Below the pieces are notes generated by a model that was not told where the DNA came from, did no database searches, and saw nothing but the letters and a program-made list of their open reading frames with translations. The position numbers were made by a program, and so were the translations under genes. A stretch of DNA of 64,000 nucleotides, taken from contig NZ_QEXL01000002.1 in assembly GCF_003311635.1 (NCBI RefSeq), forward strand, positions 1 through 64,000, in the 5' to 3' direction. Origin of the DNA: Novacetimonas cocois (lineage in GTDB: Bacteria > Pseudomonadota > Alphaproteobacteria > Acetobacterales > Acetobacteraceae). Positions 1-64,000 of this stretch are shown here, piece after piece. Numbering within the stretch: position 1 is the first letter of the stretch; each line of letters opens with the position of its first letter.

Positions 1-115
1 GAAGCGGGTTTTAAGGAGATCGACCCCCATTGTCAACGCCTTATCCAACACCATGAAAAACGGCGGAAAACCGGCAAACCCGACCCGAAAACTCCCATTC
101 CCGGCACGCACGCCC

Positions 116-157
116 CAAAAAAAATCCAAAAAAAGAAGGGGAGGCTTTCGCCTCCCC
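116..157 (-). terminator. Rho-independent terminator behind the clpB-like remnant
   Basis: An 8-bp perfect GC-rich stem (138-145 paired with 150-157, loop TTTC) is followed on the minus strand by a T-rich tract, seen as the A-run at about 116-137 on the plus strand. This is the classic layout of an intrinsic terminator for minus-strand transcription, and it sits 32 bp beyond the stop codon of the ClpB-like reading frame at 189-302. Confidence 0.75.
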
Positions 158-188
158 TCCTTCACGTCCAGCATCCCGCATCCACGCG

Positions 189-302
189 TCAGTCCCCGTC
201 AACAACATGCCCGTCAATCGTCAGGTGATCGTCCGATGCCGAAACCTTCACCGTCTCGCCATCATGAATGTCCCCAGCAAGCAGACGCAGCACTTGATGG
301 CC
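189..302 (-). pseudogene. Remnant of the 3' end of clpB (about 37 codons)
   Basis: The minus strand reads an open stretch ending in TGA at 191-189. It translates to a sequence containing VLRLLAGDIHDGETVKV and then DDHLTIDG, which resembles the extreme C-terminus of the ClpB disaggregase (a Leu-Leu-x-Gly-x-Ile-x-Asp-Gly-x-Thr-Val pattern). The frame is closed by an in-frame TAA at 305-303, there is no start codon, and the rest of ClpB (over 800 residues) is absent. A good terminator follows. I read it as the leftover tail of a clpB gene truncated when the neighbouring lipid genes arrived, or as a duplicated tail. The remaining bases to 453 show no gene. Identification rests on a short match. 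Confidence 0.5.
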
Positions 303-453
303 TTACCTACGCCATGAAATAACATCGGGCATCATATTTGCCGTAACTTTTTCCGTCCGTGCACCAACGCCTTTTAATTATAAAGGCCGTCTTCCGTCCC
401 GTTCTGAACGCAATTTCCCTTTGTCACGATACAACAGCAGTCTGGATTGAAAC

Positions 454-1590
454 GTGCCACGCGTTATTTTTCCTTATATCGGGCATCCGCATCAGGTGTT
501 CCATTCATTGCCCATCGCACTTGAAATGGCGATCCGCCATCCAGAGACAGAAGTGCATCTGGCCAGCCTGACAGAAAAACGCGAAGCCCAACTGCAATCC
601 CTGGCCAGATTCTATCCCGAAGCACGCGTACATTATGACCTGCTGAAACTGCCCCCGCTCCTCCGCAGGAAGATCGACCGGCATGGCCCCCAGCCACTCG
701 ACAAGATACTGACCCTCTTTTTAAACAAAGAATATTTCCGAAAGTTTCAGGCAATTGTCGTTCCTGAACGTACCAGCCTGTATCTGCGCCGCATGGGGGT
801 TCACGCCCCAAAATTGGTCTGGACCCGCCACGGCGCGGGGGATCGCGCGGTGGGTTTTGCCAAGGATGTCCGGCACTTCGATTACATTCTTCTTGCCGGA
901 AGCAAGGTCGAACAGCGCCTGATGGAACATGGGAGCCTGCGGCCGGGCCATTACCGGAATGGAATTTATGCAAAATTCGACCTGGTCCGGCGCATGAATA
1001 TTCAACGTGAACCGCTGTTCCGGAACAACCGTCCGACCGTCCTCTACAATCCGCATTTCAGCCGCCACTTGTCATCATTCCCGAAATTCGGCATTCAGAT
1101 ACTCGATTATTTTGCACGACAGCAGAAATACAATCTGGTTTTCGCGCCGCATTTCAGGATGTTCGACGGTCATCGCGCCCGGGCCCAGCGGCTGTTTGAT
1201 CCCTACCGGGACTGTGGACACATGCTATTCGATCCAGGTAGCGAGAAAAGCATCGACATGACTTATACCATGGGGTCCGACCTCTATATGGGTGATGTCA
1301 GCAGCCAGATCGCCGAGTTTCTAATCACGCCGCGTCCATGCCTGTTCCTGGATGCGCATGCGACCCAGTGGCAGAATAATCCCAACTATGCGAGCTGGAG
1401 CCTGGGAAACGTGATCCATTCCGTCACCGACCTGGGCCATGAAATCGACAGGGCATTTACGATGCAGAGCCAATTCCTCGACCGGCAGAAAACGTATATA
1501 AGCGATACGTTCGGTAGTGCCCTGCCGGGACCGACAGCTGCGACTGGTGCGAATTCAATCGTTGACTTTCTGAGGTCAAATGATCGATGA
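454..1590 (+). CDS. CDP-glycerol glycerophosphotransferase-like (TagB/TagF-type) protein
   Basis: 378 residues from a GTG start. The second half has the layout of the Glyphos_transf family, GT-B-like enzymes that move a phospho-alcohol from a CDP-activated donor: a YNPHFS segment near residue 195 and GSDLYMGDVSSQIAEFL near 275-290, the latter corresponding to the family's donor-site D-x-S-S motif with a following acidic residue. No signal peptide or membrane segment is evident, so it probably works at the inner face of the inner membrane. Its stop overlaps the next start (ATGA), implying co-translation with the fatty-acyl-AMP ligase and a link to sphingolipid head-group addition. The base composition is visibly more AT-rich than its neighbours, suggesting separate acquisition. 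The substrate is unknown; family assignment is moderate. Confidence 0.6.
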   Translation: MPRVIFPYIGHPHQVFHSLPIALEMAIRHPETEVHLASLTEKREAQLQSLARFYPEARVHYDLLKLPPLLRRKIDRHGPQPLDKILTLFLNKEYFRKFQAIVVPERTSLYLRRMGVHAPKLVWTRHGAGDRAVGFAKDVRHFDYILLAGSKVEQRLMEHGSLRPGHYRNGIYAKFDLVRRMNIQREPLFRNNRPTVLYNPHFSRHLSSFPKFGIQILDYFARQQKYNLVFAPHFRMFDGHRARAQRLFDPYRDCGHMLFDPGSEKSIDMTYTMGSDLYMGDVSSQIAEFLITPRPCLFLDAHATQWQNNPNYASWSLGNVIHSVTDLGHEIDRAFTMQSQFLDRQKTYISDTFGSALPGPTAATGANSIVDFLRSNDR

Positions 1591-3377
1591 CCAATTTTTC
1601 TTCATTCCAAGTTCTGCCTGTGGAAGTCACATTACCGGAAATGACACGTCTCCCGACCCCTACAGATTCTGGCCAGCCGCGACGCTACGGCGATTTCGAT
1701 ACCTTCCCGCAGGCGCTTGATTACGCCGCACAGGGCGAAAGCGGTTTCAATATCTATTCGGGTCGCGGTGAACTGCTCGAAGCCCTGCCTTACCGTGTCC
1801 TGCGTGAGCAGGCGCGGGAAGTCGCGAAACGCCTGCTGTCGCTGGGGCTGCAGCCGGGGGACCGGGTTGCGATCGTGGCGGAAAGCGACGGTGATTTCGC
1901 CCGGATTTTCTTCGGCTGCCAGTATGCGGGCCTGATCCCGGCCCCCCTGCCACTTCCGGTGGCGTTCGGGGGACGTGAAGGTTATATCGCAACCCTGCGT
2001 GGCATGGTGACGGGCGCCGATGCCTCGGCCGTGGTCATCGCCTCCATCATCGCCTCGTGGAAGGATGACCTTACCAAAGGGCTGGACCTGAAGTTTGCTG
2101 GGGTGCCCGAAGACCTGCTCGCGACGCCGATTACGGTTACCGACCTGCCCGAGGTCGGCGCGGACGACATTTCCTATCTTCAGTTTTCATCCGGCAGCAC
2201 GCGCTTCCCCATGGGCATCGCGGTGACGCAGCGTTCGGGCATGGCCAATGCGCACGCCATCGCGCTCAACGGCCTGAAAGTGCGTGAAACCGGTGATCGC
2301 TGCGTTTCGTGGCTTCCGCTTTATCATGACATGGGACTGGTCGGTTTCTTTCTGACCCCGATGACCTGCCAGTTGAGCGTCGATCTGCTGCCGACCCGTG
2401 AATTCGCCCGCCGTCCCCATGTCTGGCTGGACCTCATCAGCCGCAACAGGGGGACCATTTCCTACAGCCCCTCCTTTGGTTACGAGTTGTGCGCCCGCCG
2501 CGCGACGTCGATTTCCCTCGACCTGTCCTGCTGGCGCGTGGCCGGGATCGGGGGGGACATGATCCGCTACCATATCCTGGAAGATTTCGCCGAACGCTTC
2601 GCCGCATCGGGGTTCGACAGCCGCGCTTTCACTGCCAGCTATGGCATGGCGGAAACCACGCTTGCCATCAGTTTCGTGCCGCTGGGTTCGGGGATCCAGA
2701 CCGATACGATCGACCTGCGCGTTCTCGAGACACAGGCCATCGCCTCGCCTTCCAACGATCCGTCCCAGGTACTGCGCACGTTCGTGATCTGTGGGGAAGT
2801 GCTGCCGGAACACGAACTCGAAATCCGCGACAGCAATGGCAAGGTGCTTGACGACCGGAAGCTGGGGACGATTTTCGTGCGCGGCCCCAGCCTGATGCAG
2901 GGCTATTTCCGCCAGCCACAGGAAACCGCCAAGGTGCTGGATGCGGATGGATGGCTCAATACGGGCGATCTGGGCTATATGCTGAATGGACAGGTTGTCA
3001 TTACCGGTCGCGCCAAGGACCTGATCATCATCAATGGCCGCAATATCTGGCCGCAGGATCTGGAATGGTCGGCGGAGACGGAAATTTCTTCCCTCCGCAG
3101 CCGTGACGTGGCCGTTTTCTCGGTCGATGAAAATGAAGGGGAAAAGATCGTGGCCTTGGTGCAGTGCCGGGCCACCACCCCCGAAGCGCGGGAAACCCTG
3201 CGCAATGAGACCGTGAACCTGTTCCGCCGTCAGCATGGCGTCGATGTTTCGGTCATCCTCGTGCCGCCGCACACCCTGCCCCAGACTTCGTCGGGCAAGC
3301 TGACGCGGGCACGGGCCAAGGCGATGCTGCTGTCTGGCGCGTTCAAGCCGATCGACACCACCATTTCCGTCGCCTGA
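1587..3377 (+). CDS. Fatty-acyl-AMP ligase / acyl-ACP synthetase of the sphingolipid locus
   Basis: 596 residues of the ANL adenylating superfamily. The phosphate loop reads SSGSTRFPMG (residues 201-210). The Arg, and the loss of the usual Lys, in this loop is typical of fatty-acyl-AMP ligases rather than acyl-CoA synthetases. WLPLYHDMGLVG, the C-terminal hinge KDLIIINGRN and the catalytic-lysine region SSGKLTRA are also present. It should activate a long-chain fatty acid with ATP and load it onto a carrier protein. An ACP gene and serine palmitoyltransferase follow, matching the Caulobacter scheme in which a dedicated acyl-ACP synthetase charges a dedicated ACP for sphingolipid synthesis. 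It overlaps the upstream gene by 4 bases. The exact acyl chain is not predictable. Confidence 0.85.
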   Translation: MTNFSSFQVLPVEVTLPEMTRLPTPTDSGQPRRYGDFDTFPQALDYAAQGESGFNIYSGRGELLEALPYRVLREQAREVAKRLLSLGLQPGDRVAIVAESDGDFARIFFGCQYAGLIPAPLPLPVAFGGREGYIATLRGMVTGADASAVVIASIIASWKDDLTKGLDLKFAGVPEDLLATPITVTDLPEVGADDISYLQFSSGSTRFPMGIAVTQRSGMANAHAIALNGLKVRETGDRCVSWLPLYHDMGLVGFFLTPMTCQLSVDLLPTREFARRPHVWLDLISRNRGTISYSPSFGYELCARRATSISLDLSCWRVAGIGGDMIRYHILEDFAERFAASGFDSRAFTASYGMAETTLAISFVPLGSGIQTDTIDLRVLETQAIASPSNDPSQVLRTFVICGEVLPEHELEIRDSNGKVLDDRKLGTIFVRGPSLMQGYFRQPQETAKVLDADGWLNTGDLGYMLNGQVVITGRAKDLIIINGRNIWPQDLEWSAETEISSLRSRDVAVFSVDENEGEKIVALVQCRATTPEARETLRNETVNLFRRQHGVDVSVILVPPHTLPQTSSGKLTRARAKAMLLSGAFKPIDTTISVA

Positions 3378-3596
3378 GGCTTTTCGCGCCTGCAGGTCAG
3401 GCCTGCGGAGAGCCTCTGCCTGCCGGAAGCGGCTCAACGCGGCACTGGTCAAAATGACGTTTTTCAATCATAAGGGGTTCCGTCATGGGGGACGCCATGT
3501 GGCGCGACCCCTGTTCCGGGGAAATCCGGACTCTGGCAACGATATGCTGATCCCCTACCGCGATATCCGGCAGGGTCATGCCATAAGGATGTAATA

Positions 3597-3848
3597 ATGA
3601 GTGAAACGGTAGCGGACGTCTCGGCCATCATTGTGCAGACACTGCTGGCGAACCCCAAGGTTCCTCGCGATATCAATGGCAGCAGCAAGATCGTCGAGGA
3701 TCTGGCTTTCGATTCACTGGCCGTCATGAACTTCGTGATGGAAATCGAGGACAAGCTTGACGTTTCCGTTCCGCTGGACCGGCTGGCGGATATCCGCACG
3801 ATCGACGATCTGGCGGCCTGTATCGTGTCACTCAAGCAGGCGTCCTGA
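3597..3848 (+). CDS. Specialised acyl carrier protein for sphingolipid synthesis
   Basis: 83 residues with one carrier-protein domain. The phosphopantetheine site is FDSLAVMNF, with the attachment serine at residue 40. It differs from the housekeeping AcpP in this window (16773-17012, DSLDTVEL). An AAGGAT ribosome site lies just upstream of the ATG. Only 5 bases separate it from the serine palmitoyltransferase gene and it follows the acyl-AMP ligase, so it most likely carries the acyl chain from that ligase to the palmitoyltransferase, as AcpR does in Caulobacter. The 219 bases between the ligase and this gene hold only a possible 46-codon frame (3454-3594) of doubtful reality. Confidence 0.88.
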   Translation: MSETVADVSAIIVQTLLANPKVPRDINGSSKIVEDLAFDSLAVMNFVMEIEDKLDVSVPLDRLADIRTIDDLAACIVSLKQAS

Positions 3849-3853
3849 TCCGC

Positions 3854-5065
3854 ATGTCCATCTTCTCGAAATATGAAGGCCTGTCGCATTCGCTGTCCAG
3901 CATCACGGCCGACGGGGGACGCAATCCGTTCGACGTGGTGATCGAACGTCCGATCTCCTCCACGGTGGGCCTGATCGAAGGGCGCGAGACGCTGCTGTTC
4001 GGCACCAACAACTATCTCGGCCTGAGCCAGTCGCCCGCGGCGATCGAAGCGGCGGTCGAAGCGGCACGCAAATATGGCGTGGGGACGACCGGATCACGCA
4101 TCGCCAACGGCACGCAGGGCCTGCACCGTCAGCTGGAAAGCCGGCTGGCCGCTTTTTTCCGTCGCCGCCACTGCATGGTGTTTTCGACGGGATACCAGGC
4201 GAACCTGGGCACGATTTCTGCGCTGGCGGGCAAGGATGACTTTCTGCTGCTCGATGCCGACAGCCATGCCAGCATCTATGACGGCAGCCGTCTGGGCCAT
4301 GCGCAGGTGATCCGTTTCCGTCATAACGATGCCGATGACCTGCACAAGCGCCTGCGCCGCCTCGACGGCAGGCCGGGGGCCAGGCTGATCGTGGTGGAAG
4401 GCATCTATTCCATGATGGGCGACGTGGTCCCGATGGCGGAGTTCGCGCAGGTGAAGCGCGAAACCGGCGCATGGCTGCTGGCCGATGAAGCCCATTCCGT
4501 GGGCGTGATGGGCGAGTATGGGCGCGGCGTTGCCGAGGCGGACGGCGTGGAGGATGACATCGACTTCGTTGTCGGCACGTTCTCCAAGAGCCTTGGGACG
4601 GTCGGGGGATACTGCGTTTCCAACCATGACGGCCTGAACCTCATCCGCCTGTGTTCGCGTCCCTACATGTTCACCGCCTCCCTCCCGCCGGAAGTGATCG
4701 CAGCCACCATGGCGGCGCTGGATGAGCTGGAAAACCGGCCGGAACTGCGCCATCAGCTGATGGACAATGCCCGTCGGCTGCATGCGGGGCTGAATGCCGC
4801 GGGCCTGCGCACCGGCCCGCAGGCAAGTCCTGTCGTTTCCGTCATCCTTGATGATGTGGGTCAGGCGGTCGCTTTCTGGAACCGGCTTCTGGATCTGGGG
4901 GTGTATGTCAACCTGAGCCTGCCGCCCGCGACACCGGACCAGCATCCGTTGCTGCGCACCTCCGTCATGGCAACGCATACGCCGGCCCAGATCGATCAGG
5001 CCGTCAGCGTCTTTGCCGCCGTGGCCGGGGAAATGGGGATCAATCGGGCTGCTGTTTCCGCCTGA
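3854..5065 (+). CDS. spt: Serine palmitoyltransferase (alpha-oxoamine synthase)
   Basis: 403 residues, the normal size for a soluble bacterial serine palmitoyltransferase. This PLP enzyme condenses L-serine with a long acyl thioester to give 3-keto-sphinganine. Visible signatures are the PLP lysine in GTFSKSLGTVGG (Lys245), the cofactor-stacking His138 in DADSHASIYDG, and DEAHSVGVMG (Asp211, His214). AONS-family relatives (KBL, BioF, HemA) share these residues. The neighbouring dedicated ACP and acyl-AMP ligase, rather than biotin, haem or threonine genes, favour Spt. The 3' end overlaps the convergent Tam41-like gene by 26 bases with no visible terminator. Confidence 0.88.
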   Translation: MSIFSKYEGLSHSLSSITADGGRNPFDVVIERPISSTVGLIEGRETLLFGTNNYLGLSQSPAAIEAAVEAARKYGVGTTGSRIANGTQGLHRQLESRLAAFFRRRHCMVFSTGYQANLGTISALAGKDDFLLLDADSHASIYDGSRLGHAQVIRFRHNDADDLHKRLRRLDGRPGARLIVVEGIYSMMGDVVPMAEFAQVKRETGAWLLADEAHSVGVMGEYGRGVAEADGVEDDIDFVVGTFSKSLGTVGGYCVSNHDGLNLIRLCSRPYMFTASLPPEVIAATMAALDELENRPELRHQLMDNARRLHAGLNAAGLRTGPQASPVVSVILDDVGQAVAFWNRLLDLGVYVNLSLPPATPDQHPLLRTSVMATHTPAQIDQAVSVFAAVAGEMGINRAAVSA

Positions 5066-6017
5066 AAAAGCCTGCCTGCCGCAGCGACCATAACAGGTGT
5101 GGCAGGCAGATGAGGGGATGGCGTTCGGCAAAAGGGGACAGCGGCAGTTCGATGCCGGAATGCCGCTTTATCTTCCACGCGATGTAGCGCGCGCCGCCCG
5201 TAAAGGTAAACGCGGCCTTTGCCAGTCGCGCGATGTTCAGCGGACGCCCCGCCTTCTGCCGCAACCACCAGCCCGCGTGCATCCGCTCCCGCCAGGCCGC
5301 GTCCGTCCGGGGCACGAGCATGTCGCCATGCTGATCGAAAGGCAGTCCGTCCGCGCGCCACGCCGCCGTCAACAGCGCTGCGTAACGGGCTTCCTTCCCT
5401 TCGACAAGGGCGCGCGGACGCTTGCGGCTGCTTTCGACCCGCAGTTCCGCGCCATAGGTATTCGAAAAAAGCGCGTTCCAGAATTCGTCCGCCCGTCCCT
5501 CGCGCGGGCCCAGCGCCATGGCCCATCGCGCCGCCATGCCCACCGCCCGGATCAGGCAGCCAAGAATCGCGTCAGCCGCATCGGGGCCACTGACCCAGAC
5601 AAGCCGCACGGGCTGGCAGAACCGGGCCCAGATCGTCGTATCCAGCGTCCTGCGGCCTGTCATGTGCCGGAACTGCTCCAGCGTCAGGATCGCGACCTTG
5701 GCCCGCAGGGTGCGCCCGTTGACCGGCAATTCATGATATTCCACGTTTGGCGGCAGCAGCCGGTTGGCCGTCCGCGCCCATCCACCGGCGGGCCAGTCGG
5801 ACAGGCGCCGCACGATGACATAGAAATCCAGCACCCCATCCATGTCCGGCTGGCGCAGGGCCGAACCATAAAACAGCACGCCCATCGGCTGCGCCGCGCC
5901 AATCATGCCGGTCACGAAGGCCGTGATTTCCACCGGAACCGGCTGAACCAGCTCGGATGCCAGCAGATGGGCGATCTGGCCGCCGGCGCTGTCGGGTCGT
6001 GCGTTCATCTTGTCCAT
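5040..6017 (-). CDS. Tam41-like lipid-phosphate cytidylyltransferase (putative)
   Basis: 325 residues. The N-terminal half follows the order of the mitochondrial CDP-diacylglycerol synthase Tam41/Mmp37: FYGSAL (residues 49-54, the nucleotidyltransferase G-S motif), LDFYVIV (63-69, the acidic residue in an L-D-F context), VNGRTLRAKVAILTLEQF (99-116) and TIWARFCQPVRLVW (128-141). These parallel Tam41's Y-G-S, M-x-D-F, K-Y-G-V-I and L-Y-x-A-G-R-x-x-K-P-V segments. Tam41 uses CTP to convert phosphatidate to CDP-DAG. The start ATG shares one base with the stop of the upstream lipid kinase (TGATG), so kinase and cytidylyltransferase are translationally coupled and probably act in sequence. The substrate could be phosphatidate or ceramide-1-phosphate; that part is inference. 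Confidence 0.6.
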   Translation of the reverse strand: MDKMNARPDSAGGQIAHLLASELVQPVPVEITAFVTGMIGAAQPMGVLFYGSALRQPDMDGVLDFYVIVRRLSDWPAGGWARTANRLLPPNVEYHELPVNGRTLRAKVAILTLEQFRHMTGRRTLDTTIWARFCQPVRLVWVSGPDAADAILGCLIRAVGMAARWAMALGPREGRADEFWNALFSNTYGAELRVESSRKRPRALVEGKEARYAALLTAAWRADGLPFDQHGDMLVPRTDAAWRERMHAGWWLRQKAGRPLNIARLAKAAFTFTGGARYIAWKIKRHSGIELPLSPFAERHPLICLPHLLWSLRQAGFFRRKQQPD

Positions 6018-6994
6018 CAGGCCTGAATGAAATCAATGGGCGGCGTCACCGAAAGGTAGGTCACGCCATCGGGTCCGGAATCGAGGACTTCGCCATCAAG
6101 GACGAAATCCTCCTTCATTTCCAGCCGGATCCGCATGGCGCATCCGCTGTCATAGGCGCTTTCGTTCCTCAGCCACTGGGGCACGCGCCCCCGCAGCAGC
6201 GACGTGACCGCCGCGGTCAGCCGGGGCGGCATGCCCGCGACATCCAGATAACGGATGCCATCATCGTGCGATTCGGCCCCATGCCAGAAGGGCCACACGC
6301 CATAAGGCAGGCTCTGCAATGTGGTCGCCAGGAACAGGAAACAGTTCTCCTGCCGCGCGGGGGCATCCCCCACCGTGATCGACAGGCGGTCGCCCTGTGT
6401 CCATTCACGCCTGAAGCGTCGTGACAGCAGATGCGCAACGGACGATCCCAGCGTCACCACCACCGCCATTTCATGGGAATACCGGTCCAGGATCTGGGGC
6501 TGGTGCGCCAGTTCGATGGCGCGCCGGAACGCGGCCGTGCCATGGAACATTCCCACGACGGGCGTGCGCTGCGGGTCGCTCCAGCTGACGACAAGGCCAC
6601 GGCGACGACGGATGTTGCGCCGCATGCCCCCCCCCAGCGCAAGCTGGTTCAGACGGACCAGCGCCTCCATCCCCCGCAGCCCGAAACCGACGTCGCCCGC
6701 GATCAGGTTGGTATTGCCCGACGGCAGGAGCGCCAGCGCGGGCAGCCGGTCGGGACGATAATATCTGTGAATGGCGCTGAGCACATCGCTCAGCGTGCCG
6801 TCCCCCCCGTCAACGACGATGCACTGGACATCGCGGCGCGCCAGTTCCTCTACCTGATGGAGCAGCTCTGCCTGTGACGCGGGCGAGAGGAAATTTTCCC
6901 CCAGCGACTGCCGGGCCATCATGCTGTAATGTTCGTTCCCGCTCCGATTCCGCCGACTGCGCGGATTATGAATGATGACGAAGCGTGCTGTCAC
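6017..6994 (-). CDS. DAGK-family lipid kinase (possible ceramide or diacylglycerol kinase)
   Basis: 325 residues from a GTG start at 6994; a TTG at 7006 is in frame but lacks a ribosome site, whereas GGGAT precedes the GTG. The diacylglycerol/sphingosine kinase catalytic fold is shown by the nucleotide loop VVDGGDGTLSDV (GGDGT at about 63-67), the following PSGNTN (about 91-96, the family's P-x-G-T-x-N position) and an N-terminal INP-like IIHNPRSRRN. Such kinases phosphorylate a membrane lipid hydroxyl with ATP. The location beside spt and the coupling to the Tam41-like gene suggest ceramide or diacylglycerol as acceptor; Caulobacter has a ceramide kinase of this broad family. It is transcribed divergently from the metallophosphoesterase operon. 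Confidence 0.75.
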   Translation of the reverse strand: MTARFVIIHNPRSRRNRSGNEHYSMMARQSLGENFLSPASQAELLHQVEELARRDVQCIVVDGGDGTLSDVLSAIHRYYRPDRLPALALLPSGNTNLIAGDVGFGLRGMEALVRLNQLALGGGMRRNIRRRRGLVVSWSDPQRTPVVGMFHGTAAFRRAIELAHQPQILDRYSHEMAVVVTLGSSVAHLLSRRFRREWTQGDRLSITVGDAPARQENCFLFLATTLQSLPYGVWPFWHGAESHDDGIRYLDVAGMPPRLTAAVTSLLRGRVPQWLRNESAYDSGCAMRIRLEMKEDFVLDGEVLDSGPDGVTYLSVTPPIDFIQA

Positions 6995-7174
6995 GGATGA
7001 TCCCAATCGTTTAGAAATTTGACGTACGGGCCATAAGCAACCATCTGCCTTTTATTGCAAGGCACGAAAACCCGCCTCCCCCCGACATTATGCCTGTCGG
7101 GATGGCCCGATCCGGCCAGCGCAACGCCTGTATGCAAAGCCCGCTTGGCGCATCCATGATGCTTCCAGAGGAAA
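6995..7174. promoter_or_regulatory. Divergent intergenic region between lipid kinase and metallophosphoesterase operon
   Basis: About 180 bases between two divergent transcription units, locally more AT-rich than the flanking genes. It must hold the promoters of the kinase/Tam41 pair (leftward) and of the five-gene operon (rightward). A TTGCAA hexamer with a TTATGG hexamer 18 bases further on can be read toward the kinase, but this is weak. AGAGGA at 7167-7172 is the ribosome site for the GTG start at 7175. Confidence 0.35.
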
Positions 7175-8092
7175 GTGCCTTTGATCGACATTACACTTGC
7201 ACACGCCTCCGACCCGCATCTGACGATGGACAGTCTTCATATCCGTCCGCGTGATCTTCTTAACAAACGCGCGCTGAGCTACCTCTCGTGGCAGAGGCGG
7301 CGGCGGCGCCATCAGGCACGGACGTTGCAGCGGGTCATGGACGACATCATCGCCCATGATGTCGACATGCTGGCGCTGACGGGGGACCTGACCAATCTCG
7401 GCCTGCCGGATGAATGCGCGCAGGCGGCCCGGTGGCTGTCGCGCCTGCCGATGCCCGTCACTGTCATTCCGGGCAATCATGACGCGCTTGTCCGCAGCGA
7501 CTGGCACGAGACGATCGGCCGGTGGAGCGCGTGGATGGGGCCCCTGCCCTTTCCCTATATCCGCCGGATCGGGCCGGTTGCCCTGATCGGCGTCAATTCG
7601 GCCCATCCCACGCCATGCTTCTGCGCGGCGGGAAGCATCGGGGCGCGGCAGTGCGCGCGCCTTGCCACGATCCTGGATGAAACGGGACGCCAGGGACTCT
7701 ACCGCGTCATCATGATCCACCATCCGCCGCTGGCGCGCCTGACGACGCCACGCAAGTCCCTGCGCGACGCGGACGGGTTCGCTGCATGCATCGCACGCAA
7801 TGGGGCCGAGCTGGTACTGCATGGACATACCCATGTCTCCACCCAGACGACCATGCCCGGCCCCGTGGGGCCCGTGCCGGTGGTGGGGGTGGCGTCAGCC
7901 TCCGCCTGCGTGGCTGATCCCGCGCGCGCGGCGTCATGGAACCGGGTGCGCATCTCGACACTGCCGGATGGCTATCGCACCGAAATCACGCGCCGCATCA
8001 TCCTGCCGGGGGAAGCCCCCCTCGGCACGCCGCCAATTATTTTCACGGCGACTGCTGCATCACCGCGTCTTTCGGGTATAAGCAGCCCCTGA
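7175..8092 (+). CDS. Metallophosphoesterase (calcineurin-like)
   Basis: 305 residues, GTG start with AGAGGA just upstream. The full metal-ligand set of the calcineurin-like family is present in order: ASDPHL (D-x-H), LTGDLTNLG (G-D), IPGNHDAL (G-N-H-D), IHHPPL (H) and LHGHTHVST (G-H-x-H). It should be a two-metal phosphomonoesterase or diesterase. It is the first gene of a run in which every junction overlaps (its TGA shares a base with the ATG of the LptF-like gene), so a role in the same lipid pathway is likely, for instance dephosphorylating a lipid phosphate or cleaving a nucleotide-linked lipid. Sequence alone does not set the substrate. Confidence 0.8.
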   Translation: MPLIDITLAHASDPHLTMDSLHIRPRDLLNKRALSYLSWQRRRRRHQARTLQRVMDDIIAHDVDMLALTGDLTNLGLPDECAQAARWLSRLPMPVTVIPGNHDALVRSDWHETIGRWSAWMGPLPFPYIRRIGPVALIGVNSAHPTPCFCAAGSIGARQCARLATILDETGRQGLYRVIMIHHPPLARLTTPRKSLRDADGFAACIARNGAELVLHGHTHVSTQTTMPGPVGPVPVVGVASASACVADPARAASWNRVRISTLPDGYRTEITRRIILPGEAPLGTPPIIFTATAASPRLSGISSP

Positions 8093-9330
8093 TGAACGTT
8101 CCGCCATTCATGCACCGCTGTTTCCGGGGATTGGTGCCCGGGACGCTGGATCGTTACCTGCTGCAGCAGGTGGTGCCACCATTTTCCATTTCGCTGGGCG
8201 TGGTCATGGCGGCCCTGCTGCTGGAACGGCTGCTGGCGCTGTTTAACATGCTGGCCTCCAACGGCAGTTCGATGAAGACGTTCCTGGCGCTGCTGACGGA
8301 TCTGGTGCCGCATTACCTTGGCCTCGCCCTGCCGGCCGCCATGTGCGTCAGCGTGTTTTCCGTCATCCGGCGCATGAGCCAGAATCACGAAATCGACGCC
8401 CTGATGGCCAGTGGCGTCTCGATGTTCCGTATCGCGCGGCCCTTCATCATCGTGGGAACGATCCTCGGCGCGCTCAGCTTCTCGCTTTATGGCTTCATCC
8501 AGCCCTATGCGCGGTATGACTACCGCTCGGCGCTGTATTTCGCCAGTCACAGCGGCTGGGCGCCGCACCTGCAGTCCCACATGTTTGCAGCACCATCGCG
8601 CGATCTGATGCTGACGGCGGAAAAGGTCGATGACGCGGGGTCGCGCCTGTTCACGGTCTTTATCCGCGACAACAGCAGCCATGAGGTGACCCGCTACATC
8701 ACCGCGCGCAAGGGATACCTGTATATCCCGAACAATGAAGAAAAGATCCGCCTCGACCTGATTGACGGGACGATCATCACCGACCGGCATGACAAGAGCC
8801 CGTCCATCATCCATTTCGACCATACGACCGAGCTGTTTTCGCCCCACGGCCAGCTTGACAAGATGCAGGCCAACCGCAGCCGGGGACAGACGGAACGTGA
8901 ACTGACGCTGCCTGAGCTGTATCACGACATCCGCCATGGCATGCCGGGGATCAAGCATTCCTATCTGGTCGCGGAACTGCATTTCCGCCTTGCGCGCACG
9001 ATCGCGATTCCGTTCATTCCGTTCCTTGCCTGCGCGCTGGCGATCATGGCTAAACGGCAGAAACGCAGCATCGGCCTGCCGATCGCCGCCGTTACGCTGG
9101 TGGGCTTTGACCACACGTTGCAAATGGGTCTCAGTCTTGTCGCGAATGTCCACATGTCGCCACTGGTGGTGATCTGGCTTCCGACGCTGATATTCGCCCT
9201 GGGCTGTGTCGAAACGCTGGTCTGGCGCTGCGGAGGACTTCGCGTCCTGCTCATGGCGCCGCATCCTTCTTCGCAACGCGTCCTGTCGCCTGACGGCCTG
9301 CCGACGCGGACGCAGGATTCGCATCCATGA
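8092..9330 (+). CDS. lptF: LptF-like permease (YjgP/YjgQ family)
   Basis: 412 residues using the ATG at 8092, which overlaps the upstream stop (TGATG). The frame stays open further upstream but that part lies inside the phosphoesterase gene. Topology fits LptF/LptG: hydrophobic segments near the N-terminus (about 25-50, 70-85 and 115-135), a large periplasmic beta-jellyroll-type domain, then three C-terminal membrane segments (about 300-385). In E. coli LptF and LptG form the membrane part of the LPS extractor with LptB. This pair sits inside a sphingolipid locus rather than beside pepA or lptD, so it may be a second copy devoted to sphingolipid export. No lptA, lptB or lptC lies in the window. 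Confidence 0.8.
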   Translation: MNVPPFMHRCFRGLVPGTLDRYLLQQVVPPFSISLGVVMAALLLERLLALFNMLASNGSSMKTFLALLTDLVPHYLGLALPAAMCVSVFSVIRRMSQNHEIDALMASGVSMFRIARPFIIVGTILGALSFSLYGFIQPYARYDYRSALYFASHSGWAPHLQSHMFAAPSRDLMLTAEKVDDAGSRLFTVFIRDNSSHEVTRYITARKGYLYIPNNEEKIRLDLIDGTIITDRHDKSPSIIHFDHTTELFSPHGQLDKMQANRSRGQTERELTLPELYHDIRHGMPGIKHSYLVAELHFRLARTIAIPFIPFLACALAIMAKRQKRSIGLPIAAVTLVGFDHTLQMGLSLVANVHMSPLVVIWLPTLIFALGCVETLVWRCGGLRVLLMAPHPSSQRVLSPDGLPTRTQDSHP

Positions 9331-10448
9331 AACTGAAGGGAAAGACGATACGCCTGCTGCCCGGCGGCCGCGTGCTGGTGGGCTATCTGACCCGGGAACT
9401 GCTGGGCAAGATTTTCGCCACCGCCGCGGTCATCATCGCGCTGATGGAGGTCCTGGCGCTTCTGGAACAGGTGACGGAAATCATGGGCCGCCATCTGGGC
9501 CTGTCCGGCGTGCTGTATTACGCCGTGATCCGCCTGCCGCTGCTGTTTGGCAATGCGATGCCGCTGGCGGTCCTGATCGGGGCGCTGATCACATTGCTGC
9601 AGCTGACGATCTCGAACGAGATTTCGATCCTGCGCGCCGCCGGCCTTTCGACGCCGGGCCTGTTCCGCCTGTTCCTGCCCGCGATACTGGGGTTGGGGGT
9701 TTTGTGCGTAGTGGTGGACGATCAGGTCGTCCCGCGCAGTGAAATCGCGCAGGCACGGTGGTGGAACGCCACGAATCCCTCCCCCACCGGGGTTTCACGC
9801 GATGTCTGGTTCCGCACCGGCATGACGCTCGTCAACATTCAGGGCATCGCGAAGGGAGGGCGCGAACTGCATGACGTGACCCTCTATCGCCGCGATAACG
9901 ACGGCCAGGTGGAAAAGGTCCTCCACCTGCCCAAGGTCAGCTATTTCATCAACAGATGGAGCGGATATCCCGACCATGTCCTGACGGTCATCAGCCCCAC
10001 GCGCGTGGAACAGCTTGATACCGGTTCCGACACGCGCCTTGTGCTGGACTGGCCGCGGACGCTGACGCCGGATCTGGTCCTGCAGCTGGCGCTGGATACG
10101 CCACAGTCGATTCTGACCATGATGCAGGTGCTCGACAATGATTTTCCTTCCAGCCAGTCCCCTGCATTTTTCATGACCGAAATACTGGGTCGTATCATGT
10201 TACCCCTGACATTTACGGTTATGCTGTTATTGGCCATCCCGGTGGTTTATATCCCCCCGCGGGCCGGGACACGCAGCTGGCTGCCAATATGGTGCCTGGG
10301 GGCAGGTCTGCTGTTTGTCGTATTCCAGGGATTGTTGCGGGCCTTGGGCAATGCCGGTACGCTTCCCTCTCTGGTGGCGGTTTTTGTCGGGATCGTAATT
10401 TTCATTCTCGGCGTGGTGACAGTGCTATTGAGGATTGAAGAACGATGA
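9327..10448 (+). CDS. lptG: LptG-like permease (YjgP/YjgQ family)
   Basis: 373 residues, starting inside the end of the LptF-like gene (ATGA overlap at 9327-9330). Hydrophobic segments near residues 25-45, 65-90 and 105-130, a soluble middle of about 150 residues and three more membrane segments at the C-terminus (about 275-370) match LptG. With the preceding gene it should form a heterodimeric extractor that lifts a lipid from the inner membrane when driven by LptB. Its own stop overlaps the hydroxylase gene start by 4 bases, tying the transporter to a lipid-modifying enzyme. LPS itself remains a possible cargo. Confidence 0.8.
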   Translation: MKLKGKTIRLLPGGRVLVGYLTRELLGKIFATAAVIIALMEVLALLEQVTEIMGRHLGLSGVLYYAVIRLPLLFGNAMPLAVLIGALITLLQLTISNEISILRAAGLSTPGLFRLFLPAILGLGVLCVVVDDQVVPRSEIAQARWWNATNPSPTGVSRDVWFRTGMTLVNIQGIAKGGRELHDVTLYRRDNDGQVEKVLHLPKVSYFINRWSGYPDHVLTVISPTRVEQLDTGSDTRLVLDWPRTLTPDLVLQLALDTPQSILTMMQVLDNDFPSSQSPAFFMTEILGRIMLPLTFTVMLLLAIPVVYIPPRAGTRSWLPIWCLGAGLLFVVFQGLLRALGNAGTLPSLVAVFVGIVIFILGVVTVLLRIEER

Positions 10449-11227
10449 TTACCAGTACCCTGAAGAACACATCCATCCGGACGGGGCGCAGCTTCGATCT
10501 GGGGAAGATGAATCTTCGCCAGCTGTGGATCGCCTATCTGACCTATCCGACTATCCTGCTCTACGTCGCCCTGGCGGCGGGAAGCTTCGCGGTCATGGTC
10601 CATACCTTCGTATCCTGGCTGCCGGTCGTTATCAGCATCCTGTCGGTCGTCCTGGTCTATCCGCTGGTCTGGTACGCCATCCACCGCTTCATCCTGCACG
10701 GACGCTTCCTCTATCGCCTGAAAATGACCTCCGCCCTGTGGAAGCGCATTCATTTCGACCATCATCAGGACCCGCACCTGCTGGATGTCCTGTTCGGCTC
10801 CCCGCTGAACACCATTCCCACCATCGCGATCGTCACCATTCCCATCGGCTTTGCCATCGGGCAGATCGCAGGTGCCGCCGCCGCCTTTGGCGCGGGGCTT
10901 ACGATCACCTGCATCTATGAATTCTTTCACTGTATCCAGCATCTCAACTACAAGCCGAAGATGTCATGGATCCAGCGGATGAAGCAGCGTCACGTGCTGC
11001 ATCACTTCCACAACGAAAACGGCAATTACGGCATCACCAGCTTCGTCGCCGACCGCCTGTTCCGCAGCTATTACGTCGACGCCAAGAGCTGCACGCGCAG
11101 CCCCAGCGTCTTCAACCTGGGATACGATCAGGACGAGGCGAAGCGTTACCCGTGGGTCATGGACCTGACGGGATCGCCGCCGCGTGACCGCCCCGATGGC
11201 GCGAATCCCAACCGGAACGCTGCATGA
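10445..11227 (+). CDS. Fatty acid hydroxylase-superfamily membrane enzyme (candidate ceramide hydroxylase)
   Basis: 260 residues, a di-iron membrane hydroxylase. The histidine clusters are HRFILH (80-85), HFDHH (103-107), HCIQH (162-166) and HVLHH (183-187), the spacing used by sterol desaturase/fatty acid hydroxylase proteins. Membrane segments lie at about 35-55, 58-80 and 125-155. Acetic acid bacteria are reported to contain a 2-hydroxypalmitoyl dihydroceramide, so 2-hydroxylation of the amide-linked acyl chain is the attractive assignment; C4 hydroxylation of the long-chain base is the alternative. It overlaps lptG and the nucleotidyltransferase gene by 4 bases on each side. Regiochemistry is inference. 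Confidence 0.8.
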   Translation: MITSTLKNTSIRTGRSFDLGKMNLRQLWIAYLTYPTILLYVALAAGSFAVMVHTFVSWLPVVISILSVVLVYPLVWYAIHRFILHGRFLYRLKMTSALWKRIHFDHHQDPHLLDVLFGSPLNTIPTIAIVTIPIGFAIGQIAGAAAAFGAGLTITCIYEFFHCIQHLNYKPKMSWIQRMKQRHVLHHFHNENGNYGITSFVADRLFRSYYVDAKSCTRSPSVFNLGYDQDEAKRYPWVMDLTGSPPRDRPDGANPNRNAA

Positions 11228-12006
11228 CCGATATTCCGGGGCTTGACGTCCTTATCCTTGCCGGCAGCCGCCGGGGGGTGCGCGACCCCATGGCGCAGGC
11301 GGCCGGCATTTCGCACAAGGCCCTTCTTCCCGTCTGTGGGCGCCCGATGATCACCCGCGTATGCGATGCCCTGATGCAGGTGCCGGGGCTTGGGAAAATC
11401 GTGGTGTGCATCGACGATCCCGACGTCCTGCGTGGCGCGGTGCCACCATCCGTCACCTTCATCCCCGAAGCGGCAGGCCCGAGCGCAAGCGTCATGAACG
11501 CGCTTGCCACGCTTGGCGCGCCCCTGCTTGTCACGACCGCCGATCATGCGCTCCTGCGGCCGGAATGGGTCGAGTCCTTCATTGCCGATTCCACGCGCGC
11601 GCAGTGCGACATGTCTGCGGGCATCGCACTGGAAGGCGCCATCGCCCGCGACGTGCCCGACACGAAACGCACGATGATCCGTCTGGCGGATGGGGCATTT
11701 TCGGGATGTAACCTGTTCTTCCTGCGCACGCCCGCGGCGATGTCGGTCCTGAAGCTGTGGCAGCGGCTGGAAAATGACCGCAAGCATCCGCTGCGCATGG
11801 CCCGCCTGCTGGGCCCCGGCATCCTGCTGCGCTTTGTCCTGCGCCGTCTGACGCGCGCCGCCCTGTGCCGGCGCATCGGCCGCCTGACGGGCGCGCGGGT
11901 CGGGCTTATTCCCATTGATGACGGACGCGCCGCCGTGGATGTCGACAAACCGGCGGACCTGGAACTGGTGACCCGCCTGATCGGACGGGACACGGCGGCA
12001 GCCTGA
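11224..12006 (+). CDS. MobA-like NTP transferase domain protein
   Basis: 260 residues with the GT-A-type nucleotidyltransferase fold. The start carries VLILAGSRRG and, after about 20 residues, HKALLPVCGRPMITRV, the pattern L-A-G-G-x-(x)-K-x-L-L-x-x-x-G-x-P-M seen in MobA, IspD and sugar-phosphate nucleotidylyltransferases. VTTADHALL corresponds to the metal-binding acidic position and DVDKPADLEL to the C-terminal D-V-D-T-P-x-D motif of this group. It is the last gene of the overlapping operon. It could charge a phospho-alcohol or sugar phosphate with CTP or UTP for a lipid head group, perhaps serving the CDP-alcohol-type transferase at 454-1590. Molybdopterin guanylylation is unlikely in this context. 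Confidence 0.7.
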   Translation: MTDIPGLDVLILAGSRRGVRDPMAQAAGISHKALLPVCGRPMITRVCDALMQVPGLGKIVVCIDDPDVLRGAVPPSVTFIPEAAGPSASVMNALATLGAPLLVTTADHALLRPEWVESFIADSTRAQCDMSAGIALEGAIARDVPDTKRTMIRLADGAFSGCNLFFLRTPAAMSVLKLWQRLENDRKHPLRMARLLGPGILLRFVLRRLTRAALCRRIGRLTGARVGLIPIDDGRAAVDVDKPADLELVTRLIGRDTAAA

Positions 12007-12056
12007 AGGTCCCGACGGGATGATCGCAGCGCCGGGTGTTGCCCACGACCTGAAAA

Positions 12057-12587
12057 ATGGCATCAGATAGCCGCATGGACGCCCCCCTGACCGACATGAC
12101 GACCGCAGATGTCCAGCCCGCGATCCGGCGGGCGGTGGCGCATCTGTGTGGTCAGCATGGCTGGGCCATCCTGCATGAAATGCCATTGCCCAATCGCCGC
12201 CGCGCGGATGTCATGGCGCTGTGCCCCGCCGGTCGGCTGACCTGCATTGAAATCAAATCCGGGCTGCCTGATTTCCGCAGCGACCTCAAATGGCCGGAAT
12301 ACCGGCCGTGGTGCGATGCCTTTTATTTCGCGGTGCCCGCCTTTTTCCCGCGCGACGTCCTGCCCGATGATGTCGGGGTGATGGTGGTGGACCTGCCCGC
12401 GCCCCCTGTCCGGACCAGCATGATCGCGGATGCCGCCATCCTGCGTCCCGCGCCGTCGCACCCGTTGCCGGCGGCGCGACGACGCAGCCTGACCCACAGG
12501 TTCGCCATGCTCGCGGCGCAGAGGCTGAACAGGATGGAAGATCCCACGCTGGCGACCGTATTGCAGACGGCACTTCGATCCGACTGA
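12057..12587 (+). CDS. mmcB: MmcB family DNA repair protein
   Basis: 176 residues. The core RADVMALCPAGRL followed by CIEIKSGLPDFRSDLKW gives the D-(x)n-E-x-K arrangement of PD-(D/E)XK nuclease-like proteins and matches the alphaproteobacterial MmcB family, which includes a DNA-damage-inducible member in Caulobacter. It is expected to act on damaged DNA in the cytoplasm, but its exact activity is not established. The first ATG is used here; a second in-frame ATG lies 18 bases downstream. It stands between the lipid operon and the inositol monophosphatase-like gene with about 50 bases of spacing on the left, so read-through from the lipid operon is possible. Confidence 0.8.
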   Translation: MASDSRMDAPLTDMTTADVQPAIRRAVAHLCGQHGWAILHEMPLPNRRRADVMALCPAGRLTCIEIKSGLPDFRSDLKWPEYRPWCDAFYFAVPAFFPRDVLPDDVGVMVVDLPAPPVRTSMIADAAILRPAPSHPLPAARRRSLTHRFAMLAAQRLNRMEDPTLATVLQTALRSD

Positions 12588-12623
12588 CGCGTTTCCCTTC
12601 TCACCCCCAAAAGGAGTTCCCCC

Positions 12624-13415
12624 ATGCCCAGTCCCCATATCCTGTACCGTTTCGAGGCCGCGCGTTCCGTCGTGCGCGACGCGGCGGAACTGGCGATGAA
12701 GATGCGCCCGGCCCCCGGTGGCCCGCAGGCGACGCAGAAAGCCGCGCAGGACTGGCTGACGGAAACTGACGGCGCGGTGGAGGCCCTGATTTCACATCGC
12801 ATCGGCCAGATGTTCCCCGAAGACGGATTCCAGGGCGAAGAGGAAGGCCGCACCCGTGGCGGCAGCCTGCGCTGGGTGGTTGATCCCATCGACGGGACCT
12901 CCAACTACGCGCGCGGCCGCAACCGCTGGTGCATTTCCCTTGGGCTGATGGATGGCGACACCCCCATTGCCGGCATCATTGAAGCCCCCGCCCTGCGGGA
13001 GACCTATACCGCCGTGCGGGGACAGGGCGCCTTTCTGAACGGACGGCCGATCCATGCCTCCACCGTTTTGGATCCCGCCTCCTCCATGATCGAGATGGGG
13101 TGGAGCAACCGGGTGAAGCCGGGCGTATTCCAGCAGAAGATCGACGCCATCCTGAACCTCGGCGCGATGCCACGTTCCGGCGGGTCCGGCGCCATCGCCC
13201 TTGCCGAAGTCGCGTGCGGACGGCAGGACGGCTATCTGGAAATGAGCATCAACCTGTGGGACGTCGCCGCGGCCCTCGTCCTGCTGGAGGAGGCTGGCGC
13301 GCGGGTTTCGCCCTTCCTGCGCGATGGCGGGCTGGAGGGGGATGCCACCATCCTTGCGGCGGCCCCGCATATTGCGGATGTCCTTTCGCAGGCGGTCGGC
13401 GTATCGATGGATTGA
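12624..13415 (+). CDS. Inositol monophosphatase family protein (possible histidinol-phosphatase)
   Basis: 263 residues with the Li+-sensitive phosphatase metal motifs: GFQGEEEG (metal-binding Glu), WVVDPIDGTSNYARG (D-P-I-D-G-T) and WDVAAALVLLEEAG near the C-terminus (W-D-x-A). A strong AAGGAG ribosome site lies 8 bases before the ATG. The family includes inositol-1-phosphatases, histidinol-phosphatase HisN and CysQ. The length and the N-A-R-G after the DGT motif would suit HisN, a common form in alphaproteobacteria, but no his genes are nearby. An inositol lipid role is possible given the neighbouring lipid locus, though there is no direct sign of it. Confidence 0.72.
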   Translation: MPSPHILYRFEAARSVVRDAAELAMKMRPAPGGPQATQKAAQDWLTETDGAVEALISHRIGQMFPEDGFQGEEEGRTRGGSLRWVVDPIDGTSNYARGRNRWCISLGLMDGDTPIAGIIEAPALRETYTAVRGQGAFLNGRPIHASTVLDPASSMIEMGWSNRVKPGVFQQKIDAILNLGAMPRSGGSGAIALAEVACGRQDGYLEMSINLWDVAAALVLLEEAGARVSPFLRDGGLEGDATILAAAPHIADVLSQAVGVSMD

Positions 13416-13532
13416 TGAACCGCCGACACTGACATAAGCAGCCATTATTCGGCCACGAAAACGGGGCATGTCCCGGCGCGGGGCATAACCCGTTCATGCC
13501 ACGGCCCGGCACGATCGAAAGGGAGCACAGGC

Positions 13533-14348
13533 GTGCGAAACGGTTTTTTCGTCAAAAGTCTCATGGCCGCAACGTTCATGGCCATGCCATGCCATGCCGT
13601 CATGGCCGCCACGGCCACGGCGGAAAAGGAGCAGAACCTTGTCGATCAGGCGACGCTGACGGTCCGCGACATGTTTTCGGGCGCCAAATCCAACAGCAAG
13701 ATCACGCGCTACCTCGCACAGGCACGTGGGGTCATCGTATGTCCATCGGTCATGCGCATGTCCATCGGCTTTGGCGGGGGCAGCGGGGGATGCGTGCTGC
13801 TGACGCGTGACGGGCGCGGGTCATGGTCGGATCCGGCCTTCTACAAGATCACGACCGCCAATTTCGGGCTGCAGCTGGGCATGCAGGATGCGGAGATCAT
13901 GATGTTCGTCATGACCGATACCGGCGTGCAGTCCCTGCTGGACAGCCAGTTCAAGCTGAGCGCCGACATGGGCACCTCTTTCGCATCATCCGGATCGGGG
14001 GTCGAAAGCGGCACGGCGGGGTCCCATAACACGGGCATCATGGGTGTCCAGAAATCCAAGGGCCTGTTTGCCGGCGCCGCCCTTGGCGGATCCAAGCTGA
14101 AGGTCAACAGCCCGGCGAATCGTGCCTATTACAACCAGATCGTCGGACCGGAAGACATCGTGATTTCCATGCGTGTCAATAATCCGGGCGCAGACCCCCT
14201 GCGCAGCGCGCTCAGCGAGGTTCTGACGACGGCGCAGGCCAATGTCCCCCCGGGCGAGAGCGCGACGTCAGGGACAAGCGGCGGACAGCCCGTCGTCCAG
14301 CCCGCGCAGGCGGGACAGGTCCACAGTCAGGAACTGCCCAGCCAGTAA
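13533..14348 (+). CDS. Secreted lipid-binding SYLF domain (DUF500/Ysc84) protein
   Basis: 271 residues from a GTG with AAAGGGA upstream. Residues 1-26 form a signal peptide ending at an AxA-type site (HAVMAATA). The body matches the SYLF family: YLAQARGVIVCPSV, GFGGGSGGCVLL, WSDPAFYKITTANFGLQLG and a long FVMTDTGVQSLL segment. SYLF domains bind phosphoinositides in eukaryotes; the bacterial proteins are exported with unknown ligand. The C-terminal 40 residues are rich in Gly, Ser, Gln and Pro and probably disordered. The stop lies 19 bases from the convergent mltG stop. Confidence 0.82.
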   Translation: MRNGFFVKSLMAATFMAMPCHAVMAATATAEKEQNLVDQATLTVRDMFSGAKSNSKITRYLAQARGVIVCPSVMRMSIGFGGGSGGCVLLTRDGRGSWSDPAFYKITTANFGLQLGMQDAEIMMFVMTDTGVQSLLDSQFKLSADMGTSFASSGSGVESGTAGSHNTGIMGVQKSKGLFAGAALGGSKLKVNSPANRAYYNQIVGPEDIVISMRVNNPGADPLRSALSEVLTTAQANVPPGESATSGTSGGQPVVQPAQAGQVHSQELPSQ

Positions 14349-14367
14349 GGACGCGCGATCGTATGTC

Positions 14368-15360
14368 CTAGCGTTCCGGCTGCGCGGCCTGTCGCGCCCG
14401 GAACGCGCTGACATGGCGGTTATGTTCCCCAAGGCTTGCCGCGAAATCATGGCCGCCGCCCCCGTTGGCGACGAAATACAGCATGTCACCTTCCGCCGGA
14501 TGGGCCGCAGCCTCCAGCGACGCCAGACCGGGAGAGCAGATCGGCCCCGGCGGCAGGCCCGGTATGACGTAGGTATTATAGGGGGTGGGCGTGGTCAGGT
14601 CGGCGCGTGACAGGGCATGCCCCAGCGGTCCTGCGCCCTGATTCAGGCCATAGACCACCGATGGATCGGACTGAAGCCGCATCCCCTGATGCAGGCGGTT
14701 GAGGAAGACGCGCGCCACCATGGGGCGTTCCTGCGCCACGGCGGTTTCGCGTTCGATCATGGAGGCAAGGATCAGCAGCGTCCGGGGATCGGGTATGGCG
14801 GGATCAGGCTGCCGCCCGTCCCACACACGCGCCAGCGTGCGCGTCATGGCACGCTGCATCCGATCCAGCAGGGCCTGACGCGCCATTCCCCATTCATAAT
14901 CATAGGTCAGGGGCATCACATCCCCCTCCGCCGGCGGGATAAATGTCCCTTCCAGCGCGGGCGCGTCATTCAGCAGTGCCGCAATCTGCAGGGATGACCT
15001 GCCTTCGGGAATGGTCAGGCGATGTATGATCGGCTTTCCATGACGCAGCACGAACAGGACCTGCTGCATTGACGCATGGGCGGGGAAACTCAGTTCAGCG
15101 GCATGCAGCGCGCCGTCGGGCCGGGTCAGATGCACCGCGATACGGAATATCGCATGTGTACACGAATCCCCGAAAAATACGCCCGCGTCCCGCAGCGAGG
15201 CAAAGGCACGTCCCTCGCCCCCCCTGGCCACCACGATCACGCGTGCTTCGGGCATGGGACCGGGGCGGGTAAAGACCCATGCCCCGTAACCGACACCCGC
15301 AAGCCCCGACAGAACCAGAACAAGAAAGACGATACCAAGTCCTGTCAGAACCCTGCGCAC
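14368..15360 (-). CDS. mltG: Endolytic peptidoglycan transglycosylase MltG
   Basis: 330 residues, GTG start preceded by AAAGGAG. One N-terminal membrane anchor (about 7-27) and a periplasmic YceG/MltG domain: LTIPEGRSSLQIAALL (LysM-like part) and the catalytic region ILASMIERETAV (catalytic Glu in the I-E-R/K-E motif) followed by NRLHQGMRLQSDPSVVYGL and TPYNTYVIPGLPPGPICSPG. It cleaves nascent glycan strands to set their length. Its position directly downstream of fabF, acpP and fabG is the usual order in many bacteria. About 53 bases separate it from fabF. Confidence 0.93.
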   Translation of the reverse strand: MRRVLTGLGIVFLVLVLSGLAGVGYGAWVFTRPGPMPEARVIVVARGGEGRAFASLRDAGVFFGDSCTHAIFRIAVHLTRPDGALHAAELSFPAHASMQQVLFVLRHGKPIIHRLTIPEGRSSLQIAALLNDAPALEGTFIPPAEGDVMPLTYDYEWGMARQALLDRMQRAMTRTLARVWDGRQPDPAIPDPRTLLILASMIERETAVAQERPMVARVFLNRLHQGMRLQSDPSVVYGLNQGAGPLGHALSRADLTTPTPYNTYVIPGLPPGPICSPGLASLEAAAHPAEGDMLYFVANGGGGHDFAASLGEHNRHVSAFRARQAAQPER

Positions 15361-15413
15361 GTTTCTCCTTTCCTGTCGGCCTCACGCCATCCGGCGGGCA
15401 CGGCCCCCCGTTT

Positions 15414-16700
15414 TTAGACCCCGCGCAGGATGATGCTGGCGTTCGTGCCGCCAAAGCCGAAGCTGTTGGACAGGATGGTGTCGATCCGGCGTTCCTGCGC
15501 GGTATGGGCGACACGGTCGATCACGCTTTCACGCGAAGGATTGTCCAGATTGAGGGTGGGCGGCGCGACATTGTCACGCATCGCGAGAATGGAATAAATC
15601 GCCTCCACCGCGCCAGCGGCACCCAGCAGATGCCCGACGGCTGACTTGGTGGATGACATCGCCAGCTTGCGCGCGTCATCGCCAAACAGGCGCTCGACCG
15701 CTTCCAGCTCAAGGTCGTCGGCCATGGTGGAGGTACCATGCGCGTTGACATACTGGATATCGGCGGGCGTCAGCCCCGCGCTGCGCAGGGCGCCCTGCAT
15801 GGCGCGGAAGGCACCCTCATGCCCCGGCGCGGGCGCGGTGATGTGATGGGCATCGCCCGACATCCCGTATCCCACCACCTCGGCATAGATTTTCGCGCCA
15901 CGCGCCTTGGCGTGTTCGTATTCTTCCAGAACGACAATGCCCGCGCCCTCGCCCATGACGAAACCGTCACGGTCACGGTCCCACGGGCGCGACGCCTTTG
16001 CCGGCGTATCATTGAAATGGGTCGACAGCGCCTTGGCCGAACAGAAACCGGCGATGCCAAGTTCGCACACCGCTGCTTCCGCCCCGCCGGCGACCATGAC
16101 ATCCGCATCGCCCAGCATGATCATGCGCGACGCGTCGCCAATGGCATGCACGCCTGTCGCACAGGCCGTGACCACCGAATGGTTCGGCCCCTTGAATCCG
16201 TACTTGATGGAGACATGCCCCGAAACGAGGTTGATCAGCGCGGAAGGAATGAAGAAGGGCGACAGACGCCGCGCGCGACCTTCCTTGACCGTGACCGATG
16301 CCTCGTAAATGGTCTGGAGACCACCGATGCCCGCGCCGATCATGACGCCGGTGCGGCAGCGATCTTCCTCGGATTCGGGCATCCACCCGGAATCCTCGAC
16401 CGCTTCGGTTGCTGCCACCAGTCCCAGATGGATGAAGCGGTCCATCTTCTTCTGGTCCTTGACAGGAACCCAGTCAGAAAGAGTCAGGCAATGGTCTTCG
16501 GTGGGTCCGACCGGAACCTCGCCCGCGACCTGGGCCGGCAATCCGGACGGATCGAACGCGGTAATGCGGCCAAAGCCGTTTTCCCCCGCCACCAGACGTG
16601 ACCAGTTATGTTCGATCCCCAGCCCGAGCGGACTGACGATGCCCATACCGGTCACAACAACGCGTCGCTGCTTCGACGCCAATCCGGCAGACTGTATCAA
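15414..16700 (-). CDS. fabF: Beta-ketoacyl-ACP synthase II
   Basis: 428 residues. The KAS catalytic triad is visible: the Cys in TACATGVHAIGDA, the first His in VNAHGTSTMADDLE and the second His in KSAVGHLLGAAGAVEA. It elongates acyl-ACP by condensing it with malonyl-ACP and, as FabF, tunes cis-vaccenate content. The start is TTG at 16700, with AGGGAG nine bases upstream; another in-frame TTG six codons later could also serve. It follows acpP by about 72 bases in the fabD-fabG-acpP-fabF order. Confidence 0.95.
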   Translation of the reverse strand: MIQSAGLASKQRRVVVTGMGIVSPLGLGIEHNWSRLVAGENGFGRITAFDPSGLPAQVAGEVPVGPTEDHCLTLSDWVPVKDQKKMDRFIHLGLVAATEAVEDSGWMPESEEDRCRTGVMIGAGIGGLQTIYEASVTVKEGRARRLSPFFIPSALINLVSGHVSIKYGFKGPNHSVVTACATGVHAIGDASRMIMLGDADVMVAGGAEAAVCELGIAGFCSAKALSTHFNDTPAKASRPWDRDRDGFVMGEGAGIVVLEEYEHAKARGAKIYAEVVGYGMSGDAHHITAPAPGHEGAFRAMQGALRSAGLTPADIQYVNAHGTSTMADDLELEAVERLFGDDARKLAMSSTKSAVGHLLGAAGAVEAIYSILAMRDNVAPPTLNLDNPSRESVIDRVAHTAQERRIDTILSNSFGFGGTNASIILRGV

Positions 16701-16772
16701 CCCGACCTGCTCCCTGACTCTAACGATATCTGACTGTTTTTCTACTCAAGCCACAAACGCCACGCGCGTGGC

Positions 16773-17012
16773 TCAGGCAGCCTTCTGCTTCTCGATGTAA
16801 TCGATCGCGTCCTTGACGGTCGTGATCTTTTCCGCCGCATCTTCGGGGATCTCGACGCTGAAGGCTTCCTCGAACGCCATCACCAGTTCAACGGTGTCCA
16901 GGCTGTCCGCACCCAGATCGTCAATGAAAGAGGCGTCCGGCGTCACCTTGCTTTCGTCGACACCAAGGTGTTCGACAACGATCTTCTTAACCTTATCGGC
17001 AATTTCGCTCAT
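16773..17012 (-). CDS. acpP: Housekeeping acyl carrier protein
   Basis: 79 residues starting [18 protein letters not shown], with the 4'-phosphopantetheine site [16 protein letters not shown]. The open frame extends further upstream, but the conserved start and an AGGAAG ribosome site about ten bases before it fix 17012. It shuttles acyl chains for FabD, FabG and FabF encoded beside it. It is distinct from the sphingolipid ACP at 3597-3848. The 269 bases up to fabG probably hold its own promoter, as acpP is usually expressed far above its neighbours; no motif stands out there. Confidence 0.96.
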
Positions 17013-17281
17013 CTGTCTCTGCTTCCTGTCTGCCCCTGAAGAAACGGGCGGTTCGAAACTCATTCGTCCTGATAACGTCCCGCAAACCGGAACTGCGGGA
17101 AAAGCGTCCGGCCCGCTTCGGACGAAGCTGCGGGCGATTAGCACGGTTTACCTGTCCACGCCAAGGCGATGATCGCATTTCGTTATGTCTGCGATGCCAC
17201 AGGGTGGATCACCCGCGCCCGTTCACCCCTTCTTTTTTGCCACTTCGGCGCTGGTGTCCAGCGAAATTCCGTACATCGCCT

Positions 17282-18043
17282 TCAGGACATGGCCATGCCG
17301 CCATTGACATGCAATGTGGCGCCCGTCACCCACGCGGCCTCTGCCGAGACAAGATACACCACGGCCGAGGCCACGTCGGCGGGCTGTCCCATGCGGCCCA
17401 GCGGAATCGCGGATGTCAGCTTTTCCTTCTGCGCGTCAGGCAGGACATCGGTCATCGCGGTCTGGATGAAGCCGGGCGCCACGACATTGACCGTCACCCC
17501 GCGCGACCCGGCTTCCTGCGCCATCGACTTGCTCATGCCGATCATGCCCGCCTTGGCCGCGGAGTAATTGACCTGTCCCGCATTGCCCGTCACCCCGACG
17601 ACGGAGGCGATGTTGACGATGCGGCCGGACCGCCGCCGCAGCATCCCCTTCAGCGCCGCGCGCGACAGCCGGAACGGGGCCGAAAGGTCCACGTCCATGA
17701 CGCGGTTCCAGTCATCGTCCTTCATGCGAATCGCAAGCGTATCGCGCGTCAGCCCGGCATTGTTGACCAGGATATCCAGCGGCGCGCCCGCCTTTTCCTC
17801 TGCCGCCGCGACCAGGGCGTCAGCCGCCGCGGCGTCGGACAGGTCGGCCGGGCAGACATGCAGCCGCCCTTCATCCGTGCCCGCATCCGACGCGATGGCC
17901 GTCGCGACATCGCGCAGCACCTGTTCACGCGTGCCCGACAGCACCACGACCGCGCCCTGCGCATGCAGGCTCCGCGCGATCGCGCTGCCGATTCCACCTG
18001 ACGCCCCGGTTACCAGCGCCACCTTTCCATCAAGCCTGAACAT
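17282..18043 (-). CDS. fabG: 3-oxoacyl-ACP reductase
   Basis: 253 residues, a classical short-chain dehydrogenase. The NADPH loop is VTGASGGIGSAIA near the N-terminus, NNAG is present, the catalytic Tyr-Lys pair is in NYSAAKAGMIGM, and NVVAPGFIQTAMT follows. It reduces 3-oxoacyl-ACP to 3-hydroxyacyl-ACP. Upstream fabD and downstream acpP/fabF give the standard fatty acid synthesis cluster. The start MFRLDGKVALVTG is standard for FabG. Confidence 0.95.
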   Translation of the reverse strand: MFRLDGKVALVTGASGGIGSAIARSLHAQGAVVVLSGTREQVLRDVATAIASDAGTDEGRLHVCPADLSDAAAADALVAAAEEKAGAPLDILVNNAGLTRDTLAIRMKDDDWNRVMDVDLSAPFRLSRAALKGMLRRRSGRIVNIASVVGVTGNAGQVNYSAAKAGMIGMSKSMAQEAGSRGVTVNVVAPGFIQTAMTDVLPDAQKEKLTSAIPLGRMGQPADVASAVVYLVSAEAAWVTGATLHVNGGMAMS

Positions 18044-18120
18044 CTACCCGTCATTTTCCCTGTTGTCTGGAGGGGCGACCCACATTGCCGACAGGCCGGG
18101 CCACCGCAAGCCACGGCGCA

Positions 18121-19092
18121 TCAGCGCGCGGCCAGAAAAGCCTCGATATCGGCCGGGGTCCCCACCGAACGCGTCGCCACGTCGCCGTTGATGCGGCGCA
18201 CGAGGCCCGACAGGACCTTACCCGCCCCGATCTCCACAAAACTGTCCACGCCCATGCCGACCATCGCCTCCACGCTTTCGCGCCAGCGCACGGTGCCCGT
18301 CACCTGCCGCACCAGCAGGTCGCGAATGGTCGCGGGGTCCGTGACCTTCGCCGCCGTCACGTTGGCGACAACGGGGATCACCGGCGGCCGGATGTCCTCG
18401 CGCGCCAGCGCTTCACGCATCGCCTCGGCTGCGGGTTCCATCATGGAACAATGAAATGGCGCGGAAACAGGCAATGCCAGCGCCCGCTTGACCTTGCGCG
18501 CCTTGGCAATCGCGATCGCACGTTCGATCGCGGGCAGTTCGCCCGCCACCACCACCTGTCCGCCGCCATTGTCATTGGCAATCTCGATGACCTCGCGCCG
18601 GTCGGGCTGGCCTTCCTCCCGCACGATGGCCGCTTCCTCGCAGATGGCGCGCGCCTGCTCCAGATCCACGCCGATCAGGGCCGCCATGCCGCCCTTGCCC
18701 ACCGGAACCGCCTTCTGCATGGCCTGACCACGCAGCCGCAGCAGGCGTGCCGTCTGCGTCAGGCCGAATGACCCCACCGCCGCCAGCGCGGAATATTCCC
18801 CCAGGGAATGCCCCGCCACCAGCGCGACCTCCGAACGCAGGTCGACCCCGCCCTCGCGCTCCAGCACACGCAGCACCGCGAGGGAGACGGCCATCAGCGC
18901 GGGCTGGGTGTTTTCCGTGCGGGTCAGGTCCTCGGCCGGGCCTTCGAACATCACCTTCGACAGGTGCTGGCCCAGCGCATCGTCAACTTCCTGGAAAACT
19001 TCGCGCGCGGGGGCGAAGGCTTCGGCCAGGTCGCGTCCCATTCCGACGGACTGGCTTCCCTGACCGGGGAAAATAAAGGCTTGCACAGGCAT
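18121..19092 (-). CDS. fabD: Malonyl-CoA:ACP malonyltransferase
   Basis: 323 residues starting MPVQAFIFPGQGSQ; upstream in-frame codons are not family-like. The nucleophile elbow GHSLGEYSAL carries the active-site Ser and the GQGSQ motif forms the oxyanion site. The conserved Arg and His of the acyltransferase family are expected in the AVSLAVLRVL to APFHCSMM region, where VSAPFHCSMMEPA supplies the His. It provides malonyl-ACP to the adjacent fab genes. Spacing to fabG is 77 bases. Confidence 0.95.
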   Translation of the reverse strand: MPVQAFIFPGQGSQSVGMGRDLAEAFAPAREVFQEVDDALGQHLSKVMFEGPAEDLTRTENTQPALMAVSLAVLRVLEREGGVDLRSEVALVAGHSLGEYSALAAVGSFGLTQTARLLRLRGQAMQKAVPVGKGGMAALIGVDLEQARAICEEAAIVREEGQPDRREVIEIANDNGGGQVVVAGELPAIERAIAIAKARKVKRALALPVSAPFHCSMMEPAAEAMREALAREDIRPPVIPVVANVTAAKVTDPATIRDLLVRQVTGTVRWRESVEAMVGMGVDSFVEIGAGKVLSGLVRRINGDVATRSVGTPADIEAFLAAR

Positions 19093-19160
19093 GGTTATCT
19101 CGTCCGGATCCACATGTTCAAAAAAATCCCCGTGGTGATGACGGCACGAGGCCCCACATG

Positions 19161-19709
19161 TCAATCACGCGATGCCCGGTGATGTCCGCGCCGCGCCACC
19201 ATCAGCAGCGCGTCCCACGGCAGGGCCGCCACCTCGCGCAGGCGCCAGAACCAGCGACGCGGCAGGGACCGGGCTGCGGGATGGGGCGGTGGCGGAACGG
19301 GGATGACCTTCCACCCCGCAAGGAACATGAGTACCATGCAGCGCGGCAGGTGATAGGCACTCGTGGCGATGGCCACCGGCCCCACATGTCCCCTGTCACG
19401 CAGCAGCCGCGAACAGGCCCGGATCGAATCCAGGGTGTCGCGGGCCGTTTCCTCCATCACGATGTCACTGGGCGCGACGCCCCCGGCGAGCAGCAGGTCG
19501 GCCATGACCCGTGCCTCCGACGGCAGGCCGTCCCGCGCGGCCCCGGTCGGGATCAGGAGCGGATTTTCACATTTCCGCGCAAAAGCTGCCGCTTTCCGCG
19601 CAAAAGCTGCCGCTGCCTTCAGCCTGTGGCGCAGCGTCCGCGACGGGGTGGCGTCCGGACGGACCCGCGCCCCGAAAATGACGATCGGCAGGCGCGGGGA
19701 TCGCGGCAT
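19161..19709 (-). CDS. YdcF/SanA-type DUF218 protein
   Basis: 182 residues. DUF218 features are IVIFGARVRPDATPS, LLIPTGAARDGLPSEA, VMEETARDTLDSI and ATSAYHLPRCMVL. The family includes ElyC, SanA and YdcF and is linked to envelope integrity, but the biochemical activity is unsettled. No obvious membrane anchor is left at the N-terminus. It overlaps the methyltransferase gene stop by one base (TGATG). A 21-bp tandem duplication (19572-19613) repeats seven residues near residue 35-48. Confident on family, not on function. Confidence 0.8.
   Translation of the reverse strand: MPRSPRLPIVIFGARVRPDATPSRTLRHRLKAAAAFARKAAAFARKCENPLLIPTGAARDGLPSEARVMADLLLAGGVAPSDIVMEETARDTLDSIRACSRLLRDRGHVGPVAIATSAYHLPRCMVLMFLAGWKVIPVPPPPHPAARSLPRRWFWRLREVAALPWDALLMVARRGHHRASRD
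19572..19613. repeat. 21-bp perfect tandem duplication inside the YdcF-like gene
   Basis: Two identical adjacent 21-base units lie at 19572-19592 and 19593-19613. They are in frame and duplicate an A-F-A-R-K-A-A type heptapeptide in the protein. Perfect identity between the copies suggests a recent slippage event. Confidence 0.9.
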
Positions 19710-20977
19710 CAGCGCGGGGCGCGCAGCAGCACCCGGTTCAGCCCCGACAGGGTCGTGAACATCGTGCGCCAGATGGTGGCGAAACGCGCGGCGGAAATCC
19801 CGCGCGGTTCCATGATGGCCGCAAGATCGGCCACCGTGCGTTCCCCATCGATCAGGGGCAGGAAGCCGCGCGTCTGCGGCGGAACCGCGACGGGCACGAC
19901 CAGCGTGCCGAAGGCGAAGGGCAGACGGTCGTCCGGCGTGATCTGTTTCGCCAGTTCGACGCCGGGGATTTCACGCATGACCGGCACCGAATCAGGCGCC
20001 ATCGGATCCGCGCGCTGCACCGGCGCACCGGCGCGCGTGACATAGACCACGTGCGTCGCCATGTTGCCTGCCACATCCTCCGCCACGGCGGCACGCTGAC
20101 GTTCGGGCAGGTCCCTGATCCGCGCGCGCAGGCGTGGGTCCGCCAGCAGCAGCGCCGGATCGTAACGCAGCGGTTCCATCAGGCACGCCACCGACAGGCC
20201 GGCACGGTCCAGCAGGCCAAACAGCGCGGTCACGTCATAGGCGCGATCGCGCGGGTTCAGCAGCAGGTCATACAGCCCCGCGTCACCGCCCGTCAGGTGA
20301 TCGCCGAAATTCGCGTTCTGCCGCAGCCACGCCGTCGCGGGCAGGTGCCGCATGACGCGACGCGCCACGTCCAGCCGACGCGCCGGGGGATCATCCAGCG
20401 GGGCCAGGCGGGCCAGCGCATCCTGCAGCATATAGACGCCCGTGCGGCCATAGGGGGCATAGACCATCAGGCCCATCCCCCCATCGGGCGCAAGCATCGC
20501 CGTCAGGCCGGACAGGGCGGCATCCGGATCGGGCAGGTGATGCAGCACTCCGCAGCAGTCGATGTAATCGAACACGCCCAGATCCAGCGCATCCAGCCGC
20601 GTCAGGTCCCCGGGGATGAAACGGATATTCTCCAGCCCCCGCGCCTGCGCACGTTCGCGCGCGATGCGCAGGGCATGTTCCGAACGATCGACACACAGGA
20701 CCTCGCCCGGCCGTCCCTCGCGCGACATATGGGTGGCCAGCATGATGGCCCCGTCGCCCGTGCCGCAGCCCGCCACCAGCGCGCGCAGCGGACAGGAACG
20801 CGGACGCGTCGCGCCGAATACCCAGTAATCGATTTCGCGCAGGTGGCTGGGACTGCCGATCAGCAGCCGCTTCTTCTCCTCGCGCGGGTCGCGCTCCGGA
20901 TAGGGGTAGGCCTCGTACTGTGCGGCAAGCCCCCCGTCACGGACATCGCCGCCGACGCCGCTGCCTGTCGTTTCCAT
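19709..20977 (-). CDS. Class I SAM-dependent methyltransferase with C-terminal regulatory-type domain
   Basis: 422 residues from the ATG at 20977, seven bases after the stop of the upstream gene. SAM-binding motif I is LVAGCGTGDGAIM (residues about 65-80), an acidic motif II follows (VLCVDRSEHAL) and FDYIDCCGVLHHLPDPDAAL is the motif IV/post-IV segment of UbiE-like methyltransferases. The remaining 200 residues resemble the methyltransferase-regulatory extension found in some envelope or protein methyltransferases. The substrate is unknown. The gene is coupled to the YdcF-like gene and preceded by the OpuAC-like gene, so the three probably function together. Confidence 0.8.
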   Translation of the reverse strand: METTGSGVGGDVRDGGLAAQYEAYPYPERDPREEKKRLLIGSPSHLREIDYWVFGATRPRSCPLRALVAGCGTGDGAIMLATHMSREGRPGEVLCVDRSEHALRIARERAQARGLENIRFIPGDLTRLDALDLGVFDYIDCCGVLHHLPDPDAALSGLTAMLAPDGGMGLMVYAPYGRTGVYMLQDALARLAPLDDPPARRLDVARRVMRHLPATAWLRQNANFGDHLTGGDAGLYDLLLNPRDRAYDVTALFGLLDRAGLSVACLMEPLRYDPALLLADPRLRARIRDLPERQRAAVAEDVAGNMATHVVYVTRAGAPVQRADPMAPDSVPVMREIPGVELAKQITPDDRLPFAFGTLVVPVAVPPQTRGFLPLIDGERTVADLAAIMEPRGISAARFATIWRTMFTTLSGLNRVLLRAPR

Positions 20978-20984
20978 CAGACCC

Positions 20985-21746
20985 TCAGCGCGGCAGGAGC
21001 TTGCCACGCTGCCACGCCTCGGCAGCGGCATCGGCGCTCATGCCGTCCATGCGCATGGCATGGTCCAGCGCGCTGACCACCTTGTTGCCGAGCGTCAGTT
21101 CGTCAAGTTCATCGAGCATGTCGGAATCAAGGTCCGGCCGCACGGCGCTGCGCACCAGCATCCGCGCCGTCTGTGCCGGGCCCAGCGCCCCCTTGGGATC
21201 GGCCAGCGACGTCAGGTTCGTACTGCCATAATGCAGGAAGTTCGGCTGCCACAGCGCCAGGATGGCGGGATCGCCCGTTCCGACGGCCTGAATCGCGTAT
21301 TCCATCGCCTCCTCATCCGGGCGTGCGGCGATGGTGAAGCCATGTTCGGTCAGGTTATAGGCCACGACCCCCTGACGCACACGGTCCAGCGTGGACTGCG
21401 CAGCCACGATCTCGCGGTTGACGTCATGCACTTCGGACGCCAGTTCCGCGATGGAGGTCAGGCCCGTGGCGGCGCTGGTGGGCAGGTACCAGCCGAATTC
21501 AGGACGATACAGATCGCCCAGCGGCTCCATCCCCAGCGAGGAATCGAGATAGGCGCCATCCACGTCTGGCAGCCACGCCGACACGAACAGGTCGATGTCG
21601 CCATTGCGCATGTGCCCCATCAGCGCGTCGCGGGTGCCCGGCACGTATTCGATTTCCAGCTCATAGGCCTCCAGCACGCGCGCGACCGCAGCGGCCGTCG
21701 CCTCATGCAGTGTTTCGTCCAGGTGTCCAAGCGTGACCGATGTCAT
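20985..21746 (-). CDS. OpuAC-like glycine betaine-type binding protein without signal peptide
   Basis: 253 residues from the ATG at 21746 with GGAG eleven bases upstream. It resembles the substrate-binding domain of glycine betaine/choline ABC transporters: a VTLGHLDETLHEA start, GDIDLFVSAWLPD, a YRPEFGWYLP segment, and ILALWQPNFLHYG with the aromatic residues typical of a quaternary-amine cage. There is no signal peptide or lipobox and the frame begins directly at the first domain strand. No permease or ATPase genes are adjacent. It may be a cytosolic ligand sensor or binder, perhaps working with the downstream methyltransferase. This is inference from context. Confidence 0.65.
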   Translation of the reverse strand: MTSVTLGHLDETLHEATAAAVARVLEAYELEIEYVPGTRDALMGHMRNGDIDLFVSAWLPDVDGAYLDSSLGMEPLGDLYRPEFGWYLPTSAATGLTSIAELASEVHDVNREIVAAQSTLDRVRQGVVAYNLTEHGFTIAARPDEEAMEYAIQAVGTGDPAILALWQPNFLHYGSTNLTSLADPKGALGPAQTARMLVRSAVRPDLDSDMLDELDELTLGNKVVSALDHAMRMDGMSADAAAEAWQRGKLLPR

Positions 21747-21872
21747 GAGAATTCTCCATTCTGACGGGTGCGTTCCTGACAGGCGCACATGATCGATACA
21801 AGCGCGACACTCCCGAAACCCGACATGTCTTATTCCTCCCCTGCCACCGGATGGTGACAAAGGGAACGTTAT

Positions 21873-22676
21873 CTATCCCTGCTGCTGCGTCAGGCCGGGC
21901 CGTGGGGCCGACGCGTGGCGGGCATGCTGCGGCTGGGGCGTGGGCAGTTCATAATCGAATACCAGAACGCTGATGATATAGGGGGCCGCGAATTTCTTGA
22001 ACGCCTCATGCGCCGGATCGAAATAGGCGGGGTCCGTGACAACCGGCCGGCCGACATAATAGTTGCGGTCCCCTTCCGAATTGAAGGTCATGACGAAGGC
22101 CTGGTCAAACCCCTGATCCGCGCCCTCCCCGCTCATCTGCACGCCTGTTTCGATGCCTGCCACCACCTGCTGTCCGTTATCGCGCCGCGAGACCTGCGCC
22201 AGCGCCTTGAAACGGCGCACCACCTCCGCGCGCTGGGCGTCGGTAATGGTCGGCAGGAAACGCATCAGGACGATATGACGGACCTTGCCCGGACGGAAAT
22301 CCGGGGCGGTGAAGGCACGCAGCCCTATCTGCGCCGCAAGCAGCCGGACCGCGCGCGCCTCCTCCCCCAGTTCGCCCTCCTGCGCGCTGCCGGCCGGCAA
22401 GGTGCCGGTGGTAGCGGCCGGGGCAGGCTGGACTGGCGCCGCCTGGACTGGTGCGGCCTGAGCTGGCGCGGATTGGGGCGGTGTCGGCTGTGCCGATGCC
22501 GGTTGGGCTGGCGCTGGCTGGGCGGACGCGGGCTGGGTGGGCTGGGCCGGGGCGGCCGATGGCGCGGGCGGGTCGGCACGGGCCTCCATCCCGCCTGCCG
22601 CCCCCATGAGGAAGCCGGACAGGATCATCCCATGGATCATGCCCCGCGACGGGCTGCGCCTGTAACCTGATGTCAT
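21873..22676 (-). CDS. Exported protein with Pro/Ala/Gln-rich linker and Dabb (stress-response alpha-beta barrel) domain
   Basis: 267 residues from the ATG at 22676, with GGAG about eight bases upstream. Residues 13-34 look like a signal peptide (MIHGMILSGFLMGAAGG, then an ARA/D cleavage-like site). Residues 35-90 are almost entirely Pro, Ala, Gln and Ser. Residues 131-245 match a Dabb dimeric barrel: VRHIVLMRFLPTITDAQ, DQGFDQAFVMTFNSEGDR, PAHEAFKKFAAPYI and SVLVFDYEL. Dabb domains are usually cytoplasmic, so an exported one on a flexible stalk is unusual. Function unknown. Confidence 0.65.
   Translation of the reverse strand: MTSGYRRSPSRGMIHGMILSGFLMGAAGGMEARADPPAPSAAPAQPTQPASAQPAPAQPASAQPTPPQSAPAQAAPVQAAPVQPAPAATTGTLPAGSAQEGELGEEARAVRLLAAQIGLRAFTAPDFRPGKVRHIVLMRFLPTITDAQRAEVVRRFKALAQVSRRDNGQQVVAGIETGVQMSGEGADQGFDQAFVMTFNSEGDRNYYVGRPVVTDPAYFDPAHEAFKKFAAPYIISVLVFDYELPTPQPQHARHASAPRPGLTQQQG
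22407..22574. repeat. Degenerate low-complexity repeat coding for Pro/Ala/Gln linker
   Basis: Within the Dabb gene, short units coding for A-Q-P-A, A-S-A-Q-P and A-A-P-V-Q recur imperfectly over about 170 bases. The tract has the slippage-prone composition of a variable-length linker. Confidence 0.7.
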
Positions 22677-22704
22677 GCCTTCTCCGTGCCCCTTTCCGCG
22701 TGCC

Positions 22705-23529
22705 TCAGGCCGATGCGGTAATGCGGGCAAATTTTTTCTGCTGCAATTTCAGAAGATAATAAAACACGCGCGCGATCAGGGCATGCAGGCGCCCGTGCGG
22801 CGTCCAGCCGATCGTCTTGAGGATCATGCCCGTCACGCGATTGGTATGGCGCGGCTGATAGACCTTGAGCGCCCGCGACATGTACGCCGCGATACAGCGG
22901 CGATGGTCATAGGGCTGCCCCGGCGCATCGTTGGTCACATGGAAGGCGGAGGCGAGCTCATCGTCCTCGCTTTCGCCCACGCGGCCCAGCGCGATGCGCG
23001 TCCGCTGCCACACACCCAGCTTCTCACGTCCGAGATAGCGGTGCATGTGGTCGTAAAACAGCTTGAAATGACGGTATTCGTCGGCGGCGATCTGCTTGCA
23101 CACGGCCTTGAGCACCGGTTCGTCCGTCGCGTCGGCCAGCGCGGTATAGAAAGACGAGGTCCCGGTTTCCACCATGCAGCGCGCGATCAGTTCGCCCGTG
23201 CGCGATCCACGGATGGAGGTATCGACCTCCAGATCCAGCTGGTAGGAACGCCGGTACCGGTGAAAGGCATCCACGTAATCCCACGACGGATCCGCCAGCA
23301 TCGCCCAGCGTCCAAGCGCGTCGCCGTGCTGCACCTCCTCATGCGCCCACCTGTCGGCGGCCTGCCTGAAATCCGGATCGTCAGCGAAAACGTTCTTCAG
23401 ATAGGCCGCGTAATCGACGCCATTGCGCTCCACCACCGATGCGGCCTTGACGAGGGGCACGATCTCGGGATTTACCCGTGACGGGTCGAATCTGTCCCAG
23501 TCCATCTGTTCAATGCGCCAGTGTTTCAT
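22705..23529 (-). CDS. Ferritin-like di-iron protein (acyl-ACP desaturase-like fold)
   Basis: 274 residues from the ATG at 23529. The four-helix di-iron ligand pattern is complete: Glu34 (VVERNG), Glu65-x-x-His68 (EEVQH), Glu121 (MVETGTSS) and Glu151-x-x-His154 (DEYRH). This fits the ferritin-like superfamily containing acyl-ACP desaturases, AurF and related oxidases. A basic C-terminal helix (about 245-270) may contact membrane. The substrate is not evident; with fab genes downstream on the same strand an acyl chain is possible. It is divergent from sucC and 28 bases before the Dabb gene, so it heads the minus-strand run. Confidence 0.75.
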   Translation of the reverse strand: MKHWRIEQMDWDRFDPSRVNPEIVPLVKAASVVERNGVDYAAYLKNVFADDPDFRQAADRWAHEEVQHGDALGRWAMLADPSWDYVDAFHRYRRSYQLDLEVDTSIRGSRTGELIARCMVETGTSSFYTALADATDEPVLKAVCKQIAADEYRHFKLFYDHMHRYLGREKLGVWQRTRIALGRVGESEDDELASAFHVTNDAPGQPYDHRRCIAAYMSRALKVYQPRHTNRVTGMILKTIGWTPHGRLHALIARVFYYLLKLQQKKFARITASA

Positions 23530-23713
23530 CGCCGCCCGTACTCTCGCATAAACTCCGTTCGGTCCCACCGGGACATGTCATTACGCCGCCCGACATGGCA
23601 CATGTTTCGCCCTTACGCCAAGTCCGCGTATCATGGATCGTTGTAAAACCATGTATTGATCGTGTACGCCATTTTTTCGCAACAACAAGAAAAACGACAG
23701 ATTGGGTCGCAAC
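23530..23713. promoter_or_regulatory. Divergent intergenic region between ferritin-like gene and sucC
   Basis: About 184 bases, with an AT-rich part at 23635-23705 preceding sucC. It must carry promoters in both directions. No operator or strong sigma-70 pair was recognised, and the sucC ATG has only a weak GGGT before it. Confidence 0.3.
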
Positions 23714-24916
23714 ATGAACATTCACGAATATCAGGCCAAGGCGCTGCTGCGTTCGTTCGGCATGCCCGTGCCTGACGGTCGTGTCGCTACCTCTGCCAAG
23801 GACGCGGTCAGCGCGGCGCGCGAGCTTGCCGCCCCCCTGACGGTGGTCAAGGCCCAGATCCACGCAGGCGGTCGCGGCGCCGGACATTTCGCCGGCGCAC
23901 CTGACGACAGGGGCGGCGTACGCCTTGCGCGCAACGCGGAGGAAGTCGCCAGCGCCGCCGATGCCATGCTGGAGCGCACCCTGATTACGAAACAGACAGG
24001 ACCGCATGGCAGGGTTGTGCGCAAGGTCTATGTCGAATCGGGCTGCGACATCGCGCGGGAGCTGTACCTGTCCCTTCTGGTGGACCGCGGCTGCGGGCGC
24101 ATCGCGGTCATCGCCTCCTCCGAAGGCGGGATGGAAATCGAGGAAGTGGCCGCAGCCCACCCTGAACGCATCCTCAAGGCGACAGTTGATCCGGCGCTGG
24201 GCCTTTGCGATTACCAGTCACGCGACCTCGCCGTGCAGCTCGGGCTGAAGGGCCGTTCCGTGCGCGCGTTCCAGCAGGTCGTGCGCGCCGCCTATGACGC
24301 ATTCTGCGGCCTCGATGCCGCGATCGTGGAGATCAATCCCCTGATCGTCACCGGATCGGGCGACCTGCTGGCGCTGGATGCGAAGATGTCGTTCGACGAC
24401 AGCGCCCTGTTCCGCCACCCCCACCTCGTCGAACTGCGCGACGAGGATGAGGAGGACCCGCGTGAGCGCGAGGCCGCGCGCCATGGCCTCGCCTATGTCG
24501 GGCTCGACGGGTCGATCGGCTGCATGGTCAATGGCGCGGGCCTTGCGATGGCCACGATGGACATCATCAAGATGGAGGGCGAATCACCCGCCAACTTCCT
24601 TGATGTCGGCGGTGGCGCCACGACGGAGCGCGTGGCCGCGGCCTTCCGCATCCTGATGTCGGACCCCAACGTGCGCGGCATCCTGGTCAACATCTTTGGC
24701 GGGATCATGCGCTGCGACGTGATCGCCGAGGCAATCGTCTCCGCCTCGCGCGACACGGGACTTCGCGTGCCGCTGGTGGTGCGTCTTGCCGGCACCAACG
24801 TGGAACGTGGCAAGGCGATCCTTGCCGAATCCGGCCTGACCATCATTCCCGCCGACGACCTGGGCGATGCCGCCCGCAAGATCGTTGCCGCCGTTCGCAA
24901 CGCCGGAGCAGCCTGA
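23714..24916 (+). CDS. sucC: Succinate-CoA ligase (ADP-forming) beta subunit
   Basis: 400 residues beginning [20 protein letters not shown]; an in-frame TTG 12 bases upstream is less likely. ATP-grasp features include [23 protein letters not shown] and DAKMSFDD, and the CoA-ligase part has [14 protein letters not shown] and [12 protein letters not shown]. The loop after GGRG carries about seven extra residues compared with typical SucC. Malate-CoA ligase (MtkA) is the close alternative, but no serine-cycle genes are nearby. It forms an alpha-2/beta-2 complex with SucD, encoded next with a one-base overlap. The reaction interconverts succinyl-CoA and succinate with ATP formation. Confidence 0.88.
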
Positions 24917-25788
24917 TGTCCATTCTTGTCAACAGTTCCACCAAGGTCATTACGCAGGGTTTCACCGGCGCGCAGGGCACGTTCCATACGGAACAGGCCA
25001 TCGCCTATGGCACCCGCATGGTCGGCGGCGTCACCCCGGGCAAGGGGGGTGAGGTCCATCTGGGCCTGCCGGTGTTCGATACCGTGGCGCAGGCGCGCGA
25101 GGCGACGGGCGCCGATGCAAGCGTCATCTACGTCCCGCCCGCCGGCGCCGCCGATGCGATACTGGAGGCGATCGCCGCCGAAATCCCCCTGATCGTCTGC
25201 ATTACCGAGGGGATCCCGGTGCTTGACATGGTGCGGGTCCGCATGGCGCTGGAACGTTCGTCAAGCCTGCTGATCGGCCCGAACTGCCCCGGCATCATCA
25301 CGCCGGGCGAATGCAAGATCGGCATCATGCCCGGCCCGATCCACCGTCGGGGACATGTGGGCATCGTCTCGCGCTCCGGCACGCTGACTTACGAGGCCGT
25401 GGCCCAGACGACCGCCATCGGACAGGGGCAGAGCACCTGCGTCGGCATTGGCGGCGACCCGGTCAAGGGCATGGATTTCACCGACGTCCTCGAACGCCTG
25501 ATTGCCGATCCCGACACCCATTCGATCGTCATGATCGGCGAAATCGGCGGCACATCCGAAATCGACGGGGCGGAACTGATCCGCGCCAGCGGCACGAAAA
25601 AGCCGGTCGTGGGCTTCATCGCCGGGGCCACCGCGCCGCCGGGCCGTCGCATGGGCCATGCGGGCGCGGTCATCACCGGCGGGCATGAAACCGCCGCCGC
25701 CAAGATCGAGGCGATGCGCGCGGCCGGCATCCACATCAGCGCCAGCCCCGCCGAACTGGGCACCACGCTGGCGCGCATTCTGGACTGA
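24916..25788 (+). CDS. sucD: Succinate-CoA ligase alpha subunit
   Basis: 290 residues. The CoA/NAD-like fold motifs are [14 protein letters not shown] and [42 protein letters not shown] and the phosphohistidine loop [12 protein letters not shown] (active-site His) are also present. The start overlaps the sucC stop by one base (TGATG). A strong stem-loop follows 14 bases after the stop. As with SucC, malate-CoA ligase alpha subunit (MtkB) is the near alternative. Confidence 0.9.
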
Positions 25789-25802
25789 TCGCGCCAGCGG
25801 CG

Positions 25803-25841
25803 GCCACCATGGGGATAGGGTCAGCCTGTCCCCGTGGTGGC
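25803..25841 (+). terminator. 17-bp stem-loop after sucCD
   Basis: Bases 803-819 and 825-841 (within 25803-25841) pair over 17 positions with only two G-U wobbles and a 5-base loop. There is no T-tract after it, so it may protect the 3' end of the sucCD mRNA or act as a weak or Rho-assisted terminator before bioB. Confidence 0.6.
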
Positions 25842-25946
25842 GGACACCAAAAATTGTTCGCCATGGACCATCGTCCGTGACAAAAGACCGCATTGTGTGG
25901 CAGATGCTGCTTTCCCTATCCCACAACCGTCCAAGGATCCCGTCAG

Positions 25947-26978
25947 ATGTCTGATGGCATTACCGCGGCCTCCCTGCCGTATGTGTCCCCAATGCAGGCT
26001 CCGCCGTCGCCCATCCGGACCGACTGGACCCGTGACGAGGTCGCGGCGCTGATCGCGCTGCCGTTCCCCGAACTGCTGTTCCGTGCGCAAAGCGTCCATC
26101 GCGAACATTTCGACCCGTCGGAAATGCAGATCTCCACCCTGCTGTCGATCAAGACCGGTGGCTGTCCCGAGGACTGCGCCTATTGCCCGCAAAGCGCGAT
26201 GCACGAGGATGGCGGCGTCAAGGCCAGCCGTCTGATGGCGGTGGAAGCGGTGATGAAGGAAGCCCGCGCCGCCCGCGACGCCGGCGCCGCGCGGTTCTGC
26301 ATGGGGGCTGCATGGCGTTCGCCCAAGGAACATGACCTGGAGACGGTGTGCGCCATGGTCGAGGGCGTCAAGAGCCTTGGCATGGAGACCTGCGTCACGC
26401 TGGGGATGCTCGACAACAGTCAGGCGCACCGCCTGCGTGATGCCGGGCTGGATTACTACAACCACAACATAGACACCTCCCCCGAATATTATGGGGAGAT
26501 CATCAGCACCCGTACCTATCAGGACCGTCTGGATACGCTGGCGAACGTGCGTGACGCGGGCATCAATGTCTGCTGTGGCGGGATCGTCGGCATGGGCGAG
26601 GATGAAAATGACCGCGCGGGCCTGATCGCCGCGCTGGCCAGCATGCCGCGCCATCCCGAAAGCGTGCCCATCAACATGCTTGTCCGCGTGGAGGGCACGC
26701 CCCTTGCGAAAAAGGACGCCGCCCGGAAGGACGGGGCCGAGGTCGATCCCATCGAGTTCGTGCGCATCATCGCCGCCGCCCGCATCACCATGCCCACCAG
26801 TCGCGTGCGCCTTGCCGCCGGGCGGGAGGACATGAATGACGAGGCCCAGACGCTGTGCTTCCTCGCCGGGGCGAATTCCATCTTTTACGGTGAAAAACTG
26901 CTGACGACCCCCAATCCGGCCGCCAGCCGGGACATGCGCCTGCTGCAGCGGCTGGGGATGCATACCTCTGGCGTGTAA
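25947..26978 (+). CDS. bioB: Biotin synthase
   Basis: 343 residues from the ATG at 25947, with AAGGA upstream. The radical-SAM cluster motif is [13 protein letters not shown] (C-x3-C-x2-C). [11 protein letters not shown] and GGIVGMGE are standard BioB segments, and the second-cluster ligands include the Cys in ARFCMGAAW and ETCVTLGML, plus the Arg in the final third. It inserts sulfur into dethiobiotin. The gene stands apart from other bio genes. No BirA operator could be recognised in the 105 bases before it. Confidence 0.96.
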
Positions 26979-27035
26979 GGCACGCCTGCTGTCCGTCGCA
27001 ATGGTTTTACTGCCCCTACAAGGTCGCGTTCCGTC

Positions 27036-27671
27036 ATGTCCTATACGGTAAAGGAGATATTTCTCACGCTGCAGGGCGAAGGCGGCCAGGCCGGACGGGC
27101 TGCCGTCTTCTGCCGGTTCGCGGGATGCAACCTGTGGTCGGGGCGTGAGGAGGACCGCGACGGGGCAATATGCCGGTTCTGTGACACCGACTTCATCGGC
27201 ACGGACGGTCCCGGCGGCGGACGCTTTGCCAGCGCCGATGCCCTTGCCGATGCCGTCGCCGCCGCATGGACCGCCACGTCACGCGATGAAGCCTTTGTCG
27301 TCTTTACGGGTGGGGAACCCCTGCTCCAGCTTGACAGTGCCCTGATCGCGGCGATGCACGAACGGGGTTTTTCCATCGCGGTCGAAACCAATGGCACCGT
27401 GCGCGCGCCGGACGGGATCGACTGGATCTGCGTCAGCCCCAAGGCGGGCGCACCGCTGGTACAGACATCGGGGCAGGAGCTCAAGCTGGTGTTCCCCCAG
27501 GACGACCTGATGCCAGAACAGGTGGCGGGGCTGGATTTCAGGCAATACTGGCTTCAGCCGATGGACGGTCCCGCGCGGGTCGCAAATACGGCGCGCGCCG
27601 TGGAATACTGCATGGCCCACCCGCGATGGCGGCTGTCGCTGCAGACACACAAGCTGATCGGGATTCCCTGA
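27036..27671 (+). CDS. queE: 7-carboxy-7-deazaguanine synthase
   Basis: 211 residues, radical-SAM enzyme. The iron-sulfur cysteines are spaced C-x14-C-x2-C (GCNLWSG...ICRFCD), the variant motif described for one QueE subgroup. [11 protein letters not shown] is the SAM-binding G-G-E-P. It converts 6-carboxy-tetrahydropterin to the 7-deazaguanine core for queuosine. queC follows one base after its stop and queD overlaps queC, so the three genes form one unit. Confidence 0.94.
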
Positions 27672-27672
27672 C

Positions 27673-28398
27673 ATGACCCTTTCCGCCCTTTCGCCCGATA
27701 CCGCGCTGGTCGTCTTTTCCGGCGGTCAGGATTCAGCCACCTGCCTGGCATGGGCGCTGTCACGCTTCGCGCACGTGGAAACCCTTGGCTTTGATTACGG
27801 GCAGCGTCACAGCATCGAACTGTCATGCCGTGAAAAGCTGCGTGACGGGATGACGCGGCTTGACCCTGAATGGGGCGCGCGGCTTGGTCCGGACCATACG
27901 CTTTCGCTCGATGCGCTGGGGGCGGTGTCGGATACCGCGCTGACGCGCGAGGCGGAAATCACCATGGGGGAAAATGGCCTGCCCACGACATTCGTGCCGG
28001 GGCGCAACCTGATTTTCCTGACCTTTGCCGCAGCCCTCGCGGCGCGGCGCAATGCGCGCCACATCATCACCGGCGTGTGCGAAACCGACTATTCCGGCTA
28101 TCCCGACTGTCGCGATGATACGATCAAGTCGCTTCAGGTGACGCTGAACCTTGGCATGGCCAGCCGCCTTGTGCTGCATACGCCCCTGATGTGGATCGAC
28201 AAGGCCCGGACATGGCAGATGGCGCGTGACCTGGGCGGCGACGATCTGGTGAACCTCATCAACCGTGAAAGTCACAGCTGCTATCTCGGCACGCGCGGGG
28301 TCATGCATGCGTGGGGCCATGGATGCGGCACCTGCCCCGCCTGTCAGCTGCGCCGTGCCGGATGGGAACGTTTCCGGTTACTGTCATCCGATGCTTGA
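27673..28398 (+). CDS. queC: 7-cyano-7-deazaguanine synthase
   Basis: 241 residues. The PP-loop ATPase motif [15 protein letters not shown] (S-G-G-x-D-S) is at the N-terminus. The C-terminal zinc site is supplied by the Cys in SCYLG and the [10 protein letters not shown] cluster. It turns 7-carboxy-7-deazaguanine into preQ0 with ammonia and ATP. It starts one base after queE and ends inside the queD start region (8-base overlap). Confidence 0.95.
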
Positions 28399-28924
28399 AC
28401 TGGTCTTTACCCGCCGTTTCTGCATGGCGCACCGGCTGCTGTCGGGCGAAAGCGAACGCTGTGCCCTGCCCCACGGCCATAACGAATATGTCCGCGTGAC
28501 GCTGCGCCCGACCCACCCGGGCCATCTGGACGGGACGCAGAACATGGTCGTGCCCTTTCACCGGGCAAAAGGGACATGGCACGACTTCGTCGATAACTGC
28601 CTCGATCATGCGTTGCAGCTGGGGGAGGACGATCCCCTGCTGTCGTGGTTTCGGACGCACGAGCCGGAACGGGCCGAACGGATCATCGTGACGCCGGGCG
28701 ATCCCACCACGGAACTGATGGCCTGCCTGATGATGGCAAAGCTGAACGCGTTCCTGCATGCCGATGGAAACGTCCTGACCTGCGCGGCGATCGCGCTGGA
28801 GGAAACACCGACCAATACCGTACGCTATGAAGGCGATCCGCTCCTGATGCTGCCCGCGCCACGCCCGGCGCGGCAATGCTGGTGGCGCCGCGCGGACATG
28901 AGCATATCGGACACGGGCCACTGA
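28391..28924 (+). CDS. queD: 6-carboxy-tetrahydropterin synthase-like protein
   Basis: 177 residues from the ATG at 28391, overlapping the end of queC by 8 bases. Zinc and catalytic residues of the PTPS/QueD family are visible: FCMAHRL (His), [15 protein letters not shown] (catalytic Cys and the H-G-H pair), DPTTELM and [10 protein letters not shown] (Glu). It is longer than typical QueD by about 40 residues, with an extended C-terminal tail. It supplies QueE with its substrate. GTP cyclohydrolase is not in the window. Confidence 0.88.
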
Positions 28925-29015
28925 TCCCTGCTCCATCGCGCGCGATGACGGACTGACCATGCCGGGGACGTTATCGCGTTCCCTTTCCTGCCCGCCCTGC
29001 AATGGACATGAACGA

Positions 29016-30479
29016 ATGAATGGACTGACACGCTATCGCGACGAATGGTTCGGCAACATACGGCGCGATATCCTTGCCGGCATGGTGGGGACCTTTGCGC
29101 TGATCCCGGAGGTCATTGCATTTTCCTTCGTCGCCGGCGTCGATCCTGAGGTCGGGCTTTACGCATCCTTTGTCATCAGCGTCGTCATCGCCTTTACCGG
29201 TGGCCGGCCGGGCATGATTTCCGGTGCCGCCGGGTCCGTCGCCCTGGTGGCGGCAGCACTGGTGCGCGGGCATGGGGTCCAGTACCTGCTTGCGGCCACG
29301 CTGCTTGCGGGCGTGTTTCAGGTTATCTTTGGCGTGCTGCGACTGCATGTGCTGATGCGCTATGTCTCGCGCTCCGTCAGGACAGGATTCGTCAACGCGC
29401 TGGCGATCCTGATCTTTTCCGCGCAGCTGCCCCATATGATGCACGTGTCGTGGCAGACCTACGCCATGATCGCGCTGGGACTTGCGATCATCTATGGCGT
29501 GCCGAAATTCTTCACGGCGATTCCATCGCCGCTGATCTGCATCCTTGTCCTCAGCATCATTTCCATCGCCATTCCGATGCCCCTGCATACGGTGGCGGAC
29601 CTTGGACGACTGCCGGACAGCCTGCCGCATCTTGTCTGGCCGTCCGTCCCGTTCAGCAGTGCCACGCTTGCGATCATCGCGCCCTATGCCCTCGCCATGG
29701 CGACGGTCGGGGTGCTGGAATCCATGATGACCGCCAGCGTCGTTGATGACATCACCGAAACCCATAGCAACAAGCGCATGGAATGTACGGGGCTGGGAAT
29801 TGCCAACATTGCCGTGGGGCTGTTCGGAGGCATCGCGGGATGCGGCATGATCGGACAGACGGTCGGCAACCTGCGCTATGGCGGACGGGGCCGGCTGTCG
29901 ACCTTCGTGGCGGGCGCCTTCCTGCTGCTGCTGATGGTGGCGCTGCGGCCCTGGGTGGCGCAGGTGCCGGTGGCGGCACTGGTGGCGATCATGATCATGG
30001 TATCGGCCAGCACGTTCTCCTGGTCGTCCCTGCGCGACCTGACGCATCATCCGCGCCTGTCCAGCGCGGTCATGCTCCTGACGGTCGCGGTGGTTGTCAG
30101 CACCCATGACCTTGCCGCCGGCGTGGTGGCTGGCGTGCTGCTCAATGGGGTGTTCTTTGCCTTTCAGGTGTCGCGCATGCTCAACATCACCAGCACCTAC
30201 GATGCCGCCCATGACACGCGCACCTATATCGTCACGGGGCAGGTCTTCTTTGCCTCCGCCGACAGCTTTACCGACGCGTTCGACCTGCATGACAGCGCGC
30301 GCCAGATCCGCATCGACCTGACTGACGCCCATTTCTGGGACATCACCGCCGTCGGTGCGCTGGAAAACGTGGTGGAAAAAATGCGCCAGCACGGGATGGG
30401 CGTGGACATTATCGGCCTCAACGCGGCAAGTGCCGCGCTGGTGAACCGCCATTCCGCGGTCGAGGTCCCTGCGCCCTGA
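29016..30479 (+). CDS. SulP family anion transporter with STAS domain
   Basis: 487 residues from the ATG at 29016; an ATG 57 bases upstream is also in frame but adds a non-family leader. About ten to twelve hydrophobic segments run from residue 20 to 370, beginning with [23 protein letters not shown] and including [14 protein letters not shown]. The final 110 residues form a STAS domain ([21 protein letters not shown]). SulP proteins move sulfate, bicarbonate or dicarboxylates; the substrate is not determined here. It is followed by a good terminator. Confidence 0.85.
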
Positions 30480-30486
30480 TCCGGTT

Positions 30487-30530
30487 CCGGCCCGTCACGA
30501 AACGGGCCGGTCCCATCCCTTATTTTTTGG
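30487..30530 (+). terminator. Intrinsic terminator after the SulP gene
   Basis: A 9-bp perfect stem (30487-30495 with 30502-30510) has a 6-base loop and is followed by a pyrimidine-rich stretch ending in TTATTTTTT. It lies 7 bases after the SulP stop codon and separates it from the convergent lipoprotein gene. Confidence 0.7.
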
Positions 30531-31422
30531 CAGTGGTTTTTGTCGCGCCCGTGCTGTCCGCATCAGGTGTTGCGAACGGGTCGGGCATGCTGGCGGAACC
30601 TGCCAGCTTGCGCCACGTATCGGCGTTCTGCGTGTCGCCCTCTTTCTGCGCGCTCTGGCTGGCGCGCATGTACAGGTCGGCTGCCTGCGCCGCATTGCCA
30701 AGGCGGCTTGCGGCACGCGCCGCAACACTCAGCCCCCGCGCCATGTCACGATATTCAACATGCGTCTGCCGTGCGGAAACCGCCTGCATCGCGTCCTGAT
30801 ACGCGCTCTGGGCGTCGCCCCCATCCACCAGAAGCTGGCGCGCCGCGATTTCCTGCCCATCCGCCAGCATCGCCCAGCCTGATGTCCTGGGCAGCTTGGC
30901 GAAATAGGACGCGACACTGTCAAGGGTCGTCCTGTCGCCACGGGCATCGGCAATGATGCCTGCCAGAAGCTGCGCCTTTTCCACAATGACGGGATCGCTG
31001 GCGCTGGAGGCCGCACTTGCGCTGGTTGCGGCCTCGTCAAGGCGGCCGAGCCGGTAAAGGGCGCCCGCCTGAACAAGGTCAAGCCCGGTATCATCCGTTT
31101 TCGCGCCGCGCACCGACAGCGCCGCACGCGTGGAGGCAATGGTGGACAGCGCGTCCTGCATCCGGTTTTCATCCAGCTGCACGACGGCAAGGTTATAGCC
31201 GGCATCCCCGATGGCGGTCACGTCATCACGCGCCAGCGCCCGCACGCCCGCCGCGCGATACTGCCCCTCCGCCACCGACAGGCGGTCCATATCCACCGCG
31301 TCGCGCCCGGTATCCATGTCCTGCGACAGGGTGCCATCGGTCGGGGCCTGCACGCTGGAGCCCCCCCCGCAACCGGCCAGCAGGACCAAGAGTGCCGCTG
31401 ACGCCAGATAGCCCGCCCGCAT
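30520..31422 (-). CDS. Helical-repeat (TPR-like) lipoprotein of the Mla-type operon
   Basis: 300 residues starting MRAGYLASAALLVLLAGCGG, a lipoprotein signal with lipobox LAGC. The start shares one base with the stop of the MlaD-like gene (TGATG). The mature part is Ala- and Asp-rich alpha-helical sequence with repeats reminiscent of TPRs (for example YNLAVVQLDENRMQDAL and AGALYRLGRLDEAA), ending in a Lys/Thr tail. Its place at the end of the operon suggests an envelope partner of the lipid transporter, where other bacteria have MlaC/MlaB or an auxiliary lipoprotein. No catalytic motif is visible. Confidence 0.7.
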   Translation of the reverse strand: MRAGYLASAALLVLLAGCGGGSSVQAPTDGTLSQDMDTGRDAVDMDRLSVAEGQYRAAGVRALARDDVTAIGDAGYNLAVVQLDENRMQDALSTIASTRAALSVRGAKTDDTGLDLVQAGALYRLGRLDEAATSASAASSASDPVIVEKAQLLAGIIADARGDRTTLDSVASYFAKLPRTSGWAMLADGQEIAARQLLVDGGDAQSAYQDAMQAVSARQTHVEYRDMARGLSVAARAASRLGNAAQAADLYMRASQSAQKEGDTQNADTWRKLAGSASMPDPFATPDADSTGATKTTAKK

Positions 31423-32378
31423 CACGGCTGCACCTTCTGCGGCGACAGTCGCCCATGAGTCTTGGTCGGCGTGCCGTGACCACCCAGTATCCATAGTCCA
31501 CGCAGCTGATCCACCAGCTGCTGCAGGCTGTGCGCGGTCGACTGCGCCTGCACCAGAAGGACCGGCAGCTGCTGGCTGGTTTCGTTCAGGTTCTTCGTGA
31601 TGCCCGGCAGCTGGGGCGAGGCAGCGCGCAGGTCGCCCGTTGCTTTCTGTACATTGGCCATGCTGGCATCGGCCTTCTTCATGACTTCGGACAGCTGCCC
31701 TTCGATCGGGGTCAGCTGAGAGATCGTGGCGTTCAGGGTGGTGATCGCCCCTTCCGCCTGACGGATCAGTTCATCATTCGTCATCAGGCGGCCAATCGAT
31801 CCCTTGCCCGCATGCATGTCGGAAATCGTGGCATCCATCGTCGCCATCATGTGCTGGGCATTGTCCAGCACCGGCATGATGCGCGCGCGGATATCGGCAA
31901 AGGTCTGGGTGATCGTATCTGCCGGATTGGGCGCGTTGGTGGCGTTCAGGACGGCATAGCTCCAGTTCAGCTTCTCCCCCGTGCCGCGGGAGATATCGAT
32001 GTAGCTTGCGCCCGCCACCACGAACTGCCGCCGGATTACCGCCGTGCTGTCGCGACGGATATAGGGTTCGATGTCGGGATCGACTTCGGCAATCGCATAC
32101 ATCCCGCCCGACGGATTGATCCGCACGCGGCGCACCGTGCCGGCATGGATGCCCATGACCTCCAGGTTATCGCCGACCGACAGGCCACCCACCCCATTTT
32201 CCGGCAGAACGATCCGCAGCTTTCCCGCCGGCGTCAGCCAGTTGCGCAGGACGCCCGCCTCCAGCACCGCGCCAAACAGGATCAGCAGCGAAAAGAGGAC
32301 AAGAACACCAACCCATTCATCCGCATAGCGGACACGGACAAGCTGACGGATTCCATAGGATTGTTGTTTCTGTGCCAT
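31422..32378 (-). CDS. mlaD: MlaD family (MCE domain) protein
   Basis: 318 residues from the ATG at 32378, overlapping the upstream stop by one base (TAATG). One N-terminal membrane anchor (about 20-42), then an MCE domain with GGLSVGDNLEVMGIHAGTVRRVRI, the typical hydrophobic-G-x-x-V-x-x-I pattern, and DPDIEPYIRRDSTAVI. The last 130 residues are helical, probably coiled coil (TLNATISQLTPIEGQLSEVMKK). It should form the hexameric periplasmic ring of a lipid ABC transporter with the MlaE-like permease encoded two genes upstream. Confidence 0.85.
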   Translation of the reverse strand: MAQKQQSYGIRQLVRVRYADEWVGVLVLFSLLILFGAVLEAGVLRNWLTPAGKLRIVLPENGVGGLSVGDNLEVMGIHAGTVRRVRINPSGGMYAIAEVDPDIEPYIRRDSTAVIRRQFVVAGASYIDISRGTGEKLNWSYAVLNATNAPNPADTITQTFADIRARIMPVLDNAQHMMATMDATISDMHAGKGSIGRLMTNDELIRQAEGAITTLNATISQLTPIEGQLSEVMKKADASMANVQKATGDLRAASPQLPGITKNLNETSQQLPVLLVQAQSTAHSLQQLVDQLRGLWILGGHGTPTKTHGRLSPQKVQP

Positions 32379-33073
32379 TATATCACCCGCATGGGGAAAA
32401 GACCTTCGTCGAGAAGGCGCATATGAATGTTCACCGCCTTGCGATAGACGCTCCATGATGAGGTATGCCGCGTCAGCCACACCACGCCGCATCCCCGGTC
32501 ACGCGCCGCGGTCAGCGCCTCGAGAAACGGCAGCACCATTTCCGATGGCAGCATATCGGATATGTCCTCCAGAACAAGGAGGTCAGGCCGCCCCATGAAG
32601 GCACGCACACAGGCCGCGCGCGCCAGATCGGCGGTGGACAGGCGATCGGGCGTACTGATCGGCAGGCCGGGAAAACCGAAGGCTTCCCCCAGCTGCGTTG
32701 CGTTGGCGACCACGTCCTCGAAACTGTCGGTGGTGTGATACAGCTGCTGCATCATGATGTTGATATGGGTGCCTAGCATGTTCACCCATCCCCCCGCGCG
32801 CGGGATGCGGCCGATCCGGCCACGCAGGGCATTGAGCTGCCGGTCCGCAAGGGTGTTCCATTCCAGCCCCATGAAACGGCACGTCCCCTGCGACAGGGAC
32901 ACCATGCCCGAACACAGGTCGGCGAACATCGCGGCACGGCCGGAATCACGACATTCGATAATCGCGCAGTCGCCAGGCATCAGCCGGAAATCATACGGGG
33001 CGGGCATCAGGCCCGTTTCCTCGAACGAGGGGACAACCTCGCGCATTTCCAGAAGGGGTGCGTTTGCCACCAT
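32378..33073 (-). CDS. MlaF-like ABC ATPase subunit with degenerate nucleotide-binding motifs
   Basis: 231 residues, the normal position and length for MlaF between mlaE and mlaD. Alignment by eye to E. coli MlaF keeps the fold but not the chemistry. The Walker A GPSGIGKTT is replaced by ECRDSGRAA (residues 40-48, Lys to Arg46, Thr to Ala47). The signature LSGGM becomes LSTAD (145-149). Walker B Asp-Glu becomes Glu169-Asp170, and the Q-loop Gln is not kept. ATP hydrolysis therefore looks impaired or lost. Neighbouring mlaE and mlaD look intact and reading frames overlap or abut, so this is not a decayed gene but probably a structural pseudo-ATPase. Confidence 0.7.
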   Translation of the reverse strand: MVANAPLLEMREVVPSFEETGLMPAPYDFRLMPGDCAIIECRDSGRAAMFADLCSGMVSLSQGTCRFMGLEWNTLADRQLNALRGRIGRIPRAGGWVNMLGTHINIMMQQLYHTTDSFEDVVANATQLGEAFGFPGLPISTPDRLSTADLARAACVRAFMGRPDLLVLEDISDMLPSEMVLPFLEALTAARDRGCGVVWLTRHTSSWSVYRKAVNIHMRLLDEGLFPMRVI

Positions 33074-33075
33074 TG

Positions 33076-33996
33076 TCAGAAATCCAGCATGAACAGGATG
33101 TTGACCACCATGATGAGCATGATGCCACGGGCGAAACCACGCGGCATCAATGTCGCGATCGTATCATTGCTGCTGACAGTCAGGCCGGAAATGCACGAGC
33201 CCAGCCCGACGAAGAACCCGACCAGCAGGAATTTGAGGGGAATGATAAGGTAATCCCACGTTGTCATCGCCCCCAGCACGTTGAAGAAGAAGGTCCAGAC
33301 GGACGACGTGATGGCGCCATTCGCATGCGCAACGACAAATCCCATCAGCAGCGAGACCAGCGCGAAGATCATCCCGAGCGCGAAACCGCCCAGCGTAAAG
33401 GCAAACGTCCGCGGCATCACCAGCGTAAGGAACGGATCGAGCCCGCGTGCCTGAAGCGCCCGGACCTCCCCATTGAGGACCATCAGCCCGATTTCCGTAA
33501 GCGACAGCATGCCGCTGCGGCCAAGCAGGATGATCCCCACCAGGATGGGCGTGATTTCACGCACCAGCACGGATACAAGGATGGACCCCGTCATCTGCGC
33601 CATGCCGGCAAAACCCAGCCAGTACGCGGCCTGCGACACGACCATCAGTCCCGCCAGCGTTGCGGTGACGACCGTGCTGATCAGCCCGCCGCTGAGGACC
33701 TGCCGCAGACAGACGCGGAATTCATGGACAACCGGCCTGCGCCACGAATTGGGGCGCATGCTTTCGCGGAAGGTGCCCCACCCCGCGCCGATCAGCATCA
33801 GGGTAAAGCGCACCTGATGCCGCGCGAACCGGCCTATCGCCGCAAGCCACGGCGCGACGCGCACCATCAGCCGCACAAGCGGCGGGGCCTCCTGCGTGGA
33901 AGTGACGACGGTACCGGCCGGCGCGGCCTCCTCCGGCGGAGGCGCGGCGGGCGGACCCGCCGGCACATCTTTCGTAGGGGGATCGTTCTGGGTCAT
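33076..33996 (-). CDS. mlaE: MlaE family lipid ABC transporter permease
   Basis: 306 residues. A Pro/Ala-rich N-terminal tail of about 45 residues precedes the MlaE domain with around five hydrophobic segments. The family motifs are LVREITPILVGIILLGRSG and EIGLMVLNGEVRALQARGLDPF, followed by MPRTFAFTLGGFALG. It forms the transmembrane core moving phospholipid between membranes together with the MlaD-like ring. Its start overlaps the stop of the sensor gene by 4 bases (ATGA). Confidence 0.9.
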   Translation of the reverse strand: MTQNDPPTKDVPAGPPAAPPPEEAAPAGTVVTSTQEAPPLVRLMVRVAPWLAAIGRFARHQVRFTLMLIGAGWGTFRESMRPNSWRRPVVHEFRVCLRQVLSGGLISTVVTATLAGLMVVSQAAYWLGFAGMAQMTGSILVSVLVREITPILVGIILLGRSGMLSLTEIGLMVLNGEVRALQARGLDPFLTLVMPRTFAFTLGGFALGMIFALVSLLMGFVVAHANGAITSSVWTFFFNVLGAMTTWDYLIIPLKFLLVGFFVGLGSCISGLTVSSNDTIATLMPRGFARGIMLIMVVNILFMLDF

Positions 33997-36338
33997 CGCC
34001 GTCCGGCCAGCACGTAGGTACGTGTCAGTCCAAGCCCCGGAACGAAGAAGCGTCCGCGTTCACGGAACAGGAACGACTGACGCAGGCTGAGATACATCTC
34101 TTCCGTCACCTGGATGGTGCCCGCATCCGGCGCGCCCTGCGCCATCAGCTCGGCCATGCCCATCGCGTCGCCCCACAGGTTGAACACCCGCGGGTTCTGC
34201 CCCAGCAGGCCGCCAAAGACCGGACCGACATCGATGCCGATGCGGAAGATGGGGTCCAGATCGGCCTTCGCCAGCATCGACATCGTCACTTCGCGCATCG
34301 ACAGGGCCGCATTGGCGATCCGTTGCGGTGCCGTCTTGTCCGGCACCTTGGAACATCCGGCCACGCATACCAGCCGATGGCCCAGCATGCGGATGGAATA
34401 CAGCCCGTAATGTTCCGCGATCTGCTGAAGCTGCTGCGACATTTCATCGATCAGCTTCAGGTTTTCCGACGGATCGTTCTGCGCCGTCAGGATCATGTCG
34501 GACAGGCTGATGACCATGATCGCCACGGCGGGATAGAAACCATCCATCTGGCTGGGGTCCGTCTCCGGTGCCTTGGCGCCTTCCACCTGCAGCGAACCCG
34601 GGGGCAGAAGGAAGCCCTGGCTTGGATCCGGCGCCTCTTCCTGCACCCGTTCATTGTCAGCCAGTTCGGCGCGCGCCGCTTCGACCGCGGAATAATGCTG
34701 GGCGGAAAAGCGGGTCGCCGCGATGCCGGCAATCATGTCAACGAAATGCGTGACCGTCTGTGCCTGTGGCGCGTCCTCCAGCGTGATAACCCCGACCGGG
34801 CCATTCGCGCCGAGGATGGGGCCAAGGAACAGGCTGTGGCTTCCCATCGAACGCATGTAGAGGCGATAGAAATTGGCGGTGCGCTGGTCCTGCGACGCAT
34901 CGGCCGCCAGCAGGGAGTCCCCGTGGGAAACCGCGTCGAAGAATGTCTTCAGTTCACTGGTGGAAAGTTCGAAGCCACCGGAATGGGCGTCCTGCTGACG
35001 GTCATAGGAATCGATGCACATCAGCGTGGCGCCGTCATGCAGGATGCGCCAGATCCCCGCGCGACGCGCCTGCGACAGGTCAGCCAGGCTTTCCGTCAGG
35101 ATCAGTGCATCATCGGACGGATTGAACAGTTCGGGATAGGACGCAACCGTCTGCAGCGAATGGCTTTCATAGCTGGAAATCGCGCGGAAGCGTTCGAGCT
35201 GGTGCTGGACATGCTCGGTCTTGCGTCCCTGCCTGAACAGCAGCACCGCGAGGAGGGAGGACATGACCACGACCAGGAAGGCAAAGAACAGGTTCTGCCG
35301 GCCGTCCGCCTTGGCGAACTGGGCAAAGTCGCTTTCCGGCGCGACAAGCATCAGGACCCAGTTCTGCGATGCCAGCGGCACCGGGGACAGCATCGTGATA
35401 TAGTTCTGCCCACCCGCCTTGATGGCGCGCGTGCCATAGCTGTGGACACGGTATTCGTCGAACGCCTTGCTCATGACGGGATAGTATTTGGGATCGAGAA
35501 GCATCTTTTCCGGATCGCCATGGGCGGCGATCTCGATTTCATGCATCTTGTGCCCGGCAAGCACGTGTCCCGTCTGGTCCAGCAGGATGCCGTGCCCGCT
35601 CTGCCCGATTTTCAGCGCGTCGAGGAAATCCGTCAGGTGGCTGAGCGACATGTTGATGGCATAGACATAGGTCTTGCCATTCGCGGTGGTGTAGGGCATC
35701 CCCGCCGAAATCGCCATCTGCTTGGTGACTTCGACGATATAGGGCGATGTCCACACCATCTTTCCGGCCTTGACCGCCTGCTGGTACCATACATGCAGGC
35801 GCGGGTCGTAACCGTTGGCCTTTGTCTTCTCCTCCCGGAGGAGCTTTCCCTGATCGTCAAGGATGTGGTGGATGAACACCGCGTCCGGCGTTCCCTTGTT
35901 CTGCAGGGTGATCTGCTCCAGCCCCTTGCCGTCGGGACCGCGCTGGACAAGGCTGAAATTGCCGTCGCTGTCGGCAAGGTAATAGGACTGGATCTGCGGC
36001 ACGTTGCGCAGCATGCTGCCGCTGTAGCCATAGAAGATCTTGTCTTCCACCGACGGATTGCCATGCTGGAGCATGTCGCGGGCAATCACCGCGCCGGCGG
36101 AGGCTGGCGCCAGGAAATTCGTGACTTCGTTACTGACATATTCCTGCTGGCTCTGCAGCAGGCTGCGCGTCAGGCTGAGCGCACCATTGCGGACCGTGCG
36201 ATAGGAATGCCAGCCGACGCCGGCGATGACCGCAATGACCATCAGCACCCCGGCGACCGGGATGCCGACATGGATGATGAAGCGCCTGAACTGGTCGGAA
36301 GGGGCAACCGAGGGATCGACAATCTCGTCCGGGGACAA
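33993..36338 (-). CDS. Membrane sensor with Cache-type periplasmic domain and degenerate class III cyclase domain
   Basis: 781 residues from a TTG start supported by an AGGAAGAG ribosome site. Layout: TM1 (about 20-42), a large periplasmic dCache-like sensor (43-348), TM2 (349-368), a GAF-like region (about 385-545), a linker, and a cyclase homology domain (600-781). In that domain the two metal-binding aspartates are missing: the F-x-D-I position reads VISLSD (Ser611) and the G-D-A position reads LGHRL (His654). The transition-state Asn and Arg positions are Gly727 and Leu731, while WGDA (722-725) remains. Nucleotide cyclisation is therefore unlikely. It is the first gene of the Mla-type operon, overlapping mlaE. 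Confidence 0.75.
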   Translation of the reverse strand: MSPDEIVDPSVAPSDQFRRFIIHVGIPVAGVLMVIAVIAGVGWHSYRTVRNGALSLTRSLLQSQQEYVSNEVTNFLAPASAGAVIARDMLQHGNPSVEDKIFYGYSGSMLRNVPQIQSYYLADSDGNFSLVQRGPDGKGLEQITLQNKGTPDAVFIHHILDDQGKLLREEKTKANGYDPRLHVWYQQAVKAGKMVWTSPYIVEVTKQMAISAGMPYTTANGKTYVYAINMSLSHLTDFLDALKIGQSGHGILLDQTGHVLAGHKMHEIEIAAHGDPEKMLLDPKYYPVMSKAFDEYRVHSYGTRAIKAGGQNYITMLSPVPLASQNWVLMLVAPESDFAQFAKADGRQNLFFAFLVVVMSSLLAVLLFRQGRKTEHVQHQLERFRAISSYESHSLQTVASYPELFNPSDDALILTESLADLSQARRAGIWRILHDGATLMCIDSYDRQQDAHSGGFELSTSELKTFFDAVSHGDSLLAADASQDQRTANFYRLYMRSMGSHSLFLGPILGANGPVGVITLEDAPQAQTVTHFVDMIAGIAATRFSAQHYSAVEAARAELADNERVQEEAPDPSQGFLLPPGSLQVEGAKAPETDPSQMDGFYPAVAIMVISLSDMILTAQNDPSENLKLIDEMSQQLQQIAEHYGLYSIRMLGHRLVCVAGCSKVPDKTAPQRIANAALSMREVTMSMLAKADLDPIFRIGIDVGPVFGGLLGQNPRVFNLWGDAMGMAELMAQGAPDAGTIQVTEEMYLSLRQSFLFRERGRFFVPGLGLTRTYVLAGRR

Positions 36339-36488
36339 TGCTCTCTTCCTGTCTTTACAATAACCTGACGTTATACAGGGACGATCCTAGATCATGCGGC
36401 CACATACGGCCACACCCCCCTGCGCATGAAAGCGATGCCGACCGGACAACGCAAACACACTGTCATCACATATAAATGAAAAAACCCT

Positions 36489-37169
36489 TCAGGCCAGCCA
36501 TAATGGCTCCGTCAGGCCCTCCACGAATTTCTCGTGCGCGGCAAGCTCCGCCGGGCCGGGCGTCACGCGCACCGTCACATGCCCGGCGGGACGGACATAG
36601 CCATAGGTCGCGGTGGGCGTTCCCCCTTCTTCCACCGACAGGCCCAGCCCGCGCTGCCTTCCCCCGCTGAGTTCGATATAGACTTCCGCCAGCAGCTTGC
36701 AGTCCAGCAGGGCGTTATGGGTGGTGCGCGCCGACAGGTCGATGGAGAACCGGCGACACAGCGCGTCAAGGCTGTTGGGCATGCCGGGAAACCGCGCGCG
36801 CGCGATCTGCAGCGTATCGACCATGCGATCCATCGACAGTTCCGGCAGGCCCGCGCGTTTCAGCTCGGCATTGAGAAAGCCGAAGTCAAACGCGGCATTG
36901 TGCGCGATCAACGCGTCGTCGCCGATGAACTCGAGGAACTGCGCGGCGATTTCGGCGAATTTCGGCTTCCCCTCCAGATCGGCGCGGGTAAAGCCGTGCA
37001 CGCGCGACGCTTCTTCCGGCACATCGCGTTCGGGATCGATCAGGACATGGAAATTGCGCCCGCTCGGCAGGTCCCCGATCAGTTCCAACGCCGCGATTTC
37101 GATCACGCGGTCGCCCGTCTGCGGATCGAGGCCGGTCGTTTCGGTATCAAACAGGATGGAACGCTTCAT
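36489..37169 (-). CDS. dnaQ: DNA polymerase III epsilon subunit (3'-5' exonuclease)
   Basis: 226 residues starting MKRSILFDTETTG. The DEDDh exonuclease motifs are all present: FDTETTG (Exo I), IAHNAAFDFGFL (Exo II) and HNALLDCKLLAEVY (Exo III, His and Asp). It proofreads for the replicative polymerase. The start overlaps the coaE stop (ATGA). The order aroE-coaE-dnaQ is a conserved origin-near cluster in alphaproteobacteria. A 150-base gap follows before the sensor gene. Confidence 0.94.
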   Translation of the reverse strand: MKRSILFDTETTGLDPQTGDRVIEIAALELIGDLPSGRNFHVLIDPERDVPEEASRVHGFTRADLEGKPKFAEIAAQFLEFIGDDALIAHNAAFDFGFLNAELKRAGLPELSMDRMVDTLQIARARFPGMPNSLDALCRRFSIDLSARTTHNALLDCKLLAEVYIELSGGRQRGLGLSVEEGGTPTATYGYVRPAGHVTVRVTPGPAELAAHEKFVEGLTEPLWLA

Positions 37170-37774
37170 GTCATGCTCCTTGTCCGTGCATTGCGCAACG
37201 ACGCCACCAGCGCGCGCACCTGCCGCCATGCCTGCCGACGCGAAAGCCCCGTCCTGATGACATGATCGGCGCGGCGGCGACGCTGCGGGTCCTTCATCTG
37301 CCGCGCGATGATGGCATTCACCTGCATCCGGTCCATGCGCCCGCGCGCCAGAACACGCCGACGCTGCACCCCGACCGGCGCGCTGACGGCCAGAACCCGG
37401 TCACACAGCCGGTCCATGCCCGCTTCATACAGCAGGGGAATGTCCAGCACCGCCAGGGCGCATCCGGCACGTCGCGCGGCCCGCAGGAAGGCGATGCATT
37501 CATCATGCACCATCGGATGGATGATGCCCTCCAGCTTCCGAAACAGGGCGGGATCGGCGATCACGGCCTGCCGCAGGACGGAACGCTGCAGCTTTCCATC
37601 CCGGACCGATCCGGGCACCAGACGCGAAATCGCGGGCAGGGCGCGACCACCGGGCGCCTGCAGTTCATGGACAACGGCATCGGCGTCAAAGATCCGCGCG
37701 CCCTGCCCGCGCAGCATGGCCGCCACCGTGGTCTTGCCCATGCCGATACCACCGGTCAGACCCAGAATCAGCAT
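37166..37774 (-). CDS. coaE: Dephospho-CoA kinase
   Basis: 202 residues. The P-loop is LTGGIGMGKTTVA at the N-terminus, followed by DADAVVHELQAPGG (the substrate-binding D-x-D region) and VLDIPLLYEAGMD. It phosphorylates dephospho-CoA in the last step of CoA synthesis. It overlaps dnaQ by 4 bases and is separated from aroE by 63 bases. Confidence 0.95.
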   Translation of the reverse strand: MLILGLTGGIGMGKTTVAAMLRGQGARIFDADAVVHELQAPGGRALPAISRLVPGSVRDGKLQRSVLRQAVIADPALFRKLEGIIHPMVHDECIAFLRAARRAGCALAVLDIPLLYEAGMDRLCDRVLAVSAPVGVQRRRVLARGRMDRMQVNAIIARQMKDPQRRRRADHVIRTGLSRRQAWRQVRALVASLRNARTRSMT

Positions 37775-37837
37775 ATCGGCTTCATCAGCATGTCGGCCCC
37801 ATCATCGCGGCGGGATGTCCATGACCGGCGTGCTCCC

Positions 37838-38740
37838 TCAGCGTCCCTGCCCCCGCAGGTCGGCATCCAGCAGCGCCTCCACCTCCGGCCCGATGACGGG
37901 ATCGGTACCAAACCACTTGCAAAAGCCCAGGCGCGCCTGATGGATCAGCATCCCCAGCCCATCTACGCAGCGCAGGCCATGCGCCGCCGCATCGCGCAGC
38001 AGGGGCGTCTGGCGCGGGACATAGACGATATCACATACCACCAGCGCGGGATCGGCCGCCGCCAGATCGAGGGGAAAGTCGCCCGGCGGCCCGCCCTCCA
38101 TCCCAAGGGACGTCGTATTCACCAGCATGTCGCAGCGCGACAGTACCGTCGCCATGTCATCCCACGCCACGACCTCCACCGCCGGGGCCGCGTCCTCGCG
38201 CAGCGCGCGGGCCAGTTCCTCCGCCCGCGCGGGGGTCCGGTTGGCAAGGACCACCGCAACGCCACGATCCAGCAGGCTTGCGGCAATGGCGCGGGCCGCG
38301 CCGCCCGCGCCCAGCAGCAGTGCGCGACCGTCCTTCACCGCGATGCCATGTGCCTGCACATTCGCGACAAAGCCCTCGCCATCGGTCGAAAATCCCTCGA
38401 TCATGCCGTCGCTGGCGAAAACCAGCGTATTGACCGAACCCGACCGCCGCGCCGAACGGTCAAGCCGGTCGACAATCCGGAATGCAGCTTCCTTGTGCGG
38501 GATGGTGACGTTGGTCCCGCGGAATCCGGCCGCCTGCAGGCCACGCACGGCGGTCTCAAAGGCGCCCGGCCGCACCGGCAGGGGAACATAGGCGCCATCG
38601 ATGCCATATTGCGCCAGCCAGAAATTATGCATCAGGGGCGAGCGTGAATGCGCGACAGGCCAGCCAATGACCCCCGCCAGCGCCGTTGCGCCGCCGATCC
38701 TCCGTGGCGCGGGCACGCCCGCTGCGCTTTTCATGGTCAT
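37838..38740 (-). CDS. aroE: Shikimate dehydrogenase
   Basis: 300 residues from the ATG at 38740, overlapping the N-formylglutamate amidohydrolase stop; a second ATG two codons on is equally possible. Substrate motif PVAHSRSPLMHN, TNVTIPHKEAAF with the catalytic Lys, the NADP loop LLGAGGAARAIA and VNTTSLGMEGG are all seen. It reduces 3-dehydroshikimate in aromatic amino acid synthesis. Confidence 0.94.
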   Translation of the reverse strand: MTMKSAAGVPAPRRIGGATALAGVIGWPVAHSRSPLMHNFWLAQYGIDGAYVPLPVRPGAFETAVRGLQAAGFRGTNVTIPHKEAAFRIVDRLDRSARRSGSVNTLVFASDGMIEGFSTDGEGFVANVQAHGIAVKDGRALLLGAGGAARAIAASLLDRGVAVVLANRTPARAEELARALREDAAPAVEVVAWDDMATVLSRCDMLVNTTSLGMEGGPPGDFPLDLAAADPALVVCDIVYVPRQTPLLRDAAAHGLRCVDGLGMLIHQARLGFCKWFGTDPVIGPEVEALLDADLRGQGR

Positions 38741-39534
38741 GCGCCCATTCCCTCCCATGCCTGCGGCAGGATGCGGGCAAGACGCTCCGCCCATTCACGC
38801 TGCCCGCCTTCGGTCGCGATCAGGTCCTGACGCACCTCCAGCTCCAGATAGGCAAGGCCGCGTCCCTCCGCATGGGTGGGGATGGTGTAGTCGCTGATAT
38901 CGGTCAGGGCATAGGGTTCGTTGCTACCGATGACCAGCCCCTCCTCCGCCGCCAGCAGGTCGCGCACCCGCAGGCCGAAACCGGGATTGCGGTTATGCAG
39001 GACCCCGGCGTGCCACGGGCGGCTGATCCCGTTCATCCGGGGGGTAAAGCTGTGTAATGCGACCATGACAACCGGCTGCCCCGCGCCACGGCGCGCCGAC
39101 AGTTCGGCCGCGATCCTGTTGTGGTAGGGGTGAAAGATCTCCTCCACCCGCGCGCCTTCGTGCTCGACCGTCAGGTCGTGGTTGCCCGGCACCGGGGTCC
39201 CGTCGCTTTCCCTAACGATGGAGGTCGGGTGCCCCGGCGCGCGGTTGCAGTCGATCACCAGCCGCGAATAGGCCTGTTCGATCAGCCTGCTGCCAAGGCG
39301 TTCCGCCAGCATGCGCCCCATTGCGGCCACGCCGACATCCCATGCGATATGACGTTCCCAGTCATCGGGCGGAACGCCGAGATCCCCCAGCGCGCGCGGC
39401 ACGGCGCGGCCGGCATGATCGCTGACGAACAGGAACGGCGAATCGGTCCTGCGCCTGTCGGGCGCAGTGGCGGCGGGATCGAATTCAACCACCGGCGACG
39501 GATCCCCATCCCCCAGAAGGCGCGTCATGTTCAT
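38737..39534 (-). CDS. N-formylglutamate amidohydrolase family protein
   Basis: 265 residues of the FGase family. Characteristic segments are FLFVSDHAGRAVP, WDVGVAAMG, IDCNRAPGHPTSI, HPYHNRIAAEL and VALHSFTPRM, which include the acidic and histidine metal ligands. It would hydrolyse N-formylglutamate or a similar N-acyl amino acid; no histidine degradation genes are adjacent. It overlaps aroE by 4 bases. Two ATGs (39534 and 39528) could start it. Confidence 0.85.
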   Translation of the reverse strand: MNMTRLLGDGDPSPVVEFDPAATAPDRRRTDSPFLFVSDHAGRAVPRALGDLGVPPDDWERHIAWDVGVAAMGRMLAERLGSRLIEQAYSRLVIDCNRAPGHPTSIVRESDGTPVPGNHDLTVEHEGARVEEIFHPYHNRIAAELSARRGAGQPVVMVALHSFTPRMNGISRPWHAGVLHNRNPGFGLRVRDLLAAEEGLVIGSNEPYALTDISDYTIPTHAEGRGLAYLELEVRQDLIATEGGQREWAERLARILPQAWEGMGA

Positions 39535-39774
39535 GGCGGTCCCGAAAACTCCTGTCCGTGATCTGCGTGATGGGCCAGACCCTACCGGCCACGACGCCCG
39601 AACGAAAGGGGGCGCGCGCGATCTGTTTTCCCCTCAGGCGCCGATTTCGCGCCATGATGGCGCGACGGGCGCAAGGTCGCGATTGCACAGCCCGCCCCCC
39701 GTCATTAGGGTGCGTCGGTCGCGCCGGGGCGTAGCATCCGGACGGGTCGGAACAGATGGCTGGGGCATGACGAG

Positions 39775-41238
39775 ATGGCTGCAAACAAGAAAAACGGAAC
39801 CAACACGCATCAGGCAGGCGCCCCGTCGAATGCCCAGTGGGGGGGCCGTTTCGCCGGGGGGCCTGCGGCCATCATGCAGGACATCAATGCCTCCATCGGG
39901 TTTGATAAGGCATTGTGGCGTCAGGACATTGCCGGGTCGCTGGCGCATGCGGCCATGCTGGCGAAGACCGGCATCATCAGCGCCGGGGACGAGGCGCAGA
40001 TCCGCAAGGGCCTGACGGACATCGCGGCGGAGATCGAGGCCGGCACCTTTGATTTCAGCACGGCCCTCGAAGATATTCACATGAATATCGAGGCCCGCCT
40101 GTCCGAACGTATTGGCGAGGCGGGCAAGCGCCTGCATACCGCGCGTTCACGCAATGACCAGGTCGCCACCGATTTCCGCCTGTGGGTGCGCGACGCCATC
40201 GACGGTCTGGATGCGCAGGTTACGGCACTGCTCAACACCCTGTGCACCCGCGCGCTAGAACATGCCGCGACCCCCATGCCCGGCTTCACGCACCTCCAGA
40301 CCGCGCAGCCCGTAACCTTCGGCCATCACCTGCTGGCCTATGTCGAAATGCTGGCCCGCGATCGCGGGCGCCTGTCGGATGCGCGGCGCAGGCTCAATGA
40401 ATCGCCACTGGGCGCGGCCGCGCTGGCGGGCACGTCCTTTCCCATCGACCGCGACATGACGGCCCGCGCCCTCGGCTTTGACCGCCCGACGGCCAATTCC
40501 CTCGATTCCGTGTCCGACCGGGATTTCGCGCTGGAATATCTTTCCGCCCTGTCGATCATGGCGATGCACCTGTCGCGACTGGCCGAGGAGATCGTGATCT
40601 GGTGTTCCGCGCCGTTCTCCTTCATCCGCCTGTCGGACGCGTTCACCACCGGATCGTCCATCATGCCGCAGAAGCGCAATCCCGACGCGGCCGAACTGAT
40701 CCGCGCCAAGGGGGGACGCATCACCGGCGCGCTGGTCGGGCTGCTGATGGTGATGAAGGGGCTGCCGCTGGCCTATGCCAAGGACATGCAAGAAGACAAG
40801 GAGCCCGTATTCGCCGCGACCGACGCGGCCGCCCTGTCGCTTGCGGCGATGGATGGCATGATCCGCGACCTCAGCGTCAATGCGCAGCAGATGCGCGCCT
40901 ATGCCGGGGCGGGCTTTTCCACCGCGACGGACCTGGCCGACTGGCTGGTGCGCGTCCTGAAGCTGCCGTTCCGCACGGCCCATCACGTCACGGGACGTCT
41001 GGTCGGCAAGGCGGAGGCACGCGGGATCGACCTGTCGCAGCTCAGCCTGGAGGACATGCAGGCGGAGGAAGCGGGCATTACGAAGGAGATCTTCGATGTC
41101 CTGACGGTCGATGCCTCCCTTGCCTCGCGCACGAGCTTTGGCGGCACCGCGCCGGACAACGTGCGCGCGCAGGCCACGCGCTGGCTTGAGGCGCTGTCAT
41201 CCACAACGCCCCGGAGCGCGGAAGGAGAAAAAGCATGA
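39775..41238 (+). CDS. argH: Argininosuccinate lyase
   Basis: 487 residues. The fumarase/aspartase superfamily signature [15 protein letters not shown] is at about residue 295. [16 protein letters not shown] and the catalytic-His region [13 protein letters not shown] are also present. It splits argininosuccinate into arginine and fumarate. The N-terminal 20 residues are poorly conserved. It overlaps the small lipoprotein gene by 4 bases. About 240 bases before it hold no gene. Confidence 0.95.
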
Positions 41239-41441
41239 TCCCCCACAACGCCACGACGCGTCATGACGGCCCTGCCCGCAGGCGCGCGCGGGGACGCATC
41301 GCATGGATCATGACCTGCGTCATCGGCCTTGGCCTGGTGGGCAGCGTCCTGAGCGCCTGCGGGCGAATCGGACCGCCGCAGCCCCCCGGACCGCGTTCCA
41401 AATTCACCTACAACCGCACCTATCCCGCGCCGGACCGCTGA
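41235..41441 (+). CDS. lptM: LptM (YifL)-like small lipoprotein
   Basis: 68 residues with GAAGGAG upstream. A basic N-terminus and hydrophobic stretch (about 23-40) end in the lipobox VLSACG, followed by [11 protein letters not shown] and a Tyr/Pro tail. The short Cys-Gly-x-x-Gly-Pro mature start and the position between argH and lysA match the LptM family, which in E. coli helps LptD mature. It overlaps argH (ATGA). The leader is longer than usual. Confidence 0.7.
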
Positions 41442-41456
41442 TCCGGCGCGCACCTG

Positions 41457-41879
41457 CTACAGGTTTTCGGGGCCGAACGCGTCGGGCAGGAGATCGGCGA
41501 GGGAGCGCCGCGCCAGCATGTTGCCATCCGCGTCGACCATGCCGATGGCGACGGAGGCGGCGGCGAATTCACGGATTTTCTGCCGACAGCCCCCACACGG
41601 GAAACAGGGCTGCGGACCACCGCCGCATACGATGACGCGACGCAGCCCGCGTCCCCCCGCCGCCACCATGGCCGCGATGGCCCCGGCCTCAGCACAGGTT
41701 CCTTCGGGATAGGCCGCGTTTTCCACGTTGCAGCCGGCGAAGATGCGTCCGCTTTCATCCTCCACCGCCGCCCCCACCGCGAATCCGGAATAGGGCGCAT
41801 AGGCATTGCCACGCGCCGCGACCGCCGCCTGGATCAGGCATGCGTCGCGATATGCATCCTGCCGTTCCCCGTCTTCCAT
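41457..41879 (-). CDS. cdd: Cytidine deaminase
   Basis: 140 residues from the ATG at 41879. Zinc and catalytic motifs of the small homotetrameric type are present: GCNVENAAYPEGTCAEAGAI (Cys and the proton-shuttling Glu) and PCFPCGGCRQKI (P-C-x-x-C). It converts cytidine and deoxycytidine to uridine forms. It is on the opposite strand to argH-lptM and lysA and interrupts the usual adjacency of those genes. Confidence 0.93.
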   Translation of the reverse strand: MEDGERQDAYRDACLIQAAVAARGNAYAPYSGFAVGAAVEDESGRIFAGCNVENAAYPEGTCAEAGAIAAMVAAGGRGLRRVIVCGGGPQPCFPCGGCRQKIREFAAASVAIGMVDADGNMLARRSLADLLPDAFGPENL

Positions 41880-41986
41880 GACCGCCACCCCGTTCCTGAA
41901 CCGTGCGACATGCTATGTCGCGCAACACCATGAATATAAGCCACAAGCACCTTGGAAGGCGCAGGGCGAACCGGTATCCTGTCACG

Positions 41987-43345
41987 ATGGCTGACACTTT
42001 TTCCACCCATGCGGGACAGGACCCGACCCTGCGGGACCTGCTGGCCGCCCGTCCCGCGCTGTCAATGCACGCCATTGACGGGCTGGTGTTCGAGGACGTG
42101 CCCCTGAACGCGATCGCGGATGCTCTTGGCACCCCGACATGGGTGATGGGCGCGCGCACCCTGCGCGGGCGTTACGCGCGCCTGTCCGGCGCGATGCGCG
42201 ACGCGGGGCTGGATGTCGCCATCCATTTCGCGGTGAAGGCCAATGACCATCTGGCGGTGCTGAAGGTCCTTGGCGCGCAGGGGGCCGGGGCGGATGTCGT
42301 CAGCGGAGGCGAGCTGTGCCGCGCCATGGCGGCGGGCATCCCCGCGCGTGACATCGTCTTTTCCGGGGTGGGCAAGACCCGCACCGAAATGGAACTGGCG
42401 CTGCGCCACGATATCGCCCGCATCAATGTCGAAAGCGCGGAGGAGCTTGAACTGCTTTCCGCCGCGGCCGTGGCCTGCGGACGCACCGCCCGCATCGCGC
42501 TGCGGATCAATCCCGATGTCGATGCCGGCACGCATGCCAAGATCACGACCGGCCTGGCGGGCAACAAATTCGGCATTCCCTATGACCGCGCGGCCGATCT
42601 TTACGCGCATGCCGCCACCCTGCCGGGCATCCATCCCGCCGGTCTGGCGGTGCATATCGGCAGCCAGATCGAACGGATGCAGCCATACCGGCAGGCCTAT
42701 GCCCGCGTGGCCGAACTGGTGCGCGTCATCCGGGCGCGCGACCTGACGGTGGAGGTCATCGACTGTGGCGGGGGGCTGGGCATTTCCTATCGCCACGAAA
42801 CCGAAGGCGCGCCAGAGGCCCTCGCCAATGCCATACGGCTTGAACTGGGCGATCTCGGCACCCGGCTGGAGATCGAGCCGGGACGCTGGCTTGCGGGACC
42901 GGCGGGCCTGCTGCTCAGCACCGTGATCCTGCGCAAGCGCGGATATGACGGCATGCCGCCCTTCATCGTGCTTGATGCCGCCATGAACGACCTTGCCCGC
43001 CCCAGCCTGTATGACGCATGGCACGGCATCATTCCGCTGTCGCCGCGCGACGCCGTCGCCCCGACGGAACAGGTGCACGTGGTCGGCCCGGTCTGTGAAA
43101 GCGGCGATACGTTCGGCCATGACCGCACCCTGCCGCATCTGCGGGACGGGTCGCGGGTGGCGATTCTGGACACTGGGGCCTATGGCATGGTCATGAGTTC
43201 GACATATAATGCGCGTCCCATGGCGGCACAGGTCATGGTCGATGGATCGCGCTGGGACGTGATCCGCGCGCGCCAGAAAATCGAATCCCTGTGGGAAGGC
43301 GATATCGTGCCCGATACCCTTACGCATCCCGCCGGAGGCAAATGA
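41987..43345 (+). CDS. lysA: Diaminopimelate decarboxylase
   Basis: 452 residues from the ATG at 41987. The PLP lysine is in HFAVKANDH, followed by GADVVSGGEL, a Gly-rich phosphate loop (DCGGGLGISY), EPGRWLAGPAG and the dimer active-site Cys in VGPVCESGDTF. It makes L-lysine from meso-diaminopimelate. Its stop overlaps the next start (ATGA). Confidence 0.95.
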   Translation: MADTFSTHAGQDPTLRDLLAARPALSMHAIDGLVFEDVPLNAIADALGTPTWVMGARTLRGRYARLSGAMRDAGLDVAIHFAVKANDHLAVLKVLGAQGAGADVVSGGELCRAMAAGIPARDIVFSGVGKTRTEMELALRHDIARINVESAEELELLSAAAVACGRTARIALRINPDVDAGTHAKITTGLAGNKFGIPYDRAADLYAHAATLPGIHPAGLAVHIGSQIERMQPYRQAYARVAELVRVIRARDLTVEVIDCGGGLGISYRHETEGAPEALANAIRLELGDLGTRLEIEPGRWLAGPAGLLLSTVILRKRGYDGMPPFIVLDAAMNDLARPSLYDAWHGIIPLSPRDAVAPTEQVHVVGPVCESGDTFGHDRTLPHLRDGSRVAILDTGAYGMVMSSTYNARPMAAQVMVDGSRWDVIRARQKIESLWEGDIVPDTLTHPAGGK

Positions 43346-46122
43346 CGCAGGAGCGCGACATCCCGGCCACGGCGCCCCTGCGGGACAATGTTCCCGCCGC
43401 GCCGTCGGACGCGTCCTCCTTCACGCTTCGCCTTGCACGGGCACGGCTGCGGGCGCGACGGGTCCTGCTGGTCGAACGGCTGTGGCCCATCATGCTGCCC
43501 ATCGCGGATGTCGCGGGGGGGATCGCGCTGCTTGGCCTGCTGCGCATCCCGCAGCGGCTGCCCGATGGGGTGCATGCCGCGGCACTGGTGGCAATCGCCG
43601 GGGGATGCGCCGCATGGGGCGTGCGTCGCTATCGCCATGGCACGTCCCCTGACGACGCAACGCTCGACCGGCGCATCGAACGGGCCTCCGGCCTGCCGGA
43701 CCGCCCGTTGCAGACACTGCTCGACAGGCCGGTGCATCCTGATCACGACCCTGCGGCGGTCCATGCAACCGATGCGCTGTGGCATATCCATCTGCAGCGC
43801 ACGGGCGCGCGGGTCGGTCGCCTGCATGCGGGATGGCCGCATCTGTGGCCCATCGGGCGTGAGACATCGTACATCACGCTGGGACTGGCCCCGCTGCTGG
43901 CGGTGGCCCTGATCTGGGCCGGGCCAAAGGCGCCGGGGCGCATCGGGGCCGCGTTCATCCCCGGAACGGACGACGCCGACACGCCCCGCCCCCAGATCCA
44001 CGCATGGATCACCATGCCATCATATGCCCCCGGCGCACCGGTGTTCCTTGATGACCGCGACGGATCGGCCACCATCCCGGCCGGCGCACTCCTCAGCGTG
44101 ACCGTAACCGGGCTGAAGGGGGAGCCGGTCCTGCGCGTCCGTTCCGCCACGCATTCGGACAGCATCGGGGCCCATGCGTTCCATCCGCTGGATTCCGCGA
44201 ACTGGTCCATGGAAACGCCCCTTCTGGCGGATGGGAAGCTGACATTGCGCGGCCGTGGCCGCACGTTGAGCCAGTGGAACCTGCGGGTCACGCCCAACCC
44301 GGCCCCCATGGTCGCATGGGGCGCGAACCCCGGCGCCGCGGACGGGGAATGGCGCACGCGGCTGCCCTACAAGGTGTCGCAGCCCTATGGCATTACCTCC
44401 CTTCGGGTGGAACTGCGCATGCCTGGCGACGAAAACGTGGCCCATCCGCGCGTCGTTTCGGTTCCGATCCTGCTGAACGGTCATCCCCGTTCCGCCGAAG
44501 GTGTCGCAACGCCCGACCTGTCATCCGACCCGTGGGCGGGCGAAGACGTCACCGGCACGCTGATCGCAACCAGCGACAGCGGCATGACCGCGTCCTCGAC
44601 CCCCGTGCGCCTGCGTCTGGGCGCACGGGTGTTCCGCAATCCCATGGCCAAGGCGATCCTTGATATCCGCAAGCGTCTGGCGCTTGGCCGGGAAAACCGC
44701 TTTACCGCGGGCGAGGAACTGCACGGGCTGGGCATGACCTCCGCCCCGATGACGCACAATCCCGGCCTGATGATCGCCCTGAGCAGCGTATCCTACCTGC
44801 TGGGCCTCAGGGAGGTCGATACCGCGCAGGCCGTTGAACAGGCGGTGGGCCGGTTGTGGTATCTGGCGCTGGATGTCGAACATGACCGTCATGGCGACAT
44901 TGAAAACAGCCAGGCCGATTTCGACATCCAGATGGCCGAGGAAGCCCTGGATGCACAGATCGAGCATATGCGCGAACCGGGCGCGAAGGGCGAACATTCA
45001 TCGCAGCAGCAGGCGGAGCTGCAACGCCGGGTGCAGGCGCTCAAGGACGCGATCCAGCGCAAGATGCAGGCCCTGATGGAACAGGCCATGCGCGATCATT
45101 CCGCCATTCCCGCCATGCCGGAGATGTCGCAGACCGGCGAACAGAACCTGTCGCGCATGATGCAGCAGTTGCAGGACGATGCCGCGAATGGCCGGTCGGC
45201 CGACGCGCTGGACAAGCTTCACCAGATGGAGGACATGGCGGGCCAGATGCGCAACGCCACGCCTCAGGACATCATGCAGGCCGCGCGGCAGTTCCAGGCG
45301 CAGCAGGAACTGCGCGAGCAGCGCGAAGCCCTGCGGGACCTGATCCACCGCCAGTCCGGGCTGCTTGACCACACGCAGCAGCGCATCGAACAGGACGCGG
45401 CTGCGGACGCCGCGCGCCAGACCGACATGGACACGCCCGATGGCGAGGATCTGTCCACCATGTCCACATCGGACCTGTTGCGCCAGCTTGGCATCACCCC
45501 GCCGGGACAACCGCCCGCGCCTGCGTCCGCGAAGCAGCCGCCCTCTCCCGAAAGCGCAACACCCGAGGCGCATGAGGAACAGCAGCATGCCGACCGCGCC
45601 ACCCAGCACGCGCTGGCCCGCGCGCTGCATGAACTGCAGAAGGAATTCAAGACCGTAAGCGGCAAGGACGTGCCCGCCATCAAGCAGGCGCTGGCGGATA
45701 TGAAAACGGTCCGCACTGCCCTTACGGCGGGGAAGGATACCGATGCCGCGACGGCGGAACGCAAGGTGCTGGCCGACCTGCAGAAAGGTGGTCAGCAGAT
45801 GCGCCAGTCCACCCGGGGATCGGGCAAGGGCATGACCATTTTCTTGCCCGCGCTTGCAGGCGGCAAGGGCACCGGCGGGTCAAAGCCGGGACAGCCGGAA
45901 GACGAGGAAACGCCTGATAATGCCAGTTCCGAGCCACGCGATCCGCTGGGTCGCAAGACCGGGGATGGACATACGGGCATGGACAGCGACACCCATGTGC
46001 CGGACAAGGCCGCGCGCGAACGCGCACGTGAAATAGAACAGGAACTGCGCCGTCGCGATTCGGACCGCACCCGTTCGCCCGAGGAACTGCAGTATCTCGA
46101 CCGGCTGCTACAGTCCTTCTGA
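43342..46122 (+). CDS. TIGR02302 family (DUF4175) membrane protein
   Basis: 926 residues starting at the ATG overlapping the lysA stop, with GGAGG four bases before it. Two or three membrane segments are near residues 45-90 and 175-195. A beta-rich periplasmic region follows (about 200-430) and the last 450 residues are strongly helical with Gln- and Met-rich heptads (for example LDAQIEHM, MQQLQDDAANG, RQFQAQQELREQREALRDL), probably coiled coil. The C-terminus has Gly/Lys and acidic tracts. The argH-lysA-TIGR02302 order is common in alphaproteobacteria. Function is unknown. Confidence 0.82.
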   Translation: MTQERDIPATAPLRDNVPAAPSDASSFTLRLARARLRARRVLLVERLWPIMLPIADVAGGIALLGLLRIPQRLPDGVHAAALVAIAGGCAAWGVRRYRHGTSPDDATLDRRIERASGLPDRPLQTLLDRPVHPDHDPAAVHATDALWHIHLQRTGARVGRLHAGWPHLWPIGRETSYITLGLAPLLAVALIWAGPKAPGRIGAAFIPGTDDADTPRPQIHAWITMPSYAPGAPVFLDDRDGSATIPAGALLSVTVTGLKGEPVLRVRSATHSDSIGAHAFHPLDSANWSMETPLLADGKLTLRGRGRTLSQWNLRVTPNPAPMVAWGANPGAADGEWRTRLPYKVSQPYGITSLRVELRMPGDENVAHPRVVSVPILLNGHPRSAEGVATPDLSSDPWAGEDVTGTLIATSDSGMTASSTPVRLRLGARVFRNPMAKAILDIRKRLALGRENRFTAGEELHGLGMTSAPMTHNPGLMIALSSVSYLLGLREVDTAQAVEQAVGRLWYLALDVEHDRHGDIENSQADFDIQMAEEALDAQIEHMREPGAKGEHSSQQQAELQRRVQALKDAIQRKMQALMEQAMRDHSAIPAMPEMSQTGEQNLSRMMQQLQDDAANGRSADALDKLHQMEDMAGQMRNATPQDIMQAARQFQAQQELREQREALRDLIHRQSGLLDHTQQRIEQDAAADAARQTDMDTPDGEDLSTMSTSDLLRQLGITPPGQPPAPASAKQPPSPESATPEAHEEQQHADRATQHALARALHELQKEFKTVSGKDVPAIKQALADMKTVRTALTAGKDTDAATAERKVLADLQKGGQQMRQSTRGSGKGMTIFLPALAGGKGTGGSKPGQPEDEETPDNASSEPRDPLGRKTGDGHTGMDSDTHVPDKAARERAREIEQELRRRDSDRTRSPEELQYLDRLLQSF

Positions 46123-46154
46123 TCCAGACAGCTGGAAAAAACCGGACAGGGACA

Positions 46155-46239
46155 ATAAAAGTTTCCGGGTAGCGCCTTCTTTGAGGAAAGAAGCGCCCTT
46201 TCGAAGCTTTTTGCAAAAAGCTTCACCAAAAACTTTTAT
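46155..46239. repeat. 85-bp dispersed nested-palindrome element
   Basis: The element is bounded by a perfect 10-bp inverted repeat (46155-46164 with 46230-46239). Inside are two hairpins: an imperfect 10-11 bp stem at 46172-46198 and a perfect 22-base palindrome at 46203-46224. It lies 32 bases after the TIGR02302 stop. The arrangement resembles a high-copy intergenic repeat known to me from Komagataeibacter/Gluconacetobacter genomes; only one copy was found in this window. Both hairpins could also act in mRNA 3'-end formation. Confidence 0.75.
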
Positions 46240-46358
46240 GATTTCAGGATGTTATTGGGGCTGTCTTATTGCAGCCCCATGCGCCCGTGCAGCCATTGTG
46301 ACGACTGAACGTAGGGACGTGCTCCGTCATCCGTCCCATGCCTGACGGATGACCAGCT

Positions 46359-48983
46359 TCAGTCTTCCTTGGCGTCCGTATCTTTCCGCACGGGAATGGC
46401 CGAACCGACCGGCGCGGTCGCAAGGGCGATGGCGTCATAGGACGGGGATGTCCCCGGCCTATCCTTGCCTTCCCCGGGCAGCAGACGCGCATCGGGCAGT
46501 TCCCCGTCCGCGCGTGCCTGTTCCAGCTGCATCAGATTGTCGCGCACGATGGGATGTTCCTCCACCAGACGGCGGAAGGTCCGCGCGCTCATCGTCAGGA
46601 AATGCCCGAACTGCAGCGACCGGCTGGTCGCGGCCACCCGCGCGCCCGTCAATGCCTCCGTCGCGCCGATCACCGCACCCGCGCCAAAACGGACGTCACG
46701 TTCGGCGTAATGCGTCTCCGCAAGGCCAGCGCTGATGAAATAGATGGTGTGCACTTTCTGCCCGCGTTTGTACAGCCGCTCCCCCGGGGAGGAAAAATGC
46801 AGCGACATCTTCATCGACAGGTCATGCAGCACCCCGTCGGGCAGTCCCTTGAAAATCGCAAAGCCATGGATGCGGCTTTCGATCCCGGCCTTGATGTTGA
46901 ACTTCAGCCGGAAATCCAGATGGGCACGACGCTGTTCCACATCACGGTGCAGTTCACGGTGCAATTCATCGCTGAGCAGGGATTCCGACAGGAGGGAGTC
47001 GTATTTCTCCTCCTCAAGGCGCAGGGCGATCTGGCGCAGCATGCGGTTTTCCAGTGCCTCGGAATATCCGTGATAATGCAGCCGCAGCGTCTGCAGCGCC
47101 TCGTCCAGCAGCTTGCACTGCCGTCCCAGCACCTCGCCCACGATTTCGCTGATGCGCAGGCCTAGGGTCGGTTCCATGCGGGTGCGCATGAACCGCGTCA
47201 GCGACAGCGATACGAAATGCGCGATCATCAGCATTTCGAAGCGTTCCGTCATGCAGTACATCAGCGGCAGGTCGAAATGCAGGCGATGATGGATGGCCTG
47301 CGCAATACGGAAACGCAGCGAAGGCTTCAGCCGCCGCCGCAGGGCACGGACATAGCCGAACCGTCCCTCCAGCCGGGCGCCATCGACCATGGCCTCCGCC
47401 GAACGCAGCAGCGTTTCCATCACGCGACGCGACAGGCCCTGTATGCGAAACAGGTCCAGCAGGATGGAACGTTCCCGGTTGCCGATCACGATCAGCGCCA
47501 GCGTCACACGCTGCCGGTCACCCAGCGCAGTATCGAACGTATTGGCCTGCTGTTCCGTCGTGACGCGGCGGTCAAGGAACTGCACCACCGAATTCGTCAC
47601 GTTCCGTGAAAATCCCAGCTCCCCCGCGACCTCGCGCGTCTGGTCGCGCACTTCCCCCAGCCCGATGGCAAGGATCTGGTGCCGCAGGGCCTGATCGATC
47701 AGCGGCAGCTGGTCCAGTTTCAGGAACAGGACGAGATAGCGCAGCGTGGTGCCATTGATGAACAGGGTAATCAGCACGAAGCCCGTCGCGATGATCCCGA
47801 TGAAATGCGCGATCTGGGTGGAGACATGCTCGTTTTCCGTCACGGCCAGCGCCAGCGCCAGCGTGATCGCGCCGCGCAGCCCGCCCCAGACCATCGTGAT
47901 CTTGAACGGGGTGGGCACCGGGGGCGACAGGCGCGTGGCGGCAAGGATCGGCAGCATCCCGAACACCACGCTGGCGCGCGCCAGAAGCCCCGCCCCCGTC
48001 GCGATCAGGATCAGCACGCAGTCCCAGCGCGTCATCCCCGCCAGCAGGCGCGGCACCAGCATGGAGGCCAGCACGAACACCAGCGATCCCGCCCAGAAAA
48101 CCAGCTGCTGCCACAGTTCATTGAGGAAGCGCCATGTCTGCGGCCGGAAGGTGGAAGGGCCATAGATGGAGATCGTAAGCCCCGACGCCGCCGTGGCGAC
48201 CACCCCGGAAAAGCCGAGGAATTCGTCACACACGATATAGGACAGGTACGGCAGCGCCACCGTCAGGGTGATTTCGGCGGCAGGCGCGGCCCCGATGGTC
48301 GCGATCAGCATCAGCGTCAGGCGGCCAAAGACGACGCCGATCACCAGCGCGCCCGCGAACGACACCAGGAATTCCAGCACCGCCCCGCCCAGCATGATCT
48401 TGTGATGCGCGGTGATGGAGGCCAGCAGGATGGAAAAGATGGAAATGGCCGCCGCGTCATTCAGCAGCGCTTCGCCCTCCACCAGGCGGGTCAGCCGGCT
48501 TGCCGCGCCAATTTCCTTGAAGATGCCCGCAACCGCCGAAGGGTCGGTCGTCGCGACGATGGACCCCAGCAGCAGGCAGACGGCAAGCGGCAGCCCGGCA
48601 AAGGGATACAGCGCCAGCCCGATGGTCGCGGTCGAGACGACAACCGCCACCACCGCCAGCAGCAGCACAGTGGCCGTTTCATGTGCCAGACGCCGCACGT
48701 CGATGCCCAGCGCCCCCTGAAAGACAAGGATCGGCAGGAAAATGAGCAGGAAGGCTTCGCTATTGAGCGGGAAGTCCAGCAGGGTTTCGGCCGCGCCGCT
48801 GAAAATCTCCAGATGCGCGTTGCGCAGGACAAGGTCGGCCACGCCACCGATGACAATCCCGACGATGGCCAGCAGAACCGTTTCCGACAGTTCCAGGCGA
48901 CGGGCAATAGGCTGCACGGTACTGACGACCACCAGCAACATGGCGATCGCCATCAGAATTGCCGCAAGACCCGCTATCGCCAT
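46359..48983 (-). CDS. Na+/H+ antiporter (CPA1-type) with C-terminal cyclic-nucleotide-binding domain
   Basis: 874 residues. The first 420 form a CPA1 exchanger with about twelve hydrophobic segments, including EGEALLNDAAAISIFSILLA (the conserved ion-binding N-D type pair) and VWGGLRGAITLALALAV. About 280 helical residues follow, then a cNMP-binding fold around 720-830 (SPGERLYKRGQKVHTIYFISAG). The architecture resembles SOS1 and sperm-type exchangers. It likely exchanges Na+ or K+ for protons under cytosolic control. The 250 bases to thiE hold nothing recognised. Confidence 0.85.
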   Translation of the reverse strand: MAIAGLAAILMAIAMLLVVVSTVQPIARRLELSETVLLAIVGIVIGGVADLVLRNAHLEIFSGAAETLLDFPLNSEAFLLIFLPILVFQGALGIDVRRLAHETATVLLLAVVAVVVSTATIGLALYPFAGLPLAVCLLLGSIVATTDPSAVAGIFKEIGAASRLTRLVEGEALLNDAAAISIFSILLASITAHHKIMLGGAVLEFLVSFAGALVIGVVFGRLTLMLIATIGAAPAAEITLTVALPYLSYIVCDEFLGFSGVVATAASGLTISIYGPSTFRPQTWRFLNELWQQLVFWAGSLVFVLASMLVPRLLAGMTRWDCVLILIATGAGLLARASVVFGMLPILAATRLSPPVPTPFKITMVWGGLRGAITLALALAVTENEHVSTQIAHFIGIIATGFVLITLFINGTTLRYLVLFLKLDQLPLIDQALRHQILAIGLGEVRDQTREVAGELGFSRNVTNSVVQFLDRRVTTEQQANTFDTALGDRQRVTLALIVIGNRERSILLDLFRIQGLSRRVMETLLRSAEAMVDGARLEGRFGYVRALRRRLKPSLRFRIAQAIHHRLHFDLPLMYCMTERFEMLMIAHFVSLSLTRFMRTRMEPTLGLRISEIVGEVLGRQCKLLDEALQTLRLHYHGYSEALENRMLRQIALRLEEEKYDSLLSESLLSDELHRELHRDVEQRRAHLDFRLKFNIKAGIESRIHGFAIFKGLPDGVLHDLSMKMSLHFSSPGERLYKRGQKVHTIYFISAGLAETHYAERDVRFGAGAVIGATEALTGARVAATSRSLQFGHFLTMSARTFRRLVEEHPIVRDNLMQLEQARADGELPDARLLPGEGKDRPGTSPSYDAIALATAPVGSAIPVRKDTDAKED

Positions 48984-49236
48984 TCAATGCCCTCAAAAAT
49001 TCTGGAACCCAGACCGTCGTTCCGGTACATCCTGTCGCGCAACCATGGACAGAATATGTCCGCCACCCGAAGTTTCCCTACCGGGCAGAGGTAAAAAACC
49101 GTGTCTTCGTCCCCGACCGCAATAATGGTCAGGAGGAAAGGAGTCGCCCCCTATCCTGACACGCCCGTGATAAAAATCCCGTTTCTCCTGAAATTGTATT
49201 TATGCCACATCTACGTTGCATATAATACACAGAATT

Positions 49237-49869
49237 TCAGGCCGAAGCCTTTTCCGTATCCTCCTTCGTCCGTGTTGCCTGCAACCACGCGCGTACCTGC
49301 GCCTGCGGATCGGGCATGCGTATGAAATCCGACACGGCCGAAACGCAGTCCGCCCCCGCCGCAAGACATGACGGCGCACGCGCCAGCGTGACACCCCCGA
49401 TCGCGACCAGCGGCAGATCACCGATCAGGCGCTTCCATTCCGTCAGCCGCTCCACCCCCTGCGCACCCCAGGGCATTTTCTTGAGCTTTGTCGGCCACAC
49501 GGGGCCAAGTGCCACATAATCGGGCCGCACCTCCAGCCCGCGATGCAGTTCTTCGTGGCTGTGGGTGCTGACCCCCAGCCGCAGCCCTGCCCGACGGATC
49601 GCGGGCAGATCGGCCTCGTCCAAGTCTTCCTGACCCAGATGGATGAAATCGATGCCTTCATCGATCGCGATGCGCCAGTAATCATTCAGCACAAGGCAGA
49701 CCCCATGGGCGCGCGCCAGTTCACGGCCCTTGCGTATCTCCTCAACCAGCGCCTCCGCAGGCATGTCCTTGAGGCGCAGCTGGATCAGCTTCGCGCCGGC
49801 CTGCCCCAGTGTCGCCACCCAGTCGGCCCGGTCGACCACGGGATAGATGCGTGAGGGCAGTCCCGTCAT
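49237..49869 (-). CDS. thiE: Thiamine phosphate synthase
   Basis: 210 residues, a TIM barrel. Motifs include [43 protein letters not shown] and [13 protein letters not shown]. It couples HMP-pyrophosphate to the thiazole phosphate. It overlaps thiG by 4 bases (ATGA) and is the last gene of thiO-thiS-thiG-thiE. Confidence 0.92.
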
Positions 49870-50639
49870 GCCAGCACCGCCTGCCCGATGGTCGGTGTGG
49901 AGGGAACAGCCATGTCACGCGCCTCCATCGGGTCGGCGACATAGGCCATGCGCCCCGCCTCCACCGCCATGCCGAACGCGCGCGCCATCTCCACCGGGTT
50001 GCCCGCCCTGGCGACGGCAGTGTTGATCAGCACCGCGTCGTAACCCAGCTCCATCGCCTGCGCCGCGTGGGACGGAACCCCGATCCCGGCATCGATCACC
50101 ATCGGGATATCGGGGAAATGCGCCCGCAGCGCCCGCAGCCCGAACAGGTTGTTCAGCCCCTTGCCCGATCCGATCGGCGCCCCCCAGGGCATCAGCACCT
50201 CGCATCCCGCGCGCAGCAGGCGTTCCGCGCCCACCAGATCCTCCGTCATGTAGGGAAAGACCCTGAACCCGTCTTCGCTCAGGATGCGCGCGGCCTCGAC
50301 AAGGGCGAACATGTCCGGTTGCAGGGTATCGGATTCACCGATCACCTCCAGCTTGATCCAGTCGGTACCGAAAACCTCCCGCGCCATCTGGGCCGTGGTC
50401 ACGGCCTCGCGCACGCTGTGGCATCCGGCCGTATTGGGCAGCACCGGGACGCCAAGGTCGCGGATCAGGTTCCAGAAGGCCTGTCCCGCGCGCTGGCCCG
50501 CCGATTCACGACGCAGGGACACGGTCACGACACCCGCATTCGCATGCCGCACCGCCTCCGCCAGGATTTCTGGGGAAGGATACTGCGCCGTTCCAAGCAT
50601 GAGGCGGGAGGAAAGTGGCGTGCCATAAAACAGGGTCAT
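49866..50639 (-). CDS. thiG: Thiazole synthase
   Basis: 257 residues. The Schiff-base lysine is in [10 protein letters not shown] and [12 protein letters not shown] is the phosphate-binding loop. It builds the thiazole ring from dehydroglycine, deoxyxylulose phosphate and ThiS thiocarboxylate. It lies 9 bases after thiS and overlaps thiE. Confidence 0.94.
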
Positions 50640-50648
50640 GTCGTCTGC

Positions 50649-50846
50649 TTACCCCCCTTGCATCGGCGCCAGGATTTCCACCCGGCATCCATCATGAAGC
50701 CGGTGCGTGCCGCGCCGGGCGGCCGCGACGAAATCACCGTCAACCGCGGTCGCGACACAGGCATCACCATAGCCAAGTTCGCGCAGCAACGCGTCCAGCG
50801 TCGCCACGCCGACATCATGAACCTCTTCGTTCACAAGGATCTTCAT
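50649..50846 (-). CDS. thiS: Sulfur carrier protein ThiS
   Basis: 65 residues with a ubiquitin-like fold ending in the required Gly-Gly (APMQGG). The ATG at 50846 is chosen because GGGGAG sits 8 bases upstream; an ATG two codons earlier is too close to that site. It carries the sulfur for ThiG. thiO ends about 20 bases upstream. Confidence 0.9.
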   Translation of the reverse strand: MKILVNEEVHDVGVATLDALLRELGYGDACVATAVDGDFVAAARRGTHRLHDGCRVEILAPMQGG

Positions 50847-50868
50847 CAGCATTCTCCCCGCGTTGCGG

Positions 50869-51876
50869 TCATGAGGGGCCAAGGATGATATCTGCCGCTT
50901 CCCGCGCCCGAACAGGCGACAGTAGGAAACCGTGACGATACATGCCATTCACATAAATTCGCTTACCGTCGCGCCGGACGGCAGGCATGTTGTCCGGATA
51001 TGACGGGCGAAGTCCCGTGCCGGTTTCCAGGATTTCCGCCTCGCCAAAGGCGGGATGCAGGGCATAGGCCGCGCCAAGGAGTTCCACCATGGAACGCAGC
51101 GTCATGCCACCGTCATTTTCACTTTCAATCATCGTGGCCCCGACCATGAATACGTGGTCCGCCCGGGGGACGATGTAAACCGGGATGCGCGGATGCAGCA
51201 TGCGCACCGGACGCGACAGCGTGACATCGCGACAGTGCAGCAGCAGCATCTCCCCCCTGACGCCACGCATGTCGGCCATCTTTTCCCGCGCGGCAATGCC
51301 GGTGCAATCGACGACCCAGTCATATTCCCTCCCGTCACAGGGAGGGGCGTTGCATATGATCTGTCCGCCCAGCGCCTCCAGCCGGCCGCCCAGCGCCATC
51401 AGCGCGTCACGCGGGTTGACGTGGCCTTCATGTTCGAAAAACAGCCCGCGTGAGAAGCGGTCGGCCAGTTCGGGTTCCAGTTCCGCCAGTTCCTTTTCGC
51501 CGATCGTACGGAAATGCGACGTCCGGCGCCCGAAACGCGCGATTTCGCCAACGTCGCGCGCGGGTGCGAGGACCAGCGTGCCGTTGCGCACCACATCGGG
51601 CACATGCGCATCCCACCAGTCCAGCGAGGACAGCGACTGGCGCGTGACCTCCGGCGTTGCGGATTCCGCCTCGCACCATGGGGCCAGCATGCCGCCCGCC
51701 TTCCACGACGCGCCTGATCCTATGCGTGGTCCGCGTTCATGCACCACCACGCGCGCGCCACGTTCGGCCAGCGTCACGGCGGCCGTCATTCCCGACACGC
51801 CCGCGCCAAGCACCAGGACGGACGGCCCGGTGGCGGATGAGGGCGGGGTGACGGACGTGATCGGCGGCTGTGACAT
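50869..51876 (-). CDS. thiO: Glycine oxidase
   Basis: 335 residues, an FAD-dependent D-amino-acid-oxidase-type enzyme. The dinucleotide loop VLVLGAGVSGMTAAVTLAERG is near the N-terminus, GIAAREKM and GTGLRPSYPDNMP further on. It supplies the glycine imine to ThiG, replacing ThiH. Only 36 bases separate its start from glmS, leaving no room for a thiamine riboswitch directly before it. Confidence 0.92.
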   Translation of the reverse strand: MSQPPITSVTPPSSATGPSVLVLGAGVSGMTAAVTLAERGARVVVHERGPRIGSGASWKAGGMLAPWCEAESATPEVTRQSLSSLDWWDAHVPDVVRNGTLVLAPARDVGEIARFGRRTSHFRTIGEKELAELEPELADRFSRGLFFEHEGHVNPRDALMALGGRLEALGGQIICNAPPCDGREYDWVVDCTGIAAREKMADMRGVRGEMLLLHCRDVTLSRPVRMLHPRIPVYIVPRADHVFMVGATMIESENDGGMTLRSMVELLGAAYALHPAFGEAEILETGTGLRPSYPDNMPAVRRDGKRIYVNGMYRHGFLLSPVRAREAADIILGPS

Positions 51877-51912
51877 CGGTTGAATCCTTGATCTGTCGCG
51901 ACAGGAACAAGG

Positions 51913-53736
51913 TTATTCCACCGTGACCGATTTGGCGAGGTTACGCGGCTGATCCACGTCCGTCCCCTTCAGCAACGCCACCTCATAGGCAAGGATCTGG
52001 ACCGGGATGGTCTGCAGGATGGGGGCCGTGAATTCGTCAACCGTGGGGATTTCCACCACGACCTCGGCAATGTCACGCAGCCGGGGCGCGCCCTGCGTGT
52101 CGGTAAAGACCAGCAGCCGCCCGCCACGCGCCTTCGCTTCCTGCAGGTTCGACAGCGTCTTGTCGAACAGGCGTCCTGACGGCACCGTCGCCACCACCGG
52201 AACCGTGCGGTCGATCAGCGAGATGGGACCATGCTTCATTTCGCCCGCCGCATATGCCTCCGCATGGATATAGGTGATTTCCTTGAGCTTCAGCGCACCT
52301 TCCAGCGCGACCGGGAACGAGGACCCGCGCCCCAGATAAAGTACATCGCGCGCTTCGGCCACGATGCCGGCCATGTGACGGATCGCGTCGCGCTGCTCGA
52401 ACACTTCTGTCGCGCGGCTTGGCAGGTCCAGCAGGGCCGTGACCATCCGTTCCTCCGCCCTGGCGTCAAGATGCCCGCGCGCCCGGCCCAGCGCTACCGT
52501 CAGGCAGGCCAGCACCGAAAGCTGCGCCGTAAACGCCTTGGTGCTGGCGACGGAAATTTCCGGCCCCGCGACCGTGCCCAGCACCGCGTCGCTTTCGCGC
52601 GCCATGGTGCTCTGCTCCACATTCAGGACCGAGACGATGTGCTGCCCCTGCTGGCGCATGCCGCGCAGGGCCGCAAGCGTGTCGGCCGTCTCCCCCGACT
52701 GTGAAATAAGCAGGCCGAGGCCGCCGGGCGTCAGCGGCGGATCGCGATAGCGCATTTCGCTCGCCACATCGATATCGATCGGCAGGCGCGCATACTGCTC
52801 CAGCCAGTAACGTCCGATCATCCCGGCATAGAACGCCGAACCGCAGGCCGTCACCACGCCGCGCGGCACGGCGGCCAGATCGAAAGGCAGGTCCGGCAGC
52901 ACGACCCGGCGCGTCGCCGGGTCCACCAGGCGCTGCAGCGTCTGGCCGATGACCACGGGATGTTCGTGCAGTTCCTTTTCCATGTAATGGCGATAGCCAT
53001 CCTTGCCCACCGACGCGGCGATCAGCGCGGTCGTGCGGACCGGCCGCGTGACGGCATTCCCCGCCATGTCAAAGAACTCCGCCCCGCCGGGCGTCACGAT
53101 GACCCAGTCCCCATCGTCCAGATAGGCGATCCGCCGCGTCAGCGGCGCAAGGGCCAGGCTGTCGGAACCAAGGAACATTTCCTGTTCGCCAAAGCCCACC
53201 ACCAGCGGCGCGCCATGCCGGGCGCCGATGACCATGCCGTCATGCCCCGCGAAAATCATCGCCAGCGCGTAGGCCCCCTCCAGCCGCTTCAGCGTCTCGT
53301 GCGCCGCGTCGCGCGGGGACAGGCCACGACCCAGATGATAGTCGATCATCTGCGCGATGGTCTCGCTGTCGGTATCGGTGGAGAAGGTCTGCCCTGCGGC
53401 CTCAAGCTCCCGGCGCAGTTCCTCGAAATTCTCGATGATGCCATTATGGACCACCGACACGCGTTCCGTGCCATGCGGATGCGCGTTGTTTTCCGTCGGC
53501 GCGCCATGCGTGGCCCAGCGCGTATGGCCAATGCCCGTCACACCGGGCAGGGGCACGCGCGCCAGCACGCTGGCGAGGTGGTCGAGCTTCCCCGCCGCGC
53601 GCCGCCGTTCCACATGGCCGTTTTCCAGGGTGGCGATGCCGGCGGAATCATATCCGCGATATTCCAGCCGCCGCAGGGCATCGAAAATGACCGGGGTGGC
53701 CTGGTTCTTACCAACGACACCGACGATACCACACAT
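51913..53736 (-). CDS. glmS: Glutamine-fructose-6-phosphate aminotransferase
   Basis: 607 residues. Catalytic Cys2 follows the initiator (MCGIVG), giving the class II amidotransferase domain. Two SIS domains follow with SQSGETADTLAAL and GRGSSFPVALEGALKLKEI. The C-terminus ends LAKSVTVE as is standard. It makes glucosamine-6-phosphate for peptidoglycan and lipid A. It overlaps the glmU stop by one base, so both UDP-GlcNAc genes are co-translated. Confidence 0.97.
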   Translation of the reverse strand: MCGIVGVVGKNQATPVIFDALRRLEYRGYDSAGIATLENGHVERRRAAGKLDHLASVLARVPLPGVTGIGHTRWATHGAPTENNAHPHGTERVSVVHNGIIENFEELRRELEAAGQTFSTDTDSETIAQMIDYHLGRGLSPRDAAHETLKRLEGAYALAMIFAGHDGMVIGARHGAPLVVGFGEQEMFLGSDSLALAPLTRRIAYLDDGDWVIVTPGGAEFFDMAGNAVTRPVRTTALIAASVGKDGYRHYMEKELHEHPVVIGQTLQRLVDPATRRVVLPDLPFDLAAVPRGVVTACGSAFYAGMIGRYWLEQYARLPIDIDVASEMRYRDPPLTPGGLGLLISQSGETADTLAALRGMRQQGQHIVSVLNVEQSTMARESDAVLGTVAGPEISVASTKAFTAQLSVLACLTVALGRARGHLDARAEERMVTALLDLPSRATEVFEQRDAIRHMAGIVAEARDVLYLGRGSSFPVALEGALKLKEITYIHAEAYAAGEMKHGPISLIDRTVPVVATVPSGRLFDKTLSNLQEAKARGGRLLVFTDTQGAPRLRDIAEVVVEIPTVDEFTAPILQTIPVQILAYEVALLKGTDVDQPRNLAKSVTVE

Positions 53737-55097
53737 CAGCCACGCTCCTTCGCGTCTTTCAGCCGGTTGCGGAATTCTTCCGCGTATCCGTCCCTGTTTT
53801 CCTGTCTTGCGCGCCCGAATGCCATGGCGTTGTCCGCCACGTCCCCGGTGATCACGCTGCCCGCGGCGGTCATCGCGCCCGTCCCCAGCGTGACCGGCGC
53901 GACAAGGATCGTGTCAGAACCGATGAAACAGCCCTCCCCGATGACGGTGACGTGCTTGAACACGCCGTCGTAATTGCAGGTGATGGTGCCCGCCCCGATA
54001 TTGGTCCGCGCGCCGACGCGCGCGTTGCCGAGATAGGTCAGGTGATTGGCCTTCGCCCCCTCGCCCAGCGTGGTGGCCTTGAGTTCGACGAAGTTGCCGA
54101 CATGCGCCCGCGCCCCGACATCGCTGCCCGGTCGCAGGCGGGCATACGGCCCGATCTGCGCGCCCATCCTGACGATGCATTGCGCAAGGTGGGAGAAGGA
54201 CTGGATTTCCACGTCGCGCTCCACCTTCACCCCGGGGCCAAAGACGACATGGGGATGGACCACCACATCGGGGGCCAGGTCGGTATCGGCGCACAGGAAC
54301 ACGGTCTCCGGCGCGATCAGGGTGACGCCCCGGTCCATCGCGGCATGACGCAGGCGCGTCTGCACGCAGGCTTCCGCCACCGCCAGTTCGGCGCGGGAAT
54401 TGATGCCGCGCAGTTCGTCTTCCGCGGCCACCACCGCCCGCACGCACGCCCCTTCGGACACGGCCTGCGTCACCACGTCGCCCAGGTAATATTCGCCCTG
54501 CGCGTTATCGTTGCTTACCGCATTGAGCCAGCGGCGGAAATCCCCCGCGTCGGCGCACAGGACGCCCGCGTTGCACAGGTCGATGCGGCGTTCCTGCGGC
54601 GTGGCGTCGGCCCATTCGACGATGCGCTGCACATTCTCGCCCTGCGTCACGACCCGGCCGTAACGTCCCGGATCGGCAGGCCGCATCGCCAGCAGCGCCA
54701 GCCCGACGCCGGGCTGCCGGCGGCAGGCAAGCAGTTCGCGCATCGTTTCCGCAGTGATCAGGGGATTGTCACCATACAGAACCGCGACATCGCCGGTTCC
54801 GAACTGCGCCTGCGCCTGCAGGGCCGCATGCGCCGTGCCCAGCCTGTCGGACTGCACCACGACCGCGTGCGGGGCGGCGATGGCGGCGACATCGTCCATT
54901 CCCGGCCCGATGACGATGACGATACGGTCAAACACCTGCTGGGCATTTTCCAGCAGGTACCGCAGCATCGGCTGCCCCGCGAGGGGATGCATGACCTTGG
55001 GGCGTTCCGAACGCATGCGCGTGCCACGCCCGGCGGCAAGGATGACCGCCGTGGCGGAACGGGAAGGCGTGGGCGCGGAATCGGTAATGGTGCTCAT
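53736..55097 (-). CDS. glmU: Bifunctional GlcNAc-1-P uridylyltransferase / GlcN-1-P acetyltransferase
   Basis: 453 residues from the ATG at 55097. The uridylyltransferase loop is ILAAGRGTRMRSERPKVMH, with YGDNPLI downstream. The C-terminal half is a left-handed hexapeptide-repeat helix including YLGNARVGARTNIGAGTITCNYDG, the acetyltransferase site. It supplies UDP-GlcNAc. It is coupled to glmS and divergent from the HAD phosphatase gene. Confidence 0.96.
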   Translation of the reverse strand: MSTITDSAPTPSRSATAVILAAGRGTRMRSERPKVMHPLAGQPMLRYLLENAQQVFDRIVIVIGPGMDDVAAIAAPHAVVVQSDRLGTAHAALQAQAQFGTGDVAVLYGDNPLITAETMRELLACRRQPGVGLALLAMRPADPGRYGRVVTQGENVQRIVEWADATPQERRIDLCNAGVLCADAGDFRRWLNAVSNDNAQGEYYLGDVVTQAVSEGACVRAVVAAEDELRGINSRAELAVAEACVQTRLRHAAMDRGVTLIAPETVFLCADTDLAPDVVVHPHVVFGPGVKVERDVEIQSFSHLAQCIVRMGAQIGPYARLRPGSDVGARAHVGNFVELKATTLGEGAKANHLTYLGNARVGARTNIGAGTITCNYDGVFKHVTVIGEGCFIGSDTILVAPVTLGTGAMTAAGSVITGDVADNAMAFGRARQENRDGYAEEFRNRLKDAKERG

Positions 55098-55208
55098 GAC
55101 TTTTTGCGGGTAGCCCCGGCCCGGCAGACCTGTCAAACCCAGAGAAGAACAAGATACCATCACTTAGAATTTCCGATTGCTACTGCAAGAGCCACCGAGG
55201 AGAACCGG

Positions 55209-55886
55209 ATGCCTTCCCTTCCCCCCCGCCTGGCGGTTTTCGACATGGATGGCACGCTGATCGACAGCCTGCCGGACCTGACCGCCTGCGCCTGTCGCCT
55301 GCTGCACCATTACGGGCTGCCCCCTGTCACGCCCGATACCGTGCGCCCCATGGTGGGCGATGGCGTCGGCATGCTGGTGCGCCGCCTGCTGGCCCATGCG
55401 GGCGAACCCGCCCGAAGCATCGACGCGGATGAGGCCGTCAGCCGCTACATGGCCGATTATACCCCCCATTCGACGGACCTGTCGCACCCGTTCACCGGCA
55501 CCCGCGCCACGTTGGCAAGCCTGAAGGGCGCGGGATGGAAGCTGGCGGTCTGCACCAACAAGCCGGTCGCCGCGGCCCGCCATATCCTGCGCGTCATGGA
55601 ACTGGACCAATGGTTCGACGCGGTGGGCGGGGGCGACAGTTTCGCGGTGCGCAAACCCGACCCGCGCCACCTGCTGGGAACCATCGAAATGGCGGGCGGC
55701 GCGCCTGATCGCGCCATCATGGTGGGTGATCATCATAACGACATCGCTGCCGCCATGGGCGCGCATGTCCGGGGCATCTTCGCCCGCTGGGGATACGGCG
55801 CGCCCGAGATGGAGGCCGGGGCCACGGTGGGCGCGGATTCCATTTCCGAAATCCCGCACATTGCCCGCGAACTGATCCCCGCCTAG
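55209..55886 (+). CDS. gph: HAD phosphatase, phosphoglycolate phosphatase-like
   Basis: 225 residues from an ATG with GAGGAG upstream. HAD motifs are FDMDGTLIDS (I), VCTNKP (II), the Lys in VRKPDPRHL (III) and VGDHHNDIAAA (IV). A helical cap of the Gph type follows motif I. Phosphoglycolate is the likely substrate; related HAD phosphatases cannot be excluded. Its end is 13 bases from the convergent gyrB stop. Confidence 0.85.
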   Translation: MPSLPPRLAVFDMDGTLIDSLPDLTACACRLLHHYGLPPVTPDTVRPMVGDGVGMLVRRLLAHAGEPARSIDADEAVSRYMADYTPHSTDLSHPFTGTRATLASLKGAGWKLAVCTNKPVAAARHILRVMELDQWFDAVGGGDSFAVRKPDPRHLLGTIEMAGGAPDRAIMVGDHHNDIAAAMGAHVRGIFARWGYGAPEMEAGATVGADSISEIPHIARELIPA

Positions 55887-55899
55887 ATCCGGCACGCCC

Positions 55900-58467
<2,568 letters not shown>

Positions 58468-59592
58468 TCAGGGAACTGAAACCAGATTGCCGTCCCGGGG
58501 CATGACAAAGGCCGCCTGATCGCGCAGGGGGGCGAACTGCGCCGCGTCGGTGCCGCTCAGCATCACGGTGGTATCCAGACGCCCGATGGCGCGGAACAGG
58601 GCGGCGCGCCGTGCCTCGTCCAGGTGGACCAGCGGCTCATCCAGCAGGATCAGCGGCGCCTGCCCCCGCATCCGCGCGATCAGGCGGGCATGCGACAGGA
58701 CCAGCCCCACCAGCATGGCCTTCTGCTGCCCCGTGCTGGAATGCGCGGCACCGCGTCCCGTGGCGCGGTCATGCAGGCGCAGGTCGGTGCGGTGCGCCCC
58801 GTGCCCGGCACTTCCCCGCGCGCGGTCACCGGAGCGCGAGGCCGCAAGACGCTCACGCAGCCAGTCCTCCACCATCAGGGCGGAGGCATGGCGCAGGCGT
58901 TCCGCCACTTCACTTTCCAGATGCAGGGTGGTGGCTGGAAACCCGTCACACAGCGCCTCCTCATCCGCATTGAGCAGCGCGACCAGACCGGCGCGGGCGG
59001 CCATGACGGCCACGCCGTGACGCGCCATCGCGTCCTCCAGCGCGCACAGCCACGCGGGATCGGCGCGCCCATCCCCCAGCAGGCGGTTGCGCTGCATCAT
59101 GGCATGGTCATAGGCGGCAAGTTCACGCCCATGTCCCGGCTCCATTGCCAGGACAAGCCGGTCAAGGAAACGCCGCCGGCCGCCGGCCCCTTCCTGAAAC
59201 AGGCGGTCCATCTGGGGCGTCAGCCATACGGCGGACAGGAAATCGGAAACGCGCGCCCTGTTGCGCAATACCTCGCCATCCAGCCGGACGATGCGGCGTT
59301 CCGGACGGGCGGGATCGGATCCGACCGCCAGTTCGCGCGTCCCTTCCTCCACCCCGTCGGGCACATGGATCCGGGCCGCAACGCCCCAGCGGGCGCACCC
59401 ATGGCGTGGTAGGTCCGCGACCCGCGCCCCGCGCAGGCCCCGCCCGGGCAGAAGAAGGGAAACCGATTCCAGCAGGTTGGTCTTGCCGCTGCCATTTTCC
59501 CCCACCACCACCGTGACCGGGGCGTCGGGGGTCCATGACAGATGGCGGTAATTGCGAAAATCCGTCAGGACAAGCCGCGCAAGATGGGCCAT
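58468..59592 (-). CDS. recF: DNA replication/repair protein RecF
   Basis: 374 residues, an SMC-like ATPase. Walker A is VVGENGSGKTNLLES and Walker B is PLILLDEPLVHLDEARR; LTDFRNYRHLSW is the typical beginning. It loads RecA at gapped DNA with RecO and RecR. It lies 25 bases after dnaN and 99 before gyrB. Confidence 0.95.
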   Translation of the reverse strand: MAHLARLVLTDFRNYRHLSWTPDAPVTVVVGENGSGKTNLLESVSLLLPGRGLRGARVADLPRHGCARWGVAARIHVPDGVEEGTRELAVGSDPARPERRIVRLDGEVLRNRARVSDFLSAVWLTPQMDRLFQEGAGGRRRFLDRLVLAMEPGHGRELAAYDHAMMQRNRLLGDGRADPAWLCALEDAMARHGVAVMAARAGLVALLNADEEALCDGFPATTLHLESEVAERLRHASALMVEDWLRERLAASRSGDRARGSAGHGAHRTDLRLHDRATGRGAAHSSTGQQKAMLVGLVLSHARLIARMRGQAPLILLDEPLVHLDEARRAALFRAIGRLDTTVMLSGTDAAQFAPLRDQAAFVMPRDGNLVSVP

Positions 59593-59617
59593 ACGCGCCC
59601 GGCGACCGATCGTGCCG

Positions 59618-60742
59618 TCAGACGCGCATCGGCATCAGCACATACAGTGCCGAGGGACGATCCACATCGCGCACGATGGTGGGCGCGGAGCTGTCGGAAA
59701 ACGCGAACTCGACATTCTTGTCGATCTGGTCGGTGATATCGTTGAGGTAACGCGCCTGGAAACCGATTTCGATCGGGCTTGCGTCATAGACGACATGGGT
59801 ATCGTCCAGTTCCTCGGTCGCGGTGCCCTGATCCTGGCTGACGGCGGTCAGGGTCAGCAGGTTCTGCGTGACCGTCAGCTTGACCGGGCGGGAACGTTCC
59901 TGGCTGATCGCGGCCACGCGCGACACCGCGTCAGAGAAAATCTTCTTGCCCACCTGCAGGATCTTGTCGTTGCCGGTGGGAATCACGCGTTCATATTCGG
60001 GGAAGGTGCCGTCAATCAGCTTGGACGTCAGGATCACGTTGCCGACGGTGAACTGGATGCGCGTATCCGACAGGGCGACGCCGATATGTTCCGGCCCCTC
60101 GTCCAGCAGCTTGCGCAGTTCCGTCACCGTCTTGCGCGGCACGATGACGCCGGGCATGCCCGCCGCCCCTTCCGGCACGTCGGTTTCCACGCGGGCAAGA
60201 CGATGTCCGTCGGTCGCCACCGCGCGCAGCATTTCCCCATGCGGGGTCTGCGCCACGTGGAAATAGATGCCGTTGAGGTAGTAGCGTGTCTCTTCGGTCG
60301 AAATGGCAAAGCGGGTCCGGTCGATCAGGCCGCGCAGTACCTGTGACGCGATGGTGAATTCGTGCGGCAGCGCACCCGCCATCATGGAGGGAAAGTCATC
60401 GACATCCAGCACGTTGAGGCTGGTGGTAAAGCGTCCGGCGCGCAGGCCCAGCGGCGCGTCACCCCCCGCCTGATCCAGTTCGATCACCGCGCCGTCAGGC
60501 AGCCGGCGCACGATGTCGCACAGCACGGCCGCAGGCGCGGTCACGGCCCCGTCACGCAGGATTTCAGCCGAAATCCCCTCCACCACCGCGATTTCCATGT
60601 CGGTGGCCGTCATGGTCATCAGCCCGTCGGTGACGTTGATGAGGACGTTGGCAAGAATGGGGATGGTGTTACGCTTCTCAGCCACGCCCTGAATATGCAT
60701 CAGCGCCTTGAGCAGGGTCGCGCGATCAGCCTTCAGCTTCAT
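59618..60742 (-). CDS. dnaN: DNA polymerase III beta sliding clamp
   Basis: 374 residues starting MKLKADRATLLKAL. Three clamp domains are recognisable by EKRNTIPILANVLI, RTRFAISTEETRYYLNGIYF and the C-terminal SALYVLMPMRV ending. It tethers the polymerase to DNA. About 110 bases separate it from dnaA. Confidence 0.97.
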   Translation of the reverse strand: MKLKADRATLLKALMHIQGVAEKRNTIPILANVLINVTDGLMTMTATDMEIAVVEGISAEILRDGAVTAPAAVLCDIVRRLPDGAVIELDQAGGDAPLGLRAGRFTTSLNVLDVDDFPSMMAGALPHEFTIASQVLRGLIDRTRFAISTEETRYYLNGIYFHVAQTPHGEMLRAVATDGHRLARVETDVPEGAAGMPGVIVPRKTVTELRKLLDEGPEHIGVALSDTRIQFTVGNVILTSKLIDGTFPEYERVIPTGNDKILQVGKKIFSDAVSRVAAISQERSRPVKLTVTQNLLTLTAVSQDQGTATEELDDTHVVYDASPIEIGFQARYLNDITDQIDKNVEFAFSDSSAPTIVRDVDRPSALYVLMPMRV

Positions 60743-60854
60743 GTGTAACAAATCCTCCTTGCCCTGCAACGCGTTTCGTGACCGAAGCACGTAATGGGGG
60801 CAATAGGTCTAGCAGCCTGACGCAAATGCGAAAAGAGGGCGTTGAACGAAAATA

Positions 60855-62300
60855 TCAGCTTTCGAGCATCCGGCGCAGCAATTCCACATCCTCTGCAAAA
60901 GCCGGATCCTGTTCCATAAGTTCCATCACGCGCCGCACGGCATAGATGACGGTGGTATGGTCACGGTTTCCGAACTTGCGCCCGATTTCGGGCAGGGAGC
61001 GCGAGGTCAGCTGCTTCGACAGGTACATCGCCACCTGCCGGGGCCGCGCCACCACGGTGGAACGCCGGGCGGAAGACATGTCCGTCAGCCGGATGTTCCA
61101 GTGTTCGGCGACCTTGCGCTGTATTTCCTCGATCGTGACGCGGCGGTTGTTGGCCTTGAGGATGTCATGCAGCACATCCTGCGTTGCCTCCAGCGTCACG
61201 GGGCGGCCAAACAGGTTGGCATGCGCGATCAGACGGTTCAGCGCGCCTTCGAGTTCGCGGACGTTCGAGGTGATCTTGTGCGCAAGGAATTCCAGCACCT
61301 TGGCCGGAACCTCAACCCCGGACGCGGCGGCCTTGGCCTCCAGGATGGAAATCCGCAGTTCGAACGTCGTGGCATGGATGTCGGCCACCATCCCGCACCC
61401 GAGGCGCGTGCGCAGGCGATCCTCCAGCCCCGACAGGTCGGAGGGCGACTTGTCCGCCGAAACGACAATCTGCCGCCCTGCGTCAACCAGTGCATTGAAG
61501 GTGTGAAAGAACTCTTCCTGCGTATTGTCCTTGCCGATCAGGAACTGCAGGTCATCGATCATCAGCACGTCGACCGAACGCAGCTGTTCCTTGAATTCCA
61601 TGGTGGACTGCGAACGGATGGCGGCGATGAAACGGTACATGAACTTTTCGGCCGACATGTAGGCCACCGAAACCCGTCCCTCGCGCACCAGTTCGGAACC
61701 GATCGCATGCATCAGGTGCGTCTTGCCCAGCCCCACGCCGCCATACAGGAACAGGGGATTGAAGCCGGGGCTGGACGGCCGTTCGGCCACCCGCCGGGCA
61801 CAGGCATACGCGAACTCGTTCGGCTTGCCGACCACGAAGGTATCAAACGTGAAACGCGGGTCGAGCGGGGCGGCAAGGTCGCTGCGCACCTCGGCGGCGC
61901 GGGGTTCTTCGACCGCCACGGCCTCGACCACGGGGGCTGCCGCCGTTGCGGCAGGCGCGGAATCGGCGGATGGGGCGTCCCCGTCCACCGCGGGCGACGC
62001 GCTGCGCGCGACCTGGAGCTCGACGCGGCGGATCGCGGGGATTTCGGCATGCCACAGCGCGCCAAGGCGATCGCCGTACTGCCCCCGCACCCAGTCACGC
62101 AGGAAACGCGTGGGAAGGTAGAGGGTGATTTCATCCTCATCGACGGGACCGACGCCCATCTGCCTCAGCCAGGTGTTGTATTCCACCTCCCCGACCTCGG
62201 CCTTGAGGCGGGCGCAGATACGCGACCAGTGGATGTCGAGAATGCTTTTCTGGGCATTCGCTTCGGCAACCTCGTCATATCCTTCCAGTCCGCCCGTCAT
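60855..62300 (-). CDS. dnaA: Chromosomal replication initiator protein
   Basis: 481 residues from the ATG at 62300. The N-terminal domain has LKAEVGEVEYNTWLRQM. An Ala/Pro/Glu-rich linker follows, then the AAA+ domain with FLYGGVGLGKTHLMHAIG and VDVLMIDDLQFLIGK, and the DnaA-box-binding helix-turn-helix with FGNRDHTTVIYAVRRV. The open frame extends about 100 codons upstream, but that part is unlike DnaA. It opens oriC and represses its own transcription. Confidence 0.96.
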   Translation of the reverse strand: MTGGLEGYDEVAEANAQKSILDIHWSRICARLKAEVGEVEYNTWLRQMGVGPVDEDEITLYLPTRFLRDWVRGQYGDRLGALWHAEIPAIRRVELQVARSASPAVDGDAPSADSAPAATAAAPVVEAVAVEEPRAAEVRSDLAAPLDPRFTFDTFVVGKPNEFAYACARRVAERPSSPGFNPLFLYGGVGLGKTHLMHAIGSELVREGRVSVAYMSAEKFMYRFIAAIRSQSTMEFKEQLRSVDVLMIDDLQFLIGKDNTQEEFFHTFNALVDAGRQIVVSADKSPSDLSGLEDRLRTRLGCGMVADIHATTFELRISILEAKAAASGVEVPAKVLEFLAHKITSNVRELEGALNRLIAHANLFGRPVTLEATQDVLHDILKANNRRVTIEEIQRKVAEHWNIRLTDMSSARRSTVVARPRQVAMYLSKQLTSRSLPEIGRKFGNRDHTTVIYAVRRVMELMEQDPAFAEDVELLRRMLES

Positions 62301-62673
62301 CTTCACTCCCGGCCATTCAGGGACATGACAGTCCGCGTCCGCGAAATGCCTGTTCAAAATTAACACATCACCCCAACGCACGCGGACACGTTCGCGTTTT
62401 CCGTGCATGCCTGCACGAAAACCCATGCGCCGACGGATCAGCGCCCCAGTCGCTACCGATGAGGATGACCCGAAGTTAGTGCAGGGAATCGGAGGAAGCA
62501 ACGGGAATCTGATCAACCGTCGATCAAAACCGATTCCGCGACAGAAATACGCAACAGCCGGAAGTAGATGGCAAATAAAAAGGACCACACCTTGCCGGAA
62601 TGACATGATGCGGTCCCATTTATTACGCGGAATTATTTATTCCACGCGCACGCTTATTTATCCATTAAATGGA
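62301..62673. promoter_or_regulatory. dnaA upstream region, rpsT downstream region
   Basis: 373 bases without a gene. Near dnaA an 11-bp stem with one bulged base lies at 62396-62422 and would be in the 5' leader if transcription starts upstream of it. The part at 62560-62672 is clearly AT-rich for this genome and contains a hairpin around 62623-62650 (GGAAT...ATTCC core with CGCG arms) and one 7-of-9 match to the DnaA box (TTATCCATT, 62658-62666). The hairpin could end rpsT transcription, and the dnaA promoter must also lie here. There is no cluster of DnaA boxes, so I do not call an origin. Confidence 0.45.
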
Positions 62674-62943
62674 TCAGGCAGCGGCCAGCGCCTTGATACG
62701 CGCGGACAGGCGCGAGATGCGACGCGCCACCGTGTTGGCGTGCATGACGCCCTTGCCCACGGCGCGCTGCAGTTCGGGCTGTGCCGCGCGCAGGGCGACG
62801 GTGGCGTCTTCCTTCTTGCCGGCCTCGATCGCGGTCTCGACCTTCTTGACGAAGGTGCGCACGCGGGAGATGCGGGCGGTGTTGCGCGCGTTACGGCGCT
62901 CGGTCTGACGGATGCGCTTGCGCGCTGATGCGGTATTGGCCAT
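62674..62943 (-). CDS. rpsT: 30S ribosomal protein S20
   Basis: 89 residues, highly basic, starting [21 protein letters not shown]. It matches S20 over its full length, including [16 protein letters not shown]. It binds 16S rRNA early in 30S assembly. The position between dnaA and mutM on the same strand is common in Acetobacteraceae. Confidence 0.97.
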
Positions 62944-63046
62944 CGTTCTCAGTTCAGCAAAAAATCAGGTTACGGCGGTCCGCCACCCGATAGTTGCGGA
63001 CATCCAGATATCAGGATCGCGGTCTAGTCCACCCTTTCCCCATTCG

Positions 63047-63913
63047 TCAAGACAAGTCTTCGGCCTCTGCCCCGACTTCCTGGCGCATGGGACAGAAAAA
63101 AGAGGACCGTCCCGCCTGCGTGATCCGCATGACGCCATCGCATGCCGGCGGGCCGGGACATTCGGGACATCCCTCCCCCGCCCGGCCATAGACACGCCAC
63201 GCATGCTGGAAATAGCCCAGCTCCCCATCGGGTTTCACGTAATCACGCAGACTCGACCCGCCAGCGGCGATCGCCTCTGTCAGGACGTCGCGGATGCTGC
63301 CCACCAGCGCCCCGCACTGCGCCGCGTCCAGGCTGGCGGCCATGCGGGCGGGATGGATGCCCGCGCGGAACAGCGCTTCGGAGACATATATGTTGCCCAG
63401 TCCCGCAACAACCCGCTGATCCAGCAGCAGCGACTTGATCGGGGTGCGCCGTCCCGCCGCCGCGCGCGCCAGCCCTTCGGCATCGAACCCGTTGCCCAGC
63501 GGCTCCGGCCCCATGCGCGCCAGCAGCGGGTGGGCGTCCACCGTCTCCGTGGGCACAAGGTCCACGATCCCGAAACGGCGCGGATCCACCAGCCCGCATC
63601 GCGCGCCCTGATGCGTCAGGATCAGCAGGTGTTCATGCCGTGCCGCCGGCACCGAGATGTCGGAACCCAGCACGACCCGCCCCGACATCCCCAGATGCAC
63701 CAGCAGCGTCCGCGCGTCGTCAAGATCGACGAGAATGTATTTCCCCCGCCGCCCGAACCGCGTGATCACGCGCCCACGCAGCGAGTCGCCCAGGCCCGGC
63801 GGGAAAGGGCGGCGCAGTCCCTCGCGCCCGGTCGTGGCAGTTGCAATCTTGTGACCTTCGAGATGCAATCGCATCCCGCGCATCACAGTTTCTACTTCAG
63901 GGAGTTCCGGCAT
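63047..63913 (-). CDS. mutM: Formamidopyrimidine-DNA glycosylase
   Basis: 288 residues. The catalytic N-terminal Pro2-Glu3 is in [13 protein letters not shown]; the beta-hairpin Lys and [24 protein letters not shown] follow. The C-terminal zinc finger has [13 protein letters not shown] and SSFFCPMRQ, where the usual fourth Cys is not in the standard place and the Cys in PPAC may substitute. It removes 8-oxoguanine and FaPy lesions. It is divergent from the next gene by 29 bases. Confidence 0.94.
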
Positions 63914-63942
63914 GGCAGGTTATAAGGTTATATCTCCCGATC

Positions 63943-64000
63943 ATGAGCGACAATAGCCACCATACCCCATCCGCCCCTTCCCCGTCCGATGGCCCCACGC
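63943..64000 (+). CDS. Start of a gene cut by the window edge, probably ubiE
   Basis: Only the first 19 codons are visible (MSDNSHHTPSAPSPSDGPT), a Ser/Pro-rich leader of low information. The mutM-ubiE divergent pair is frequent in alphaproteobacteria, so the demethylmenaquinone/ubiquinone methyltransferase UbiE is the likely product. The identification rests on gene order, not on seen motifs. Confidence 0.45.
   Translation, partial: MSDNSHHTPSAPSPSDGPT

Follow-up and report, generated by a model that had tools for sequence, protein, structure and literature searches.

The closest described system is the sphingolipid cluster of Caulobacter crescentus (CC_1168-CC_1152), in which LptF2 and LptG2 are encoded by CC_1156 and CC_1155 (PMC11324152). 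Selective sphingolipid transport by the Caulobacter LptF2/LptG2 proteins was put forward by Padilla-Gomez et al. (2024), as a proposal only, and the route of bacterial sphingolipids to the outer membrane was stated to be unknown in the field (PMC11324152). A literature search, with subscription journals and preprints largely outside its reach, found no study testing LptF2G2. Ceramides have been identified in acetic acid bacteria (PMC8268314).

The window analysed here, a stretch of 64,000 nucleotides from Novacetimonas cocois (Acetobacteraceae), shares with the C. crescentus cluster a second LptF/LptG pair, the phosphoesterase (CC_1158), the CofC-like NTP transferase (CC_1153), the kinase and spt; the likeness to CC_1156/CC_1155 rests on gene linkage and on the LptF proteins of Phenylobacterium and Caulobacterales, which fall in the clade of the window's LptF. 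The following genes were identified:

454..1590, plus strand: unannotated cluster gene (CC_1167 position); homologues lie directly 3' of LptC2 in Caulobacterales loci
1587..3377, plus strand: fatty acyl-AMP/ACP ligase (AasR position); NF006624, 905 bits against a cut-off of 600
3597..3848, plus strand: dedicated acyl carrier protein (AcpR position); reading frame MSETVADVSAIIVQTLLANP...LAFDSLAVMNFV
3854..5065, plus strand: serine palmitoyltransferase (SPT); NF047599, 638 bits against a cut-off of 500
5040..6017, minus strand: CC_1161/CpgC-position protein, assigned by position; kept beside SPT and the kinase in related clusters
6017..7006, minus strand: DAGK-type lipid kinase; PF00781, E 2e-11; CpgB/CC_1160-like ceramide kinase by position
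7175..8092, plus strand: metallophosphoesterase (CC_1158 position), which opens the operon; PF00149, E 7e-17
8092..9330, plus strand: LptF2, sphingolipid-clade LptF permease; PF03739, E 8e-58; clade A of the LptF tree, UFBoot 100
9327..10448, plus strand: LptG2, sphingolipid-clade LptG permease; PF03739, E 8e-53; clade A, UFBoot 100
10445..11227, plus strand: FA2H/SCS7-like di-metal membrane hydroxylase; PF04116, E 3e-20
11224..12006, plus strand: MobA/CofC-like nucleotidyltransferase (CC_1153 position); PF12804, E 9e-15

All five genes of the operon from 7175 to 12006 have Pfam matches at E values of 9e-15 or below, and the nucleotidyltransferase also matches TIGR03552 (CofC) at E 8e-6, under the cut-off of that profile. 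Every boundary in the operon overlaps, as the initial annotation had described, by 1, 4, 4 and 4 bases. LptF2 (MNVPPFMHR...) starts within the stop codon of the phosphoesterase (TGATG), and the LptF2/LptG2, LptG2/hydroxylase and hydroxylase/NTP transferase junctions each read ATGA. The further claim that these overlaps argue for stoichiometric expression was rejected. An overlap of 1 or 4 bases is possible in 14 of the 41 co-directional neighbour pairs of the window, and because it is frequent also outside the operon (10/37), the overlaps say little on stoichiometry; the genome's own housekeeping lptF and lptG overlap by 4 bases as well, and those of E. coli by 1. More is to be learnt from the conservation of gene order: phosphoesterase-LptF-LptG-hydroxylase-NTP transferase was found again in 44 of the examined loci, and the phosphoesterase lies immediately 5' of LptF in 64. 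Across loci, a 4-base overlap is possible for LptF and LptG in 59/92 cases, for LptG and the hydroxylase in 33/54, and for the hydroxylase and the NTP transferase in 29/52.

The same cluster was identified at loci in Komagataeibacter, Gluconobacter, Asaia, Phenylobacterium and Niveispirillum. The lipid kinase adjoins SPT in related clusters too, and in the window its gene overlaps the 5040..6017 gene by 1 base; for the product of the latter, a profile search gave no Pfam or other family match at E 1e-3. The 454..1590 gene was also considered as the Caulobacter phosphoglycerate transferase CC_1159. This assignment was rejected, since its homologues (L154:4495-5646 and L163:4498-5649) follow LptC2 and its product has no Pfam match; the CC_1159-like gene in relatives codes for a CDP-alcohol transferase at another place in the cluster. 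CerS, CerR and a CDP-alcohol transferase (CC_1159) are absent at the window locus, which makes the head group uncertain.

The window pair is the second lptFG pair of the genome and not its only one, so that the refuting case named in the initial annotation, a sole pair, does not apply. The other is an ordinary housekeeping lptFG at C1:185962-188159, beside lptD, surA and pepA. A single LptB was identified (373 bits against a cut-off of 240, next-best 147), so that the window pair would have to borrow it, as had been suggested initially. The genome further contains one detectable LptC, located far from the cluster, and one LptD. These partner counts bear on an explanation in which LptF2G2 extracts sphingolipid off the LPS bridge, with its own acceptor, LptC2-like or another periplasmic carrier, and its own outer-membrane translocon. 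Such a route would agree with the presence of LptC2 adjoining the Caulobacterales clusters (PMC11324152), which also implies that LptC sharing is not universal, and with some SPT-containing genomes entirely devoid of LptD. However, LptC2 was found only in Caulobacterales-type loci, neither LptC2 nor a second LptD was detected in the window's family, and LptC2 is absent at the window cluster, where the upstream end of the contig is missing. Since LptD is moreover retained in LPS-less genomes, a separate route is considered unlikely.

LptF2 and LptG2 match PF03739 with 196.6 and 180.2 bits (cut-off 27.9), covering positions 1-348 and 2-353 of its 353 positions. Their AlphaFold models (pLDDT 80 and 88) show membrane-spanning helices into which a periplasmic beta-domain is inserted, and the best PDB matches of the models are LptF chains for LptF2 (E 5e-13) and LptG chains for LptG2 (E 1e-16). 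Both miss the cut-offs of the LPS-exporting equivalogs TIGR04407/TIGR04408 (LptF 185.6 against 230, LptG 184.1 against 240). The residues Y6, E84 and R292 of LptF and Y10, E88 and R301 of LptG were described as LptB or nucleotide contacts (PMC5548808, PMC6744409), and all six are kept in the window clade and in the housekeeping clade.

A fold and catalytic contacts like those of the LPS permeases, in a genome that has LpxC and thus makes LPS, would also fit a redundant or condition-specific LPS exporter, a paralogue for another LPS form, placed in the sphingolipid cluster by accident. Against this, the basic pair K40/K41 of E. coli LptG, which touches lipid A/core, is replaced by T50/E51 in LptG2. 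The two positions are basic in 33/35 and 34/35 housekeeping proteins, compared to 3/63 and 5/63 proteins of the window clade. The loss of this pair is suggestive only, because K40E/K41E is tolerated by E. coli (PMC5548808). The LPS-phosphate residues K34 and R136 of E. coli LptG were uninformative as markers, being already missing from alphaproteobacterial housekeeping LptG.

Phylogeny and co-occurrence also speak against an LPS exporter. The initial annotation had called for a phylogeny of both pairs, and in the LptF and LptG trees alike the window pair's clade stands apart from the housekeeping LptFG encoded beside lptD/surA/pepA, with bootstrap 100 (clade support 100/100 for LptF, 100/98 for LptG and 100/100 for the alphaproteobacterial housekeeping proteins). 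The proposed tie to sphingolipid synthesis holds across family and class. Among 150 genomes of the family, at least four LptF/G matches were identified in 47 of the 48 with SPT and in 2 of the 102 without it (Fisher p 2.5e-35, uncorrected for phylogeny), and four within-genus contrasts of SPT and second pair are all concordant. Outside the family, 11 of 12 genomes with both SPT and LpxC contain two pairs. For the class-wide counts at most five LptF/G candidates were scored per genome, and SPT-containing genomes were recounted with all candidates scored.

Across the alphaproteobacteria, 24 genomes contain SPT and lack LpxC, from which loss of LPS is inferred. Exactly one LptFG pair was found in 21 of them and LptD is kept in 22; the LptF and LptG proteins of about 20 of these genomes were placed in the trees, and all belong to the window's clade. 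The window-clade pair is thus not confined to LPS-making genomes. Its presence tracks SPT and not LPS, and LpxC-less genomes hold the window type without the housekeeping type, so that an LPS exporter is highly improbable. As LPS-less relatives keep the window-type pair alone, lifting of sphingolipid towards the outer membrane is the most likely function. The second pair is not strictly required, since two genomes with LPS and SPT (G021, G227) have the housekeeping pair only, and another route exists, since two further SPT-containing genomes (G214, G426) have neither LptFG nor LptD.

The 10445..11227 product is probably a ceramide N-acyl hydroxylase, judged from its sequence. It contains four histidine boxes, HX4H, HX2HH, HX3H and HX2HH (HRFILH, HFDHH, HCIQH and HVLHH), the histidines of which are kept in 86 homologues. 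The pair had been supposed to be specific for hydroxylated sphingolipid. This is not supported, since five SPT-containing genomes of the family with two LptFG pairs have no hydroxylase orthologue, and clusters of the Caulobacterales type carry the LptFG pair without hydroxylase. It was also considered that the pair exports another product of the cluster, for example a glycosylated or phosphorylated non-sphingolipid, with the hydroxylase acting on lipid A or another lipid. A flippase-like gene adjoins the cluster, in one relative together with a glycosyltransferase, and the head-group genes are present only in part. However, the only PDB sequence matches of the hydroxylase are to the yeast ceramide hydroxylase SCS7 (E 2.4e-5), its gene in Niveispirillum lies between those of LptG and a CerS-type GNAT protein, with overlapping starts, and SPT is a strong predictor of the pair, which leaves export of another product quite improbable.

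LptF2/LptG2 (8092-10448) therefore probably form a dedicated sphingolipid extractor, a second Lpt-type permease pair on the shared Lpt machine, for which we infer the cargo, its direction, the use of the shared bridge and the head group. The sphingoid base would be formed by serine palmitoyltransferase with the acyl-ACP ligase and ACP, and the N-acyl chain would be hydroxylated by the FA2H/SCS7-like enzyme. The lipid kinase and the CC_1161-position protein, together with the phosphoesterase and the NTP transferase, may build a phosphate-bearing head group. LptF2G2 would lift the sphingolipid out of the inner membrane towards the outer membrane. With somewhat less assurance, we lean towards the Lpt machine being a chassis with exchangeable permeases, in which one LptB/LptC/LptA/LptD set would serve LPS via the housekeeping LptFG and sphingolipid via LptF2G2, and the bridge of LPS-less alphaproteobacteria would run on sphingolipid alone. 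On at least two occasions, LptFG pairs would have been taken into sphingolipid clusters, once in the window clade and once in a separate clade of other Acetobacteraceae, Nitrospirillum, Gammaproteobacteria and Nitrospirota.

Should this reading prove true, it would name the extractor, put a genetic test at hand in acetic acid bacteria, which are harmless, and explain how LPS-less alphaproteobacteria could make an outer leaflet. The LPS bridge would be able to carry another lipid class by exchange of two permeases, and the clade-specific residues would offer a direct way to map lipid choice in Lpt permeases.

The LPS-less evidence, the residue switch, the hydroxylase linkage and the second recruitment were not found in Padilla-Gomez et al. 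2024 (PMC11324152). Compared to Caulobacter, the window locus lacks CerS, CerR, CC_1159, CC_1157 and LptC2, and the FA2H-like hydroxylase adjoins LptG in the place taken there by CerS; for Caulobacter, the reported hydroxylase is of the DesA type and is encoded elsewhere (CC_0202). The 2-hydroxylases described earlier for Sphingomonas are P450s (PMC10002949). With yeast SCS7 and the eukaryotic FA2H ceramide 2-hydroxylase (PDB 4zr0, 4zr1), the window enzyme shares the four-histidine-box hydroxylase domain, at low identity and without the cytochrome b5 domain. The housekeeping LptB2FG(C) LPS exporter of E. coli, Klebsiella, Pseudomonas and the genome itself resembles the window pair in its fold, with helices and periplasmic beta-domain, and in the LptB-coupling and nucleotide-loop residues. 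In contrast, its LptFG belong to a separate clade and are encoded beside lptD/surA/pepA instead of spt, and alphaproteobacterial housekeeping LptG has the basic 40/41 pair that LptG2 of the window lacks.

The 3.40 Mb genome of N. cocois was found to contain two lptFG pairs, so that, contrary to the refuting case of the initial annotation, the pair found here is not the only one. The window itself begins at a contig end (C12).

8092-9330, LptF2 of the window
9327-10448, LptG2 of the window
C1:185962-188159, housekeeping lptFG pair, on another contig

The housekeeping pair adjoins lptD, surA and pepA, which is the usual lptFG site. LptC (by Pfam) and LptD are each encoded once, and also LptB is single (373 bits, with the next ABC protein at 147 and a cut-off of 240), which implies that the second pair, in the window, would have to share LptB. 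Some Acetobacteraceae contain three or four pairs (eight LptF/LptG matches in genome G037, six each in G042 and G079). The window also contains, at 30520-33996 on the minus strand, an operon of overlapping genes for MlaD/ABC ATPase/MlaE-type phospholipid transport.

The five genes at 7175-12006 code for a metallophosphoesterase, LptF, LptG, an FA_hydroxylase protein and a MobA/CofC-like NTP transferase, and the overlap noted there was identified at every junction (1, 4, 4 and 4 bases). As an argument for stoichiometric expression this is weak by itself, since a third of the co-directional neighbours in the window allow overlap; the housekeeping lptF/lptG genes of the same genome overlap by 4 bases and those of E. 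coli by 1 base. The gene order itself is strongly conserved and was found in 44 loci. Upstream are located an unannotated gene and the genes for an acyl-AMP/ACP ligase, an ACP and a serine palmitoyltransferase (SPT; 638 bits, cut-off 500), and on the opposite strand those for a DAGK-type kinase and a protein at the position of Caulobacter CC_1161. Among named relatives, the closest clusters are those of the Acetobacteraceae Komagataeibacter swingsii (91% identity for SPT, 85% for the hydroxylase), Gluconobacter, Asaia and Acetobacter. In the small genome G126 (locus L055), the SPT, kinase, LptF2 and LptG2 genes are all fragmented, by joint decay or sequencing errors.

The proposed phylogeny placed the window pair and the housekeeping pairs in separate clades for both LptF and LptG. 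In both 89-row trees, the window pair groups with all SPT-linked pairs of its type and with those of the 21 placed genomes that presumably lack LPS (G391 included, G409 left out), apart from the LptD-linked housekeeping pairs. In careful trees of 45 rows, bootstrap/SH-aLRT support was 100/100 (LptF) and 100/98 (LptG) for the window clade and 100/100 for the alphaproteobacterial housekeeping clade. A third clade (100/99 and 98/93), all SPT-linked, comprises pairs from some Acetobacteraceae, Nitrospirillum, Gammaproteobacteria and Nitrospirota; its separation from the window clade implies at least two recruitments of SPT-linked pairs. This third clade also takes in Thermodesulfobacteriota and is not derived from the alphaproteobacterial one, and represents an independent recruitment (loci L039, L040, L042, L052, L114, L135, L166, L204-L206, L211, L213, L217-L219, L221 and L229). 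In one small-genome genus (G116, locus L048; G029, locus L054), the phosphoesterase, LptF2 and LptG2 are missing between kinase and hydroxylase, and a third-clade pair is present elsewhere in the genome, an apparent replacement.

The contact residues used were those published for LptB2FG (PMC5548808, PMC6744409). The LptB-coupling and nucleotide-loop residues (LptF Y6, E84, R292; LptG Y10, E88, R301) are kept in all three clades with few exceptions. At LptG 40/41, where a basic pair contacts the 4'-phosphate of lipid A and the inner core (PMC5548808, PMC6744409), the residues are basic in 33/35 and 34/35 housekeeping sequences, against 3/63 and 5/63 in the window clade and 2/17 and 1/17 in the third. 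LptF positions 29-30 carry E-R in window-clade proteins (61/63, 57/63) and T-Q in housekeeping ones (27/35, 32/35). Since E. coli tolerates K40E/K41E (PMC5548808), this switch serves as a marker of an altered contact with the head group rather than as proof. AlphaFold models of LptF2 and LptG2 (pLDDT 80 and 88) contain the permease helices and beta-domain, with LptF and LptG chains as best PDB matches. Both proteins score under the NCBIfam cut-offs for LPS equivalogs, which fits a role related to, but distinct from, that of the LPS permeases.

Among 150 Acetobacteraceae genomes, SPT matches form two well-separated groups, at >=53% identity (E <=1e-127) in 48 genomes and at <=40% (E >=1e-72) in the rest. 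At least four LptF/LptG matches were present in 47 of the 48 SPT-positive genomes versus 2 of the 102 others (Fisher 2.5e-35, uncorrected for phylogeny), and all four genera with both SPT-positive and SPT-negative members were concordant. The two exceptions (G056, G132) belong to one genus; in G056 (locus L051), the cluster is otherwise conserved, but its first enzyme is SPT-like and divergent (34% identity to that of the window). A hydroxylase ortholog was identified in 44 genomes, 42 of them SPT-positive.

In a class-wide sample, SPT was identified in 43 of 337 genomes. LpxC was absent from 24 of the SPT-positive genomes tested, which on this basis presumably lack LPS. Exactly one lptFG pair was present in 21 of them, G391 has an extra weak match, and G214 and G426 have no pair. 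The pair is located within ~15 kb of the SPT gene in 16 of the 22 genomes that have one. Outside the family, two pairs were found in 11 of 12 genomes with both SPT and LpxC (LPS loss against single pair, Fisher p 2.7e-7, uncorrected for phylogeny). Judged from their genes, the organisms lacking LPS have the sphingolipid-type pair and miss the LPS-type pair, and LptD is kept in 22/24. G214 (locus L083) and G426, at 99-100% completeness, contain SPT without LpxC, LptF/LptG or LptD, and spt is followed by a phosphoesterase gene; named look-alikes are L172-L178 (Reyranella, Enhydrobacter).

The only PDB matches of the window hydroxylase, in which four histidine boxes are present, are to yeast SCS7, a ceramide hydroxylase. 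In Niveispirillum (L095; L151 on the same contig), the hydroxylase gene lies between LptG and a CerS-type GNAT protein with overlapping starts, which ties the hydroxylase to the ceramide acyl chain. Hydroxylation and head-group building would precede extraction, and a flippase-like gene, upstream in relatives, could supply the outer leaflet. LptC, LptA and LptD would be shared by the second pair, as inferred from their single copies and the retention of LptD without LPS. The head group of the cargo is uncertain; in one relative, a glycosyltransferase gene (L021:17751-18821) after the NTP transferase hints at a sugar-bearing head group there.

The window cluster corresponds to CC_1168-CC_1152 of Caulobacter, where CC_1156/CC_1155 received the names LptF2/LptG2 and a role in moving phosphosphingolipids was proposed for them (PMC11324152). 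CerS, CerR, a CC_1159-like CDP-alcohol transferase, a CC_1157-like HIT protein and LptC2 are absent at the window locus. The contig stops a short distance before the cluster on its upstream side. Unlike in Caulobacter, an FA2H-like hydroxylase follows LptG, and the Caulobacterales have their own LptC2. An Lpt pair for sphingolipid has already been proposed in print; the present analysis adds the family- and class-wide co-occurrence, the natural experiment of genomes without LPS, the separation of the clades, the switch in residues and the linkage to the hydroxylase.
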